Positions 1 to 64,000 of a DNA stretch of 64,000 nt are shown here, one piece after another (positions within the stretch are counted from its first letter, which is position 1; each line of letters starts with the position of its first letter). Made by a program: the position numbers and the translations under genes. The notes under the pieces are model-generated. The model was given only the letters and a program-made list of their open reading frames with translations. It was not told the origin of the DNA and searched no databases. Source of the DNA: Shewanella oneidensis MR-1 (GTDB lineage Bacteria; Pseudomonadota; Gammaproteobacteria; Enterobacterales; Shewanellaceae). The stretch covers positions 4,573,029-4,637,028 of the forward strand of contig NC_004347.2 in the NCBI RefSeq assembly GCF_000146165.2. Direction: 5' to 3'.

Positions 1-1
1 T

Positions 2-238
2 TTTGCCTCCGTTGAGCAACATGGCAAGGCGGTCATGATGGCGGTATTTATGTCCGCCTGTTCGACCCTATTGGCCTTTGGCTTACTCGCCTTTAGCCAA
101 ACCCAAGCTATTCATTACTTTGGATTAACCCTATCCCTAGGCATAGGCTTTACCTTTGTACTTTCGCCATTGATTTTGACCACAAGTCAGGTTTTAACCA
201 CCAACAAGGTCTCGATACCTACAAGGAATGTTATTTAA
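2..238 (+). CDS. MMPL/RND-type exporter, C-terminal end (partial)
   Basis: Only the last 78 residues are in the window; the frame is open from base 2 to the TAA at 236-238. They show two hydrophobic segments separated by a short polar turn (FGLLAFSQTQAIHYFG), the usual end of an MMPL-family transporter, where the last helices follow a small loop. The stop codon directly abuts the ATG of the flavoprotein gene, so the two are co-transcribed. In aryl-polyene clusters an MMPL exporter is a standard component thought to move the polyene lipid toward the outer membrane. Family assignment rests on a short tail and on gene context. Confidence 0.7.
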   Translation, partial: FASVEQHGKAVMMAVFMSACSTLLAFGLLAFSQTQAIHYFGLTLSLGIGFTFVLSPLILTTSQVLTTNKVSIPTRNVI

Positions 239-1549
239 ATGTCTACCTCTACTGCGGCTAGTGCCACACAGTCCTACTCCCTTTGCGTCGATGTGGCCAT
301 TATTGGTGCGGGCCCCTCAGGCTCGATTGCCGCTAGCCTGCTACATAAGCAAGGCAAACGTGTCGTCGTGCTTGAAAGACAACACTTTCCGCGCTTTTCG
401 ATCGGTGAGAGTTTGCTGCCCTGCTGTATGCAATTTATTGAAGAAGCTGGCATGTTAGAGGCGCTGAATGCCGCGGGATTCCAATATAAAAATGGTGCAG
501 CCTTCCGCCGTAACGGGGTGTATACCACCTTCGACTTTACCGACAAATTTACCCCAGGACCGGGGACAACCTTCCAAGTGCAACGGGGAAACTTCGACAA
601 ATTACTCGCCGATACTGCGGCAAGCTTTGGGGTGGAGATCCGTTACGGTGAAACCGTTGAGGCGATAGATTTAACTGCCGCACCACGTTTAACTGTGCGT
701 AACGAGCAGGGTGAACTTTATCAAGTCGAGGCCAAATATGTGCTCGATGCCAGCGGTTTTGGCCGCGTATTACCACGGCTGCTCGACCTAGAAACGCCGT
801 CTTCACTACCCACCCGCAGCGCCATCTTCACCCATGTGGAAGATAACATCAGCGATCCCAACTTCGACCGAAATAAGATTTTAATTAGCGTGCATCCGCT
901 GCATCAGGATATTTGGTACTGGTTGATTCCCTTCAGCAACGGCCGCTGCTCACTTGGTGTGGTAGCCGAACCACAATTACTCGCGCGCCTCGAAGGCGAT
1001 TTAGAGCAGCAGTTACTGACCATAGTCAAGGAAGAGCCAGGCCTTAACGCACTGCTTGCCAATGCCAAAGTCGCCCAACCCTGCGCGACACTCAAGGGCT
1101 ATTCCGCCAACGTGTCGCGCCTCGCCACCGATAAATTTGCGTTGCTGGGCAATGCCGGCGAGTTCCTCGACCCCGTGTTTTCATCGGGCGTGACTATCGC
1201 GATGCAGTCGGCATCCATGGCAGCCAAATGCGTGACCAAACAACTTAATGGTGGCACAGTGGATTGGCCTACCGAGTACTCAGCGCCGTTAATGCAAGGG
1301 GTGAACACCTTCCGCACCTATGTGCAGGCTTGGTACGATGGCCGCTTCCAAGATGTGATTTTTTATGAAGATCCGAACCCTAAAATCAAGCAGATGATTT
1401 GCTCGATTTTGGCGGGCTATGCTTGGGATGTGCAAAATCCCTTTGTTAAAGAATCCGAGCGACGTCTCAATATGGTGGTCGAGCTATGTCGGCAGGATGC
1501 TGAACTAATAACCGCCGAACCAGCCATTAGCGAATTAGCCGAGGTGTAA
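239..1549 (+). CDS. FAD-dependent halogenase-like oxidoreductase of aryl-polyene-type cluster
   Basis: A 436-residue flavoprotein. The N-terminal dinucleotide fold GAGPSGS (residues 23-29) is followed by RFSIGESLLP (52-61), typical of flavin-dependent halogenases and relatives. The WxWxIP motif of that family is present as WYWLIP at 226-231. Lys84 lies where phenolic halogenases have their active lysine, but this alignment is by eye. The second FAD-binding motif reads FALLGNAGEFLDPVFSSG. It starts on the base after the exporter stop and ends 4 bases before the lipoprotein gene, so it belongs to the same operon. Similar genes are a regular part of aryl-polyene and dialkylresorcinol-type clusters, where their reaction is not settled. 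It could halogenate or simply oxidise an aryl head group; the sequence cannot decide. Confidence 0.8.
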   Translation: MSTSTAASATQSYSLCVDVAIIGAGPSGSIAASLLHKQGKRVVVLERQHFPRFSIGESLLPCCMQFIEEAGMLEALNAAGFQYKNGAAFRRNGVYTTFDFTDKFTPGPGTTFQVQRGNFDKLLADTAASFGVEIRYGETVEAIDLTAAPRLTVRNEQGELYQVEAKYVLDASGFGRVLPRLLDLETPSSLPTRSAIFTHVEDNISDPNFDRNKILISVHPLHQDIWYWLIPFSNGRCSLGVVAEPQLLARLEGDLEQQLLTIVKEEPGLNALLANAKVAQPCATLKGYSANVSRLATDKFALLGNAGEFLDPVFSSGVTIAMQSASMAAKCVTKQLNGGTVDWPTEYSAPLMQGVNTFRTYVQAWYDGRFQDVIFYEDPNPKIKQMICSILAGYAWDVQNPFVKESERRLNMVVELCRQDAELITAEPAISELAEV

Positions 1550-1553
1550 TTCG

Positions 1554-2306
1554 ATGCGTCTAAGCCCTAACGCCAAAGGCCGCACAAAAGCGATAGTGAC
1601 AGTTGCCCTAATGCTCTCAAGCCTCGGCTTGATAGGCTGCAGTGAGCTGCTCTATCGGCAAACCTGCGTCGGATTCACAAAAGATATGCGTTATTGCTTA
1701 GCGCCACTGCCACAGCATTTTGGCCCTGCAACGGATAAAACGCCCGCTAAACCAACTAGCAATCAGCCTACCGCAAACCAGACTGGCACTGACTCTCCGA
1801 GCCTGAGCCAGCAAGGCGACAGCAAAGCAAAGGTATCCTCCCAATCTTTTAGTCAGAAGGTGAGCATTAAAGTGGGCGATAACACCCATGAACTGCTCAC
1901 CCAGCTCGAACTTGAAGGGGAACGCATGACGCTGGTTGGGCTCGCTCCGCTAGGGCAAGCGTTGTTTACCTTGGTTTACGATGGAAATACACTCAGCAGT
2001 GAGCAGAGTCAGCTACTCGGGAATGAGTTTAAAGCCGAATATCTTATGGCGATGATGCAACTTATCTATTGGCCAGAACAGAGTATTCGCAGCCATTTAG
2101 AAGGTGGTCAACTCGTGACAGGACTGTGTGACACTATTCCCTGTCGCCAGTTTTATAGCCAAGACACACTTATCAGTAGCAGCGATAACCAGATCCAAGT
2201 GATACAAATTCGTTATCAGCACCAAACCGACGATACCCTTTGGCAGGCGCACATTAATTTAACCATGCCGCAGGCAAAGTTTGAGTTAGAGATACAACCG
2301 ATTTAA
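1554..2306 (+). CDS. DUF3261-like lipoprotein
   Basis: A 250-residue predicted lipoprotein. The N-terminus has a basic start, a hydrophobic stretch and a lipobox ending LIGC (Cys about residue 29). A low-complexity Pro/Thr/Ser/Gln segment (about 57-95) precedes a folded C-terminal domain. In the aryl-polyene clusters of several gammaproteobacteria a DUF3261 lipoprotein sits next to the MMPL exporter and is assumed to help lipid export at the envelope; that role is inference. Four bases separate it from the preceding gene. A 104-base gap follows before the ketosynthase. Confidence 0.7.
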   Translation: MRLSPNAKGRTKAIVTVALMLSSLGLIGCSELLYRQTCVGFTKDMRYCLAPLPQHFGPATDKTPAKPTSNQPTANQTGTDSPSLSQQGDSKAKVSSQSFSQKVSIKVGDNTHELLTQLELEGERMTLVGLAPLGQALFTLVYDGNTLSSEQSQLLGNEFKAEYLMAMMQLIYWPEQSIRSHLEGGQLVTGLCDTIPCRQFYSQDTLISSSDNQIQVIQIRYQHQTDDTLWQAHINLTMPQAKFELEIQPI

Positions 2307-2410
2307 GCGTTACGTTAAAAACGGCTAAGCCATAATCACAATGTTAAACTCAGCAATATTAGCCACTTATATTTACCACCCAGATTCGGTAATAGGTATA
2401 GCAAGCCGCA

Positions 2411-3628
2411 ATGAATAACAGAGTCGCCATTACACAGATTGGATTGTGTACCCCGTTAGGGCAAACGCCCGAGCAAGTATTAGCCCGCTTGATCGCAGGC
2501 GATACCAGTGCCATGCAAACTAGCGATAGCCTATTATTTGGGCAGTCGACACTGGTTGCGCCCGTCACAGAGTCGTTACCGACGATTCCTGCCGCGCTGA
2601 CGCAATTCGATTGTCGTAATAATCAGTTACTCCTTGCAGCCGCGCTGCAAATTACCGACACGGTTGAACTGGCGAAACAGACATATGGCGCCGACCGCAT
2701 TGGTGTGGTGTTAGGCACCAGCACCTCGGGGATTGCTAAGGGCGAATTAGCGTTAGCCTATCGCAATCAACATGGCCACTTCCCAGCTGATTATCATTAC
2801 TTTCAACAGGAATTAGGCAGTACCAGCGACTTTTTGCGCCAGTTATTTGAGCTCCAAGGCCCCAGCTACACCATTTCAACCGCCTGCTCCTCCAGCGCCA
2901 AAGTGTTTGCCAGCGCCAAACGTCTACTTGAGGCCAAGCTGTGCGATATGGTGATTGTCGGCGGTATCGACAGCCTGTGCCAACTCACAGTCAACGGGTT
3001 TCACGCCTTAGAATCGGTTTCCAAGGGACATTGCAATCCCTTCAGCGCCAACCGCGATGGCATCAATATCGGTGAAGGCGCCGCGCTATTTACCCTGACC
3101 TTAGCGACAGACAACACAGCAAATGAAGCCTGCGTATTGCTCGCTGGTATTGGCGAGTCGAGCGATGCACACCATATGTCAGCGCCGCATCCTGAAGGCG
3201 CAGGGGCGATTGCCGCCATGAAGGCCGCGCTGCGCGATGCGCAAATATCAGCGCAAGATATTGATTATATAAACTTACATGGCACAGCAACGCCCAAAAA
3301 TGATGCAATGGAAAGCCGCGCCGTACTCTCGGTATTTGGCGACACACCGCCTCCCGCGAGCTCAACCAAACCGCTGGTCGGCCACACCTTAGGCGCTGCG
3401 GGCGCAATTGAAGCCGCATTTTGTTACCTCTTGCTGTCACAGCATAATCACAGCTTTGCTCTGCCGCCCCATAGATTTGATGGGCAGCAAGATCCGCAGG
3501 ACCCCAGCATTGCGCTAGTCGCGCCCATGCAATGTGCCGAGCATGGCAAGCTTAACTATGTGATGAGCAACTCCTTCGCCTTTGGCGGCAGCAATGCTAG
3601 CCTGATTTTTTGCCGTAAAGGGGCTTAA
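2411..3628 (+). CDS. Beta-ketoacyl-ACP synthase (aryl-polyene-type, first of two)
   Basis: A 405-residue thiolase-fold condensing enzyme. It has the complete Cys-His-His set: Cys159 in STACSSS, His290 in NLHGTAT and His325 in VGHTLGAAG, so it should be a decarboxylating ketosynthase and not a chain-length-factor partner lacking the cysteine. In aryl-polyene synthesis such enzymes extend an aromatic starter with malonyl units carried on dedicated acyl carrier proteins, which lie outside this window. The gene ends 5 bases before the dehydratase. Confidence 0.85.
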   Translation: MNNRVAITQIGLCTPLGQTPEQVLARLIAGDTSAMQTSDSLLFGQSTLVAPVTESLPTIPAALTQFDCRNNQLLLAAALQITDTVELAKQTYGADRIGVVLGTSTSGIAKGELALAYRNQHGHFPADYHYFQQELGSTSDFLRQLFELQGPSYTISTACSSSAKVFASAKRLLEAKLCDMVIVGGIDSLCQLTVNGFHALESVSKGHCNPFSANRDGINIGEGAALFTLTLATDNTANEACVLLAGIGESSDAHHMSAPHPEGAGAIAAMKAALRDAQISAQDIDYINLHGTATPKNDAMESRAVLSVFGDTPPPASSTKPLVGHTLGAAGAIEAAFCYLLLSQHNHSFALPPHRFDGQQDPQDPSIALVAPMQCAEHGKLNYVMSNSFAFGGSNASLIFCRKGA

Positions 3629-3633
3629 GATTT

Positions 3634-4176
3634 ATGTCCAGTTCTACTGACACTGCAATGGCAGCCGCCGAGCCGATTTGGCTGCAACACTTAGCCGAGC
3701 AGAATATTGCCGATTTTATTCCGCATCGTGCGCCAATGATCTTGATTGATAAGATTATTAGCCATCAGCAGGATGCGCTCGAAACCGAAGTGCTGATCAC
3801 TCCGCAGAGCGCTTATTTTGACGAGCATCGTCAAGCCGTCCCCAATTATGTGGGCATCGAATATATGGCGCAGAGCATTGCCGCTTTAGCGGGCGTTGAG
3901 GCTAAACTGCGTCACGATAAAATCCGCGTGGGATTTTTATTGGGATCGCGTAAATTAGCCTTACACACGGCGCAGTACGAACTCAACCGTCGTTACCGCA
4001 CTCAGGTTAAACGCCTCTATCAAGAAGAGTCGGGACTGGCGGTATTCGATTGCCAGATTTATCTATTGCCAGAGGCGCAAGCACAGCAAACACCACTGTT
4101 AGTCGCCGAGGCGAATGTGAATGTGTTCCAGCCACAGGACACCCAAGCGTATATCGCCTCAAGCCAGCAGGCTTAA
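3634..4176 (+). CDS. Hotdog-fold 3-hydroxyacyl-ACP dehydratase (ApeP-like)
   Basis: A 180-residue protein with the hotdog-dehydratase opening DFIPHRAPMILIDKI (about residues 25-39) and a central helix YVGIEYMAQSIAALAG. The His in PHRAP and the Glu in GIEYMAQ correspond to the usual catalytic positions of the FabZ/ApeP class. It would dehydrate the 3-hydroxyacyl chain after ketoreduction, giving the conjugated double bonds of a polyene. Tight spacing after the ketosynthase supports one operon. Confidence 0.75.
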   Translation: MSSSTDTAMAAAEPIWLQHLAEQNIADFIPHRAPMILIDKIISHQQDALETEVLITPQSAYFDEHRQAVPNYVGIEYMAQSIAALAGVEAKLRHDKIRVGFLLGSRKLALHTAQYELNRRYRTQVKRLYQEESGLAVFDCQIYLLPEAQAQQTPLLVAEANVNVFQPQDTQAYIASSQQA

Positions 4177-4280
4177 TGCCCAGAGTTATGCTTTGCAGCA
4201 ACAAGTATTATCACAAAAGGATTTAGCCCTTTGATGCATTACCAGCCAATAATCCAGCGTCATAGGGTGGAGAAATAAAG

Positions 4281-5006
4281 ATGAATAACAGAGTATTAGT
4301 CACAGGTTCGAGCCGCGGTATTGGCAAAGCCATCGCCCTTAAACTGGCTGCGGCAGGTCATGATATCGCGCTGCATTATCACAGCAATCAGGCTGCAGCC
4401 GATGCCAGCGCCGCAGAGCTTCGCGCCCTTGGTGTTAACGTCAGCCTATTAAAGTTTGATGTTGCCGACCGCGTTGCCGTCAGAGCCGCCCTAGAGGCCG
4501 ATATCGAGGCAAATGGCGCTTATTATGGCGTGGTGCTCAATGCGGGGATCAACCGTGACAATGCTTTTCCGGCGATGAGTGAAGCCGAATGGGATAGCGT
4601 AATCCACACTAATCTCGATGGTTTTTATAATGTGATTCATCCCTGCGTTATGCCTATGGTGCAAGCGCGCAAGGGCGGACGAATTATCACCCTAGCCTCA
4701 GTATCGGGTATCGCGGGTAACCGTGGTCAGGTCAATTACAGCGCCTCTAAAGCTGGGCTGATTGGCGCAACCAAGGCGCTGTCCTTAGAGCTGGCCAAAC
4801 GCAAGATTACCGTTAACTGTATCGCCCCCGGCTTAATCGAAACCGATATGGTGGCGGATATTCCTAAGGATATGGTCGAGCAGTTAGTACCGATGCGCCG
4901 CATGGGGAAACCCAATGAAATAGCCGCCTTAGCAGCCTTTTTAATGTCGGACGATGCCGCCTATATCACGCGCCAAGTGATTTCGGTGAATGGAGGCATG
5001 ATCTAA
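4281..5006 (+). CDS. 3-oxoacyl-ACP reductase, FabG/ApeQ-like SDR
   Basis: A 241-residue short-chain dehydrogenase. The cofactor loop TGSSRGIG is at residues 8-15, NAG at 87-89, and the Ser140-Tyr153-Lys157 catalytic set lies in SVSGIAGNRGQVNYSASK. The C-terminal NGG tail is typical of FabG. GGAG occurs 13 bases upstream of the ATG. Its TAA directly abuts the ATG of the next ketosynthase. It should reduce 3-oxoacyl intermediates with NADPH in the polyene pathway. Confidence 0.85.
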   Translation: MNNRVLVTGSSRGIGKAIALKLAAAGHDIALHYHSNQAAADASAAELRALGVNVSLLKFDVADRVAVRAALEADIEANGAYYGVVLNAGINRDNAFPAMSEAEWDSVIHTNLDGFYNVIHPCVMPMVQARKGGRIITLASVSGIAGNRGQVNYSASKAGLIGATKALSLELAKRKITVNCIAPGLIETDMVADIPKDMVEQLVPMRRMGKPNEIAALAAFLMSDDAAYITRQVISVNGGMI

Positions 5007-6269
5007 ATGGGTGAGCCGACAAATCCAACCCGCTTGGGTAGACGAGTAGTTGTCACTGGTATCGGTGGCATTACCGCCTTAGGTCACGACTGGCTAAGTA
5101 TCGAAAGCAGCCTTAAGGCACAAAAAAACTGTGTAGTGACGATGGCGGATTGGGACAAATATGACGGGCTAAACACTCGCCTTGCCGCCCCCGTGACCGA
5201 CTTTGAAGTGCCAAGCCATTATTCGCGTAAAAAAATCCGCTCCATGGGGCGAGTCTCGATTATGGCGACTCGTGCCAGCGAACTTGCACTTATCGATGCG
5301 GGACTCTTGGACGATCCTATCGTCACTTCGGGAGAGATGGGCATTGCCTATGGATCTTCCACGGGCAGTACCGATCCCATTACCGCCTTTGGCGATATGC
5401 TGAAAACTGGCGATATGTCAGGCGTTACCGCCACCAGTTATATCCGCATGATGGCCCACACCACAGCGGTAAACGTGGGGGTTTTCTTTGGCCTTAAAGG
5501 GCGCATTCACACCACCAGCAGCGCCTGCACCTCAGGCAGCCAAGGCATAGGTTACGCCTATGAAGCGATTAAATATGGCCAGCAAACCTTAATGCTCGCG
5601 GGCGGCGGTGAAGAACTCTGCCCTACTGAAGCCGTGGTATTTGATACGCTATTTGCAACCAGCACGAAAAACACGACGCCAGAATTATCGCCACGCCCTT
5701 TTGATGCCCAGCGCGATGGTTTAGTGATTGGCGAAGGCGCTTGTACGCTAGTGCTTGAAGAGTTAGAACACGCCAAAGCGCGCGGCGCTAAGATTTACGC
5801 CGAGATCGTCGGCTTTGGTACGAACTCCGATGGTCAGCATGTGACTCAACCCAATAGCGAGACCATGGAAATCGCCATTCGCCTCGCCCTTAAGGATGCG
5901 GCGCTCACGCCAGACGCCATTGGTTATGTGAATGCCCACGGTACCGCCACCGACCGAGGTGATATTGCCGAAAGCCATGCGACCCACGCGGTATTCGGTG
6001 CGGATATGCCAATTTCATCCCTTAAAAGCTACACAGGCCATACCTTAGGCGCCTGCGGTGCGTTAGAGGCTTGGGTGAGTATCGAAATGATGAATGCGGG
6101 CTGGTTTGCCCCCACGCTCAATCTCGACAATATCGACCCAGAATGTGCCGCGCTCGATTACATTCGCGGCGAGCCACGTGCACTCGACACCGACTATGTG
6201 ATGAGCAATAACTTTGCCTTTGGCGGTATCAACACCTCACTGATTTTTAAACGCTGGAAAACGACATAA
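5007..6269 (+). CDS. Beta-ketoacyl-ACP synthase (FabF-like, second of two)
   Basis: A 420-residue condensing enzyme with Cys174 (SSACTSGS), His311 (NAHGTAT) and His345 (YTGHTLGAC), hence catalytically complete. The start abuts the reductase stop. Together the two ketosynthases, reductase and dehydratase form the iterative core of a type II aryl-polyene-like pathway. It ends 10 bases before a secreted HEAT-like protein, probably the last gene of the operon. Confidence 0.85.
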   Translation: MGEPTNPTRLGRRVVVTGIGGITALGHDWLSIESSLKAQKNCVVTMADWDKYDGLNTRLAAPVTDFEVPSHYSRKKIRSMGRVSIMATRASELALIDAGLLDDPIVTSGEMGIAYGSSTGSTDPITAFGDMLKTGDMSGVTATSYIRMMAHTTAVNVGVFFGLKGRIHTTSSACTSGSQGIGYAYEAIKYGQQTLMLAGGGEELCPTEAVVFDTLFATSTKNTTPELSPRPFDAQRDGLVIGEGACTLVLEELEHAKARGAKIYAEIVGFGTNSDGQHVTQPNSETMEIAIRLALKDAALTPDAIGYVNAHGTATDRGDIAESHATHAVFGADMPISSLKSYTGHTLGACGALEAWVSIEMMNAGWFAPTLNLDNIDPECAALDYIRGEPRALDTDYVMSNNFAFGGINTSLIFKRWKTT

Positions 6270-6279
6270 GGACATATCA

Positions 6280-7023
6280 ATGAAACCATTAGTTGCAAGC
6301 ATTTTACTCGGTATCAGCTTACTGACCTCACCCGCATGGGCGCAGGATTATACGGTTGAAACCTATCAGGAAATTTTTAAAGGTGACAACCAATTTAAGC
6401 AAAAACAAGCCATCGAAGCGCTGACGCTTGCCGGATTGTCCGATCCCGCCATTTACGATGTGTTAGAGGCCAAACTTATCGCATCACTGCCACAAGCCAC
6501 CGAGAAAAATGCTATCGACTATAGCGCCTGGTTAGTCAAAGGCTTAGCTTACTCAGGTAACGATAAATACAGCGGCACCATCAACAATATTGTCAAAGGC
6601 AGTTACCATAAAAAGCTGAAAAAGTACGCCAGCCAAGCCCTTGAAAATCTTGATCAATATAAAAAATGGAACGCTATTTTAGGCGATAAAAGCCAATATG
6701 TGGCCGAGCAAAGTACTAAAAACAATGCCTATGCTAACGCTTTTAAAAGCAATGAGTTAGAGCTAATGCGCCTAGCAGCCAAACGCATGATGGATGATCA
6801 AAACTATGATGACTTTTTGCTAGAACGCCTGAGCGTTGAGCTTAAAAATCCACGCCTGATGAGTAACGATAAGTTGGCCATCGATACCTACGCCAATATG
6901 GCTAAAGCTCTCGCGGCGTCGGGCAATACCCAATATAGGGAAGTGATTGAAAACATTGCCAACAATAACCCCAACAAAAAACTCAAAAGCTACGCCGAGA
7001 GCTATTTGAAGAAGTACTACTAA
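6280..7023 (+). CDS. Secreted HEAT-repeat-like protein of unknown function
   Basis: A 247-residue protein with a cleavable signal peptide (hydrophobic core about 4-18, cleavage probably after SPAWA). The rest is helical and repetitive: two similar halves each end in a segment of the type N(K)KLK.YA....L, suggesting alpha-alpha superhelical repeats. It follows the ketosynthase by 10 bases and is followed by a strong terminator, so it is likely the distal gene of the polyene operon. A periplasmic scaffolding role is conceivable but not shown. Confidence 0.65.
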   Translation: MKPLVASILLGISLLTSPAWAQDYTVETYQEIFKGDNQFKQKQAIEALTLAGLSDPAIYDVLEAKLIASLPQATEKNAIDYSAWLVKGLAYSGNDKYSGTINNIVKGSYHKKLKKYASQALENLDQYKKWNAILGDKSQYVAEQSTKNNAYANAFKSNELELMRLAAKRMMDDQNYDDFLLERLSVELKNPRLMSNDKLAIDTYANMAKALAASGNTQYREVIENIANNNPNKKLKSYAESYLKKYY

Positions 7024-7051
7024 TCTCTTTTGAGTTAGCAAAAGCGTTAAC

Positions 7052-7081
7052 AAAAAGCCGAGAATCATCTCGGCTTTTTTA
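7052..7081 (+). terminator. Rho-independent terminator of the polyene operon
   Basis: A-rich flank, stem AAGCCGAGA with TCTCGGCTT around a 4-base ATCA loop, then a T run. It lies 28 bases after the HEAT-like gene and is nearly symmetric. Confidence 0.85.
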
Positions 7082-7301
7082 TGCGCTTGTTTATCTATAT
7101 CGCTCAAACGATCTTCTCGCCAATCACCATAGTTTGCCTTTGAGATATTATTCAGCAACCGAAATCGATATATTCAAGTTGAAAAGACTTATGTTTCCGG
7201 GAGGAAGTTTACAACTTGTTACACTTTTATGGATTTAACATACAATTCGAAAAATAATTTATTAATAATAGCAGCATAACTACATATACAGGAGTTCTGT
7301 G

Positions 7302-8657
7302 ATGAACCTTAAATATCTGCTGTCTGCTCTTGCTTTTTTATCCTGCTCTACTTTTACCCTAAACGTTAGCGCCATGCCCACGGATAACGAGGCTAAAATT
7401 ATTACCAAGGCCGAACTTTCTGCGCCAATAATTTTAGAAAACACTCAAGAAAATAACTACCTAAAAATATCGCTAACTGGTTTTAAGCAAGATGAAACAG
7501 AAAAAAGCCCGATTAACCTGTCACTGGTTATTGACCGCTCTGGTTCAATGTCTGGCGATCGTATAGAAAAAGCTCGTGAAGCGGCCATTATGGCCATTAA
7601 CATGCTTAAAGATGATGATATCGTCTCGGTAATTGCTTATAGCGATAACGCATACCTGATTATTCCGGCAACTAAAGTCAAAAATAAAAATGAAATGATT
7701 AAAATTATTAATGACACAATCAAACCAGGAGGTTCTACCGCACTGTTTGCAGGTGTGAGTAAAGGCATTACAGAAGTTAATAAATTCATTAAAAAGAACC
7801 AGGTTAATCGTATTATTTTACTTTCTGATGGTCAGGCAAACATCGGACCAAGCACTACGAAAGAGTTAGCGGACTTAGGTCAGGTCGCGGGTAAACAAGG
7901 TATTGCAGTAACGACAATTGGCCTTGGTAATGGATATAACGAAGATTTAATGACCGCTCTGGCTGGCTTTAGCGATGGCAACCACGCTTACGTAGAAAAC
8001 TCCGCTGATTTAGAAACCGCCTTTGTTCGCGAATTTAACGACGTGATGTCAGTCGTTGCACAAGAAGTAGTCGTTACGATCAAACTGCAAGACGGCGTAA
8101 AACCGGTTCGTTTGCTGGGCCGTGATGGCGATATTCTCGGTAATAATGTTACCGTTAAAATGAACCAACTCTACTCTAATCAAGAAAAATACGTCTTATT
8201 AGAAGTGGTTCCGCCTAAAGGAAAAGAGAGCGAAAACAAACTACTGGCTGATGTTTCAATCAGCTATGACAACTTAAAAACCCATCATAAAGATACTTTT
8301 AACGATCAGGTAAACATCAGCTACTCTAAGTCACCACAAGCAGTACAAGCTGCAGTTAAAGAAGAGATTGTCGTTGATTCGGCCATACAAAAAGCCAACA
8401 TTGAGAATACACGGGCCATAAAATTATTGGATGAAGGTAAAAAGGATGAAGCCAATAAGATCATCCAACAAAACGCAGCGGATATGGATGCACTCGCTAT
8501 CAGCGTCAATACCCCTGCAGCCAAAACTAAAGCGATATTGGGTATGGAAGCCAATAAAAAACTGGCAACAGAAGTTGAAACTAAAGACGTTTCTTCATCG
8601 CGAAAAAGTTTAAAAGAAAGTACCTATAGCACAGAAAAACAGCAGATTAAAAAGTAA
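7302..8657 (+). CDS. Secreted von Willebrand factor A-domain protein
   Basis: A 451-residue protein with a signal peptide (about 1-25, ending NVSA). The vWA domain has a complete metal-ion-dependent adhesion site: DRSGS at 78-82, Thr in GGSTALF and Asp in LLSDGQ. The region after the domain is beta-rich, and the last 90 residues are charged and probably helical. ATG 7302 is preferred over the in-frame GTG at 7299 because GGAG at 7291-7294 is then 7 bases away. The next genes downstream are a sensor kinase and a response regulator, so the protein may be the extracytoplasmic input or output partner of that pair (inference). The coding style is A/T-richer than the upstream operon. Confidence 0.85.
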   Translation: MNLKYLLSALAFLSCSTFTLNVSAMPTDNEAKIITKAELSAPIILENTQENNYLKISLTGFKQDETEKSPINLSLVIDRSGSMSGDRIEKAREAAIMAINMLKDDDIVSVIAYSDNAYLIIPATKVKNKNEMIKIINDTIKPGGSTALFAGVSKGITEVNKFIKKNQVNRIILLSDGQANIGPSTTKELADLGQVAGKQGIAVTTIGLGNGYNEDLMTALAGFSDGNHAYVENSADLETAFVREFNDVMSVVAQEVVVTIKLQDGVKPVRLLGRDGDILGNNVTVKMNQLYSNQEKYVLLEVVPPKGKESENKLLADVSISYDNLKTHHKDTFNDQVNISYSKSPQAVQAAVKEEIVVDSAIQKANIENTRAIKLLDEGKKDEANKIIQQNAADMDALAISVNTPAAKTKAILGMEANKKLATEVETKDVSSSRKSLKESTYSTEKQQIKK

Positions 8658-8664
8658 CAAATTC

Positions 8665-8691
8665 CCGGAGATAAGAGTATCTTATCTCCGG
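8665..8691 (+). promoter_or_regulatory. Intercistronic 12-bp stem hairpin
   Basis: Perfect inverted repeat CCGGAGATAAGA / TCTTATCTCCGG with a 3-base loop, lying 7 bases after the vWA stop. It is not followed by a T run, so it may act as an mRNA-stabilising or attenuating element between the vWA and kinase genes. Confidence 0.6.
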
Positions 8692-8717
8692 TTAATGATT
8701 TAACGGCTAATAAATTG

Positions 8718-8744
8718 ATGAAATCCCAAAAATCCCTTTTTCTA
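8718..8744 (+). pseudogene. Original 5' end of the sensor kinase gene, cut off by the IS256-family element
   Basis: An ATG at 8718 opens a reading frame MKSQKSLFL that runs into the left edge of the insertion sequence. Its last codons CTT TTT CTA recur in the same frame at 10037-10045, immediately right of the element, where the kinase continues FVIITG. The native kinase therefore began here, 60 bases after the vWA gene. Confidence 0.85.
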
Positions 8745-10037
8745 GAGGGCGTTCAAAATTCTGTGTCAGGCTAATTTTTAAATTTCTAGCACGCTATCTA
8801 AACGTCCTTCAAAATAAATCGCTAACTGAGATAAACAAAGGCTCCAATTGTGGATTGGCATAGTCCATTTATCTGAGGCGTTTAATATGCCTGCGTAAAG
8901 TAGCTTCAACAAGCTATTTTCATTAGGAAATGCACCTTTGGTTTTGGTGAGCTTTCTAAATTGGCGATGCACAGCCTCAACCGCATTGGTCGTGTAAATC
9001 ACTTTCCTGATATGTTCTGGGTACTTAAAATAATGGGACAAATTATGCCATTTGCGACGCCAAGAGTTGATTACCAACGGATAAGCATCACCCCATTTGG
9101 CCTCCAGTTCGTCCAAGGCCATCTCTGCGGCTTCTTTACTCACGGCTCGATACACAGGCTTTAAATCAGCCATAAACGCTTTCTGATTTTTTGAGGCGAC
9201 ATACTTCATTGAGTTGCGGATCTGGTGGATAACGCATAGCTGTGTTTCCGTATGAGGGAAGATACTGGCTATGGCCTCAGGGAAACCGGTCAAGCCGTCA
9301 ACACAGGCGATAAGAATATCTTTTACACCACGATTATTAAGATCGGCCAGTACGGATAGCCAGTAATTAGCGCCTTCATTTTCGGATAAGTGAAGCCCTA
9401 AAATTTCCTTTTTTCCTTTCATATTAAGCGCTAACAATGTGTAAACGGCTTTACTGACGTAACGCCCATCCTCTTTGACTTTATAATGTATCGCATCAAG
9501 CCAAACGATAGGATAATGGCTATCTAATGGGCGCTGTTGCCACGCTTTAAGTTCGGGGATGAGTTTGTCGGTGATGGCGCTTACTGTTGCGTTAGACACA
9601 TTGAGCCCATACATATCTTCAACATGTTGATTAATATCGCGATAGCTCATACCTATACTGAACATCGATAACACTTTACGTTCGATTTCATCGGTTAGTG
9701 TAGTTTGATTTTTCTTAATCAACTGAGGCTCAAAGGTGCCATTGCGGTCTCTAGGCGCGTCTAACTCAAAGTTACCGGACGGATGCTTAATGGTCTTAGG
9801 GGTTTTGCCATTTTTACGATTAGGCTGAGGATCATGCGCTAAATGCTGCTCAAGCTCAGCCTGGAGAGCCGCTTCAGTGAGTTGCTTGATCAGTGGGCCA
9901 AGAATGCTGTCTTTACCTGTGAGGCTTTTACCTGATTGCAGATCTTTAAGGGCTTGTTCGAAGTTAAAAGGTTGGGTCATGTGTCATTCCTGTTTTTGAA
10001 TATTTTACTGAAATGACACAGAATTATGAACACTACC
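8745..10037 (-). mobile_element. IS256-family insertion sequence, 1293 bp, with 8-bp target duplication
   Basis: Imperfect terminal inverted repeats of about 24 bp (left begins GAGGGCGTTC, right reverse complement begins GGTAGTGTTC, both continuing to TTCTGTGTCA). Flanking 8-bp duplication TTTTTCTA at 8737-8744 and 10038-10045. One transposase gene on the minus strand fills the element. The intact repeats suggest a fairly recent insertion. Confidence 0.93.
8778..9980 (-). CDS. IS256-family transposase
   Basis: A 400-residue mutator-type transposase, full length for the family. Conserved pieces include the N-terminal KDSILGPLIKQLTEAAL region, the catalytic Asp of VWLDAIHYKV, the second Asp of ACVDGLTGFPEAI, the CVIHQIRNS motif and the C-terminal YTTNAVEAVHRQFRK segment containing the catalytic Glu. 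The frame is intact, so the element may be active. Confidence 0.95.
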   Translation of the reverse strand: MTQPFNFEQALKDLQSGKSLTGKDSILGPLIKQLTEAALQAELEQHLAHDPQPNRKNGKTPKTIKHPSGNFELDAPRDRNGTFEPQLIKKNQTTLTDEIERKVLSMFSIGMSYRDINQHVEDMYGLNVSNATVSAITDKLIPELKAWQQRPLDSHYPIVWLDAIHYKVKEDGRYVSKAVYTLLALNMKGKKEILGLHLSENEGANYWLSVLADLNNRGVKDILIACVDGLTGFPEAIASIFPHTETQLCVIHQIRNSMKYVASKNQKAFMADLKPVYRAVSKEAAEMALDELEAKWGDAYPLVINSWRRKWHNLSHYFKYPEHIRKVIYTTNAVEAVHRQFRKLTKTKGAFPNENSLLKLLYAGILNASDKWTMPIHNWSLCLSQLAIYFEGRLDSVLEI

Positions 10038-11515
10038 TTTTTCTATTTGTTATCATCACTGGCCTGATAATGGGAGTTATTAGTTATTTTGGCTTTCGAG
10101 CGCTGACACAAGAAAGCACCCTGAATGAATACCAAACTCAACAATTGGCTAAAAGCCACGTAGCTCAAACTCAATCATTTATTCTGCAACAGCTGAATCA
10201 AAAACAGGTTAGATTAGATGCCATGCTAGCCTATCTGTCTCTAGATAAAAATGCGCTACATACCTTGATATCCCAAGACAGCGATATCGAGAACATCTTT
10301 GTTCTGCAAAAAAATAAGCTCGCTTTTCCTGATATATCTCAACCTTTAAGTTTGAAAGATCAAACGCTGGCTGAACTGATTATGCCAATAAGCCATGACC
10401 CTACATTGTTAATGGCTAAACAACCCACATCTGAAGATAAAAGCCCTAACTCTGGCTGGTTAGTCTTACAAGACAATAACTATCCAGCACTTATTTACTG
10501 GCGTAAAACCGATGAAGATACGGTAGGTATAAAACTCTCTTACGTTAAATTTTTAGCTGATGTTATCTCTGCTCTCGATACAAATTTTACACCTGATGGT
10601 ATAAAAATTTCCGATAACGGCCAGGTACTTTACCAACTGTCCCCAGAGCCTATCGGTAATAATCAAACGCCTTCTTATAGCCAGAATTTACCTTTTCCGC
10701 TACACGGTTGGCAGATTGACTATTATACCGCACCTGTGAAAGGGCAATCTCTTTACTATCTAGGCACCATATTAATTGTCACCATTATTTTGGCCGTTGG
10801 CTTTATGGCATTTATGCTATATCGCGAGTTTAATCGCGCAACCAGATTAGCAAGCCAACAGGTTAGTTTTGTCGGACAGGTTTCTCACGAACTTAAAACG
10901 CCACTGACGAATATCACGCTTTATGCTGAAATGCTTAACGAAATGGAAGCAGAGGAAAACGACCAGAGAGCCCATTATCTTGGAGTCATTATCAGTGAAA
11001 GCCAACGCCTATCTCGCCTGATTCAAAACGTGTTGACCTTCACCAAACTGCCACAAATTTGCATTCGCCAAGTCGATATTAATCAATTAATGAATCAAAT
11101 TTATACTGCGTTCAAACCCGTATTTGAAGCCAAAGAAATCCATCTCAACCTCAATATTAATGGGCAATTATCAACGAAAACAGACGTTGATCTGGTAACC
11201 CAGATTATCAGTAACCTACTCAGTAATGCCGAAAAATATGCTGCAACAGGTAAGCAGGTTGACCTTAATGTCGAACAAGATAACGACAATATTTTTATAC
11301 ATATCCGAGACTACGGTAACGGCATAACGGCTAAAGAGTTAAAACAAATATTCCAGCCGTTTTATCGGGTTAGATCATCGATTACCGAAGGAGTGAGCGG
11401 AACAGGTATCGGACTCACCATTGCCCGCCAGTTAGCTGAAACGCTGAGCGGTGAGATTAACGCAATCAACAATGAGCCCGGAATGACGTTTACGCTAAGA
11501 CTTCCAAAACGCTAA
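10013..11515 (+). CDS. Membrane sensor histidine kinase with IS-supplied start
   Basis: A 500-residue kinase: N-terminal membrane helix (about 9-30), a periplasmic sensor of about 200 residues, a second helix (about 246-270), HisKA with His292 in VSHELKTPLTN, N box NLLSNAEKYAA, and G boxes DYGNGI and GTGIGLTIA. There is no HAMP or PAS domain. The first 8 codons of the present frame lie inside the right end of the IS256-family element and replace the native MKSQKS start; from Leu-9 on the native frame is intact. No good ribosome-binding site precedes this ATG. It ends 32 bases before its probable partner regulator. Expression may depend on read-through or an outward promoter in the element. 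Confidence 0.85.
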   Translation: MTQNYEHYLFLFVIITGLIMGVISYFGFRALTQESTLNEYQTQQLAKSHVAQTQSFILQQLNQKQVRLDAMLAYLSLDKNALHTLISQDSDIENIFVLQKNKLAFPDISQPLSLKDQTLAELIMPISHDPTLLMAKQPTSEDKSPNSGWLVLQDNNYPALIYWRKTDEDTVGIKLSYVKFLADVISALDTNFTPDGIKISDNGQVLYQLSPEPIGNNQTPSYSQNLPFPLHGWQIDYYTAPVKGQSLYYLGTILIVTIILAVGFMAFMLYREFNRATRLASQQVSFVGQVSHELKTPLTNITLYAEMLNEMEAEENDQRAHYLGVIISESQRLSRLIQNVLTFTKLPQICIRQVDINQLMNQIYTAFKPVFEAKEIHLNLNINGQLSTKTDVDLVTQIISNLLSNAEKYAATGKQVDLNVEQDNDNIFIHIRDYGNGITAKELKQIFQPFYRVRSSITEGVSGTGIGLTIARQLAETLSGEINAINNEPGMTFTLRLPKR

Positions 11516-11547
11516 GCCCGCTACAACAATTAATGGAATAATTAATA

Positions 11548-12231
11548 ATGAAAATTCTTATCGCCGAAGATGATATTCATATCCGCCAAGGGTTGGCCGA
11601 TATGCTTTCCAGAGAGGGATATTCCGTTCTGCTTGCTGATAATGGCAAAGTTGCCCTGTTAAAATATCAACAAGAGCAGCCGGATTTTATTATTCTGGAT
11701 ATTATGATGCCTGAGTTAGATGGCTATTCAGTCTGCAAAGAAATCAGAAAGCACGATGAACAAACGCCGGTGATCTTTTTATCCGCTAAAGGTGAAGAGC
11801 TTGATAAAGTTCTGGGGCTTGAGCTTGGTGCGGATGACTATATTAATAAACCATTTGGTATTCACGAGGTTCGGGCGCGAATCAAAACAATTGCCCGACG
11901 CTGTCTGAAAGCCAAACAGAATTCACCAGATCAAAGCTTCATTTTCGGTGATCTGACAATTTACCCGATGGAACTCTGTGCTAAACGGCAACAACAAACG
12001 ATTGAGCTATCACTGCGGGAGATAAAAATTCTGTCATGTCTACACAGGTATAAAAACCAAATCGTGACCAGAGACATGCTGTTGGATTGGGTGTGGGGCG
12101 TTGATCATTTACCTAACAGCAGGACATTAGATCAACATATTTCAAAGCTCAGAAAAATGATTGAATCAGATCCTAATACACCTTTATTAATCAAGACGAT
12201 TCACGGCTATGGCTACCGGTATCAAGAATAA
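11548..12231 (+). CDS. OmpR/PhoB-family response regulator
   Basis: A 227-residue regulator. The receiver domain has the acidic pair EDD at 7-9, phospho-acceptor Asp51 (ILDIMMPELDG) and Lys in INKPF. The C-terminal winged helix begins about residue 130 with the recognition segment NSRTLDQHISKLRKM. It lies 32 bases downstream of the kinase and completes a vWA-kinase-regulator operon. Likely targets are unknown; autoregulation of the vWA gene is plausible. Confidence 0.9.
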   Translation: MKILIAEDDIHIRQGLADMLSREGYSVLLADNGKVALLKYQQEQPDFIILDIMMPELDGYSVCKEIRKHDEQTPVIFLSAKGEELDKVLGLELGADDYINKPFGIHEVRARIKTIARRCLKAKQNSPDQSFIFGDLTIYPMELCAKRQQQTIELSLREIKILSCLHRYKNQIVTRDMLLDWVWGVDHLPNSRTLDQHISKLRKMIESDPNTPLLIKTIHGYGYRYQE

Positions 12232-12505
12232 GCATTACCTGAGCAGAATGGGGGGTTCACATTTATGGCGCAATGGTATGAATTTCATTAGGAGCATAGT
12301 TTGTGCTGTTAAGCCAGGATATATGGCAGTAAAACCGCTTTAAGCGATAAATAAGTCGCATCAAAAGCAACGATAAAAGTGAGATTGCTGAACAGAAAAC
12401 GAAGGCCAAAAACCTTCTGTGAACGAGTATTGCCTAGACTCACCGTGAGCGTCCATATGACCGATTAAATTTGGCGGGCAAATGTTAGCCGGTAACTCCG
12501 AATGA

Positions 12506-12649
12506 GGCAGAAGCTGCAACGATATTTACCCCAAAGGTTTCTACTTTCCTATCGGTAAACACACCGCCTACTTCACCAAAGAAGACGACTTCATCCTCAT
12601 CGTTGCCCTGTTAGGTCAACCACAGCTACCCCCAAATCATCTGAAATAG
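12506..12649 (+). pseudogene. ParE/RelE-superfamily toxin, C-terminal remnant
   Basis: A 47-codon open stretch after an in-frame TGA reads GRSCNDIYPKGFYFPIGKH, then AYF..EDDFILIVALLGQ, ending PNHLK. This follows the C-terminal half of ParE1-type toxins (pattern SCDDIR.GYR.Y.VG.H.IFYR and a late hydrophobic strand plus HL end). No N-terminal half and no antitoxin are recognisable, and the upstream sequence is interrupted by stops. The assignment is from family memory and remains tentative. Confidence 0.5.
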
Positions 12650-12684
12650 CTCACCCTTTTTATAGAACTGATGTATTTTCCGTG

Positions 12685-12889
12685 GGAGTGAGACCAACCA
12701 TGATACTGACTCAACGACACTCCACGGAGAGAGGCCAACCATGGTAGTGACTCGACGACACGCCACGGAGTGAGGCCAACCATGGTACAGGCCAGATAAC
12801 ACACCAAGGAGTGAGGCAAACCATGATGCTGGCCAGATAACACACCAAGGAGTGAGGCAAACCATGGTATTGACTCAACGACACACAGC
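12685..12889. repeat. Minisatellite: five tandem 41-bp units
   Basis: Units start at 12685, 12726, 12767, 12808 and 12849, each opening with GGAGTGAGG or a 1-2 base variant and sharing CAACCATG near positions 11-18. Units 1, 2 and 5 share one second half (TGACTC.ACGACAC), units 3 and 4 another (GGCCAGATAACAC), so a higher-order structure exists. It lies 24 bases from the IS10-like element. The reverse-strand reading frames across it are by-products of the 41-base period. Confidence 0.9.
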
Positions 12890-12926
12890 AAGTCCATCCC
12901 TGGATGCTCGACCCTGTAGGATCCCC

Positions 12927-14141
12927 TCATAATTCATAGCCCCAACAACCATGAGTTAATGAGAGTTGGGCTAGTTTCTTCGCAGCACAAAGCAAATCAT
13001 CTGCTGATATGGGGTAGTCATGCCGTCGCCGCAGCAGTTCTTTGCCCATCCTGATTGTTGATAGCACATTCCTTTTCTTTACCGTGTTGGCTTGGAAGTG
13101 CCGCTGTAATTGCTGTGTTTCTCCGTATAATCCTACCCACCAAAATGCCAGTTGTACCAATAATGCTATCAATAGCAGTATGTCCATCCTCGCCGCATAA
13201 CGTGTTCTGCTATGACGTAAACCAAAGCCATAAGCGGGGCTTTTTAAATCTCTAAAGGTTTCTTCTATTTGCATCCGTTTTTGGTAAATATTAACCAGTT
13301 TTTGAGGCGACATGGCTTCTATGGTCAAGTTGGTCACCAGTGCCCAAGGCTCTTTGGCGGTCAGTTCATACGTCCATTGCGCCGTATGGTGACAGTCTGT
13401 TGTCGTACTTCGCTGACCTTTTCTGCCTTTACTTGGAGCCCTGAACAATACCATCTCGCATAACAAGGGTTTCTTTACCGATAACGCCACTCGCCCAACA
13501 TGTTTTGCGCGACGACTGGCTTTGGGATAAAGCGCTTTTAGCGAAAATTGGCGACCGAAGGGGTGCAGCCGATAGACACTTAATCCTCTGACACGACCCA
13601 GCCAATACCAACCGAGCTGCTCGACTTTTCGAAACCATGGATTACGGAAGCCCGCGTCAGTGACTATCAGCGGGGTAATATTGTCAGGTAACACTTTATG
13701 GAGTTCATTCAGAAACTGATTATGGGCAGTTTGTGTGCCTTGTAGTACTAACGGAAATGTTCGCTCGTAGAGCGTGATAGAGCGGCCCTTAATCGCAATA
13801 GAGGCGCGTAGTGCAATCAGTTCACGACCTTCACGCATATCAGACCAATCCACCAGTATGGTCGGCATCGTATGTGCTGTTAGCAGCCACTTTGCATGCC
13901 ACTGATAAACAGCCAGTCTTTCATGGTGAAGGTGCGGGTTGCCCAATAATCTATCCATGCGTTTTATTGAGTGTTTAGTATGAGTGCTGGTGCCATCAAT
14001 GTGCCGCCCTAAATGCGTGAGGGTGAGACAATCCGCGTTGATGAGGGCTTTGCAGGCGACCATGAGTGTATTCAGTCGCTTTTGATGGATTTCTGGACAA
14101 TGTTGATAGAGAGATTAATGTAAGATAGTTAACACTTGCAC
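12927..14141 (-). pseudogene. IS10-like transposase, copy A, nonsense at codon 9
   Basis: Aligned with the other two copies the gene should start at GTG 14141 and encode 404 residues. Here codon 9 (CAA, Gln in the other copies) is TAA at 14115-14117. The remainder is open from an internal ATG at 14063 (MVACKALINADC, 378 residues) and includes the DDE core. Re-initiation is possible but the protein would lack its first 26 residues, and no ribosome-binding site is evident. Confidence 0.88.
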
Positions 14142-14202
14142 CTTGATGCCCTGTGATTGATGTTTGTTCGCACTTCCATCTGATCACACTTCAAGGTGCA
14201 AG
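14135..14202 (+). ncRNA. RNA-OUT-like antisense hairpin of IS10-like copy A
   Basis: Perfect 12-bp inverted repeat CTTGCACCTTGA / TCAAGGTGCAAG enclosing a second stem (ATCACA/TGTGAT type) and an AC-rich loop, opposite the transposase start. Position and layout match IS10 RNA-OUT, which blocks transposase translation by pairing with the mRNA leader. Transcription is inferred by analogy. Confidence 0.55.
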
Positions 14203-14251
14203 TTCACTCTAATTTAATGATTTATCTGAAAATCATCAGGGGATTCTTCAG

Positions 14252-14627
14252 AGTACAGGTATAATAGAAAAGTGACAGCCCTCGGGGAAAACGAGCCAAA
14301 GGAGTATCGTTTTTTATTTTCAAAAAAACATTAAGCAACTGAAAATATATGTCTTTTCATATTTTCTGATTTACATACCGCGCCAAAATACTTCTTGGTA
14401 TATAAAGTCTCGCTTTTTCTGCATGAAAAAAGATTGAAAACTCACCCTAATGGATGCTAAGTTACTGGCACATTTGAATTATTTACTCTTATTTCTCAAA
14501 CTTCGAGTCCATTATGGTTTGGGTTTCATTAGAAGTGCGGGTAATACACTGTTATGCTCTAATCTATTAAATTTTGAAACTTGTTTTTCATTTTTTAAAT
14601 GGTGAATTTATTTAACTCGGAGGTTAT
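14252..14627. other. Non-coding gap upstream of DUF2971 gene
   Basis: 376 bases between IS10-like copy A and the DUF2971 gene. A/T-rich, with no open frame worth calling and no clear promoter match; the last bases hold the CGGAGG ribosome-binding site of the next gene. It probably contains that gene's promoter. Confidence 0.5.
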
Positions 14628-15389
14628 ATGGCAGCGAATACAACAGGAACAATAATGAGACAACCAGAAGATGGCAATATTAGACTGTGGCGCTATATGG
14701 ATTTTTCAAAATTTGTTGCGCTAATATCATCAAAATCACTTTTCTTGAATCGAGTTGATAGATTTACGGATCCTTATGAAGGTCATTTTTCGAGTCTAAA
14801 TAACCGAATCAGAAATAGCATTTATGAAGCTCAATATGCGGGTTCTGAAATTGATCCCCATAAAGTTGCTAATGCAATATCCGACTTTAATAGTTTCTCT
14901 AGACAATGGACTTATGTGAATTGCTGGCATGCAAACAAGTATGAATCAGCAGCAATGTGGGATTTGTACGCCAAGACAGAAGAAGCAATTGCTATTGAAA
15001 CGGATTATAACTCATTAGCAGTAGTGCTACCTTCCGATGCTCAATTAGGTCTTGTTGAATATATCGATTTTGATACTGAATGGATGCCGGAAAATAATAC
15101 AACTTACCCCTTCGTACATAAGAGAAAATCTTTCGAGCATGAGAAAGAGGTTCGAATCATAGTGCAGGAGATACCGAGGGCAAAAAGTGGAGTTGGTTTC
15201 GATTGGGAAGCTGTAAATGATAAACATGGCATATCACTAGATATCGATTTGAATCAGTTAATCAAATCAATTCATGTTTCACCTACAGCACCTAAATGGT
15301 TAGTCGATCTAACTAACACGGTGTCAAAAACCTTCGGTATTGATGCACACGTTAAGCAATCAGATTTATATAAAGCACCAATCAAATAA
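14628..15389 (+). CDS. DUF2971 family protein
   Basis: A 253-residue soluble protein with the DUF2971 layout: LWRYMDFSKFVALISSKSLFLN at the start, then FTDPYEG, a Cys-containing CWH motif (about residue 103) followed by SAAMWDLYA, and a late HEKEVRII. The ATG is well placed after CGGAGG. Biochemical function of the family is unknown. It is alone between IS10-like copy A and a repeat array, an accessory setting; members are often found in variable islands. No partner gene is adjacent. Confidence 0.75.
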   Translation: MAANTTGTIMRQPEDGNIRLWRYMDFSKFVALISSKSLFLNRVDRFTDPYEGHFSSLNNRIRNSIYEAQYAGSEIDPHKVANAISDFNSFSRQWTYVNCWHANKYESAAMWDLYAKTEEAIAIETDYNSLAVVLPSDAQLGLVEYIDFDTEWMPENNTTYPFVHKRKSFEHEKEVRIIVQEIPRAKSGVGFDWEAVNDKHGISLDIDLNQLIKSIHVSPTAPKWLVDLTNTVSKTFGIDAHVKQSDLYKAPIK

Positions 15390-15403
15390 TAATTCATTAA
15401 TAA

Positions 15404-15616
15404 GATCGGACAGGCATAACTTTTTTCATTCAACATTTGACCAATAACACCTGAGCCTAAGGAATACACCATCTCCTCGGAAATAAGATCGGACAGGCAT
15501 AACTTTTCTGGGACGGGCTAAAGCCAGAATAAGAATATGATCGGACAGGCATAACTTTTTTCATTCAACATTTGACCAATAACACCTGAGCCTAAGGAAT
15601 ACACCATCCCCTCGGA
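15404..15616. repeat. 78-bp direct repeat pair plus a short third copy
   Basis: Two 78-bp copies, 15404-15481 and 15539-15616, both opening GATCGGACAGGCATAAC and ending CTCGGA, with a single mismatch near the end. A 22-base start of the same repeat recurs at 15487. Such arrays suggest duplication by recombination or replication slippage of a mobile or REP-like unit. Confidence 0.85.
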
Positions 15617-16036
15617 GTTGCCGCAGGGCATTTGCGGTCGTTGCGTGAGCGAGGCATGGATGCCGAGATAGCGTCAGTCGAATCAGGGACGAGCGTCTGA
15701 CGCGATAGCATAAGAACGCTTAATGCCCAAGGGGCTTTCAACTCCGTTAGGGGCGTCTTGGAGCATCCAAGGGCGAAGGCCAACGGCCGTTTTGAGCGCG
15801 AGATAGGGATATCGAGCTGGTAGTTTTACATGGACGTTTTTGATAGGACGAGCAGTCCTCCTTGGTCGACTCTTGATTAAAAATCAGGGGGTGAAGCCCC
15901 ACGACTTTGATTTTTGCTTTGATAAAAAGTTGGTGGCCTAGCATTTGCTTATCCACTGCAGCGCATTGGCAAACAGATTACAAAGCGATGACGCCATTAT
16001 GGATAAGCCACAATAATAGGGAGTACCCGATCCGCC
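15617..16036. other. Non-coding G/C-rich stretch after the repeats
   Basis: 420 bases without a credible gene. Several short inverted repeats are visible (GGGGTGAAGCCCC near 15889, GGCCAACGGCC near 15779), giving the look of a repeated intergenic element or decayed mobile unit. The last bases contain GGGAG, 13 bases before the acetyltransferase ATG. Confidence 0.4.
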
Positions 16037-16513
16037 ATGAAATCCACCATAAGAACCATGAAAATCACCTTAGATGACCTTAAAGGGCCAGAGATAGCGG
16101 CTTTGCTGCAGGAACACCTCGACGATATGCGAGCAACCTCGCCACCAGAAAGTGTGCACGCATTAGACCTTAATGGCCTGCGCCAACCCAATATTCGCTT
16201 TTGGACACTGTGGGATGACCGTAATCTGGCGGGCTGCGGTGCACTAAAATGGTTAGATGCTGAACATGCAGAGATCAAATCGATGCGAACCGCTGCGACT
16301 TACAAACAGCAAGGCGTGGCATCCCAGATATTGCAGCACTTGATCAATGACGCCAAAGCCGCTGGCGTGCAACGCCTCAGTTTAGAAACGGGCTCAATGA
16401 CCTTTTTTCAGCCCGCACGTTCTCTCTACGCTAAGTTTGGCTTCGAGCTATGTGGCCCCTTTGCCGATTACGTGCTCGACCCCAATAGCGTATTTATGAC
16501 CAAAAACATATAG
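16037..16513 (+). CDS. GNAT-family N-acetyltransferase
   Basis: A 158-residue GNAT protein. Motif A for acetyl-CoA is seen in TAATYKQQGVASQILQHL (Q/G-x-x-G/A type, about 87-104), and motif B with YAKFGFELCGPF toward the end. The closest general type is the single-domain YsnE-like putative acetyltransferases. The start could also be ATG 16058 (MKITLDDLKG); the chosen one has GGGAG 13 bases upstream, longer than ideal. Substrate unknown. Confidence 0.8.
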   Translation: MKSTIRTMKITLDDLKGPEIAALLQEHLDDMRATSPPESVHALDLNGLRQPNIRFWTLWDDRNLAGCGALKWLDAEHAEIKSMRTAATYKQQGVASQILQHLINDAKAAGVQRLSLETGSMTFFQPARSLYAKFGFELCGPFADYVLDPNSVFMTKNI

Positions 16514-16645
16514 CGGCTCCCTGTGCGCAGTGGAGTGATAAAGCTCGTCACTAGGCCTCTTTGCTCGCACTGCTTTTTCAAGCTTGCGCCCACCAGTTCA
16601 TTAGAATAAACTTATTGAAAATTTTCTAATCATAGAGGCAAAGCT

Positions 16646-16972
16646 ATGTTTCAATCTTTACTGGCTAAATTATCTGGTAGCAGCAACGGTGAAAAATGTT
16701 GGCAACTGATTGAGCAGGGTGCGCGCGTTATCGATGTGCGCTCACCGGAGGAGTTTGCCTCGGGTCATTTGCCTCAGGCCATCAATGTGCCACTGCCAAC
16801 GCTCGACCAATGGTTACATCAGGTTGAAAATAAACAGCATCCCTTTGTACTTTACTGCGGCGCAGGCATTCGTGCCCAAAAGGGCTGTGATATTTTAAGG
16901 GCCAATGGTTTTGAATGTGTGGTTAATGGTGGTTCACTAAAAGATTTAGTCTGCTGCCAACCTAATCCTTAG
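16646..16972 (+). CDS. Single-domain rhodanese-like sulfurtransferase
   Basis: A 108-residue rhodanese domain. VIDVRSPEEFASGHLPQAINVP is the conserved first half, and the active loop is CGAGIR with the persulfide Cys in VLYCGAG (about residue 75). It lacks a signal peptide, unlike PspE. A 54-residue gene follows 39 bases downstream. It probably transfers sulfane sulfur; substrate unknown. Confidence 0.85.
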   Translation: MFQSLLAKLSGSSNGEKCWQLIEQGARVIDVRSPEEFASGHLPQAINVPLPTLDQWLHQVENKQHPFVLYCGAGIRAQKGCDILRANGFECVVNGGSLKDLVCCQPNP

Positions 16973-17011
16973 CCTTATTTAGCCTAAGCGAGCGACGCTA
17001 AGGAGGAATGA

Positions 17012-17176
17012 ATGACAACATCTTGTCCTGCACCTCGCCAAGCAGAAAAACCTGCTGAGCTTAAATCCGCTCGCCAAGCACGTTACGCAATGAGCCGTAA
17101 TCGTGGCCAAGCGAGCGTCAAAGTGCGTTATATCGAAACCAGCGCTATGTCTCTTGGCTGCAAGCTTTGCGAGTAA
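17012..17176 (+). CDS. Small conserved-looking protein with C-terminal CxxC
   Basis: A 54-residue frame starting MTTSCPAPRQAEKPAELKSA and ending LGCKLCE, preceded by an ideal AGGAGG six bases from the ATG. The protein is basic, and the final Cys-Lys-Leu-Cys pair could bind metal or form a disulfide. It lies 39 bases after the rhodanese gene, suggesting co-transcription and a possible link to sulfur or metal chemistry (inference). The ribosome-binding site and clean codon use argue that it is real. Confidence 0.6.
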   Translation: MTTSCPAPRQAEKPAELKSARQARYAMSRNRGQASVKVRYIETSAMSLGCKLCE

Positions 17177-17237
17177 TAGGCTTTCTACATAAACAAAAAT
17201 ACCAGCTAAGATGCTGACATTTTTATTATTTTTACTA

Positions 17238-17876
<639 letters not shown>

Positions 17877-17968
17877 TTATCTCGACTCTATAGGCTTAGT
17901 GTATTAGCCCATAAAAGAGAATAAAAGCGGATAAAATTTGAGATTACCTTCTAAAAAGTAGAACGGTT

Positions 17969-18412
17969 TTACATTTTTGGCACACTGACATACAAACCAT
18001 CGAACTGGGCGCAGAGTTTTCCGTCACAAAAGAGTTGCACCTCAAGCTTCACCTTGGCTTTTCGCCCCCGTTGCAGCGGGCTTAAATTCGTATCTGGCCA
18101 ACGCACTTTGACCTCAGGCGCGCTGGTAACGGGCGCCAAATAACGAATATGGGCATCGGCCAATACTATGTCGCCATCCACATTGAGGAGTTGCTGTTGC
18201 AGCCATACCATGCCCCAACCAGTGAGCGTCATGATGGTATAAATGCTGCCCGCAAACATGGTGTGATGCAGATTGATATTCGGCGCGAGTGGCGCACTCA
18301 CACTCAATTCACCATCAGTAAATGACAGCGGTGCTATCTGCATAAACTCACTCACAGGTATAGTACTGTGCCAAGTCTGGCGTAATCGATTGAGTAGTTC
18401 ATCCATGTGCAT
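17969..18412 (-). CDS. YiiD-C-type hotdog thioesterase
   Basis: A 147-residue hotdog-fold protein resembling the C-terminal thioesterase domain of E. coli YiiD/FabY. The segment LHHTMFAGSIYTIMTLTGWG is the central helix, and the C-terminus ends in a strand pair. It begins 19 bases after dtd and likely belongs to the same transcript. ATG 18412 is used; an internal ATG (MDEL) two codons later is possible. Confidence 0.75.
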   Translation of the reverse strand: MHMDELLNRLRQTWHSTIPVSEFMQIAPLSFTDGELSVSAPLAPNINLHHTMFAGSIYTIMTLTGWGMVWLQQQLLNVDGDIVLADAHIRYLAPVTSAPEVKVRWPDTNLSPLQRGRKAKVKLEVQLFCDGKLCAQFDGLYVSVPKM

Positions 18413-18431
18413 GTTCCTTTACTGATGCAGA

Positions 18432-18872
18432 CTAAACCTGTAAATGGAAGGTCACTGGACCATCGTTGACGAGTTCAACCTTCATATCAGCAGCAAATTG
18501 CCCTGTTTCGGTGTTCACGCCCTTGGTGCGGCAAAAGGCGACAAACTCTTCATACAGGCCAAGCGCTTGCTCAGGCGTGCCCGCGCCCGAAAAGCTCGGC
18601 CTTAGCCCACGCTCCGTATCAGCGGCTAAGGTAAATTGGGATACCACTAAAAGCGAGCCTCCCGCCTGAGTCAAATTGAGATTCATTTTGCCATTTTCGT
18701 CGGAAAACACCCGATAACTCATCACTTTAGTAGCTAATTTTTCCATTTTTTCGCGGTTATCTTCCCGTTCAACCCCGAGCAAGACTAACAAGCCTTTATC
18801 AATCGCACCTATGGTTTGATTATCTACAACCACGCTGGCGCGGCTCACTCTTTGAATTAAGGCGATCACCAC
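18432..18872 (-). CDS. dtd: D-aminoacyl-tRNA deacylase
   Basis: A 146-residue Dtd, normal length. The two active-site motifs are present: SQFTLA (about 77-82) and the cross-subunit NDGPVTF (about 136-142) with the Gly-(cis)Pro pair. It hydrolyses D-aminoacyl-tRNAs, including mischarged Gly-tRNAAla. The gene is 12 bases after a lipoprotein gene in a peptidase-lipoprotein-dtd-thioesterase run. Confidence 0.95.
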
Positions 18873-18884
18873 TTTTCCTTTAGA

Positions 18885-19499
18885 TTAAGACTTAACAACG
18901 GGCATCAAGGGGATTGGGCGCAGATACTGCTCAACTCCGTCAGGCAAGGACTGGGCGATTTGTGCCAATCCGCCATCGGTCCACAGCATAAAACGGCGCA
19001 GCTCTTCAATTTCGACCTTATCGGCAAAGGTCACTGTACCTTGGATTTGGATTACCGCGCCTTGCTCGCGCAATACAAATTTAGCGAAATTGAGTTTGGC
19101 ATTAAGCTCACCAATCACCGCTGGTAGCTCTGGGCTTGCCTGCAACTGCGGATGCACCGCATAAAAACGATTCATTAGGATGCGATCAATCCCCGCGGCA
19201 TTCATGCTGGGTTCTAACATAAAATCATTATTGCCAAACTGCACCGCTACTTTATCTGGCCCAACTTTGTTTGCCAAGTAATTGGCATTGAGTAATGCCT
19301 GATACAAGGCATCGGCAGCGACCTCGTTAGTCATTCCAGCCAATTGCACCACTTTAGGCGCAACAGGTGCGCGCGCGTCAGTCGATGCCGCGCTAACTGA
19401 CGGCTGCTTAGCTAATTCGCCTTCTGCAACAGAGGCGGATGGTGTGGCCGCACAGGCTGTTAATCCTAAAATGGCGGCAATAATAATGGCTAATTTCAT
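18885..19499 (-). CDS. Hypothetical lipoprotein
   Basis: A 204-residue predicted lipoprotein; MKLAIIIAAILGLTACAA gives a lipobox LTAC with Cys16. The Ala/Ser-rich linker is followed by a domain I do not recognise. The chosen ATG 19499 overlaps the TGA of the upstream peptidase gene (ATGA), giving translational coupling; the longer frame is rejected because the lipoprotein signal starts here. Confidence 0.7.
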   Translation of the reverse strand: MKLAIIIAAILGLTACAATPSASVAEGELAKQPSVSAASTDARAPVAPKVVQLAGMTNEVAADALYQALLNANYLANKVGPDKVAVQFGNNDFMLEPSMNAAGIDRILMNRFYAVHPQLQASPELPAVIGELNAKLNFAKFVLREQGAVIQIQGTVTFADKVEIEELRRFMLWTDGGLAQIAQSLPDGVEQYLRPIPLMPVVKS

Positions 19500-20452
19500 G
19501 TTAACTCCTGTCGCTTTATCCAAGCCCACATGGCTTGAATTTCGAGTGTGACGGCAAGGGAGAGTATTTCACTATTCAGTGAATGCCCACCATCAACAAT
19601 ACTGTGGATTTCTATCCTATGGTTGCCGACCTTTGTCAAAAAGGTGGCTAATAAACGTGCCGGACAGACGGCATCCTGCGTACCTTGTAATAACAGGGTA
19701 CGCGCTGTGACCTGAGATGTCACCCGCTGTAATACACTGAACATATTGAAGTAACCATTTTGCGCATAGTGTAGCTCTATCTGAGCTAAGGCCAATTGCT
19801 GGGCCGAGAGCCTTCTTGGCAGCGCTATTGGCACCCCCGCCAAGGTTAATTCCCATTGGATCCAACGGCGGGCAAACTCATGGCGAGTTGCTTCATCTTG
19901 GGCGTTAAATCCTAGCTGATAGTGCGTAAATAAATCCGCCAATCCAATAGAAGGAGCAGCAAATTCACGGTGAGCCTGCGGATATAACTGCGCCGCGCCC
20001 GATGGCGTATAGAGCCATTCAATCCCCTCTTTTGATGGAATAAACAGTGCCCATAACACTTGGGCGATCACCCGATTGGGAAATAATCCACTGTAAATTA
20101 AAGCTAAGGTGGCGCCAAATGAACCACCCGCTAAGCACCAACGCTCTATCCCTAAACGGATACGAATTGCCTCAATATCGCAAATAAGTCCATTCAAATG
20201 ATTGTGTTCTAACTCGCCAGAAGGCAGTGATTGCCCCGCACCACGTTGATCCAGCAGTAAAATCCAATAATGCTCGGGGTTAAATAAACTTAGCTCACTC
20301 ACACTGGCACCCGCCCCTGGGCCGCCATGTAGATATAACAACGGAATCCCCTGCGGATTACCATATTGGGCAAGATGCAACTGCTGCCCACTGCCCATCA
20401 TCAGCCAATCACGGCGGATAAAAGGGGCGACCTGATAGACATCAGTAAGCAT
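19496..20452 (-). CDS. Prolyl aminopeptidase-like alpha/beta hydrolase
   Basis: A 318-residue S33-type hydrolase beginning MLTDVYQVAPF. It has the oxyanion motif HGGPGAG, DQRGAGQS, and the nucleophile elbow GGSFGA; a late Asp (TQDAVCP) and His (DGGHSL) complete the triad. Prolyl aminopeptidases of this type remove N-terminal proline from peptides. ATG 20452 is preferred over an upstream in-frame ATG because the family N-terminus begins here. It overlaps the next gene by four bases. Confidence 0.82.
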   Translation of the reverse strand: MLTDVYQVAPFIRRDWLMMGSGQQLHLAQYGNPQGIPLLYLHGGPGAGASVSELSLFNPEHYWILLLDQRGAGQSLPSGELEHNHLNGLICDIEAIRIRLGIERWCLAGGSFGATLALIYSGLFPNRVIAQVLWALFIPSKEGIEWLYTPSGAAQLYPQAHREFAAPSIGLADLFTHYQLGFNAQDEATRHEFARRWIQWELTLAGVPIALPRRLSAQQLALAQIELHYAQNGYFNMFSVLQRVTSQVTARTLLLQGTQDAVCPARLLATFLTKVGNHRIEIHSIVDGGHSLNSEILSLAVTLEIQAMWAWIKRQELT

Positions 20453-20514
20453 ATTTGGGATAAAACTCGCGATGGTTAAAACGCATGACAACTTTTATTC
20501 AGATAACAACCTCG

Positions 20515-20655
20515 CTATGGCTTTTCCTGTGTAGTTGAGCGCGTCGGATCAAAAGCTGTGTTCTCTGTAACATGAGCAGATGCTAAAGAGGAGGATTCGA
20601 GCTGTGCTAACTCGGCCTCTCGCTGGGCTAAAATTTCTTGCTCTGCTAACCTTGC
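20515..20655 (-). pseudogene. Detached C-terminal tail of the YihY-like gene after an in-frame TAA
   Basis: Directly after the yihY-like stop (TAA at 20656-20658) the same frame stays open for 46 codons to a TAG at 20515-20517. It encodes an Ala/Glu/Leu-rich tail (ARLAEQEILAQREAELAQLE) that resembles the low-complexity C-termini of this family. This suggests that the stop is a recent nonsense mutation in the tail, though a simple read-out of non-coding DNA cannot be excluded. Confidence 0.5.
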
Positions 20656-21543
20656 TTACTCTGCCAAGGGCTGAGTTTCGCCAGCATTGCTGCTGGACTC
20701 ATAATCCAAATATTCCGGCATGGCGGCGGTAATTTCGGCGCCCAGCAGCACGATCATCCAGGATAAATACACCCAAACAAATAGGATCGGAATAGTCGCC
20801 AGCGCACCGTAAATTGCCTCATAACTTGGGAATTTTGTCACATAAAAGGCAAAGCCTTTTTTCCCCAATTCAAATAGCAGCGCCGCCACCACAGCGCCCA
20901 ACAGCGCGTGCCAAAACTTCACCTTTTGATTAGGCACCACCATATACAAGAGTAAAAATGCAGCCACCGAAAATAACAACGGCAAACGCTCAATAAACAG
21001 CGGCATCATGCCAGATAAAGCATCACCCTCAAACAGTTTTAGCGACACCACATAGGAGGTCGCCACTAAGCTCGCGCCCACCAGCACAGGGCCTAAGGTA
21101 ATCACCATCCAATACATGGAAAAGGCCACCACGACCGAGCGTTTTTCCTTGGTGCGCCAGATATTATTCAACGATTTATCAATGGCCGAAATCAGCATAA
21201 TTGCCACCACGACTAAGGCCGCGATCCCCACAGCAGTCCCCTTCGAGGCATTGCCCACAAATTCATTAATATAAACTTGTACCGTATCGCCCGCTGCGGG
21301 TAGAAAATTCTCGTAAACAAAGGCTTCAATTTGGCCACGGATCCCCTTAAACACAGGAAACGCCGATAGCATCGACATAGTCACCGCCACCATAGGCACG
21401 AGCGATAACAGGGTGACATAGGCCAAGTGGCCCGCACGAATATTGATTTGATCTTCAACTAGGCGCTGGCGTAAATGCAGCAGGAAGTGCCAGATCCCGA
21501 GGAGTAAGACTCGAATTTGTGCCAGATCTATCTTCTTAGTCAC
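20656..21543 (-). CDS. YihY/BrkB family inner-membrane protein
   Basis: A 295-residue membrane protein with about six helices. It has the family segment [20 protein letters not shown] near residue 35 and [16 protein letters not shown] near the C-terminus. The old name ribonuclease BN for this family is a misassignment; function is unsettled. The C-terminal tail stops at GETQPLAE, and the same frame continues beyond the stop. Confidence 0.85.
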
Positions 21544-21624
21544 GGGTTTCTCTTGATTCTGTTGGTATAGACTCGTTATCTTCGTACAATAAACACTTAA
21601 TTTACAAGTCTAAGGAGTGAATTG

Positions 21625-21846
21625 ATGTCACAACAAGGATCCACTGGCAATGTTATCGCCGCAATCGCAAGCCTGTTTTTTCCCGGTCTAGGCCAACTAC
21701 TACAAGGACGAATTTTGGCTGCATTGCTATTCTTCGTGGTCACTGTGGTCGGCTACGCCCTTTGGTGGTTAATTGTGCCTGCGGTACTAGGTGCTATCTT
21801 TCACCTCTGGAGCATTATCGATGCGGCGCGCTTTCAAGCCGATTAA
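21625..21846 (+). CDS. Small two-helix membrane protein (TM2-like)
   Basis: A 73-residue protein with two hydrophobic segments. The FFPGLGQLLQGR turn after the first is the mark of TM2-like and related small membrane proteins. ATG 21625 has AGGAG 7 bases upstream and is preferred over TTG 21622. It precedes a DUF2959 lipoprotein gene by 29 bases. Function unknown. Confidence 0.7.
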   Translation: MSQQGSTGNVIAAIASLFFPGLGQLLQGRILAALLFFVVTVVGYALWWLIVPAVLGAIFHLWSIIDAARFQAD

Positions 21847-21875
21847 CTTCATCTGACTCAGTGACGGAATATCCC

Positions 21876-22529
21876 ATGAAAAGATTGATCACCTCTAGCT
21901 TAATCGCGGCAACGCTACTGCTGACGGGCTGTCAAACAGCCTATTACGGTGCGATGGAAAAAGTGGGCTACCACAAACGCGACATTATGGTTGACAGGGT
22001 CAAGGCTGCGAAAGAATCCCAAGAGGATGCACAAAAAGAGTTCAGCTCGGCACTCGAAGAGATGCAAGCCTTGCTTAATCACAACGGTGGCAATCTGGAA
22101 AAAGCCTATAACAAGGCCAAGGATGAATACGAGTCAGCCCAAAGTGCCGCCGATGATGTGAGTAATCGCATCAACAAGGTCGAAGATGTTGCCGAAGCCC
22201 TGTTTGATGAGTGGCAAACAGAAATCGCTGAGATCAGCAAAGCTAGCCTGCGCCGCAACAGCGAAACTAAGCTCAAGGAAACCCGCCGCTCCTACGAGCA
22301 GTTGATCAAAACCATGCGCCGCGCCGAATCCAAGATGCCGCCCATCCTCACCGCCATGAAAGACAATATGCTGTATTTAAAGCATAACTTGAATGCCCAA
22401 GCGATTGGTGCGATTAAAGGCGAATTTGCCAGCTTGCAAACGGATATCTCAGGCTTAATCAAAGAGATGAACAAGTCTATCAACGAGTCGACTCGATTTA
22501 TCGAAGCCCTTGAGAACGCAAAAGGTTAA
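21876..22529 (+). CDS. DUF2959 family lipoprotein
   Basis: A 217-residue lipoprotein; MKRLITSSLIAATLLLTGC gives a clean lipobox with Cys19. The mature part is strongly helical and probably coiled coil, with many Glu/Lys/Ala heptads (MVDRVKAAKESQEDAQKEF onwards). The frame extends upstream through the preceding gene, but the ATG at 21876 is dictated by the signal. DUF2959 proteins are common in marine gammaproteobacteria and uncharacterised. Confidence 0.8.
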   Translation: MKRLITSSLIAATLLLTGCQTAYYGAMEKVGYHKRDIMVDRVKAAKESQEDAQKEFSSALEEMQALLNHNGGNLEKAYNKAKDEYESAQSAADDVSNRINKVEDVAEALFDEWQTEIAEISKASLRRNSETKLKETRRSYEQLIKTMRRAESKMPPILTAMKDNMLYLKHNLNAQAIGAIKGEFASLQTDISGLIKEMNKSINESTRFIEALENAKG

Positions 22530-22842
22530 TGCCGTTTTACTCGCTTAAATAAGCTGTTGATTCAGTCAATCCAATCTGAATTAACAGCTTGTTTGCTCCG
22601 AAGACTTTACTCGCTCTGATACATTACCGAGTCAAAATAGCCGTTTTGCTATTGATTTCGGTTTCCCTGCATTGCCGCTTTCATTTGTGCAAGGCTACGA
22701 TTTTGGGCTTTGTGAGCCATAGCGCGCTTTCATGTGACGATTCAATCAATATTGGATCTATCGCACAAATTTGCTTTAGGCTCATAAACTTATCTACAAA
22801 AGATTGCTCAGATTGAATACGTGTATTCTATGCAGTATTAAC
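22530..22842. other. Intergenic region with a long imperfect hairpin
   Basis: 313 bases without a gene. An imperfect inverted repeat at 22551-22590 (AAGCTGTTGATTCAG with CTGAATTAACAGCTT) lies 21 bases after the DUF2959 stop and may act as a weak terminator; there is only a short T-rich stretch after it. The remainder should contain the promoter of the polyferredoxin gene. Confidence 0.5.
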
Positions 22843-24057
22843 ATGAGTTTTATTGAATCCCTAACCCTAATGCTGGCCCTGATGTATATCGCCTCCCTAA
22901 GCTATTGGAGCGGAAAAAAGTGGGGCGCCGTGGTGACCTTACTGTTAAGTATCGGTGCTGTGGCCATTAGCCTGTATTGGCCGCTGGCACTTGCCCTCCT
23001 CATTGCCTTGCCGCTATGCCTGATAGCCAACAAGTTTGCCCCAGAGGAGTTTAAGACCGAGATAAAAATCAACACCCTACGCGAAGGCTGCCAACAGCTG
23101 CTCGCGCTTTCACTGTTTTTAGTCGCCATTCAATACTGCATCAATGCCATTCAACTCAAACAAGGGAGCACACCTTGGTTAATGCGCCCCGATGTTGTCG
23201 ATGCCTTTTTGCCCATCGCCGGCGGGATTGAATTAAAAGCCATAGTAACGCTTAACTTGTGGGATCAAACCCATCCCGCCGCGGCCTTGATGCTCGCCGC
23301 CGTGCTACTCACAGGCTTACTCTGCAAACGCGCCTTTTGTGGCTGGGCCTGCCCATTAGGATTAGCAGGGGAATATCTCTACGCCCTACGCAAACGTTTT
23401 ATCAAAGCAGAACTCGCGCCACCAGCATGGCTAGACTGGCCGCTTAGAATGCTTAAGTATCTATTGCTGCTGGCGCTTTTTTACATTGTGATCGGTATGC
23501 CAAGCGAGTCGATCCCCTATTATCTGCAAGGCAATTACCACAAAATTGCCGATCTTAAGATGGCGCTGTTTTTTGTCACGCCTGGACTCATTACCTTAGC
23601 CTGCTTCGCCCTGATCCTCGCCCTCGCTGCATGGCGTCGCCAAGGTTTTTGTCGTTATTTATGTCCCTATGGTGCCATACTCGGACTGTTAAGCTTTGCC
23701 AGCCCACTCAAGATCCGCCGCAACACTCAGCATTGTCTGATTGAAGCCAAGGGCATGAAATGCGATAAATGCACCCGCGCCTGCCCCGCCAATATCATAG
23801 TGCATACCAAAACCACGGTTCGCAGCGACGAATGCCAAGCCTGCATGCGCTGTGTGGCGGCCTGCCCTAAATCGGCGGCGCTCGGCTTAAGTCTTAAATC
23901 CGGCCACAGAGTTAGCCATAAGGGATTATTAGTCTTATTATTACTGGCGCTATTTGCGCTACCGCTGACGGCCTATTTAGCCGGATTTTGGCATAGCCAA
24001 ACGCCGGATAATATCCGCATGGAGCTAATCCAAGTGATTGATCGAGTTGGCCATTAA
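22843..24057 (+). CDS. NapH/CcoG-like membrane polyferredoxin
   Basis: A 404-residue inner-membrane protein. Several helices surround two membrane-proximal motifs FCGWACPLG and FCRYLCPYG, as in NapH/NosR-type proteins. Two 4Fe-4S motifs follow: CDKCTRACP and CQACMRCVAACP. One last helix closes the protein. Such proteins pass electrons between the quinone pool and periplasmic or cofactor-assembly partners; the partner is not evident here. ATG 22843 (MSFIES) is preferred to an upstream in-frame TTG. Confidence 0.8.
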   Translation: MSFIESLTLMLALMYIASLSYWSGKKWGAVVTLLLSIGAVAISLYWPLALALLIALPLCLIANKFAPEEFKTEIKINTLREGCQQLLALSLFLVAIQYCINAIQLKQGSTPWLMRPDVVDAFLPIAGGIELKAIVTLNLWDQTHPAAALMLAAVLLTGLLCKRAFCGWACPLGLAGEYLYALRKRFIKAELAPPAWLDWPLRMLKYLLLLALFYIVIGMPSESIPYYLQGNYHKIADLKMALFFVTPGLITLACFALILALAAWRRQGFCRYLCPYGAILGLLSFASPLKIRRNTQHCLIEAKGMKCDKCTRACPANIIVHTKTTVRSDECQACMRCVAACPKSAALGLSLKSGHRVSHKGLLVLLLLALFALPLTAYLAGFWHSQTPDNIRMELIQVIDRVGH

Positions 24058-24084
24058 CGATTTTATTTGCATATAAGTAGGCAT

Positions 24085-24118
24085 AAAAAAGGTGCAGCTT
24101 TGGCTGCACCTTTTATTT
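24085..24118. terminator. Bidirectional terminator between polyferredoxin and katG
   Basis: A-run, stem GGTGCAGC/GCTGCACC around TTTG, then a T-rich run. It can serve both converging genes. Confidence 0.85.
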
Positions 24119-24132
24119 TGGCGATGTCCCGT

Positions 24133-24154
24133 CCTGAAACGTCAACACGCCCTA
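24133..24154. repeat. Solo end of the MITE found at 42.4 kb
   Basis: 22 bases identical to the right terminal repeat of the MITE at 42412-42690, including GAAACGTCAACACGCCC and the flanking TA. No opposite end is present nearby, so this is a remnant or a recombined end, lying 17 bases beyond the katG stop codon. Confidence 0.75.
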
Positions 24155-24170
24155 GTTTAAGCGCTAGTGA

Positions 24171-26722
<2,552 letters not shown>

Positions 26723-27757
26723 ATGCGGCAGAGACGCTTGCAACTTATGCAGTCACTTTTTGATGAATATATTGAGATGTACGCTGCCCGGGATGACAAG
26801 CTCACAGCCCGTTTCAGTGATGATTTTAGTGGTTATGCAGGTAGCAGCGATATCCTTGTCACCAGTAAAGATGAATGGATAAAAATAACCCGTCAGGACT
26901 TCGCCCAAGTCCCCGAACGGATCCGTATTGAGGTATTAGATCTATCACTACAGGATCTTGCTGAAGATATTATTGTTATTACTGCATTTTTTCATATTCA
27001 TCTCCCTGTTCCAGACTCGATACTCAGCCAAGAAACAGCAAGATTAATGCTGGTTTTCCAGCAAGAAAGCAAAGATTGGAAAATCGTCCATAGTGGAATT
27101 TCGATTCCCTATGGCATAGCCAAAAAAGGTGAAATTTATCCAATGACAAGTTTAGAAGAGCGCAATCGAGAGCTAGAGTCCATTATACAAGCGCGAACCT
27201 ATGAACTTGCAGAAGCAAACAACAGGCTAGAAAAACTCAGTAATACCGATGGATTAACCAATATTGGCAACCGTAGATTGTTTGATCAAATGCTACAAAA
27301 GGAATGGAGCCGTGGACAACGCAACAACACGCCACTCTCGCTCATCATGCTCGATATTGACCACTTTAAATTATTTAATGACCACTATGGTCACCTCGCG
27401 GGAGATGACTGTCTCAAGATGCTGGCGAACGGCTTATCTCAATCAGGTCGTCGGGCGGGTGAATTGGTCGCACGCTATGGCGGCGAAGAATTTGTTATTT
27501 TACTCCCCAATACGGATCTACAAACGGCACTCGATACAGCCAAGCACGTACATCAACTTATCCAATCGCTTGCTATTCCCCATATTAAAACCAACCTAGG
27601 CATTGTCACCGTCAGCGTGGGTGTCGCGTGTTTACTCCCCTCAGATAAACATAACGCCCTAGAATTAGTCCACCAAGCAGATACAGCCCTTTACTTGGCT
27701 AAGTCTGCAGGCCGTAACTGCATACGCTCAGCACCACCTAATGGAACTCAAATATAA
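26723..27757 (+). CDS. Diguanylate cyclase with N-terminal NTF2/SnoaL-like domain
   Basis: A 344-residue soluble protein. Residues 1-145 look like a SnoaL/NTF2-type fold (MQSLFDEYIEMYAARD, later VFQQESKDWKIVHSGIS). A short coiled-coil linker (EERNRELESIIQARTYELAEANNRLEKL) leads to a GGDEF domain with LDIDHFKLFND and active-site GGEEF. The inhibitory I-site position reads RAGE, not RxxD, so product inhibition may be lost. It should make cyclic di-GMP in response to a small ligand or partner bound by the NTF2 fold (inference). A terminator follows. Confidence 0.82.
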   Translation: MRQRRLQLMQSLFDEYIEMYAARDDKLTARFSDDFSGYAGSSDILVTSKDEWIKITRQDFAQVPERIRIEVLDLSLQDLAEDIIVITAFFHIHLPVPDSILSQETARLMLVFQQESKDWKIVHSGISIPYGIAKKGEIYPMTSLEERNRELESIIQARTYELAEANNRLEKLSNTDGLTNIGNRRLFDQMLQKEWSRGQRNNTPLSLIMLDIDHFKLFNDHYGHLAGDDCLKMLANGLSQSGRRAGELVARYGGEEFVILLPNTDLQTALDTAKHVHQLIQSLAIPHIKTNLGIVTVSVGVACLLPSDKHNALELVHQADTALYLAKSAGRNCIRSAPPNGTQI

Positions 27758-27762
27758 CCATT

Positions 27763-27797
27763 AAAAAGCCCCGCTAAGTTGCCTTAGCGGGGCTTTA
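27763..27797. terminator. Terminator between diguanylate cyclase and typA
   Basis: Stem AAGCCCCGCTAAG/CTTAGCGGGGCTT with a 4-base TTGC loop and a T-rich tail; near-symmetric, so usable by both converging genes. Confidence 0.85.
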
Positions 27798-27845
27798 TTC
27801 ATTCACTGTATGGCGGTCACTTTATCGTGGCCGCCAAAACCACCA

Positions 27846-29657
27846 TTAGCCGCGGCTAGCGCGCTTACGGTCGTTTTCAGTTAAGTGTTTCTTACGAACA
27901 CGGATGCTCTTAGGTGTCACTTCAACTAATTCGTCATCATCAATAAACTCAAGCGCTTGCTCAAGCGTTAAAGTGATTGGCGTAGTCAGAACCTGAGCTT
28001 CGTCAGTACCAGAAGCACGCATGTTAGTCAGCTGCTTACCTTTCAGACAGTTAACTGTCAGATCGTTTGAACGAGCATGAATACCCACAACTTGACCTTC
28101 GTAAACTTCAGCAGCGTGGCCAATAAACAGACGACCGCGGTCCTGTAGACCGAACAGTGCGAATGTCAGCGCCTTACCCGTTGCGTTAGAGATCAGTACG
28201 CCGTTAGCGCGTTGACCAATGTCGCCACCTTTATGTGGACCGTAGTGATCGAATGAGTGGTAAATCAAACCGGTACCTGACGTTGCTGTTAAGAACTCTG
28301 TTTGGAAACCGATTAAGCCACGGCTTGGGATAACAAAGTCAACGCGCACGCGACCTTTACCGTCAAGCTGCATATCTTTCATTTCAGCTTTACGGATACC
28401 CAGCTTCTCAATCACTGTCCCTTGATGTTCTTCTTCAACGTCAACGGTCAGAGTTTCAAATGGCTCACACAGTTCACCATCGATGGTTTTTAAGATAACT
28501 TCTGGGCGAGAAACTGCTAATTCGTAACCTTCACGACGCATGTTTTCGATCAGGATAGATAAGTGTAATTCACCACGACCAGATACCGCGAAACGGTCTG
28601 GGCTGTCGGTTTCTTCAACACGCAGTGCCACGTTGTGCACTAATTCCTGTTGCAGACGCTCAAGAATGTTACGTGAAGTCACATACTTACCTTCTTTACC
28701 CGCAAAAGGTGAAGTGTTGACTTGGAAGGTCATGGTCAGCGTTGGCTCGTCAACAGATAAAGGCGGCATCGCCTCTACATTGCCAGCGGCGCACACTGTG
28801 TCCGAAATTTTAAGCTCACCCAAACCAGTAATCGCAACGATATCGCCCGCGTTTGCTACATCAACTTCGGTACGCTCTAAGCCCATGTAACCTAATACTT
28901 GGCCCATTTTACCGTTGCGTACTTTACCGTCGGCACCGATCACGCTCACCTGTTGGTTAGTCTTGATGCTACCACGGTTAATGCGACCCACACCGATAAC
29001 ACCCACGTAAGAGTTGTAATCGAGCTGAGAAATTTGCATCTGGAATGGACCATCCGCATCAGCATCAGGTGATGACACTTTTTCAACGATAGTCTGAAAC
29101 AGTGGCGTCATATCTTCGCTGACAACATCTGGATCTAAGGTTGCAAAACCGTTTAATGCAGAAGCATAAACGATTGGAAAATCTAATTGTTCGTCGGTCG
29201 CACCTAAGTTATCGAATAGGTCGAATACTTGGTCGATAACCCAATCAGGGCGAGCACCTGGACGGTCAATCTTGTTGATAACAACGATTGGCTTTAAGCC
29301 TTGGGCAAACGCTTTTTTGGTTACGAAGCGAGTTTGTGGCATTGGACCATCAACGGCATCAACCAGCAACAATACTGAGTCAACCATAGACAGAACACGC
29401 TCAACCTCACCACCGAAGTCGGCGTGGCCAGGGGTGTCTACGATGTTAATGCGGTAGTCGTTCCACTTGATGGCAGTGTTCTTTGCCAGAATCGTGATTC
29501 CACGCTCCTTTTCAAGATCGTTGGAGTCCATCACCCGCTCAGTAGCTTCTCCCCGGGTTGCAAGGGTTCCTGATTGCGACAGCAGCTTGTCAACCAGGGT
29601 CGTTTTGCCATGGTCAACGTGCGCAATAATGGCGATGTTACGTAAATTCTCTAGCAC
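27846..29657 (-). CDS. typA: Ribosome-associated GTPase TypA/BipA
   Basis: A 603-residue translational GTPase of normal length. G1 AHVDHGKTT, the switch region [10 protein letters not shown]3 [10 protein letters not shown] and G4 NKIDRPGAR are all present, followed by EF-G-like domains and the BipA C-terminal domain. It acts on the 50S subunit in stress and low-temperature growth. The start is GTG 29657 ([17 protein letters not shown]), with AGAGG seven bases upstream; a longer frame from 29678 lacks family support. Confidence 0.95.
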
Positions 29658-30388
29658 GGATAAACCTCTTACCATCAAACAAAAATTAGGGATATTACAA
29701 ATATTCGTTACAGCAATCTACGTTGAGTCGCCATAAAAAAGCGTGACATTCTACTCCAGAGCGGCCATATCGCACAGGATTATTTTTGAACACTTATAAA
29801 ACTATTTTTTGGGGCCCGTGCTAACGAATCAGTTATGACGATAAGACAAATCACCCAAATGCACCGTTACAGCGCAGGCAATTTGCCATATTATTTCGAT
29901 ACCAGCATAGCTAACCAGCTGAAATCACTATTTTTCACGGGAATGGCGTAGCAGACTATGCGCTTAAGACCGCCATAAGTATAGCCAATAACCCAAGTTA
30001 AGCCGCCGTACTTTTTCACCCAGTGATATAAATAAGCCAGACCACCAAGCCACACTTTGCAGCTAACACTGACGCTAATAGCGTTAGGCTAAGTTTCAAC
30101 AAACTCTATTCCCACCCGCGAACAACGGAACTAGTTGATTGATTTTGAAACGTTATTAATTAAAACCCATTAACATTGCCATCAAAAAAACAGCTTAGTA
30201 TCCCACCGTTTTGTGACATTATGACAAGCACTTAAAACAGTGAGCTTAGGCGACTATCAAGGCTCAATTATGTGTTAAATTCATTCTGCGTTGCTGGGCA
30301 CAATCTGTGGTAACAAGCTCTCTACCAGCATGCAGTTTAGCGAAAATATAGGTACAAATTCGCCAAGCAAGCTTGCGCTTATCGTCAC
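29658..30388. other. Intergenic region between typA and glnA control region
   Basis: About 730 bases without a supported gene. Includes the typA promoter region (left) and A/T-rich sequence. Short open frames here have no ribosome-binding site or family features. Confidence 0.5.
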
Positions 30389-30472
30389 TGCACTAAAATG
30401 GGGGACGAACCGCTCGCACCAAAATGGATGAATGCACCAAAATGCCACATACAAATGCACCAACACAGTGCA
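30389..30472 (+). promoter_or_regulatory. Cluster of four NtrC-like binding boxes upstream of glnA
   Basis: Four TGCACYA-type boxes: 30389-30405 (TGCACTAAAATGGGGGA), 30415-30431 (CGCACCAAAATGGATGA), 30433-30449 (TGCACCAAAATGCCACA) and 30456-30472 (TGCACCAACACAGTGCA, the best palindrome). They resemble the E. coli glnA enhancer consensus TGCACYA...TGGTGCA and sit 64-147 bases upstream of a sigma54-type promoter, as expected for an NtrC enhancer. Confidence 0.8.
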
Positions 30473-30533
30473 ATCAAGAGTTTAACCTGGTGTAATAAAA
30501 AACATACTTTATAAATATCAATGATTTAAATTA

Positions 30534-30550
30534 TTGGCATGGATATCGCT
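30534..30550 (+). promoter_or_regulatory. Sigma54 promoter of glnA
   Basis: TTGGCATGGATATCGCT has GG and GC separated by exactly 10 bases, matching the -24/-12 consensus TTGGCACG-N4-TTGCW with two differences. Transcription would start about 12 bases after the GC, giving a leader of roughly 75 bases. Confidence 0.8.
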
Positions 30551-30634
30551 ATATAGCTCGTAAGTTTGCTCAAGCACAACTTGAGTTAAAAGATTATAGA
30601 AGGGACATCCCTTTACCCTACCGGAGACTTGAGA

Positions 30635-32044
30635 ATGTCAGTTGAATCAGTTTTAAAGCAACTTGAAGAATTAGAAGTTAAGTTTGTTGATTTACGTTTT
30701 ACCGACACCAAAGGTAAAGAGCAGCACGTATCTATCCCTTCTCATCAGGTAGACGCTGACTTCTTCGAAGACGGTAAAATGTTTGACGGCTCATCAATTG
30801 CTGGCTGGAAAGGCATTAACGAATCAGACATGGTACTGATGCCAGACCCAACGACGTTTGTACTGGACCCATTCACCGAAGAAACCACAGCACTGATCCG
30901 CTGTGACGTTCTCGAACCAGGCACAATGACTGGTTACGATCGCGACCCACGTTCTATCGCTAAAAAAGCGGAAGAATACCTACGCTCAACCGGTATCGCT
31001 GACACAGTATTAGTTGGACCAGAGCCAGAATTCTTCCTGTTCGACGATGTTCGTTTCGGCACTGATATGTCTGGTTGTTTCGTTAAAATCGACGCAAAAG
31101 AAGCAGCTTGGAACTCAGGCACTAGCTACGAAGGCGGCAACACCGGTCACCGTCCATTCGTGAAAGGTGGTTACTTCCCAGTGGCGCCAGTTGACTCATC
31201 ACAAGACCTGCGTAGTGCTATGTGTTTAGTGTTAGAAGAAATGGGTCAAGTGGTTGAAGCTCACCACCATGAAGTGGCGACTGCTGGTCAAAACGAAATC
31301 GCTACTCGCTTCAATACCCTGACTAAGAAAGCGGACGAAATCCAAATCCTGAAGTACGTAGTGCACAACATGGCTCATGCCTATGGCAAAACTGCGACTT
31401 TCATGCCTAAGCCAATCGTTGGCGACAACGGTAGCGGTATGCACGTTCACCAATCTCTGTCTAAAGATGGCGTAAACCTGTTCGCGGGTGACAAATACGC
31501 AGGCTTAAGTGAAACCGCCCTGTACTACATCGGTGGTATCATCAAGCACGCTCGCGCGCTGAACGCGTTCACTAACCCAAGCACCAACTCTTACAAGCGT
31601 TTAGTACCACACTTCGAAGCGCCAGTTATGCTAGCTTACTCAGCGCGTAACCGCTCTGCTTCAATCCGTATTCCAGTGGTACCAAGCCCTAAAGGTCGCC
31701 GTATCGAAACTCGCTTCCCAGATCCACATGCAAACCCATACTTAGGTTTCGCAGCACTGCTGATGGCAGGTATTGATGGTATCCAAAACAAGATCCATCC
31801 AGGCGAAGCAATGGATAAAGATTTGTACGATCTGCCAGCAGAAGAAGCGGCTGAAATCCCACAGGTGGCGACTTCATTAGAAAACGCCCTTGAGAACCTG
31901 CAAGCTGACCATGAGTTCTTAACTCGCGGTGGTGTATTCAGCGAAGATTTCATCCAGTCTTATATTGCACTGAAATCTGCAGAAGCTGAGCGTGTTGCAC
32001 GTACAACTCACCCATTAGAGTTTGAAATGTACTACAGCCTGTAA
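30635..32044 (+). CDS. glnA: Type I glutamine synthetase
   Basis: A 469-residue GlnA, full length. Catalytic segments include [39 protein letters not shown] and the ATP/Glu-binding [10 protein letters not shown]. The adenylylation Tyr is in DLYDLPAEE (about 397), so GlnE control is expected. ATG 30635 follows GGAGA. It assimilates ammonia to glutamine. The NtrC boxes and sigma54 promoter upstream indicate nitrogen-starvation control. Confidence 0.97.
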
Positions 32045-32093
32045 TGGCTAACGGCATGCAATTACTCACGGTATAAATGCATGCATAAAGTAT

Positions 32094-32129
32094 AAAAGCC
32101 CCAACAGTTTTGCTGTTGGGGCTTTTTTT
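32094..32129 (+). terminator. glnA terminator
   Basis: Strong stem AAGCCCCAACAG/CTGTTGGGGCTT with TTTTG loop and a run of seven T. Confidence 0.9.
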
Positions 32130-32308
32130 ATCGCTATTTTGATAATACAACGAAATAAAACTACCGCTGAATCAGTTCCCTAAAGATTTGATTCATCTTA
32201 AGGGTAAAACCGCCCCAGAATAACCGCAAATGGGGAGCGATAGCGGGTTTTAGGGAATGGTGTGACCCCCTCTGGGCTGGAGTGATTCACTGACATGAAT
32301 AGGAAAAA

Positions 32309-32581
32309 TTAGTGGATCAATCCACCAGCTCTTACAATCCCTATAATACCAATCAAAATCCAAAAACCATTGAGTAAGGTGTAAGCGGCATCTTTGCGCA
32401 AAGCAGCACACCATGTTAGTAAAACAGCATCTATTGTGTTGAACACCCAAACAAACATAAAAGGACTTTCAGGGCCAAGCCAACTAACAAGCGAAAAACT
32501 AAATATCCGCATTAGGACGCCAACCATTTCTAAGGCCCGCATATTTGCGTTCAAAAAAGCATTAATTTTTTTATAAAACAA
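32309..32581 (-). CDS. Small hydrophobic membrane protein
   Basis: A 90-residue protein with two or three membrane segments. The C-terminal part reads YTLLNGFWILIGIIGIVRA, a pattern I associate with small CBU_0592-like or PnuC/PQ-loop-like membrane proteins in which an Asn sits in a helix. Function unknown. It lies alone between glnA and a debris region. Confidence 0.55.
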   Translation of the reverse strand: MFYKKINAFLNANMRALEMVGVLMRIFSFSLVSWLGPESPFMFVWVFNTIDAVLLTWCAALRKDAAYTLLNGFWILIGIIGIVRAGGLIH

Positions 32582-33121
32582 TTTATTACCACTCTTTTAT
32601 TTATCATGTAGAACGACATAAAGAACGACTGTTACCAACCTTCCCCTGTGTTACAGGGGAAATTGAACGAAATTTTAATATGTAAACTACATCAGGTAAA
32701 TCTGATTCACGTTGTATCAAATCACATCACAAATATTGCAGACTCATGCCTTGATATTGAACTTAATTACGCATGGTAAACTGCCGACTAAATCGGTTTG
32801 CCGCTGGGATATTTTTAATGGATATGTGGCGATACACGTATCCCTAAACTGCAGGGGCTCGGCATACGAAGCTCCTTGTTTAATGCTTAATCAAAGCATG
32901 GTCGGAGATTAACTCTCTCGCTACTGATCCGCCTCTCGTTACTGTTGGTGAATAATTGACACATATATTCATATGGTTAGAATGCCAACTGGCTAAAACT
33001 GGACATATCGGCGTCGAATAAAACTAGCTCTGGTTCCACACGACTAAGGCTCGAAGTTAATCAAGCGAGTAGGTTGCACCGAAAGCAATGCCGTTTTTCA
33101 AATATAAACAATGGAGTGCTT
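32582..33121. other. Intergenic debris with a copy of an aminotransferase fragment
   Basis: 540 bases without an intact gene. Bases 32821-32852 match 33646-33677, the 3' part of the kynureninase-like gene, at 29 of 32 positions, on the opposite relative side of the small lipoprotein gene. The rest shows no recognisable feature except the leader of the next gene. Confidence 0.6.
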
Positions 33122-33445
33122 ATGCGTTGGTTGACTTGGTTGGTCGTGTGCTGCTCTCTCACGGGGTGTGCGACAGTAACATCGAGGATGGGAGAAGATT
33201 CAACTTGGGGCCACTCTTTCTCCAGTGTTCAAACGGCTGTTGATAATGGCGAGGAGTGTATGATTATCTCCGCATTGTCCGCACCGCCTCTGCTGTTGTT
33301 TACCATCCCGCTGACTATCGTGGATATGGGCAGTGCGCTGATCGTCGACGCTGTTATGCTACCAGCAGATTTAGCGATCACACCCAGCGATCCCAAGCTC
33401 CGAACCCCGCGTTCTATGTTCTGCCGCTATAACTACAGCATTTAA
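33122..33445 (+). CDS. YidQ/YceK-like small lipoprotein
   Basis: A 107-residue lipoprotein; MRWLTWLVVCCSLTGC has lipobox LTGC with Cys16. The body contains two hydrophobic stretches (LLLFTIPLTIVDMGSALIVDAV) and the late LPADLAITP segment typical of the YidQ/YceK group (DUF1375). The ATG at 33122 is preferred to upstream in-frame starts because the signal begins here. Function unknown. Confidence 0.75.
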   Translation: MRWLTWLVVCCSLTGCATVTSRMGEDSTWGHSFSSVQTAVDNGEECMIISALSAPPLLLFTIPLTIVDMGSALIVDAVMLPADLAITPSDPKLRTPRSMFCRYNYSI

Positions 33446-33588
33446 GCATATTCGCCACCCATAAATTACCTCAGTCTCAGGGCATGGGTTAACGACATCG
33501 GCATTAGGGGGTGCCTTGGCGCCCTAGAGCCATGCTCCCTGTTCGAGGCAATTACGCCGTGTCGGCTGAGTAAACCAAGTTCAATCCG

Positions 33589-34725
33589 TTAACGATTGGC
33601 CTTTATCACCCCAAGCAACCGCGCGATATCGGCTTCATCGTTATAGATATGCGGTGATACGCGTATCCCTAAACTGCGGGTATCGACACTGATATTCGCT
33701 GCAGCCAAGGCGGCCAATATTTGTGGCTGCCGCTCACCAAATTGCAGGATTATCGTGCCGCTACGTTTGTCTACTTCCTGTGGCGAAACTAGTTCATTAT
33801 CCAATGCCTGTACCACAGGCTCCATCAGTTGCAGGTTATGCTCGCGCATGACTTGTGAGCCAATATTGGCGAAATATTCAATGCTATGGGCGGCAATGGC
33901 ATAGGGAGCGATGGAAGGCGTACCGCCCCAAAACCTTAACGCCGTTGGATGGTAGCGAAAATCATGAATATCAAACTCGAAGGGATTTTCATGGCTAAAC
34001 CAACCCACATCCTGCGGCTGACATTCGGGCAAGATGGCCGGATTAACCCATAAATACGCCGCACCAGGGCCAGAGCATAACCATTTAACACTCGAGCCAA
34101 TCATAAAATCCGGTTGTAACTTGGCTAAATCCAGCGGCAAAATCCCCGCCGATTGCGCCACATCCACAAGGCTCAAACAGCCACGCTCACGGGCAAGGGA
34201 GATAATCTGCGCGAGGGGCGCCTGTTGTCCCGTGTTTGAATAGGCGTGGCTGACAAAGACCAAATCGACATCGTCGCAAATATGCGCATCCCACACATTG
34301 GGGTCAGTAACATCTAAACTCTTGGGAATAAAGCGCAATTCGCAGCTTGCGGGCAATGCCTTTTTAAGGGCGAATCCCATGCTAGGAAAATCAATTTCGC
34401 TCATCAGCACCACGGCGCCGCCATTTCGAGTTAAATCCCGCGTTAATCTATCGAGGGACATTACGATTTTGGTCAAAGCGCTCGAAAGATTCACCTGCGG
34501 GCAAAAATCCTGTGGCTGACCATTAAATAAGCTCGCCAGCGCCGCGGTAAAGTTATCGATTACGCCTAGCCATTGACCCCAAGGCTCACGCCCAGACTCC
34601 TGCCAAGGCGCAAAAAACGCCTGCTTAAGCGCCTGCTCGGTTGATTTAAGCGGTCGCCCCACAGAATGGTTAAGCAGATAACCAGGGCCTGCAAGGCAAA
34701 AGTCCTGTTTTACATTTAACAACAT
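33589..34725 (-). CDS. Kynureninase-like class V PLP-dependent enzyme
   Basis: A 378-residue fold-type I PLP enzyme. The PLP Lys is Lys214 in SSVKWLCSGPGAAYLWVN, nearly the kynureninase motif KWLCSGPG. The Asp pairing the pyridine nitrogen is Asp188 in LVDVAQSAG. A kynureninase, isopenicillin N epimerase-like or cysteine desulfurase-like reaction is possible. The gene begins 4 bases after a PrnB-like heme protein gene, so the two form a tight operon and probably act in sequence on an indole or kynurenine-type substrate (inference). Confidence 0.75.
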   Translation of the reverse strand: MLLNVKQDFCLAGPGYLLNHSVGRPLKSTEQALKQAFFAPWQESGREPWGQWLGVIDNFTAALASLFNGQPQDFCPQVNLSSALTKIVMSLDRLTRDLTRNGGAVVLMSEIDFPSMGFALKKALPASCELRFIPKSLDVTDPNVWDAHICDDVDLVFVSHAYSNTGQQAPLAQIISLARERGCLSLVDVAQSAGILPLDLAKLQPDFMIGSSVKWLCSGPGAAYLWVNPAILPECQPQDVGWFSHENPFEFDIHDFRYHPTALRFWGGTPSIAPYAIAAHSIEYFANIGSQVMREHNLQLMEPVVQALDNELVSPQEVDKRSGTIILQFGERQPQILAALAAANISVDTRSLGIRVSPHIYNDEADIARLLGVIKANR

Positions 34726-34729
34726 AGCC

Positions 34730-35908
34730 TTACCTCAAACTGTCTTTGAGTTTTTTCAAATCGTAGTAACGGGTGCGAATATCGTCACGCAATACGGCGG
34801 CGCGTCTATCCCTTAAACGCTCAAGGGAGGCGAGCAGTACATGCAATGGTGGGCCACTGGCGGTCACTTTGGCTAAATGTTGTTGTTCCATGCTGACCGA
34901 AGGCTCAGCAATATATTTAGTCACTAATTCATTGTGATGTTGAATCGCAGTTTGCCCATGTAATTCACAGACTTCGATAAACAGCTTGAGGTTTTCTTGA
35001 TACCAGTCCTGATGAATACAGCCCTTGGCTTGCAAAAAGTCATCCATCAAATTAGGGCGGCGCATGCATTCCCGCAGGATTTGTTGATCCTCCGGCATCA
35101 TGTATAAAAACTTATCCACCAGCATTTGCGAATAAGAAGCTTCGTTGGCAAAACATAAACCTAGGGTTAAATCGATAACGTTAATACCAGCAAAGTCACC
35201 CGCATTAGCGCCACGATACACCACAGAACCGACCCGATAAGGCTTGTAATAAGGACGAACACAGTAGAAGAAACGATCGGTATCTAAGCGATTGAATAAC
35301 TGTTGGTTTGACTCAATCACATCCTGTAGCGCTTGTTTAGTCACCCGCAGTAAATCATGGCTAATGGGGTGAGAAATCCCTAAGGGTTGAATTTTTAATA
35401 GCGCATCACTTGCACGCTTATAGGCCAAAATGCCTTTTGTGTTGTAATCCACAAACAGCTTTTCATCGGGCAAATCGGTAAAACGTTTGTAGATACCATT
35501 ATGGGCGCGGTTATGGGTGGTTAAATGGGCGGTAGCAAAGCGCGGTGTGACTCCAATCGAGGCGCCGATATGCATCGCCAGCGCCGAAGCCTCGAGGAGT
35601 GGAGAGGTGGTTTCCCGCGTTGGCTCGGTAATTTCGTGGCGGCGGCAGGCGGCCATATACAGGCCAACATTGCCTAGTAAATCAAAAGCACTATCAAACC
35701 CTTCATCGGTATTGCCTTCATCGAGCAGCGCTTTGACAAGCTCGCGCCCTTCACTTTCCAATGTGTGTTTAAGCTCAGTACCAACCTCTTGCACATTAGC
35801 ACGGTCTGTCTGCTGGTAATAAAGCTGTTCAAGCTGCGAGTTGAGTTCCACAAAGCGACTGCGGATCCACTCATCGAAGGCTTCAGTATTATAGGTGGCA
35901 GGTTTCAC
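34730..35908 (-). CDS. PrnB-like (DUF1864) heme enzyme of the indoleamine dioxygenase superfamily
   Basis: A 392-residue soluble protein. From memory of PrnB it shares the segments TPRFATAHLTTHNR...TDLPDEKLF (about 121-152) and RPYYKPYRVGSVVYRGA (218-234). His317 in CELHG would match the proximal heme His of PrnB (APHLK). PrnB rearranges chlorotryptophan in pyrrolnitrile synthesis and is structurally related to indoleamine 2,3-dioxygenase. The neighbouring kynureninase-like gene, 4 bases away, fits a tryptophan or indole cleavage route. Substrate not known. Confidence 0.72.
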   Translation of the reverse strand: MKPATYNTEAFDEWIRSRFVELNSQLEQLYYQQTDRANVQEVGTELKHTLESEGRELVKALLDEGNTDEGFDSAFDLLGNVGLYMAACRRHEITEPTRETTSPLLEASALAMHIGASIGVTPRFATAHLTTHNRAHNGIYKRFTDLPDEKLFVDYNTKGILAYKRASDALLKIQPLGISHPISHDLLRVTKQALQDVIESNQQLFNRLDTDRFFYCVRPYYKPYRVGSVVYRGANAGDFAGINVIDLTLGLCFANEASYSQMLVDKFLYMMPEDQQILRECMRRPNLMDDFLQAKGCIHQDWYQENLKLFIEVCELHGQTAIQHHNELVTKYIAEPSVSMEQQHLAKVTASGPPLHVLLASLERLRDRRAAVLRDDIRTRYYDLKKLKDSLR

Positions 35909-36083
35909 TTGGACATCCTTGGCGATTGTTATGGTTATTTTTACCGGCGCAAGTACTAGGGCATGTTTACTTGGCTGCAGGCGTCATTAGCGCTTCCGAG
36001 TTAACAAGGATGCAACTTTTGGCGGTGCGTTTCTAGCGCTAGCTCAAATTTATGGAAAATCTAATGCCACTTTTTATTTACAC

Positions 36084-36099
36084 CTTGCGCCAGCGCAAG
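36084..36099. promoter_or_regulatory. Perfect palindrome upstream of the DcuB-like gene
   Basis: CTTGCGCCAGCGCAAG is a 7-bp inverted repeat with 2-base spacer, about 90 bases before the carrier start in the divergent region between it and the PrnB-like gene. Could be an operator; no known consensus is recognised. Confidence 0.35.
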
Positions 36100-36188
36100 T
36101 TCTTAAAGCCAATCGCCTCGCAAAATAGCGCCAAATACAGATAGTCCTAATACAAATAGTGCGGTAGGTTCCGCTGGGGTAAATCAAA

Positions 36189-37532
36189 ATGATTTTAATG
36201 GAATTTATTGTCGTACTCGGCTGTTTGCTGCTGGGCACCCGCTATGGGGGCATGGGCCTCGGGCTGATTAGTGGTATTGGCTTGTTTTTACTGACGTTTG
36301 TCTTTGGCCTTGCCCCCGGACAACCGCCAGTGCAAGTGATGTTAACCATTCTTGCAGTTATCGGCTGTGCTGCAGTATTGCAAACCGCGGGCGGCTTAGA
36401 TGTGATGATGCAGTTTGCCGAACGCTTACTGCGCCGCCATCCGCAGTACATTACCATTCTGGCACCATTAACCACGTGGACACTGACCTTTTTGTGCGGT
36501 ACGGGCCATGTGGTTTACACCATGTTCCCGATTATCTCTGATATCGCCTTGAAGAAAAACATTCGTCCAGAACGCCCGATGGCTGTTGCCTCGGTCGCAT
36601 CGCAAATGGCAATTTGTGCTTCGCCCGTATCGGTTGCCGTCGTTTCTATGGTATCGATTTTGGCGGCGCAGCAGGGCGTCGGTCATGCCTATAGCATGCT
36701 GGAAATTTTAATGGTGTCCGTTCCCGCATCCCTTTGCGGTGTGTTAGTGGCAGCACTGTGGAGCCTGCGTCGTGGCAAAGATTTAGATAAAGACGAAGAG
36801 TTTCAAGAACGAATTCAAGATCCGGTGCAAAGAGCCTTTATCTACGACAAGGGCGAAACGCTGCTCAATCAAACCTTCCCCAAGCAAGCGTATTGGGCAA
36901 CGGGGATCTTCTTTGCCGCTATCGCCGCCGTGGTATTACTCGGCTCCTTTAGCGAGTTGCGCCCAGTATTTGAAGAGAAAGGCAAGCTAGCGCCACTGTC
37001 GATGAATCTGGTGATCCAAATGATGATGTTGATCGCGGGCGCCTTTATCTTGATGAGCTGCAAAGTCAAACCGGCTGAGATTGCCAATGGTCCGGTTTTT
37101 AAAGCGGGTATGGTGGCGATTTTCTCGGTATTTGGCGTGGCATGGATGAGCGATACTTTCTTTATCAGCCATATGGATGTACTGAAGGAAAACCTCTCCC
37201 ACGTGGTGCAAAACCAGCCTTGGACCTATGCCCTAGTGCTGTTTTTAATATCTAAACTGGTCAACAGCCAAGCGGCTGCGCTCACCGCAATCGCACCGAT
37301 GGGATTGGCTTTAGGCGTAGATCCTAAGCTGTTAATTGCTTTTTTACCCGCCAGCTATGGCTACTTTGTGCTGCCAACTTATCCAAGCGATTTGGCCTGT
37401 ATCGGTTTCGACCGTTCTGGCACCACTAAAATTGGTAAGTTCATCATTAACCACAGCTTTATTATCCCAGGGCTGATTGGTGTTGGTACCGCATCAACTG
37501 TCGGTTATCTGCTGGCAACTGCGCTACTGTAA
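36189..37532 (+). CDS. dcuB: Anaerobic C4-dicarboxylate transporter, DcuA/DcuB family
   Basis: A 447-residue, roughly 11-helix carrier of normal length. Near-identical family segments: LQTAGGLDVMMQFAERLLRR, TFLCGTGHVVYT and CASPVSVAVVSMVS, as in E. coli DcuB. It exchanges fumarate or aspartate for succinate under anaerobiosis. ATG 36189 or ATG 36198 (MEFIVV) could be the start; the second agrees better with homologues. A hairpin terminator follows. I see no convincing FNR site in the 280-base upstream gap. Confidence 0.9.
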   Translation: MILMEFIVVLGCLLLGTRYGGMGLGLISGIGLFLLTFVFGLAPGQPPVQVMLTILAVIGCAAVLQTAGGLDVMMQFAERLLRRHPQYITILAPLTTWTLTFLCGTGHVVYTMFPIISDIALKKNIRPERPMAVASVASQMAICASPVSVAVVSMVSILAAQQGVGHAYSMLEILMVSVPASLCGVLVAALWSLRRGKDLDKDEEFQERIQDPVQRAFIYDKGETLLNQTFPKQAYWATGIFFAAIAAVVLLGSFSELRPVFEEKGKLAPLSMNLVIQMMMLIAGAFILMSCKVKPAEIANGPVFKAGMVAIFSVFGVAWMSDTFFISHMDVLKENLSHVVQNQPWTYALVLFLISKLVNSQAAALTAIAPMGLALGVDPKLLIAFLPASYGYFVLPTYPSDLACIGFDRSGTTKIGKFIINHSFIIPGLIGVGTASTVGYLLATALL

Positions 37533-37561
37533 AGTTGGTTTGTGTTAATAAGCACATATAG

Positions 37562-37595
37562 TCAGGTCGATAACGCCTCATTGTTATCGGCCTGA
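37562..37595 (+). terminator. Terminator after the DcuB-like gene
   Basis: Stem TCAGGTCGATAAC/GTTATCGGCCTGA with one mismatch and an 8-base loop, then a T-containing tail, 30 bases after the stop. Confidence 0.7.
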
Positions 37596-37744
37596 TTTAT
37601 TGAAATAGATGAAAATGCTTTGTACGAAAGTATTAAGCTCCCACTAAATCCCCTTATCAGCTAGACGTCTTGAGCAACAGCAGCATACAATCCCGCCTTA
37701 TATCATACTGAATCAATTTATCTTTTGAGAATGTCGTACTAAAG

Positions 37745-38410
37745 ATGATTAAAGGTTTTCGCTTATGGATACTGATTGTGAGCCTGGGGCTTAGCTTCAG
37801 TTTTCTCGGTTATCAGTGGCTTACACGCTATAACTTCAACACTGATCACCAAGTGGGTGATGTTATCGACTCCCTCAATGGGGTCGAAATTTACTATAAC
37901 GGTGGCGTCAATACGAATGAGGGACGCAACCTCTCCCTCGACGGCTATAATCTCGGCATAAAATATCAATGCGTAGAATTTGTTAAGCGCTACTTTTACC
38001 AACGATATCAGCACCAAATGCCTGACAGTTTTGGGCACGCTCGAGACTTCTTCGATAATCTGCTCACTGATGGCAGTTGGAATGAAAAACGTGCGCTGCG
38101 CCAATTTACCAATGGCAGCCAAAGCAAACCTATGGCTGATGATTTGCTGGTCTTTGCACCATGGATTTTAAATCCCTATGGCCATGTTGCCATCATCGCG
38201 GCCGTAACAGACAAGGGTATCGAAATTGCCCAGCAAAACCCCGGCCCATTTGCACCATCACGGGAATATTTTCCGTTAATACAACGAGATGGGCTCTGGT
38301 ATATCGATGCGCCTCGCGCCAAAGGCTGGTTGCGCTGGGAAGCAACCAGCCCCAATGTGGCAACTGAGAATAGCGGCTTTATCGACCCCGTAATGGTCAT
38401 TAAGGAATAA
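37745..38410 (+). CDS. Membrane-anchored CHAP-domain amidase/peptidase
   Basis: A 221-residue protein with an N-terminal signal anchor (about 5-24) and a CHAP domain. Catalytic Cys76 is in YQCVEFVKRYFY and His147 in NPYGHVAII; the layout resembles the amidase half of glutathionylspermidine synthetase/amidase. It would cleave amide bonds in peptidoglycan or in a glutathionyl conjugate. The next gene starts 4 bases after its stop, and an M23 peptidase follows. Confidence 0.8.
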   Translation: MIKGFRLWILIVSLGLSFSFLGYQWLTRYNFNTDHQVGDVIDSLNGVEIYYNGGVNTNEGRNLSLDGYNLGIKYQCVEFVKRYFYQRYQHQMPDSFGHARDFFDNLLTDGSWNEKRALRQFTNGSQSKPMADDLLVFAPWILNPYGHVAIIAAVTDKGIEIAQQNPGPFAPSREYFPLIQRDGLWYIDAPRAKGWLRWEATSPNVATENSGFIDPVMVIKE

Positions 38411-38413
38411 GCT

Positions 38414-38995
38414 GTGGGGATTTTTAACTGGGTAAAACAGCTATTAGCCATAAAAGCGACAACTCACTCGCAGGCAACTGATCTTCAAGCACTCTTTGGT
38501 GCATCGGCAACGTCGAGTCTATCTTTGCCTCGCCACCAAGATTATCCCTTAGTCACGCCAACAACTCAGACTGAATTATCCGCCTATCAACTCCATTGCT
38601 TGTTGAATTATCAAGATAAACAGCGACTCGACACTTTACTTTGCCGGGCGGGATTCGAGCAAGTGGTAGGTTCTGACGCGCCATTTTATGGCGTACAGCA
38701 TCACACCAGCCAACAAACAACAGTATTTTTACAGCAATATGCTGATTTTGCAGGGTTCTGTGTACTGCTCATCACCAATGATATTAATCTATTGCAACAG
38801 CTTATTGCCTTTAAGGCTGCGCCGCCTGCTCCTTGGGAAAGTTTTCCCGATGTTGATCCAGATACACTCGGGAGTCTGCAAGGGAACCTTGAGTTTTGGT
38901 GCGATGCGTTTTGGCGGCCATATTGGTTTTCACTCAATGATATCGAACGCCTGCAATATCCAACAAACTGGCGTGAATTCAGTGAGTTTCACTAA
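38414..38995 (+). CDS. Hypothetical protein between CHAP and M23 genes
   Basis: A 193-residue acidic protein starting at GTG 38414, three bases after the CHAP gene stop. No signal peptide or membrane segment. It contains HQDYPLVTPTTQTELSAYQ and a Trp-rich end (WCDAFWRPYWFSLNDIERL). I do not recognise a family. Its tight coupling to a cell-wall hydrolase gene suggests a regulator, inhibitor or immunity-like partner (inference). Confidence 0.65.
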   Translation: MGIFNWVKQLLAIKATTHSQATDLQALFGASATSSLSLPRHQDYPLVTPTTQTELSAYQLHCLLNYQDKQRLDTLLCRAGFEQVVGSDAPFYGVQHHTSQQTTVFLQQYADFAGFCVLLITNDINLLQQLIAFKAAPPAPWESFPDVDPDTLGSLQGNLEFWCDAFWRPYWFSLNDIERLQYPTNWREFSEFH

Positions 38996-39018
38996 ACGCG
39001 AGCTGTAAGAGGTAAACA

Positions 39019-39531
39019 ATGAAACTGAAATATATCACCCTCGTTATCGCACTTTTTATCCTTGCCGGATGCCTAGTGCCAGAGCAGCCTATCATCCCCG
39101 TAAAAGGTGCCACGAATAAGGATTGGAATAGCCAAACTTTTTGGTATGAGCCTTGGGGAAGTTCGGGCACACACAAGGGTATCGATATTTTTGCAACCAC
39201 GAATACTCCCGTTATCGCGCCCACGCCCATGCTACTGCTGTACAAAGGTGACTTTTTTAAAGGCGGAAAAGTCGTCGTTGGACTAGGACCAAATTGGCAA
39301 ATCCATTATTTTGCTCACCTCGATAGTATTGAGACATCGACAGGCTTATTCGCCACACGTGGAGAAACGCTAGGTACCGTCGGCAGCACTGGCAATGCTC
39401 AAGGTAAGCCGCCCCATTTGCACTATTCCATTTTAAGCCTGTTCCCAAGACTTTGGCGAATAGACACTTCAACTCAAGGATATAAAAAGGCTTTTTATCT
39501 CAATCCCATTGAGTATTTAGAGGCTAAGTAG
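39019..39531 (+). CDS. M23 (LytM-type) peptidase lipoprotein
   Basis: A 170-residue lipoprotein; MKLKYITLVIALFILAGC has lipobox LAGC (Cys18). The LytM zinc ligands are all present: His52 and Asp56 in HKGIDIFA and His135 in HLHYS, with the catalytic His100 (YFAHLD) and His133. It should be an active endopeptidase cutting peptidoglycan cross-links. It follows the hypothetical gene by 23 bases. Confidence 0.85.
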   Translation: MKLKYITLVIALFILAGCLVPEQPIIPVKGATNKDWNSQTFWYEPWGSSGTHKGIDIFATTNTPVIAPTPMLLLYKGDFFKGGKVVVGLGPNWQIHYFAHLDSIETSTGLFATRGETLGTVGSTGNAQGKPPHLHYSILSLFPRLWRIDTSTQGYKKAFYLNPIEYLEAK

Positions 39532-39534
39532 CGC

Positions 39535-39717
39535 TTATTCCGTTAACGAGTTAACCGCAACCTCTGTTGGCATTTCTAGCTCATTTTCAGCCGCGATAAC
39601 CTGCGCCGCTCGTTCCGCTTTCGCAATGTATTTAGGTTTATTACTGGTGTGAAGCTTGGCATTGGCTTTTTTCGCCTTTTGCTTAAGCGTTTGATTAATT
39701 TTCTTTTTGCGGTTCAT
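39535..39717 (-). CDS. DUF2986 family mini-protein
   Basis: A 60-residue, very basic N-terminal half (MNRKKKINQTLKQKAKKANA) followed by NKPKYIAKAERA and an acidic tail. Matches DUF2986 small proteins of Shewanella and Vibrio. It converges with the M23 gene, three bases apart. Function unknown; the composition suggests RNA or ribosome contact. Confidence 0.75.
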   Translation of the reverse strand: MNRKKKINQTLKQKAKKANAKLHTSNKPKYIAKAERAAQVIAAENELEMPTEVAVNSLTE

Positions 39718-40021
39718 AAGAGCTGTATTTGAGCAATATTCAAGCCGACATTATAGCCATCCTAGGCCACAGCAACAAATCAGGACGATTAAGATAAACC
39801 CTCAATCTAAATACACCTATAATTGCTATCCGAATCACAAGTTGCAAAAAGCGCCACTTTTTTAGCTAGTTTGATTTAAAGATCGACTAGACAACGCTAA
39901 ATGACTTCCTTAAAATCCACAGCTAATAAAAATCGTTACCATTTGCAATGTTGTTTAACGGAAGAGTCTGATGCCAAGGAATTCGGTGTAGCAAATTCAC
40001 ACGCCCTTAGCAGGAAGTTAT
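39718..40021. other. Divergent intergenic region DUF2986 / TonB receptor
   Basis: 304 bases without a supported gene. Contains the Fur-like box at 39925-39943; one short open frame here overlaps that box and is not credible. Confidence 0.5.
39925..39943 (+). promoter_or_regulatory. Fur-like box upstream of the TonB receptor
   Basis: AATAAAAATCGTTACCATT resembles the gammaproteobacterial Fur pattern AATGANAATNATTNTCATT at most fixed positions. It lies 79 bases before the receptor start, a sensible operator position. Suggests iron repression. Confidence 0.5.
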
Positions 40022-42196
40022 ATGACGTTCAAAACCTCGTTTGTTGCTCTCGCTGTCCTTACAGCACTCACCCAATCCGCTATTGCACAAGAAAAGTCTG
40101 ATTCTGAAATCAATAAAAACAAAGAAATAGAAAGAATTACCGTAACAGCGAGCCGAATGGATAAATCCCCAAGCTCAATCCCCAATACGGTGACCATTAT
40201 CGACCGCGTGCAACTCGAAGAGCAGTTCCGCACCACCAAAGATTTGTCGACCATTATTGGTAACTTAGCACCCAGCTTTTCACCCAGCCGCCAAAAGATG
40301 AGCAATACGGGTGAAACCCTGCGTGGTCGTCCGCCATTAATTATGATCGATGGCGTGCCGCAATCGAACCCGCTGCGCAGTGGTGGCCGCTCAGGACAAA
40401 CTATCGATCCTGCGATGATTGAACGCATCGAAATTATTCACGGTGCCAATGCGATGCACGGCTTAGGCGCACAGGGCGGTATCATCAACTACATAACCAA
40501 AAAGCCCACGGGTGATAACCAGCACGTCGCCAGCTTTGATGTCACAGTCCCAGACTCACTCAAGTCTAACGGTGTCAGTTTTGGTGCCAGCTATGCGTTT
40601 TCAGGCGAGTCAGAATTGATCGATATGCTAGGCTCGGTCAGCTATCGTAATAACGGTGTTTACTACGATGCCAATCACGATGTGATTGGGGTGGACACCA
40701 CGCAAGGCGAGTCCATGGATAGCCAAAGTAAGGACTTCTTCATCAAGTTAGGCCACAACTTTACCGAGTCACGCTTAGAGCTAATGGTTAACCATTACAA
40801 CATGGATAACAATGGCGACTGGATGGCCGTTGCAGGTAATAAACCCAATGGTATTCCAACGGGTGCAGTAGAAGAAAAACAACCCTGGGAAGCGGCTAAT
40901 AACGAAGTCACCACCACGAGTTTGACCTATACCCACGAAAATATTGCAGGTCAACAACTGAGCATGCAGTTGTTTAATCAGGACTTTAAAGCCGTATACG
41001 GTGGAGGATGCTTCGATAGCTTCTACGATCCTTCCTTTGAAGGCAGCGATCAAGTGGTTCAATGTGGCGTAAATAGCAAAGGCGAGCACTTATACTACGA
41101 GCAATCGCGCAACTCTTCGGTTAAGTGGGGTCTAAAAACCTCGTTAATCGCTAAAAACATTGCTGATACGGGCATCGATGCCGCCTATGGTATCGACCTA
41201 TTCCGCGATACTACTGAGCAGGATTTAGTAAAAACGGGGTTTTCTTGGGTGCCTGAAAGCACCTATGATAACTTCGCACCGTATCTGCAGTTAGACTATG
41301 ATTTAATTAAAGATTTAACCTTATCAACCGGTGTGCGTTACGAGCACGCTACCCTCAGTGTTGATGACTACAAAACCCTCTATGGTGCTGGCAATAAGCA
41401 AATTGCGGGGGGCGAAGCCACCTTTGATGAAACCTTATTCAATGTCGGTTTATCCTATAAAATCACGCCGGATATCCGCATCTACACTAGCTACAACCAA
41501 GGTTTTGGCATGCCAGACATTGGCCGCATTCTGCGTGACGGGAACAGTTTCCCCGATGCAAATCCAAGCATTAATGACTCTTTAGCCTTAACCCCAATCG
41601 TGACTGATAACGTTGAATTGGGTGCCGATTATCAAGGTAGTTTCTTAAGCGCTAAAATTGCTTACTACCGTTCTGCAACCGATTTAGGTGCCCGCTTAGC
41701 CTTAAACAGCGACGGTTTTTACGATGTAAAACGTGAAAAAAGCGTCATTGATGGTATCGAAGCCAATGTCACCGCTTACCTGACAAGCAATGATGATTTG
41801 GGCATGAACATCGCACTGCAGCGCGGCGAATACGATGTAAACGGCGATAATAAGGTCGATACCGATCTCGATGGCGCCAATATTTCACCAAATCGTATCA
41901 ACTTATTCTGGACCCACAACTTCGATAATGAAATGTCGACACGTGTTCAAGCAAACTACTTTATGGACCGTGATTTTGAAAATGCCAAAGGTGCTAAATA
42001 TGCCGAGTTTGATGGTTACACCACTGTCGATGCGTCATTATCGATGCCGCTCTACACTGGCACCTTAAGCATTGGTGTACAAAACCTGTTTAATAAGGAT
42101 TATTTCAACTACTACTCTCAAACAATGGGTACAAATGATCGTTATTTCAAAGGCATGGGCCGTACCGCCACCTTGGGTTATACCGTGGCGTTTTAA
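40022..42196 (+). CDS. TonB-dependent outer-membrane receptor (siderophore type)
   Basis: A 724-residue receptor. The signal peptide ends about residue 22 (QSAIA). A TonB box-like ERITVTASR is followed by the plug (DRVQLEEQF...ETLRGRPPLIMIDGVPQSN) with IERIEIIHGANAMHG, then a 22-strand-like barrel ending in the outer-membrane signal GYTVAF. Length and plug suit a ferric-siderophore receptor. A Fur-like box upstream supports iron control. Specific ligand unknown. Confidence 0.85.
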   Translation: MTFKTSFVALAVLTALTQSAIAQEKSDSEINKNKEIERITVTASRMDKSPSSIPNTVTIIDRVQLEEQFRTTKDLSTIIGNLAPSFSPSRQKMSNTGETLRGRPPLIMIDGVPQSNPLRSGGRSGQTIDPAMIERIEIIHGANAMHGLGAQGGIINYITKKPTGDNQHVASFDVTVPDSLKSNGVSFGASYAFSGESELIDMLGSVSYRNNGVYYDANHDVIGVDTTQGESMDSQSKDFFIKLGHNFTESRLELMVNHYNMDNNGDWMAVAGNKPNGIPTGAVEEKQPWEAANNEVTTTSLTYTHENIAGQQLSMQLFNQDFKAVYGGGCFDSFYDPSFEGSDQVVQCGVNSKGEHLYYEQSRNSSVKWGLKTSLIAKNIADTGIDAAYGIDLFRDTTEQDLVKTGFSWVPESTYDNFAPYLQLDYDLIKDLTLSTGVRYEHATLSVDDYKTLYGAGNKQIAGGEATFDETLFNVGLSYKITPDIRIYTSYNQGFGMPDIGRILRDGNSFPDANPSINDSLALTPIVTDNVELGADYQGSFLSAKIAYYRSATDLGARLALNSDGFYDVKREKSVIDGIEANVTAYLTSNDDLGMNIALQRGEYDVNGDNKVDTDLDGANISPNRINLFWTHNFDNEMSTRVQANYFMDRDFENAKGAKYAEFDGYTTVDASLSMPLYTGTLSIGVQNLFNKDYFNYYSQTMGTNDRYFKGMGRTATLGYTVAF

Positions 42197-42215
42197 TTAA
42201 CACACGAGTTAAATC

Positions 42216-42249
42216 AATAAAAAGCGCAACTTAGGTTGCGCTTTTTATT
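42216..42249. terminator. Terminator after the TonB receptor
   Basis: AATAAAAAGCGCAAC / GTTGCGCTTTTTATT with TTAG loop: a perfect, symmetric stem usable by both converging genes. Confidence 0.88.
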
Positions 42250-42265
42250 GGCTCATTGAAACGCG

Positions 42266-42714
42266 CTATTCCTTAGTGACCACCCACAAGGCATGCAGTA
42301 AACCGGGGAACCAGAAAAATAAACACAGCACTATGTTAATTAACAGATCTTTGCCGGCGCCCGCTTTTAAAAATACCGCAACGGGAGGCAATAGAATCGC
42401 AATGATGACTAGGGCGTGTTGACGTTTCGAGATTAGATTTTGTTCGTTCTGGCAAGCGCGTGCTCGCGAAACGAGGAATGATGTGTAGTTATTCTACTCA
42501 AATGACGAGCTGCTCTTATGACAGAAAGTAAGAGCAAGGGCTTGCCAGACGAACCCTTCGGGCAGCATTTGGCTGGCTTTTCTGCCGCGTTATCGTCCGT
42601 TTATGTAGAATAACTACACTGCACGGACTTTGCCTTGCATAAAAGCCAGCCAAATTGCTGCAAAAATAACCCTGAAACGTCAACACGCCCTAATAGTAAT
42701 TTGTTTGTATCCAT
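42266..42714 (-). pseudogene. Pmp3/YqaE family membrane peptide gene, split by a MITE
   Basis: Reading from ATG 42714, MDTNKLL is cut by the element at 42412-42690. On the other side the frame continues VIIAILLPPVAVFLKAGAG, then LLINIVLCLFFWFPG and HALWVVTKE to a TAG at 42266. Removing the element and one TA restores a perfect 55-residue Pmp3/YqaE protein, a two-helix membrane peptide linked to membrane potential and stress in other organisms. In the present state only 7 native codons precede foreign sequence. Confidence 0.9.
42412..42690. mobile_element. 279-bp MITE with TA target duplication
   Basis: Terminal inverted repeats GGGCGTGTTGACGTTTC / GAAACGTCAACACGCCC flanked by TA on both sides (42410-42411, 42691-42692), the target type of IS630/Tc1-mariner elements. 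It has no coding capacity. An internal inverted repeat TGTAGTTATTCTAC/GTAGAATAACTACA lets much of the element fold. A solo end lies at 24133. Confidence 0.9.
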
Positions 42715-42908
42715 GGCTGGCCATCCTTAAACCGTAATAAGTGACAAGTGAGCAGTTGCTAACTTCGCAGTTAGTGTGATTGTTTGCAACCATTTCATTA
42801 TCAACTGCTTTGCTTAAGTCGCTTTCGAACTCGCCTTCAATTAACATTCAACCCTTTCAACAAAAATGCCAAAAGCCATCTATAGTTAAAGGAAAATTGA
42901 ACGTTGCC

Positions 42909-44087
42909 ATGGAATTTGATCCCCAAGCCCTTTTACTCATTAAATTTATCTGTCTGCTGACTGGCACAGCAGCCATTGCATGGGGGTTAATCGCTCAGCC
43001 ATTAAAAATTGCTACCTTAGCCAGCATGCGCTTTTCCCTTGCCAATATTTGTGTTCTCCTCGGTATTACACTCAACACCCAGCGAACAGAATCAGATAGT
43101 TACTTCTACTGGTTTTGCGCAGATATCGCCATTTTACTCGGATTTATTATGCTGCGTTGGGGCACACAGTACCTGTTCCGATTGCAGCACAGCGCAAGGT
43201 TCGATCTCACTACGCTTGCGATCACAGCGGTTCTGATGTTGATGGTTCCGCCCAATTTTCATTCTGAGCCAGTGCTCGCAATGCTTTTCTCGGCAAATGC
43301 CGCCTTATCCTTTGTGATGCTCACTCGAGATAATTATTACGCCATCCGCAGAGAAACAGGCAATAAGGTCGCTATTGCTATGGTCATGCCACTAATTGCT
43401 ATGGTCATCATCTTCGCGATTCGATTTTTTATCGCCCTGTTTGCACCCCATGAAACCCAGACCTTTATTGCCATACACACGGTTGAAGCCATTCCTATGC
43501 TATGGTTTTATGTGTTCTTAGCCTTACTTATCAATATTGTAATGATAGGTAATGCGATGACTCGCCTTGTCAGTAAAATCAGAGTATTAGCCGAAAAAGA
43601 TCAGCTCACAGGACTTTGGAATCGACGCGCAATGCAAAAAAGGCTCAGCCACATCCACCAACGCTGGCAAAAAAAAGCTGAGCCCTATAGCGTGATCTTG
43701 CTCGATCTCGACCACTTCAAACACATAAACGATCACTATGGCCACGATGTTGGCGACATCGCCCTGCTGAGTGCGGCAAGATTATTTAGCAGTGCATTAC
43801 GAGAACACGATGTCCTCTGTCGTCATGGTGGGGAGGAGTTTTTAGTGTTACTACCTGCCACAAGCTCGCAAGCAGCCAGAGTTGTTGCGGACAAATTACA
43901 TCGGATACTGAGGGAAAACCCGATTAACTGGCAGGATAAAAAAGTCCAACTCTGTGCAAGTGTTGGTTACGCAACGATTTATCAAGGATGTCAACCAGAC
44001 AAACTGCTGATTGAGGCCGATCATGCCATGTACCGCGCGAAATCCGAAGGGAGGGACCGGATCTGCCAAGCCTTAACCACCCAATAA
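42909..44087 (+). CDS. Membrane diguanylate cyclase
   Basis: A 392-residue protein with about six N-terminal membrane helices (residues 10-215) and a GGDEF domain. LDLDHFKHINDHYG and the active-site GGEEF are intact, and the inhibitory site is complete as REHD five residues before it, so product inhibition is expected. ATG 42909 (MEFDPQ) is chosen because the upstream extension is not membrane-like; AAAGGA lies about 15 bases upstream, so a nearer TTG is an alternative. Confidence 0.82.
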   Translation: MEFDPQALLLIKFICLLTGTAAIAWGLIAQPLKIATLASMRFSLANICVLLGITLNTQRTESDSYFYWFCADIAILLGFIMLRWGTQYLFRLQHSARFDLTTLAITAVLMLMVPPNFHSEPVLAMLFSANAALSFVMLTRDNYYAIRRETGNKVAIAMVMPLIAMVIIFAIRFFIALFAPHETQTFIAIHTVEAIPMLWFYVFLALLINIVMIGNAMTRLVSKIRVLAEKDQLTGLWNRRAMQKRLSHIHQRWQKKAEPYSVILLDLDHFKHINDHYGHDVGDIALLSAARLFSSALREHDVLCRHGGEEFLVLLPATSSQAARVVADKLHRILRENPINWQDKKVQLCASVGYATIYQGCQPDKLLIEADHAMYRAKSEGRDRICQALTTQ

Positions 44088-44091
44088 AAAC

Positions 44092-44778
44092 CTATCGCTC
44101 AGGCCAATCTAAGGTTTCTGGCGCTTGCCAAAGGGCAAGCGCCTCGCTGACAGTCTCAGTTAAAAAGAGCTCACCCTGCTGCGGCCTATCGAGATACGCA
44201 TAATCTTGCCAAGTGCCATCCTCATGTTGATAACGAAAATGCAGGCAATAGGCATGAAGATAACAACGGTCTGCAACATCAACACCATAAAGGGCATCAC
44301 CCAAAATCGGCACCCCAAGGCTAGCAAGAGCGACCCGCAACTGATGAGTCTTCCCCGAATGAGGTTTGAGTAAATACAGCCTTTGCCCATCAGCAACACT
44401 GGTGGAGAAGAATTGCGTTATCGCCGGGTTTTCTTTTGTACGCAGTAATTTAAACATGCTGCGACGGGATTTGGCCATATCGCCAATAATCCATCCTTGC
44501 TTCTTTTTAGGTTTACCTTTGGCGAGGGCAAGATAGTATTTTTGCACTTGGTGGGCACTAAAAAGCTCAGTGAACTGCCGCGCTGCCGCAGGATGTTTGG
44601 CTAACAGCAACAGGCCCGATGTTGGGGTATCGAGCCGATGCACGGCAAAGAGCTTAATCCCCAAATCCTGCTCGAGCTGTGCAACGACACCAGCACTGCC
44701 GTCTTGACTGTGAAAATGCACATTCGGCGATTTAGAAATAACAAGGAAATCAGCCTCATCGGCTATGATTCGGTACAT
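44092..44778 (-). CDS. RluA-family pseudouridine synthase
   Basis: A 228-residue single-domain synthase without an S4 domain. Catalytic Asp is in HRLDTPTSGLLLLAK; HSGKTHQLRVALASLG and LGDALYG are the other family motifs. The short form resembles TruC/RluA-type enzymes acting on tRNA or 23S rRNA; the specific target cannot be told. It converges with the cyclase gene, four bases apart. Confidence 0.85.
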   Translation of the reverse strand: MYRIIADEADFLVISKSPNVHFHSQDGSAGVVAQLEQDLGIKLFAVHRLDTPTSGLLLLAKHPAAARQFTELFSAHQVQKYYLALAKGKPKKKQGWIIGDMAKSRRSMFKLLRTKENPAITQFFSTSVADGQRLYLLKPHSGKTHQLRVALASLGVPILGDALYGVDVADRCYLHAYCLHFRYQHEDGTWQDYAYLDRPQQGELFLTETVSEALALWQAPETLDWPER

Positions 44779-44810
44779 GGAGTTCTCAACAGTGTCACGC
44801 GGATATAGGC

Positions 44811-46067
44811 CTAAAACTGGATAGTGACCACAAGGCCAGGATGGTTATCCGAAAGAGTAATCTGCGCATTGTGCCGCGATAGAATGGCTTTGACCATAGA
44901 TAATCCTAAACCTGTGCCTTGCAAATGGCGGCTTGGGTCGAGGCGAACTAAACGCTCAAACACTCTTTCTTTGCTGTCATCGGGGATCCCTGGGCCATTA
45001 TCGCAAATCTTAATTTGAGCGCCGGACTGAATAATATCGATACGAGCGCCTTGGCCTGAGTACTTCATAGCATTGTCAACCAAATTATATAAGGCTTGGA
45101 ATAACAAATATTTATCGCCATGAACTTTATGATCAGCAAGTAGCGACAGACTCAAGGTTTGCTCATTCGACTCAGCTACCGCATCGGCCATTTCCAGCAA
45201 ATCCGTGCAGAGCTGGGCCAAACTCAGCTCTTGTAAATCTAAGGTTTGCTGACCCTCCTCAATCCGTGTGAGGGAGAGCATGGCATCAAAAGTCGCAAGA
45301 CAGTGATCGAGTTCTTCGGTCAAAATCGCACAACCTTCGCTAATTTCATCGGGGGACTTGGTCGCCAACTCCTCAATACCAATCCGGATATGGGATAAGG
45401 GTGTGCGTAAATCGTGGGCGATATTATCTGTCACACCACGTACCGCCATCAGGTTATTTTCGAGAATATCCAGCACGTTATTAAATTGCAGCGCTAACAT
45501 ATCGAACTCGTCCTGACGCCAACTGAGTGGCAAACGCGTGTCATAATGTCCGCGCTCAATTTGCTCACTTAAACGGTTGTATTGCACTAAACGGCGTAAA
45601 ATTGCCTTAGAAAACAAATAGCCCAACGCCAAGGTCAGCACGATAGTCAACATCACGGCAGTGGCTGCCGCGCTGATAAATTTATCGATAAGAGTAGCTA
45701 AGTTATCGGTACGAGTGGCAATCAAGACGGGGCCATAGCGGGTCATTACCAGACCACCGGTAAGAATATGCAGCTTATCTGGCCCACCGGTTAATATCGG
45801 AAAATCCCGCGTTTGTGGCAGCATGGGCATGCCTTCGGGCATAAAGCTTAAAGCACCGACCATATCGTAACTATTGCGCCAAGCGATAAGCGCGGTTTGC
45901 GGATCGGCGGCACGAATTTGTGCCGCAAAACTGCGGCGATCGACTGTAAGCGCAAGCTGCTGATAACGCTGAGTTTCTGACTCAAGATATTGAGTGACTT
46001 GATACTGCTGCTCGATAATCAATTGCCGATAGAGAGCAAACAGCAAAGCGCCTATGATCACAGTCAC
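44811..46067 (-). CDS. HAMP-containing sensor histidine kinase
   Basis: A 418-residue frame from GTG 46067: first helix (start of frame), periplasmic sensor of about 110 residues, second helix (about 132-155), HAMP, HisKA with His218 in NIAHDLRTPLSH, N box NLVDNAMKYS, and G boxes DNGPGIPDD and GTGLGLSMV. The hydrophobic helix actually begins upstream of the GTG (WRITIIFSTLVTVIIG), but that stretch has no ATG, GTG or TTG; the only start-like codon before it is ATT overlapping the regulator stop. It works with the regulator just upstream. Confidence 0.85.
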   Translation of the reverse strand: MTVIIGALLFALYRQLIIEQQYQVTQYLESETQRYQQLALTVDRRSFAAQIRAADPQTALIAWRNSYDMVGALSFMPEGMPMLPQTRDFPILTGGPDKLHILTGGLVMTRYGPVLIATRTDNLATLIDKFISAAATAVMLTIVLTLALGYLFSKAILRRLVQYNRLSEQIERGHYDTRLPLSWRQDEFDMLALQFNNVLDILENNLMAVRGVTDNIAHDLRTPLSHIRIGIEELATKSPDEISEGCAILTEELDHCLATFDAMLSLTRIEEGQQTLDLQELSLAQLCTDLLEMADAVAESNEQTLSLSLLADHKVHGDKYLLFQALYNLVDNAMKYSGQGARIDIIQSGAQIKICDNGPGIPDDSKERVFERLVRLDPSRHLQGTGLGLSMVKAILSRHNAQITLSDNHPGLVVTIQF

Positions 46068-46116
46068 TAAGGTCGAGAAGATAATAGTGATGCGCCAGGC
46101 GCTGCTTTGATAAGGC

Positions 46117-46794
46117 TTAATGCCTTTGGCGTAAGCGATAACCCGCTCCCCTTACGGTTTCAATCAACTCACCGTGGCCTAACTCTTCAAATTTACGGCG
46201 TAATTTTGCAATATGCACATCAATCACATTGGTGCGAGGATCGAAGTGATAATCCCACACGGCTTCGAATAATAACGTGCGACTAATAACCTGATTAGCA
46301 TGTTCCATCAGGTACTTAAGCAGTTGGAATTCTTTGGGCTGTAACATTAAATCGTGGCCATCTAAGGTTACGTTGCGGGTTAGCAGCTCCATTTTTAATC
46401 CGCCAACCACTAAATCTGTGGTAATGGGCGTGGATTGGCCCCGTTGCATCAGCTTTTCGGCACGCACTAACAGCTCCGAAAAAGCAAAGGGCTTTGTCAT
46501 ATAATCATCGCCGCCTGCGCGCAGACCTTTTACCCGTTCATCCACATGGGCAAGCGCCGACAGGATCAATACTGGGGTTTGATTGCCAGTAGCCCTGAGG
46601 GCGGCCAAGAGTTTTAAACCATCGAGTTGAGGCAACATGCGGTCGAGGATCAACAGATCATACTGGCCACTCGTGGCTTGCAGTAGTCCTTGGTGACCAT
46701 CACTGGCGGTTTCAATATTATGTCCCTGCTCAAGAAATCCTTTAACGATGTAATCAATCGTTGTCGCATCATCTTCAACTAAAAGTATTTTCAT
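46117..46794 (-). CDS. OmpR/PhoP-like response regulator
   Basis: A 225-residue regulator. EDD at 7-9, Asp51 in LILDRMLPQLDG, Lys in MTKPF, and a C-terminal winged helix with NVIDVHIAKLRRKFEELG. ATG 46794 (MKILLVEDD) is chosen; the longer frame lacks family support. It is second in a PepSY-regulator-kinase operon, the arrangement of PhoPQ/QseBC-like systems that sense cations or envelope stress. Confidence 0.92.
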   Translation of the reverse strand: MKILLVEDDATTIDYIVKGFLEQGHNIETASDGHQGLLQATSGQYDLLILDRMLPQLDGLKLLAALRATGNQTPVLILSALAHVDERVKGLRAGGDDYMTKPFAFSELLVRAEKLMQRGQSTPITTDLVVGGLKMELLTRNVTLDGHDLMLQPKEFQLLKYLMEHANQVISRTLLFEAVWDYHFDPRTNVIDVHIAKLRRKFEELGHGELIETVRGAGYRLRQRH

Positions 46795-46845
46795 CTGTAT
46801 GCTGCGCTCCCCAATTCCCACTGACTCATGGTGGAACTCAATGGG

Positions 46846-47367
46846 CTAATCCCACTTAAGTAAAGGTAATTGCCGTAAATTTTCAATGTCGAATGCCAAT
46901 TTATACTTGCCAGTATCATTCAGCAACTTTAACTCTAAGTAACTGATACCTAAGTCATGATCCAATTTAGCATCGGTCAAAAATGCCTTGTGATCCTGAG
47001 TCGCCATGGCAATAATACCGGAAAAGGTTTGATGTTTCGCACTAATAAGCCGTGCAGCTTCCACTTCACCAACGTCGTCAGCCGTGACCTTACCTGCTTT
47101 TTGTTTCAATAATTTACCATCTCGAGCCCGATATTCGAAACGGGTAATGGCATTCGCCAGCGGGTTAATCAGCTCAAACTGGTAGACCAGCTCGCCTTCT
47201 TGTATCTCCATTTCAAACTCGGCGATAACGCCAGGAAAATCCTTCTCTATCTGCTGCATCACATTTAACGGCAGCTGATACTCACCACTCGCAAGCATCG
47301 AATACATGCTCTGGGCTGCGGTCGCAATTCCAGATATCAACATGAATCCTAGCAACCATAGTCTCAT
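46846..47367 (-). CDS. PepSY-domain-like periplasmic protein
   Basis: A 173-residue protein with a signal peptide (MRLWLLGFMLISGIATAA) and a beta-alpha PepSY-like pattern: LPLNVMQQIEKDFPGVIAEFEME, then VYQFELINP and FEYRARDGKLLKQ. Such proteins often precede envelope-sensing kinases and may modulate signalling or proteases. It starts the operon; the regulator starts 51 bases later. Confidence 0.7.
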   Translation of the reverse strand: MRLWLLGFMLISGIATAAQSMYSMLASGEYQLPLNVMQQIEKDFPGVIAEFEMEIQEGELVYQFELINPLANAITRFEYRARDGKLLKQKAGKVTADDVGEVEAARLISAKHQTFSGIIAMATQDHKAFLTDAKLDHDLGISYLELKLLNDTGKYKLAFDIENLRQLPLLKWD

Positions 47368-47859
47368 GGCTCCTCCATAAAAATCGGCTAAGTTTGTATC
47401 TTATGAGACAATTAGTTAGATGTCGATGGCACGCCACAATCCCATCAGCTCAATCGCTGTTTGTTCATTACGGCAGCAGACGTCATGACCCTATGTGGAT
47501 AATATAAAACTTACTCGGTCCGCTTTCATCTAGCCACGACAAAGGCACACAAACATATACCCTAAGCGACCTAAAAATAAGTGTTTCTGAATCTTCAGGT
47601 TGTTTTGGTAAACACAGATGAATGCATTCAGTTTACCGAAGAGTAACTAAAACACCGATGGAAACCAGATTAAGCTTTGATCATCTAGGAATTTTGAAGC
47701 ATGACATTTACCGTAAAACCCCATCATTTAGCGATTTAAAATCACCCTAATTAAATTTCAGCGGGTATTTTAGCGCTTCTGTGTCGTCAAAAAGTACGAT
47801 TGGCAATTCAATCCCGTTGCTCTACCGTCAACTAAACGGCCATTTGAATCGGAGTGCAC
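47368..47859. other. Intergenic region with a nested palindrome
   Basis: 492 bases without a supported gene. A nested inverted repeat lies at 47607-47637: outer arms GGTAAAC/GTTTACC and an inner perfect TGAATGCATTCA. Position between the PepSY operon and a small divergent gene suggests a regulatory site. Confidence 0.45.
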
Positions 47860-48024
47860 ATGAAACCAATTACACGCTGGATTAGCTTAAGTTTGCTACT
47901 GCTTGCAGCATTAAGCGCTTACGCCTATGGCAGCGCCACAAGCGCCGTGACATTTATCATCTTAGGCATGCTGTTGGAAGGAACATTTTGGATTGGATTA
48001 CTCGGTAAGCGAAAAACGAAATAA
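47860..48024 (+). CDS. Small two-helix membrane protein
   Basis: A 54-residue frame, MKPITRWISLSLLLLAALSA then YAYGSATSAVTFIILGMLLE and a basic end GKRKTK. CGGAG lies 6 bases before the ATG. Two hydrophobic helices, positive C-terminus inside. Codon use and ribosome-binding site support it as a real gene; no family recognised. Confidence 0.6.
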   Translation: MKPITRWISLSLLLLAALSAYAYGSATSAVTFIILGMLLEGTFWIGLLGKRKTK

Positions 48025-48062
48025 ACAGTCTCAGTTAATTTGCAGCTAGTGCGTGATTCGCC

Positions 48063-48239
48063 CTAACTATCCCAGTGCGAAATCGGCGCAGGCATAGCAT
48101 GGGCATACCCCTGTTGATAATCGCATCCCAATAAGGTTGCTACATCAATGTGCGTCAAAGTCTCCACACCTTCACAAACAACCTGCATTCCTAATCGCTG
48201 TAAATACTCAACTAAGCTCGTCAACATACGCATTGAATG
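48063..48239 (-). pseudogene. EAL phosphodiesterase, C-terminal part beyond IS10-like copy B
   Basis: Continues the frame of the EAL gene (RMLTSLVEYLQRLGMQVVCE) with the conserved CEGVET motif and the QGYAHA segment, ending WDS. The break lies at the 9-bp duplication CATTGAATG, which encodes HSM on the minus strand and appears on both sides of the element. Confidence 0.88.
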
Positions 48240-48252
48240 CTGTAGGATCCCC

Positions 48253-49467
48253 TCATAATTCATAGCCCCAACAACCATGAGTTAATGAGAGTTGGGCTAG
48301 TTTCTTCGCAGCACAAAGCAAATCATCTGCTGATATGGGGTAGTCATGCCGTCGCCGCAGCAGTTCTTTGCCCATCCTGATTGTTGATAGCACATTCCTT
48401 TTCTTTACCGTGTTGGCTTGGAAGTGCCGCTGTAATTGCTGTGTTTCTCCGTATAATCCTACCCACCAAAATGCCAGTTGTACCAATAATGCTATCAATA
48501 GCAGTATGTCCATCCTCGCCGCATAACGTGTTCTGCTATGACGTAAACCAAAGCCATAAGCGGGGCTTTTTAAATCTCTAAAGGTTTCTTCTATTTGCAT
48601 CCGTTTTTGGTAAATATTAACCAGTTTTTGAGGCGACATGGCTTCTATGGTCAAGTTGGTCACCAGTGCCCAAGGCTCTTTGGCGGTCAGTTCATACGTC
48701 CATTGCGCCGTATGGTGACAGTCTGTTGTCGTACTTCGCTGACCTTTTCTGCCTTTACTTGGAGCCCTGAACAATACCATCTCGCATAACAAGGGTTTCT
48801 TTACCGATAACGCCACTCGCCCAACATGTTTTGCGCGACGACTGGCTTTGGGATAAAGCGCTTTTAGCGAAAATTGGCGACCGAAGGGGTGCAGCCGATA
48901 GACACTTAATCCTCTGACACGACCCAGCCAATACCAACCGAGCTGCTCGACTTTTCGAAACCATGGATTACGGAAGCTCGCGTCAGTGACTATCAGCGGG
49001 GTAATATTGTCAGGTAACACTTTATGGAGTTCATTCAGAAACTGATTATGGGCAGTTTGTGTGCCTTGTAGTACTAACGGAAATGTTCGCTCGTAGAGCG
49101 TGATAGAGCGGCCCTTAATCGCAATAGAGGCGCGTAGTGCAATCAGTTCACGACCTTCACGCATATCAGACCAATCCACCAGTATGGTCGGCATCGTATG
49201 TGCTGTTAGCAGCCACTTTGCATGCCACTGATAAACAGCCAGTCTTTCATGGTGAAGGTGCGGATTGCCCAATAATCTATCCATGCGTTTTATTGAGTGT
49301 TTAGTATGAGTGCTGGTGCCATCAATGTGCCGCCCTAAATGCGTGAGGGTGAGACAATCCGCGTTGATGAGGGCTTTGCAGGCGACTATGAGTGTATTCA
49401 GTCGCTTTTGATGGATTTCTGGACAATGTTGATAGAGAGATTGATGTAAGATAGTTAACACTTGCAC
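48253..49467 (-). CDS. IS10-like transposase, copy B
   Basis: A 404-residue IS4-family DDE transposase clearly related to IS10 (shared VDWSDMRE, LIVTDA, YQKRMQIEETFRDLKSPAYG blocks). It starts at GTG 49467, aligned with the AUG of IS10. One substitution stands out: TDASF here versus TDAGF in copies A, C and IS10, right next to the second catalytic Asp. The frame is open, but activity may be affected. Confidence 0.93.
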   Translation of the reverse strand: MQVLTILHQSLYQHCPEIHQKRLNTLIVACKALINADCLTLTHLGRHIDGTSTHTKHSIKRMDRLLGNPHLHHERLAVYQWHAKWLLTAHTMPTILVDWSDMREGRELIALRASIAIKGRSITLYERTFPLVLQGTQTAHNQFLNELHKVLPDNITPLIVTDASFRNPWFRKVEQLGWYWLGRVRGLSVYRLHPFGRQFSLKALYPKASRRAKHVGRVALSVKKPLLCEMVLFRAPSKGRKGQRSTTTDCHHTAQWTYELTAKEPWALVTNLTIEAMSPQKLVNIYQKRMQIEETFRDLKSPAYGFGLRHSRTRYAARMDILLLIALLVQLAFWWVGLYGETQQLQRHFQANTVKKRNVLSTIRMGKELLRRRHDYPISADDLLCAAKKLAQLSLTHGCWGYEL

Positions 49468-49528
49468 CTTGATGCCCTGTGATTGATGTTTGTTCGCACT
49501 TCCATCTGATCACACTTCAAGGTGCAAG
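49461..49528 (+). ncRNA. RNA-OUT-like antisense hairpin of copy B
   Basis: The same 68-base hairpin as in copies A and C, on the strand opposite the transposase; it covers the GTG start. By analogy to IS10 RNA-OUT it would repress translation. Confidence 0.55.
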
Positions 49529-49577
49529 TTCACTCTAATTTAATGATTTATCTGAAAATCATCAGGGGATTCTTCAG

Positions 49578-50150
49578 CATTGAATGTGAAGAGCGACAAG
49601 CTTGCAGCAAAAGGGAACGGTCTAACTTGATGACATCATAGGGCAATACCATCATACGTAAGAAATTACATTCTTGGGTGCCAAAATCATCCAGTACGAT
49701 GCTGGCTCCTCGTGCCCGTAACATTTCAATCAACTCATGCTGTTTATCATCTAATAAAGTGTGTTCTAACACTTCAAACCAAATGTTGATGCACAGCACT
49801 TTTGCTTGAAGCAACAGCATTTGTAATAAATTTTGATAAGTCACACTGTATGGCATGGGATTTAAATTAATGGACAGTATGCCAACGCCTTGATCGGCTA
49901 ATCGAGGTAAGTCTTTGATAATCGACCTCAACATCCATATATCAATGTGCAAAGAAGCATTTTTATCTAACAATAAAAAATCAATACCTGTATATGCATG
50001 ACGCTTGGCATCCCAACGGCGTGCGAGTGCTTCATATCCTATAACGGTTTTATCAACCCCGATAATAGGCTGATAAAAAGGCATAACTACATCAGACATA
50101 ATGCAGGTTGCAATATCTTCACTCACTTTTTTACGCTTAACTGACAGCAT
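49578..50150 (-). pseudogene. EAL-domain cyclic di-GMP phosphodiesterase, N-terminal part
   Basis: 191 residues from ATG 50150: MLSVKRKKVS, then the EAL motif as YEALARR, the segment NLNPMPYS, and catalytic DDFG (LDDFGTQECNF), Lys of IKLDRSLL. No receiver or GGDEF domain precedes it. It is cut by IS10-like copy B after HSM; rejoined with the fragment at 48063-48239 it gives about 250 residues, a full EAL domain. Position next to a fimbrial operon and a BvgAS-like pair suggests it lowered cyclic di-GMP to control the fimbriae. Confidence 0.88.
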
Positions 50151-50358
50151 AGATACCTACAGAATATTAATATATCTGATTTATTTTAACTAAATTGGCA
50201 CTCTCTTCTATCAGATAAATCCTAAAAACCACTGTTATTTATTATAGGACTATTCCTATTAACGCATAAGAATCATCCATATATGATATTGAAAAAATCA
50301 AACATTACCCCACTGCAACATCAACTTAGAAAATGAAATATAAGGTAACTCAATAATA

Positions 50359-51091
50359 ATGCGATTATATTTAGCGCTGTTTGGTATTATTTTTTATAGT
50401 TCTCAAGTTTATGCTGCGGCAGAAATAAGCATAGGCACCTTATTTGACTATATGCCTAGCAACAAAACCACTTATTTGAAAAAAATAATGAATATGGGCG
50501 ATTCGACTGCATTTATTAAAATATCGATTAACGAAATAAAATATGATGAAAATGGCCAACCCTATGAAGTGCCAGAACAAGAGGCAGAGAACCGTGCCTT
50601 GATAGCAAGCCCGTCTCGCTTAATTATTCCCGCCAAGGGAGTACAAGCAACGAGATTGTTATTCTTAGATAAAAAAGACACAGAACGTTACTTTAGAGTT
50701 CGCTTTATACCAGTACAGCAAAAAGACAATGATGGCTTTGATGAGCAAAAAACAGAACAAAAAACTGAACAAATTCGTGAAGAACTCTCCGCGGGAATAC
50801 AAATACTAACAGGTTATGGGGCATTTTTATTTATCACCCCAGACAACCCTAAATACTCGACTGAAATAACGGAAGACACAAATAGCGCAGAAATAAAAAA
50901 CAATGGCAATACGACTATTATTTTAGATTTTTTTGAATCATGTAACAAAAAAAAACAAAGAGTGTTCCACTGCGACCAAATTGCACATCTTACCCGGTTC
51001 AAAAAAACAGCTGGTAAAAAATAGTAACGAAAGCTATCACTTTCAATTGATTGAAGGTGATAAAACCAAAAGCATAGTTATTGGTAACTAA
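50359..51091 (+). pseudogene. Alpha-fimbrial (CS1/CFA-I type) periplasmic chaperone, frameshifted
   Basis: The open frame runs 50359-51024 (221 residues): signal peptide ending VYAAAE, then a chaperone-like Ig domain (AEISIGTLFDYMPSNK, RLIIPAKGVQATRLLFLDK, ERYFRVRFIPV). It terminates early after an A7 run at 51001-51007. With six A the frame would continue KKQLVKNSNESYHFQLIEG to a TAA at 51089, 243 residues, with a proper last strand. Hence a +1 slip most likely inactivated it, unless slippage corrects it. First gene of the fimbrial operon; the pilin follows. Confidence 0.8.
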
Positions 51092-51112
51092 TGCATCCTA
51101 AAGGAGACTGTA

Positions 51113-51264
51113 ATGAAAATATGGAAAGCGGCCCCAATAACCTTATTAGTGGCCATGAACTCATTTGCGGCTGAAAAGATTGAACATCAAGTCACTGTGA
51201 TTGCACAAATTCCGTCAGAGAACTTTTTTGTGCAACCAACAGGCAATGATAACTGGATCAACAG
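51113..51264 (+). pseudogene. CS1/CFA-I-type major pilin, N-terminal part
   Basis: AAAGGAG precedes the ATG. Signal peptide MKIWKAAPITLLVAMNSFAA, then the mature start EKIEHQVTVIAQIPSENFFV, typical of CooA/CfaB-type pilins (alternating strands after a Glu-Lys start). It reaches DNWIN and is interrupted by an IS1595-family element at the duplication ATCAACAG. The remaining pilin lies at 53652-53996 in the same native frame. Confidence 0.85.
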
Positions 51265-51305
51265 AAGGGCTATCCATTTAGCGCCACCAGTGTCAATATG
51301 TAGTA

Positions 51306-52226
51306 ATGAAAACTTCATCGTATTTATTAAAAGCTGGCGTCGATTACCCTACAAATTGGGACGAATTTGTTGATTGGTTTCATGATGAACAATCTTGCAC
51401 TAGCTACCTTTACGCACTTCGTTGGCCAAACGGATTCATTTGCCCAAGCTGTTCGAGCCATCAATCACCTTATCAGTTAAGTAATGGCAAGTTAAAATGT
51501 CATGCTTGCCGTTTTCAGTGTTCAGTAACATCAAGTACACTTTTTGACAAAACAAGAACCCCCATGAAAAGTTGGTTTGCAGCTGTCTGGTTTATTACAA
51601 ATCAAAAGAATGGGGTCAGCGCTCTTGGAGTCCAAAGGCTATTAGGTCTTGGGAGTTATCAAACTGCTTGGTCTTTAATGCACAAGTTAAGATATGCCAT
51701 GGTTGACCCTGAAAGAGATAAACTGTCCGGCATCGTAGAGGTTGACGAAACATTAATAGGTGGGGTCATTCCAAAATCATCTATTAAAAATCAACAGGGT
51801 AAGCGTAAAGCTATAGTTTTGGTGGCTGTTGAGCTGCTATCACCCTCTGGATTTGGGCGGATACGTTTAAGGCAAGTAGAAAGTGCAACTAAAGAACATA
51901 TCCATCAATTCATTCAAGATGTAATAGAGCCTGGTAGCACAATTTGTAGTGATGGTTCTCAAGCATACAAGCAAATAGACAAAAAAGGATATAAGCATAA
52001 TCGGATGGTGCATTTAGGTTCATCTGTACCTGCACATGAAACAATGGCTGGGGTGCATCGAGTCTCATCATTATGTAAAAGATGGCTTTTAGGTACGTAT
52101 CAAGGTGCGGTAAAGGCTAAGCAACTTGATTATTATTTAGATGAATTTACATTTCGCTTCAACAGAAGAAAGTCAGATTCTCGGGGATTATTATTCTACA
52201 GGTTGCTTGAGCAAGCAGTGCGCTGA
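51306..52226 (+). pseudogene. IS1595-family transposase, interrupted near its C-terminus
   Basis: The frame has an N-terminal zinc-binding region (CPSC...CHAC), then the ISXO2-like transposase core with VEVDETLIGG, ICSDGSQAY and MVHLGSS, and FTFRFNRRKS near the end. It runs into the IS10-like element at 52223; its native end resumes after the duplicated AGCAGTGCG at 53561 and stops at TAA 53607-53609, giving 318 residues. Only the last dozen residues are displaced, so residual activity is possible. Confidence 0.88.
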
Positions 52227-52271
52227 AGAATCCCCTGATGATTTTCAGATAAATCATTAAATTAGAGTGAA

Positions 52272-52339
52272 CTTGCACCTTGAAGTGTGATCAGATGGAA
52301 GTGCGAACAAACATCAATCACAGGGCATCAAGGTGCAAG
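52272..52339 (-). ncRNA. RNA-OUT-like antisense hairpin of copy C
   Basis: Perfect arms CTTGCACCTTGA (52272-52283) and TCAAGGTGCAAG (52328-52339) with an inner TGTGAT/ATCACA stem. A GATC lies in the loop half, as in the IS10 pIN region, where Dam methylation controls transcription. The GTG start of the transposase sits inside the right arm. Confidence 0.6.
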
Positions 52340-53547
52340 TGTTAACTATCTTACATCAATCTCTCTATCAACATTGTCCAGAAATCCATCAAAAGCGACT
52401 GAATACACTCATGGTCGCCTGCAAAGCCCTCATCAACGCGGATTGTCTCACCCTCACGCATTTAGGGCGGCACATTGATGGCACCAGCACTCATACTAAA
52501 CACTCAATAAAACGCATGGATAGATTATTGGGCAACCCGCACCTTCACCATGAAAGACTGGCTGTTTATCAGTGGCATGCAAAGTGGCTGCTAACAGCAC
52601 ATACGATGCCGACCATACTGGTGGATTGGTCTGATATGCGTGAAGGTCGTGAACTGATTGCACTACGCGCCTCTATTGCGATTAAGGGCCGCTCTATCAC
52701 GCTCTACGAGCGAACATTTCCGTTAGTACTACAAGGCACACAAACTGCCCATAATCAGTTTCTGAATGAACTCCATAAAGTGTTACCTGACAATATTACC
52801 CCGCTGATAGTCACTGACGCGGGCTTCCGTAATCCATGGTTTCGAAAAGTCGAGCAGCTCGGTTGGTATTGGCTGGGTCGTGTCAGAGGATTAAGTGTCT
52901 ATCGGCTGCACCCCTTCGGTCGCCAATTTTCGCTAAAAGCGCTTTATCCCAAAGCCAGTCGTCGCGCAAAACATGTTGGGCGAGTGGCGTTATCGGTAAA
53001 GAAACCCTTGTTATGCGAGATGGTATTGTTCAGGGCTCCAAGTAAAGGCAGAAAAGGTCAGCGAAGTACGACAACAGACTGTCACCATACGGCGCAATGG
53101 ACGTATGAACTGACCGCCAAAGAGCCTTGGGCACTGGTGACCAACTTGACCATAGAAGCCATGTCGCCTCAAAAACTGGTTAATATTTACCAAAAACGGA
53201 TGCAAATAGAAGAAACCTTTAGAGATTTAAAAAGCCCCGCTTATGGCTTTGGTTTACGTCATAGCAGAACACGTTATGCGGCGAGGATGGACATACTGCT
53301 ATTGATAGCATTATTGGTACAACTGGCATTTTGGTGGGTAGGATTATACGGAGAAACACAGCAATTACAGCGGCACTTCCAAGCCAACACGGTAAAGAAA
53401 AGGAATGTGCTATCAACAATCAGGATGGGCAAAGAACTGCTGCGGCGACGGCATGACTACCCCATATCAGCAGATGATTTGCTTTGTGCTGCGAAGAAAC
53501 TAGCCCAACTCTCATTAACTCATGGTTGTTGGGGCTATGAATTATGA
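52333..53547 (+). CDS. IS10-like transposase, copy C (apparently intact)
   Basis: A 404-residue IS4-family transposase starting at GTG 52333. IS10-like blocks: NTLMVACKALINADC, LVDWSDMREGREL (first catalytic Asp), LIVTDAGFRNPWF (second Asp), and YQKRMQIEETFRDLKSPAYG (catalytic Glu). It lacks the nonsense codon of copy A and the Gly-to-Ser change of copy B, so it is the best candidate for an active source. Confidence 0.95.
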   Translation: MQVLTILHQSLYQHCPEIHQKRLNTLMVACKALINADCLTLTHLGRHIDGTSTHTKHSIKRMDRLLGNPHLHHERLAVYQWHAKWLLTAHTMPTILVDWSDMREGRELIALRASIAIKGRSITLYERTFPLVLQGTQTAHNQFLNELHKVLPDNITPLIVTDAGFRNPWFRKVEQLGWYWLGRVRGLSVYRLHPFGRQFSLKALYPKASRRAKHVGRVALSVKKPLLCEMVLFRAPSKGRKGQRSTTTDCHHTAQWTYELTAKEPWALVTNLTIEAMSPQKLVNIYQKRMQIEETFRDLKSPAYGFGLRHSRTRYAARMDILLLIALLVQLAFWWVGLYGETQQLQRHFQANTVKKRNVLSTIRMGKELLRRRHDYPISADDLLCAAKKLAQLSLTHGCWGYEL

Positions 53548-53651
53548 GGGGATCCTACAGAGCAGTGCGTTCTAAGCCGATAACGTACCAATCAATTAAA
53601 AATCGATAACCACAATATATAGTGGTTGGTCGTGCTAAGTGGATAGCCCTT

Positions 53652-53996
53652 ATCAACAGCCAGCAAAAGTTAGCATATAACGTCCATACAAAAAAGCTAG
53701 ATCAATTAAATAAGCAACTAGAAGTGAAAAGTACCATTGGTGCTATTACGGGTTACTTATCAAACCCAGCCATTATCGCCAGTGGCAATGATAATATTGC
53801 ACTAACAGTTAAAGTGGGCGGTATTGAACTGAAGACGTCTGCGACAGAATTAGTCGATGTCGACAATGCTAAAACAGGTAAAACCCTTGCACTAGAGATC
53901 ATACCAACTGTCCCAGCAAGCGGCTATGTAGCAGGCAACTACCAAGGCATGGTCAATATGATTTTCGAATCGGAAGCGCCAATTAAAAAACCATAG
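53652..53996 (+). pseudogene. CS1/CFA-I-type major pilin, C-terminal part
   Basis: After removing the element and one ATCAACAG, the frame runs from DNWIN directly into SQQKLAYNVHTKK and ends SGYVAGNYQGMVNMIFE then SEAPIKKP. This matches the conserved pilin end (G.Y.G.V..I.). The rebuilt pilin is about 163 residues, the usual length. The break is therefore entirely due to the nested insertion. Confidence 0.88.
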
Positions 53997-54020
53997 AGAT
54001 TTATTAAGTTAAATTTCAAA

Positions 54021-54043
54021 AAAGCTCCCGCGAAGGGAGCTTT
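54021..54043 (+). terminator. Hairpin between pilin and usher genes
   Basis: AAAGCTCCC/GGGAGCTTT with a GCGAA loop, 24 bases after the pilin stop. Such partial terminators give an excess of pilin over usher transcripts in fimbrial operons. Confidence 0.75.
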
Positions 54044-54100
54044 ATTAATTTTCAAGTTAACGACTCATGCTTTTCATTTTTTCGATATGAGGCAACACAC

Positions 54101-56569
54101 TTGTCATCTTTGATCCTGACGATCCTGATCGCAACGCTAATCTTTAGCTCTTGCTCTTTGGCGAGTAATACGTCATCGGACTTGCTAAAGCTGCTAAAGC
54201 AATATCAAGACTTGCCTGATGGATTTTCTGAGCATTTTTTCAATGCCCCATTAACAGTAAGAATCACCATTGATAATAAATTGCTTGGCGAAGGTGAAAT
54301 AGTGTTAGGACTCGATACCAGTGTGCAACTATTAAAACTCATAGACGTGAGCGAAAGCGATCTTGACGAACGTCAGCAACAATTATGGATAGCGCAATTA
54401 AACCAAAAACATAAGTTGGGTTTGTGCCAAAAAGGCTGTCAGGGCGGCATATTAGCGATTGAATATAATTTGGAGAACTCTCAATTATCTATTTTAACGG
54501 CCAATATCGAAAAACAACCATCAAGCTCGCACTACTATGCCTTGCCTGAACAGGGAAGCTACGGCGCGCTATTTCGACGACAACTCAATTGGAGTCAATC
54601 CAATGAGAGCGATTACGCAGGCCGTTATAATTTGCAAGCCCAAGCAAGTATAGGCCAGTGGACCACACTGCTTGAAGGTGAAGTCACTCAAAATAATGAA
54701 GAGACACTCAACTCGACTATTCAACAGTTGTATACAGAACGTCAAAACGAAGGACACTTCTATCGACTCGGGTATTTCTCCCCTTATGCCCAAGGTTTAG
54801 TTCGTCAGCCCATCATTTATAGCGGCAGCTCACAAGCTGTGATGGGCGTGATGCTGGGTGACTCTAATCAGTTATTGGTCGATCAAGCCTATGCCAGTGC
54901 CACACCCATTTATGTCACTCCGAATCGTGCAGGTGTGGTAGAAATCTACCAAAATGGACAATTGATCAACTCGCAACAGATTAACGCGGGCTTACAAGCC
55001 ATTGATACAAAAGTATTACCATCTGGCATATATGAAGTTGAAATTCGTATTCTAGAAGATGGCCAAGTCACTGAACGTCGTCGAGAAATCATTAACAAAC
55101 CCATTCAATGGCAAAACACTGAAGAACCCTTTCGGGTGAACTTGTTTGCTGGAGAAAAGTTACAAGACATAACGAATTGGGATGATGAAAGCAGACGCGG
55201 ACTCAGCACAGGGGTACTCGCAAACTACTTATTAACACCGGCGATCATCCTCGGCGCAGCGGCCCAATTTGTTGATAAAGGTTGGCATTATAGCGTTTCG
55301 GCCGATTGGGACTGGAACCAACAACTGCGCTTTTTTGGTAACTGGGTGATGAATGATCAACAGGGCAGCGATTTTGATTTGCAAGCAGTTTATAGCTACA
55401 GGCAAGGTAGTTTTGTACTCAGCCATCAGCAACAACTCAGCCAATCGCAAAGCAGTGATATTACGAACTCTAATCCCAAAAAGACGAGTGCATCGCTGCA
55501 ACATAACCTAGGGAGAGGTCACTCTGTTTCTGCTTATTTGTCACATCAATCCGAGCAAGGTCAAGGCATTGACTTAGGTTGGCAGTACAGCGGCAAACTC
55601 TGGGGACGCCAAATGAGCTGGAGTTTAAATGCGTTCGATCGTCCCGGCAGCATTAACACTTCAGGCCAGCGCGACCAAGGCGGAGCACTTTATTTCAGTA
55701 TGAACTTAGGCGATCAAAAGCGTCGAATGGGTGGTGGCTTAGGCAGCAGAACTTCACGTTCTGGCGGGCAAGAACAGCATGCCTATGTTGATTACCAACA
55801 GCAACTAGACTGGCGTGGCATTGAAACCATAGGGATGGGACTAAACACGGATAGCTATGGTGTTGGCGCAACCGCCAATAGCCGCTTTAGCAACAATATT
55901 GTTAGCGGGGATGCCTATGCACAATCATCGTCCTATAACAGCGGCATCACAGGAGGTATCAACCTTGATAGTATGGTTGCACTAGGGCAACAGGGTAAAC
56001 TCGGCATCTCAGGCCAAAGCCAAAACCACGATGCGGGCATGATAATCGATGTCATGGCTGATACCCCTGACATCATTTTACAAGCAGAAGATGAGCACGG
56101 TGGCAGTGTCACCTTAAAGCCTGGACGCAACTTAGTGCCAGTGACCGCCTATCGCAGTGGTAGCGTACAACTCGCCATACAGGACTACGATGACACACCT
56201 TCAGTCATCCAACCGAGCGTATTGCATTACCACCTCAATAAGGGAGGCGTCAGTTACCAACAAATCAGAGTCATGAAGACTGTCACAGTGATTGGTCGCT
56301 TAGTAAATCAACAGGGATTGCCGCTTAAAGGCGCGCTCATCGCCAACCATGCGGGGCGCAGCCTGAGTGAGGCCGATGGCTTTTTTGCCGTAGAAATGAG
56401 TGAACGCCACCCGAGCTTGCAAGTGGAGTATCAAGGTGTACAAGAGTGCAACCTTGAACTCGATTTACACCGAGTAAAACGTGAACAGAACCTATTGCTA
56501 GTAGGCAATATCACTTGCAACGCCCAAGCATGGGCACAGCAAACATTAACAGAGAACCTAGCCAAGTGA
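54101..56569 (+). CDS. CS1-type (alpha) fimbrial usher
   Basis: An 822-residue outer-membrane protein starting at TTG 54101, with GAGG at an 8-base distance. Signal peptide ends around CSLAS. The N-terminal domain includes LDERQQQLWIAQLNQKHKLG and a CQKGC disulfide pair; the middle has beta-barrel and plug-like segments with long polar strands, and the end is a carboxy domain (VTVIGRLVNQQGLPLKGALI). Length is close to CooC/CfaC ushers. It is the only intact structural gene of the operon. Its TGA overlaps the GTG of the tip gene. Confidence 0.85.
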   Translation: MSSLILTILIATLIFSSCSLASNTSSDLLKLLKQYQDLPDGFSEHFFNAPLTVRITIDNKLLGEGEIVLGLDTSVQLLKLIDVSESDLDERQQQLWIAQLNQKHKLGLCQKGCQGGILAIEYNLENSQLSILTANIEKQPSSSHYYALPEQGSYGALFRRQLNWSQSNESDYAGRYNLQAQASIGQWTTLLEGEVTQNNEETLNSTIQQLYTERQNEGHFYRLGYFSPYAQGLVRQPIIYSGSSQAVMGVMLGDSNQLLVDQAYASATPIYVTPNRAGVVEIYQNGQLINSQQINAGLQAIDTKVLPSGIYEVEIRILEDGQVTERRREIINKPIQWQNTEEPFRVNLFAGEKLQDITNWDDESRRGLSTGVLANYLLTPAIILGAAAQFVDKGWHYSVSADWDWNQQLRFFGNWVMNDQQGSDFDLQAVYSYRQGSFVLSHQQQLSQSQSSDITNSNPKKTSASLQHNLGRGHSVSAYLSHQSEQGQGIDLGWQYSGKLWGRQMSWSLNAFDRPGSINTSGQRDQGGALYFSMNLGDQKRRMGGGLGSRTSRSGGQEQHAYVDYQQQLDWRGIETIGMGLNTDSYGVGATANSRFSNNIVSGDAYAQSSSYNSGITGGINLDSMVALGQQGKLGISGQSQNHDAGMIIDVMADTPDIILQAEDEHGGSVTLKPGRNLVPVTAYRSGSVQLAIQDYDDTPSVIQPSVLHYHLNKGGVSYQQIRVMKTVTVIGRLVNQQGLPLKGALIANHAGRSLSEADGFFAVEMSERHPSLQVEYQGVQECNLELDLHRVKREQNLLLVGNITCNAQAWAQQTLTENLAK

Positions 56570-56943
56570 ATTATCGTTACGCTTTATATGCCTTGATGGG
56601 ATATCTACTACTCAGCCCATTAACAGAGGCAGCTACCATTCAAGTTACTGCTGAATATAAACCTGCGCCCTATGATATTAATGGCAGTAAGTTTATTAAC
56701 ACGACACCATGTTCAGTAGAATGGCAAGCGGAAGGATTCTGGTGTAACGGCACTGCCTCACTAGAAAAAGAGCAGGCTATAAATATACCAATAAAGATGA
56801 CCTCACGACTCGTCAGCAATGATGATAAATTGGAGCATGCCATTACCTATCAGAAATTTACAGGCGAAAAGACCGTTGAGTTAACTAAAAAAGGTGGAGG
56901 TTTGTTCTGGTCTAATCCCATCGGACACTTAATTTTGAGACAG
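56566..56943 (+). pseudogene. CS1-type fimbrial tip protein, N-terminal part
   Basis: Start GTG 56566 overlaps the usher TGA (GTGA). Signal peptide NYRYALYALMGYLLLSPLTEA, then TIQVTAEYKPAPYDI. The frame enters the IS3-family element after HLILRQ. The remaining protein is encoded from about 58139. In CooD-type proteins the tip subunit initiates fimbria assembly and carries the adhesin. Confidence 0.78.
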
Positions 56944-56969
56944 TATGGTCAATAAATTAAGAGGTCTAT

Positions 56970-57260
56970 ATGAGTCTGAAAAAATCACATAAGAGTTATC
57001 CGCAGGCATTTAAAGATGAAGCCGTCTTGATGGTGCTGGAGCAAGGTTATAGCGTTGCCGATGCGGCAAAGTCTCTTGGAGTTAGCACGAGCCTGCTTTA
57101 CAACTGGAAGGAAAAACACGAAGCCCTGCAACAAGGCATCACCTTAGAAGAGTCTGAGCGTGATGAGTTGAAGCGATTGCGTAGAGAAAACAAAGAATTA
57201 CGCATGGAGAAAGAAATTCTAAAAAAGGCAAGCGCCTTCTTTGCGAGAGAAATGAAGTAA
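56970..57260 (+). CDS. IS3-family OrfA
   Basis: A 96-residue helix-turn-helix protein (YPQAFKDEAVLMVLEQGYSV, SLGVSTSLLYNWKEKH) with a leucine-zipper tail (LKRLRRENKELRMEKEIL). AAGAGG precedes the ATG. The A6G slippery heptamer is at 57221-57227; a -1 shift there fuses it to OrfB without meeting a stop. Confidence 0.92.
   Translation: MSLKKSHKSYPQAFKDEAVLMVLEQGYSVADAAKSLGVSTSLLYNWKEKHEALQQGITLEESERDELKRLRRENKELRMEKEILKKASAFFAREMK
57221..57227 (+). promoter_or_regulatory. Programmed -1 frameshift site of the IS3-family element
   Basis: AAAAAAG near the end of orfA. Shifting -1 here gives an open frame through LKKGKRLLCERNEVRFRFIK into OrfB, the standard way IS3 elements make the OrfAB transposase. 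Confidence 0.75.
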
Positions 57261-57319
57261 GATTTCGTTTCATCAAACTGCAATCTCACCTGTTTCCCAT
57301 AACACTGTTATGTCGAGTA

Positions 57320-58129
57320 ATGAGTGTCAGTAAGTCAGGCTATTACGATTGGCATAAACGCCCTGCAAACGTGATAAGCGTTGAAACACTGAAGCTTTAT
57401 CGCCTTGTTCGACAGCTATTTAAGCAAAGTCGAGGCAGCTTAGGGAATCGTGAAATGGTGAAGAAATTGCGCAAGGAAGGCTACCAGGTTGGTCGCTATC
57501 TCGTTCGTAAAATTATGCACCGCCTTCGACTCAAAGCAACCCAGCGATGTGCTTACAAGGTGACGACACAGCGAAAACACTCAGATGCAGTGGCTGATAA
57601 CCTGTTAAACATGAACTTTAATCCAGTATCGGCTAATCAGGTCTGGGCGGGTGACGTGACCTATTTAAAGACGGGTGAAGGCTGGATGTACTTAGCTGTG
57701 GTGATGGATTTATATTCACGCCGGATTGTGGGATGGCGCATAGACAAACGCATGACCACAGATTTGATATCCAAGGCATTAATAAAAGCCTACAACCTGC
57801 GACAACCAGCGCGAGGGCTGGTATTTCACAGTGACCGAGGCTCGCAATATACCAGTAAACAATTCGGTAGGCTGCTATCGAGCTATGGTATCCGAGCCAG
57901 CATGGGTGATGTGGGTGCGTGTTGGGATAATGCCGTTGTTGAGCGATTCTTTGGTAGCTTGAAACACGATTGGATTTTTAAAGTTGCTCAACCAACAAGG
58001 GAGTTTATGAAGCAAGATGTGACGGCTTACATCAAATATTACAACTTGGAGCGACTTCATTCTGCTAATAACGATCTGTCACCTGTAGAGTTTGAGAATT
58101 CTCAAGTAAAAGTGTCCAGTTTGGGTTGA
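57320..58129 (+). CDS. IS3-family OrfB (transposase catalytic part)
   Basis: 269 residues from ATG 57320, with the frame open further upstream as expected for fusion to OrfA. Integrase-like DDE core: VWAGDVTYLKTGEGW (first Asp), FHSDRGSQYTS (second Asp), and DNAVVERFFGSLKHDW (Glu). Intact. Confidence 0.95.
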   Translation: MSVSKSGYYDWHKRPANVISVETLKLYRLVRQLFKQSRGSLGNREMVKKLRKEGYQVGRYLVRKIMHRLRLKATQRCAYKVTTQRKHSDAVADNLLNMNFNPVSANQVWAGDVTYLKTGEGWMYLAVVMDLYSRRIVGWRIDKRMTTDLISKALIKAYNLRQPARGLVFHSDRGSQYTSKQFGRLLSSYGIRASMGDVGACWDNAVVERFFGSLKHDWIFKVAQPTREFMKQDVTAYIKYYNLERLHSANNDLSPVEFENSQVKVSSLG

Positions 58130-58138
58130 CCAGTACAG

Positions 58139-59012
58139 TTTCTCTCATAGAATGAAGTTTAAATTAACGCAAATTGGCGCAAGTCAAACACCAAATATTA
58201 TAAAAGAAGCTGGCACAAGTGGGACACTTTGGCTAGAAAAAACTGTGCAGGGTGATTGTAGTTTTAGACAACAAACTTGGGCTAGCCCAAGTTTATTTGA
58301 ATATTTCTATGATATAAAGAATGCCAACCAAAAATTAGGGGGGATTTGTTACAACAATATATTTAACACTACATTCACCTCAAAAAATATTACCCTTCAA
58401 AGGATTTATATTGGTTATAAACTGCAACTTCCCGATCCTTTAAAAATGGAAAATGGCACTTATAAGGGCAGCTTAACCTTGAGTCTTGGACGCAATAAAG
58501 ATCTCGATTTTGGTGATGCAACCTATTCTGACTCAAACGTAACGATAGAATTTACCTTAAGGGTCACACATCAACTTAAGGTTGAATTCCCTGCTGGCAG
58601 CAATAAAGTAATCTTGCAACCGCCCAAGGGCTGGGCACCATGGATGAACAGCGGGAAAACACCGCCCAACTTAAAGGCTGAATTGCCGTTTAAGTTTTGG
58701 TTTAGCGCACCATTTGATGTTTCATTGAGTTATTGCCAATATCAAAAAAATGGCCAATGCCAACTCAACAACATTAAAAACAGTCACAAAACAAATATTG
58801 AAATCAGTTATATCAATGGTGAAGGGAAATCATATCCGCTATCAACATCAAAGTACAAGTTTACAAATACAGATGGAACATATATCAATGTTGCAAGAAA
58901 ATTTTTATTTGAAATTAGCAAAACCAACTTAACTGAAATGATGAAATATCCAGGAAGCACTTACCAAGGGGATGTAACGATTATGTTCGAGGCTGAAATT
59001 CCTCCACTTTAA
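58139..59012 (+). pseudogene. CS1-type fimbrial tip protein, C-terminal part
   Basis: From ATG 58152 the frame gives 286 residues, with GTLWLEKTVQGDCSF, the Cys pairs of the tip subunit (CSF...CYNN; CQYQKNGQC), and the pilin-like C-terminus YPGSTYQGDVTIMFEAEIPPL, which serves as the donor strand interface. Removing the IS3 element plus ACAG leaves this half one base out of frame with the N-terminal half, so either another small indel exists or the IS end is placed slightly wrong. Confidence 0.78.
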
Positions 59013-59014
59013 CA

Positions 59015-59653
59015 TTAGAATAAGCCCTGTTGCTGTGCATAATGAAACAACTCACTGTCACTCTTTAAACCGAGTTTTTGCATTGCATTGGTTTTTTGGG
59101 TGCTAATGGTTTTTACACTACGATTTAAATAACTGGCAACTTGAGTCACTGACATGCCATTTGCCAGTAAACGTACCACTTCTATTTCTTTCAGTGAAAG
59201 TTCAACTGGGATGGCATATTGATTAATACCTTGTTCATTTAATAATTCATGGACAGTTTCGCCAATGTAAACAGAACCTAATAATACTTTTTTAACTGTT
59301 TTCTCTAATTCGGCAATAACTGATTTTTTTAATAACAAGCCTTGTATCCCAATCTGTAACAGCGCTTGTAATACACCTAAATTATGTACTTGAGTCAACA
59401 CTATTATGGGTAAGTTTGGATATTTTCGTCTTAGCTGTTTAATCATGGCCATACCATCGACATTGTCATCATTAGGCATACTAAAGTCTGTGATCAATAA
59501 GTCACATTCATGTTGTTCTAATGTACGCCATAATTCGGAAACATTATTTGCTTCAGCAACAATGTCACAACTTGGCTGCATTTCAGCCATCAAACTACGC
59601 ACGCCAGTGAGTATAATAGGGTGATCGTCGGCAAGGATGATCTTAAAAGCCAT
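59015..59653 (-). CDS. BvgA-like NarL/LuxR-family response regulator
   Basis: A 213-residue regulator: receiver with ADDH at 8-11 and Asp56 in LLITDFSMPND, Lys in LLLKKS, and a LuxR-type helix-turn-helix (LSLKEIEVVRLLANGMSVTQVA...VKTISTQK). ATG 59653 with GGGAG upstream is preferred to the TTG two codons earlier. It is divergent from the BvgS-like kinase, 96 bases apart, and adjacent to the fimbrial operon. Resembles BvgA, EvgA or RocA1-type regulators of adhesins. Confidence 0.9.
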   Translation of the reverse strand: MAFKIILADDHPIILTGVRSLMAEMQPSCDIVAEANNVSELWRTLEQHECDLLITDFSMPNDDNVDGMAMIKQLRRKYPNLPIIVLTQVHNLGVLQALLQIGIQGLLLKKSVIAELEKTVKKVLLGSVYIGETVHELLNEQGINQYAIPVELSLKEIEVVRLLANGMSVTQVASYLNRSVKTISTQKTNAMQKLGLKSDSELFHYAQQQGLF

Positions 59654-59749
59654 ATTCAACTCCCGTGATAATGTGAACTTATGGATACCTTATCTATACT
59701 ACTTGGCATCGGTGTTTTTTTCGAGACTTAATCCACTTTGGTCATATAG

Positions 59750-62700
59750 ATGAGTGCAATTCAAAAAATACGTTATCAACTTCTTTGCATCTTGAGTTAC
59801 TTACCCCTACTGTGCATGACTTTTATCACTCATGCTGAACAGCCCAACACCACAACAATTAGCGTAGGCGTACTCGCCAATGGCTGGGGACCTTTTCAGC
59901 AAGTAAATGACCAGATAACAACGGGATTTAGTGTTGAGCTGATACAACTGCTCGCCAAAAATCTTCATTACCAAATTGACTGGAAGATTTATCCCGATTG
60001 GATGAGCCTCTACTCCGCAGGTTGTAATGGGGAGGTCGATGTCTTGCTTGACGCTTTTCGTACCACAGAGCGCACTCAATGTCTCATGTTTAGCCGCTCA
60101 TATTACACCTCACCCACCGTCGTCGTTATTCGTTACGACAGCCGATTTTTTCGCGATGTGAGTGAATTTGGCCAAGCTCGGATCGCCGTTGAAAAAGGAT
60201 TCTCGACTGAGAAATTAGTCAAACTGCATTATCCAACCGTAACAGAAGTAACATTTTCTAATACAGAACAAGCACTTTCCTCGGTCATTGATAAAACGAC
60301 CGATGCCTATATTGGTAATCTTCATGTTGCTAACCAATATATTAGTGCACACCCAGAACTTCTTATCGTTGCCCAAGCCCCCCTGATGATGGAAAACTTA
60401 CATTTAGGGATCACGAAGAACAATAGCCTGCTTGTAACACAACTCGATAACGCCTTAATGGCTCTGAGTGTAGAAGAGCGTAATGCTCTCGAAGTGACTT
60501 GGCTGGGTATGGGCGATCTTCATTTTTTAGGCCACAGTAATTTTCTACTTAGACCCAATGAACGCGAATGGCTAGCAGGTTTACCTTCACTCAGAGTCGG
60601 ATTTGTTGATGATTGGATGCCATTCTCTTCGGTTAACAATAACGGCATCTTAGTAGGCTTAATTGCTGATTATCTTGAGCAATTTAGAGAAAAACTTGGG
60701 TTAGATTATGCGGCACAAAAAACCAGAACCTGGAATGAGATCCAAAGCGCACTCATTAACCATGAGATTGATCTCGCCATTATTCCAACTCGATTGAAAG
60801 CACAATATCCAGACTGGCACATGAGCGAAGTGTTTACGTCTTTCCCTATTGTGATAGCCACTGCTCGCAACAGTCCGCGAATCGCGGGGCTGTCAGAACT
60901 CAACTTTCAACGCGTGGTCATCACAGATAATCTACTGCTGCCAAGCATTAAAAAAGCCTATCCGAATATCGATGTTGTAGTTTCTGCCAATCCCGATGAA
61001 GGTTTGACCTTAGTCGCAAAGGGCAACGCAGCGGCTTATATGGGGAATTTGGCCGTTGTGGCTATGCTCATTGACAACAAATTTATTGATGAATTACGAG
61101 TAGCGGCACCAACACCTTATAAAGATGAACTCGCTGTTGCCATTCGTGAACCTTATTGGCAACTGATCCCATTAATTAACCGTGTTTTCTCCAGTATGAG
61201 TGAGAAAGAAAAGCAGCAAATCCGCAATACTTGGCTAGCTGTAAATTACAGCGAAGGCATCTCTTGGCATACATTGATCACAACACTGCTGCCTATTGCG
61301 ATAGGTTTACTGCTTTTCATTGGCGGCTTAACCATAGCCTATTTAAAACTCAGACAAGAAATTAACAAGCGCCGTATTGTCGAGAATGCCCTCGCTATCG
61401 CCAAGGAAAATGCTGAACTAGCGACTAAAAGAAAAGCAGAATTTCTTGCAGCTATGAGCCATGAGATCCGCACGCCCATGAATGGGCTCGTGGGCATGGC
61501 AGAGCAACTAAGCTTTACCCCCCTAGGTATAGAACAAAAACAAATGGTGCAAATCATTAGTAATGGCGCGGAAGAAATCCTTCAGATCATTAATAATATT
61601 CTCGATTTTTCTAAAATAGACATGGGAAAAATGCGTCTAGAATCGACACCAATACTATTGCGTGAAGTTCTCGATAGTACGCTTAATATGGTCATGAATG
61701 ATTTACGCACTAAAGACTTAAGCCTCTACTTACACGTTGACCAAGGCGTAGCAGCACGGGTCACAGGAGACAGTCTTCGCATAAAGCAGATCCTATTCAA
61801 TTGGGTAAGTAATGCTATTAAATTCACTGAACGCGGGTTTATTGAAGTCTCGGTCAAGCTTGAAGCCGAAGAAGAGGGCCAACAATTACTGCTGATTGGC
61901 GTACAAGATACAGGTATCGGCATGAACGCTGATACTCAAGCGCGAATATTTAATATTTTCGAGCAAGCAGACGTCTCGACGACACGTAGCTATGGTGGTG
62001 CAGGCTTGGGTCTTGCTATCAGCCATACACTCGCTGAAATGATGGGCGGTGACATTATCCTGAATAGCGCTCCTCATTTAGGTACATTTATTGGTTTACG
62101 CATTCGTTTACCTGTAGTTGCTCAAGATGAATTTGATGAACAATTACAAGGGTTACAGGCATATATTGCTATCAGCGATATAAAATTACGTCACACTTTA
62201 TCTTGGCATTTAGCGTCATTAGGCATTGTATTAACTCAGAATAAAGCCAATGCAGACCTGTTGTTTACTGATAATGCTTCGGATGATCGGCAACATATAC
62301 TCTGCACTCACTTTAATGAAGCACTTGGTTATAGGTATCAAAACGATCAATGTTTATTAAATGTAAACCCTCTAACATCGCAAGCGGTAAAGGATGTTTG
62401 TTATATCAATATGGGTTGGATTGATACCATAGTCTCGACACCGCAGAGGGACATTACGCTTAAGGTAAATTGGCCTGAATGTAAAATTTTATTAATTGAA
62501 GATCATCAGCTTAATCAGATATTGGTACAACGACAGCTAAAGCAATTGAGATTAGACTGTGATATTGCCGAACATGGTGTCCAAGCGCTCGACCTCATGC
62601 AACAGACGCATTACGACTTAATATTATGTGATTGCCGCATGCCAGTAATGGATGGCTACACTTTTACCCAACAAGTGAGAGCACAGGAAATAGATGGACA

Positions 62701-63175
62701 ACACGTCCCCATTATTGCTCTAACTGCCAACGTATTAAATGAACAAAAACAACGATGTGCTGCAGTAGAGATGGATGACCTACTGGCAAAACCGCTGCAT
62801 CTAAATGAACTGCATGAAATGCTATTGAAATGGCTCCCACACTCAAAACCTGCACTTATCGATATAAAAATATTAGAGAATGCATTTGGTCGCAGGGAGG
62901 CATTAAGTAAAATGCTATTAATGTTTAAAGATGAACTCGAAAGCTCACTTAAGGATATTCAACTGACAGCTCCTCAACTTGCGGACAATATCCATCGAAC
63001 TGCAGGAACAATTAGTATGCTAGGTCTCACATCAATTGCAGAGCAGGCTTGGCTACTAGAAGAAAAAATCAGACAAGAAGACAGCAACAACGGAGAAGTC
63101 GAATTAACTGAGTTTCGGGCGATAATAATCCAATTGATAAGCGAGCTAAACGCCATAATCCACACAAGTAACTGA
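59750..63175 (+). CDS. BvgS/EvgS/RocS-like hybrid sensor kinase
   Basis: 1141 residues. Signal peptide ending THAEQ, two tandem SBP-bac-3 (Venus flytrap) domains (about 35-260 and 275-500), one membrane helix (about 508-532), HisKA with His571 (AAMSHEIRTPMNG), an ATPase domain (N box NWVSNAIKFTE, G2 GAGLGLAIS), a receiver with phospho-Asp961 (CDCRMPVMDG) and a C-terminal Hpt domain with His1081 (IHRTAGTISMLG). There is no PAS domain between helix and HisKA. Such unorthodox kinases sense small periplasmic solutes; with the regulator and EAL gene the set recalls Roc control of fimbriae. Confidence 0.92.
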   Translation: MSAIQKIRYQLLCILSYLPLLCMTFITHAEQPNTTTISVGVLANGWGPFQQVNDQITTGFSVELIQLLAKNLHYQIDWKIYPDWMSLYSAGCNGEVDVLLDAFRTTERTQCLMFSRSYYTSPTVVVIRYDSRFFRDVSEFGQARIAVEKGFSTEKLVKLHYPTVTEVTFSNTEQALSSVIDKTTDAYIGNLHVANQYISAHPELLIVAQAPLMMENLHLGITKNNSLLVTQLDNALMALSVEERNALEVTWLGMGDLHFLGHSNFLLRPNEREWLAGLPSLRVGFVDDWMPFSSVNNNGILVGLIADYLEQFREKLGLDYAAQKTRTWNEIQSALINHEIDLAIIPTRLKAQYPDWHMSEVFTSFPIVIATARNSPRIAGLSELNFQRVVITDNLLLPSIKKAYPNIDVVVSANPDEGLTLVAKGNAAAYMGNLAVVAMLIDNKFIDELRVAAPTPYKDELAVAIREPYWQLIPLINRVFSSMSEKEKQQIRNTWLAVNYSEGISWHTLITTLLPIAIGLLLFIGGLTIAYLKLRQEINKRRIVENALAIAKENAELATKRKAEFLAAMSHEIRTPMNGLVGMAEQLSFTPLGIEQKQMVQIISNGAEEILQIINNILDFSKIDMGKMRLESTPILLREVLDSTLNMVMNDLRTKDLSLYLHVDQGVAARVTGDSLRIKQILFNWVSNAIKFTERGFIEVSVKLEAEEEGQQLLLIGVQDTGIGMNADTQARIFNIFEQADVSTTRSYGGAGLGLAISHTLAEMMGGDIILNSAPHLGTFIGLRIRLPVVAQDEFDEQLQGLQAYIAISDIKLRHTLSWHLASLGIVLTQNKANADLLFTDNASDDRQHILCTHFNEALGYRYQNDQCLLNVNPLTSQAVKDVCYINMGWIDTIVSTPQRDITLKVNWPECKILLIEDHQLNQILVQRQLKQLRLDCDIAEHGVQALDLMQQTHYDLILCDCRMPVMDGYTFTQQVRAQEIDGQHVPIIALTANVLNEQKQRCAAVEMDDLLAKPLHLNELHEMLLKWLPHSKPALIDIKILENAFGRREALSKMLLMFKDELESSLKDIQLTAPQLADNIHRTAGTISMLGLTSIAEQAWLLEEKIRQEDSNNGEVELTEFRAIIIQLISELNAIIHTSN

Positions 63176-63184
63176 TGAGGTGCA

Positions 63185-64000
63185 CTATTCCAAAATATGA
63201 ATTTGTTCTGATTTGAGTGCGACTGTAGTTTGCATGCCTTTGGTTAACCCAAGCTTTTGTGCAAGATGCAGTGAAACTTCCGTATTAAGTAGCAGCTTAG
63301 TTCCAGTAACATAACAGACGACACGAACCGATTCGCCCATCACCAACAAGGAGTCGATGGTTATATCTAACTTATTAAAACTACGGCATAAACGACCATT
63401 AGTGATAGCGTTAAACCGTATTCCCTGATTGGGGATGACCCAGCGAACGTTACTGCCAACACTGCGGTCTTTGCCAAAATCGCTGGCGATCAGCTGCTCA
63501 CCAAACTTCAGCCAGGTGATGTCTTTAGTGCGATCTTGGAACACCACTTCACCATCGAAAATATTCCTTAAGCCCATCTGCCGCGCCACCGCTTCGTTAC
63601 GTGGACGCGACAACACCTCAAAGGGCACACCCTGCTGTAACATCTGACCTTGGCTGATCAGAATCATCGAATCGGCCAGCAACAAGGCTTCATTTAAGTC
63701 GTGGGTAACCATGATCACGGGGCAAAGCAACTGTTCTTTTAGGCGAGCAAGCTCAAGATATAAACGCTCGCGGGTTTCCCTATCCACCGCCGAAAATGGC
63801 TCATCGAGCAATAACACTGAAGGTTCACGGGCAAGGGCGCGGGCAAGCGCAACCCGTTGGCGCTGACCGCCAGAGAGATGCATCGGCAACCTATCAGGCA
63901 GCCCTTGTAAATTGACTCGATCTAACCAATCTTTTGCCCGCGCAATTCGCGCCGATTTAGGAATATGATCAAGCCCAGCTACCACGTTTTCGAGCGCGGT
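63185..64000 (-). CDS. modC: ABC transporter ATP-binding protein, ModC-like (partial, runs off window)
   Basis: The frame is open to the right edge; 271 residues are seen. ABC signature LSGGQRQRVALARAL, Walker B VLLLDEPFSAVD, H-loop His in VTHDLNEAL, and a C-terminal Mop/TOBE-like domain (LNTEVSLHLAQKLGLTKG). Walker A is beyond the window. The C-terminal oligo-binding domain suits molybdate transporters; sulfate or polyamine ABC ATPases are less likely. It converges with the kinase gene, 9 bases apart. Confidence 0.75.
   Translation of the reverse strand, partial: TALENVVAGLDHIPKSARIARAKDWLDRVNLQGLPDRLPMHLSGGQRQRVALARALAREPSVLLLDEPFSAVDRETRERLYLELARLKEQLLCPVIMVTHDLNEALLLADSMILISQGQMLQQGVPFEVLSRPRNEAVARQMGLRNIFDGEVVFQDRTKDITWLKFGEQLIASDFGKDRSVGSNVRWVIPNQGIRFNAITNGRLCRSFNKLDITIDSLLVMGESVRVVCYVTGTKLLLNTEVSLHLAQKLGLTKGMQTTVALKSEQIHILE

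What the first reader, a model, noticed from the sequence alone, without database searches (positions are those of the whole stretch)
50151..63175. A CS1/alpha-fimbrial locus dismantled by at least four independent lesions while its regulators stay intact
The sequence shows chaperone (frameshift), pilin (nested IS), tip (IS3) and EAL (IS10-like) all broken, but the 822-residue usher, a BvgA-like regulator and the 1141-residue BvgS-like kinase remain open. Four separate hits in one pathway against intact flanks suggest relaxed or negative selection on this fimbria in this lineage.
Basis: partly seen in the sequence, partly recalled or inferred. Interest (0 to 1): 0.85.

Follow-up and report, generated by a model that had tools for sequence, protein, structure and literature searches.

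The report
IS-broken fimbrial gene cluster in Shewanella
A set of genes for a hair-like attachment fibre, shared with another Shewanella and with Aeromonas, has been knocked out very recently in this strain, mostly by jumping DNA elements that have multiplied in its genome; it is a clear but fairly ordinary case of gene loss.

Summary
Window 48010-63184 is a seven-gene block (EAL, chaperone, CS1 pilin, usher, putative tip, response regulator, tandem-VFT hybrid kinase) in a Shewanella chromosome. EAL, pilin and tip each carry one IS insertion with a perfect target duplication. The chaperone frame breaks at an A9 run, the weakest lesion. Usher, regulator and kinase are open. All seven genes are open in S. 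oncorhynchi. Order and orientation are shared with Aeromonas. The site is empty in the 18 near relatives fetched, and most of the block is exchanged DNA (dS 0.03-0.27 against 1.3-1.6 outside).

The hits belong to a genome-wide IS burst (42 IS3, 18 IS10-like, 13 IS1595 copies). A triple this tight appears somewhere in 26% of random placements. dN/dS shows no relaxation in the broken genes. An unhit kinase and regulator are unremarkable (P 0.11-0.20), and the broken EAL gene is itself a regulator. The nested IS is not a separate hit on the pilin: the same 2387-bp composite sits elsewhere with its own duplication.

Most likely: recent, largely passive IS inactivation of an exchanged, dispensable fimbria. 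Other strains of the species could not be compared.

The parts
48010..63184 (.). whole block, absent from the same site in 18 near relatives fetched
   Evidence: flank alignments
48063..48239 (-). EAL gene, 3' piece (includes one copy of the 9-bp duplication)
48240..49577 (-). IS4-family (IS10-like) element in the EAL gene, duplication CATTGAATG
49578..50150 (-). EAL gene, 5' piece (EAL domain PF00563, positions 13-182 of 236; ORF listed from 49548)
50359..51024 (+). chaperone ORF, frame lost at the A9 run 50947-50955
51113..51264 (+). CS1-type pilin, 5' piece
51265..53651 (+). IS1595-family element, duplication ATCAACAG; composite with the nested IS10-like copy
52223..53560 (+). nested IS4-family (IS10-like) copy, duplication AGCAGTGCG
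53652..53996 (+). CS1-type pilin, 3' piece (PF04449, E 5e-23)
54101..56569 (+). usher (TcfC and CooC_C domains), open
56530..56902 (+). putative tip, 5' piece
56903..58137 (+). IS3-type element, duplication GTT
58138..59012 (+). putative tip, 3' piece
59015..59659 (-). NarL/RcsB-type response regulator, open
59750..63175 (+). hybrid kinase: two periplasmic binding domains, HisKA, HATPase, receiver, Hpt; open

Best explanation
This is a horizontally exchanged alpha (CS1-type) fimbrial locus with its own regulators. It was intact until recently and has been inactivated mostly by transposition during a genome-wide IS burst. An IS10-like copy entered the EAL gene, an IS1595 element (now a composite with an IS10-like copy) the major pilin and an IS3 copy the tip gene; the chaperone frame also broke at an A9 run. 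Without a whole pilin and tip no fibre is expected. The open usher, response regulator and kinase are leftovers not yet hit, or are kept for other targets. Shown: anatomy, target duplications, near-identity of IS copies, the burst, exchange of the block, an open relative. Inferred: that no fibre is made, that the process was largely passive, and the order of events.
For: Perfect target duplications at all four IS copies. The 18 full IS10-like copies differ by at most 3 bases from the nested one, 17 of 18 with duplications. 42 IS3 left ends here against at most 7 in any of 128 other Shewanella genomes. Piece lengths equal the open gene for EAL and pilin and come within 3 bp for the tip. dN/dS similar in broken and unbroken genes. 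Random-placement P 0.26 for such a triple somewhere. dS 0.03-0.27 over most of the block against 1.32-1.57 in three flanking genes. Empty site in 18 of 18 relatives fetched. All seven genes open in S. oncorhynchi.
Against: Three IS events in this very locus would have P 3e-4 had it been named beforehand. All four lesions miss usher, kinase and regulator, P 0.012 after the fact. The same locus also has split genes in one A. salmonicida draft, which could point to favoured loss. Expression was not measured; the chaperone lesion may be leaky or a sequencing slip.
Confidence: 0.75

Rival explanations
1. Loss of this fimbria was favoured, for example to shed a surface antigen or a costly adhesion state in a host-associated lineage, so that several hits in one pathway were selected.
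For: Three IS events in this locus, P 3e-4 if named beforehand. Usher and regulator of the same seven-gene locus are split in A. salmonicida subsp. salmonicida ATCC 33658, a subspecies described as IS-rich with many pseudogenes, including pili and flagella genes (PMC2556355, abstract and passages).
Against: P 0.26 for such a triple anywhere. Once the first hit has broken the fimbria, later hits bring no further gain. dN/dS gives no signal. The A. salmonicida case is one draft genome, and the paper on strain A449 calls its type I pilus operon intact; whether that is this locus was not tested.
Confidence: 0.15
2. The response regulator and kinase are kept under selection as an orphan two-component system with targets elsewhere in the genome.
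For: Both open, dN/dS 0.056 and 0.079-0.124. In P. aeruginosa PA14 the cupD-linked RcsB also controls core-genome genes (PMC3842833, abstract and passages).
Against: Escaping all hits has P 0.115-0.197. dN/dS is not clearly lower than in broken genes (pilin pieces 0 and 0.064, EAL piece 0.118). The block's own EAL regulator is broken.
Confidence: 0.2
3. The chaperone frameshift is not a fixed lesion but a slippage-prone or switching A9 tract, or a sequencing error, so only the three IS hits count.
For: The frame departs exactly at the longest homopolymer of the window. A9/T9 runs are slippage-prone in a large share of bacterial genomes (PMC1088944, abstract and passages).
Against: No reads or transcripts were available. 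The relative has an interrupted run at this place, so the tract is not a conserved switch.
Confidence: 0.4
4. The two nested IS copies arose by independent IS10-like insertions at one hot spot of two IS1595 copies, not by movement of a composite.
For: The one differing base is shared with four other IS10-like copies. Two other copies share one 9-bp target with each other, so the element has target preferences.
Against: Same 9-bp site and same orientation in a 1040-bp element, with different 8-bp duplications outside.
Confidence: 0.12

Closest known systems
Alpha (CS1/CFA-I type) chaperone-usher fimbriae, including Burkholderia cable pili
   Same: Usher with TcfC and CooC_C domains, PF04449 pilin, chaperone related to CfaA and EcpB, gene order chaperone-pilin-usher-tip
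   Different: Four of seven genes of the block broken; curated subfamily models (TcfC, TcfA, CblA) are hit far below their cut-offs; tip matches no Pfam or NCBIfam model
cupD / RcsCB-PvrSR region of P. aeruginosa PA14
   Same: Fimbrial genes beside an RcsB-type regulator, a hybrid kinase and an EAL protein, thought to be acquired together (PMC3842833, abstract and passages)
   Different: PA14 has two kinases, and its EAL protein is a response regulator; here one kinase and a stand-alone EAL domain; fimbria of a different usher class (class recalled, not tested)
Bordetella BvgAS with BvgR
   Same: Tandem-VFT hybrid kinase (BvgS 4q0c aligns over residues 36-497, E 6e-31), NarL-type regulator, stand-alone EAL protein
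   Different: Regulator closer to RcsB models; no PAS domain reported by Pfam at E 0.01; BvgR is described as probably not catalytic (PMC12805831, passages)
IS-driven pseudogenes of Aeromonas salmonicida subsp. salmonicida
   Same: IS expansion, IS within IS, surface structures lost (PMC2556355, abstract and passages)
   Different: There most pseudogenes come from small indels; here three of four lesions are IS insertions

Membership tests
Alpha (CS1-type) fimbrial locus | Usher with TcfC and CooC_C domains | tested here: met
   PF16967 E 2e-29, PF15976 E 4e-32
Alpha (CS1-type) fimbrial locus | PF04449 major pilin | tested here: met
   3' piece E 5e-23 (5' piece alone under the cut-off); open S. 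oncorhynchi copy E 3e-31
Alpha (CS1-type) fimbrial locus | Chaperone related to CfaA/EcpB | tested here: met
   profile of six intact relatives: EcpB 5dfk E 2e-14, CfaA 6k73 E 1e-9
Alpha (CS1-type) fimbrial locus | CooD/CfaE-like tip adhesin | tested here: inconclusive
   no Pfam, NCBIfam or solved-structure match; named by position and by relatives beside other CS1 ushers
Alpha (CS1-type) fimbrial locus | Pili assembled | not testable with these tools
   needs microscopy
BvgAS/EvgAS-type two-component system | Tandem-VFT kinase with HisKA, HATPase, receiver, Hpt | tested here: met
BvgAS/EvgAS-type two-component system | BvgA/EvgA-type regulator | tested here: not met
   best model RcsB 166 bits (cut-off 235); EvgA 74 bits
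BvgAS/EvgAS-type two-component system | PAS domain before the kinase core (feature of BvgS, recalled) | tested here: inconclusive
   no Pfam PAS hit at E 0.01; not searched more sensitively
IS-caused pseudogenes | Complete IS with target duplication inside a gene that is open in a relative | tested here: met
   EAL, pilin, tip
Genes under relaxed selection | Raised dN/dS in the broken genes | tested here: not met
   broken-gene pieces 0-0.181, unbroken genes 0.056-0.151; low power, lesions young, no close outgroup

The most novel reading that the evidence does not exclude
The seven-gene module (stand-alone EAL, alpha-fimbria, RcsB-like regulator, tandem-VFT kinase) is an exchangeable adhesion cassette of aquatic Gammaproteobacteria that is repeatedly and favourably inactivated in IS-burst, host-adapting lineages (here and in A. 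salmonicida subsp. salmonicida), leaving an orphan two-component system whose remaining targets lie elsewhere.
Probability: 0.12. Interest if true: 0.6.

Novelty: new member of a known kind. Interest (0 to 1): 0.33.

Why it matters
It is a snapshot of an operon dying: the IS hits are so young that all target duplications are intact, and an open copy exists in another species. It shows how a cluster of hits that looks like selection can be within reach of chance in a genome with an IS burst. It also records a seven-gene fimbria-plus-signalling block with the same order in Shewanella and Aeromonas, and one IS inside another at the same junction at two sites, best read as a composite that moves as one piece.

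Tried and rejected
Tried without result. Plasmid searches with the IS10-like element and with a 1500-base stretch of contig C2 gave no match, so the strain was not named. Literature: 0 papers for 'Shewanella' plus 'alpha-fimbriae'; of 193 papers with three of four related terms 12 were listed, one of them on Shewanella genomes, and its main text holds no 'usher' or 'chaperone'. Tip profile against solved structures: one irrelevant hit, E 0.25. PF00577 ushers in the own genome: none; that model does not report this usher either, so it is weak evidence that no other system exists.

Rejected. Counting the nested copy as a further hit on the pilin: the 2387-bp composite recurs at C1 about 2.397 Mb with duplication ATATCCAT and one differing base. 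Special protection of kinase and regulator: not significant. Old decay: no further damage seen in the pieces, duplications intact.

Rows left out. One search printed only alignments of 80 bp or more, and only 18 of the 127 genomes with the flanking gene were fetched at the site. One search counted three IS families on C1 (62 events, nested copies merged). One search counts exact left ends, and drafts may collapse repeats. One search scored 3 candidates per genome and was not used for copy numbers. In one search short kinase hits in Pseudomonas loci were taken as non-orthologous; L031 tip (0.80 of the length), L024 chaperone (0.85) and L037 (contig ends) were not looked into and not counted as broken. 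dS of the 173-aa flanking gene was not computable. Of the IS1595 copies, 10 of 11 with both ends found have matching duplications; L074 showed no ends with my motifs and L110 is interrupted. My script's first look for the EAL copy landed on the copy at 12914; the EAL copy is L062 (3 mismatches).

Labels recalled, not from a call: 'IS10-like' (calls give IS4 family), 'IS3' for the element in the tip (calls give rve and HTH domains), and the ABC-transporter nature of the downstream gene.
Full report
WHAT IS THERE. The window lies at C1:4573029-4637028 of a 5.13-Mb, two-contig genome. The closest named relative of the locus is Shewanella oncorhynchi S-1. From 48010 to 63184 it holds a seven-gene block: an EAL-domain gene (minus strand), a chaperone, a CS1-type pilin, a TcfC/CooC-type usher and a putative tip (plus), a NarL-type response regulator (minus), and a hybrid kinase (plus) with two periplasmic binding domains, HisKA, HATPase, receiver and Hpt. 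The kinase's periplasmic half aligns with the BvgS structure 4q0c over residues 36-497. The regulator is closest to the RcsB model, under its cut-off. The chaperone family aligns with EcpB and CfaA. The tip is named by position and relatives only.

LESIONS. Three genes are interrupted by complete IS elements with perfect target duplications: EAL by an IS10-like element (9 bp), pilin by an IS1595-family element (8 bp), tip by an IS3-type element (3 bp). The pieces of EAL and pilin add up exactly to the open genes of S. oncorhynchi; those of the tip to 1245 against 1248 bp. The chaperone ORF leaves its frame at the A9 run 50947-50955, the longest homopolymer of the window, and loses a C-terminal end that holds seven columns invariant in six intact relatives. 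This lesion rests on one assembly. A9 runs are slippage-prone in many bacteria (PMC1088944, abstract and passages), so it may be leaky or a sequencing slip. Usher, regulator and kinase are open. All seven genes are open in S. oncorhynchi.

THE NESTED ELEMENT. The pilin's IS1595 copy carries an IS10-like copy. The same 2387-bp composite, with the same junction and orientation, sits at C1 about 2.397 Mb with a different 8-bp duplication and differs at one base. The simplest reading is that the composite moved as one piece, presumably with transposase from one of the complete IS1595 copies (inference). The differing base is shared with four other IS10-like copies, so two insertions at one hot spot remain possible. 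Either way one event broke the pilin frame.

IS BURST. The genome holds 18 full IS10-like copies (plus one partial), 17 of 18 with duplications and none more than 3 bases from the nested copy. There are 13 IS1595 copies, one of them interrupted by other DNA, and 42 exact IS3 left ends, 35 on C1 and 7 on C2. Among 129 Shewanella genomes including this one, 7 have the exact IS3 end; the next highest count is 7 (drafts may collapse repeats). On C1 the three families make 62 events. Three within 8.66 kb occur only here, and in 26% of 2000 uniform random placements at least one such triple arises. For this locus named beforehand the Poisson probability of three would be 3e-4. Both figures should be kept in view: the locus was picked because it looked broken.

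ORIGIN OF THE BLOCK. A full-length, near-identical usher (96%) is found in 1 of 128 other Shewanella genomes; 13 more give only weak partial matches. The flanking 173-aa gene is found in 127 of 129 genomes. In 18 of 18 of the near relatives fetched at this site the upstream genes lie within about 0.4 kb of the downstream gene, some with a small ORF between, and no piece of the block of 80 bp or more was found. Against S. oncorhynchi, DNA identity steps from 68-88% to 98% near 48.0 kb, dips to 75% in the middle of the tip, and falls to about 80% from 62.34 kb, inside the kinase gene. Synonymous divergence is 1.32-1.57 in three flanking genes; 0.03-0.27 in EAL, chaperone, pilin, usher, regulator and the first three quarters of the kinase; 0.23-0.68 in parts of the tip; 0.92 in the kinase's 3' end. 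So most of the block was exchanged between these lineages well after they parted. Direction and donor are not settled. The same order and orientation is found in Aeromonas in 4 of 4 loci with enough contig; a fifth contig ends after the usher. In one of the four, A. salmonicida subsp. salmonicida ATCC 33658 (draft), usher and regulator are each split into two frames. Of 32 named loci scanned this was the only clearly split one, two others with a short ORF not being looked into.

SELECTION. dN/dS against S. oncorhynchi: EAL piece 0.118; chaperone piece 0.143; pilin pieces 0 and 0.064; usher 0.151; tip pieces 0.152-0.181; regulator 0.056; kinase parts 0.079 and 0.124; three flanking genes 0.021-0.043, where dS is near saturation. 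Broken genes do not stand out within the block. The test has little power, since the lesions are younger than most of the divergence. Weighted by length, four hits miss kinase and regulator with P 0.115 (three hits 0.197), and miss usher, kinase and regulator with P 0.012 (0.035), a split chosen after the fact. The EAL gene is a regulator and is broken, and the usher is structural and open, so the contrast 'structure broken, regulators intact' does not hold.

HOW IT PROBABLY WORKED. By analogy with cupD of P. aeruginosa PA14, where RcsB activates the fimbrial genes and the EAL protein PvrR opposes it (PMC3842833, abstract and passages), the kinase would sense a periplasmic cue, the regulator would switch the fimbria on, and the EAL protein would lower c-di-GMP. 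All of this is inferred. In the window pilin and tip cannot be made whole, so no fibre is expected. No PF00577 usher was found elsewhere in the genome, and a search with this usher found only this one; PF00577 does not report this usher either.

VERDICT. Real, well resolved and ordinary in kind: recent IS inactivation of an exchanged fimbrial locus. Favoured loss is possible but unproven.

Noticed in passing
12914-14251: An IS10-like copy without a matching target duplication (TGCTCGACC / AGTACAGGT); one flank equals the duplication of another copy (L061, C1:1294313-1295650), which suggests a rearrangement between IS copies.
   Followed up: partly
L032 7920-10360 and 11598-12285: In A. salmonicida subsp. 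salmonicida ATCC 33658 the usher (381 + 441 aa) and the regulator (101 + 130 aa) of the same locus are split into two frames; one draft genome.
   Followed up: partly
56652-58437: The tip gene around the IS3 site is only about 75% identical to S. oncorhynchi while its neighbours are 95% or more, as if the adhesin part diversifies.
   Followed up: no
33589-35908: A strong PrnB-family protein (Pfam PF08933, E 1e-209) beside a class V aminotransferase.
   Followed up: no
239-6269: Two ketoacyl synthases and an FAD/halogenase-type oxidoreductase close together, perhaps a fatty-acid- or polyene-like cluster.
   Followed up: no
8778-9980: A further transposase, Mutator family, so the window holds more IS types than the three counted.
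   Followed up: no
L110 (C1:3899000-3902500): Another IS1595 copy is interrupted by about 1.3 kb of other DNA (2341 bp between its ends) and its outer duplications differ by one base.
   Followed up: no
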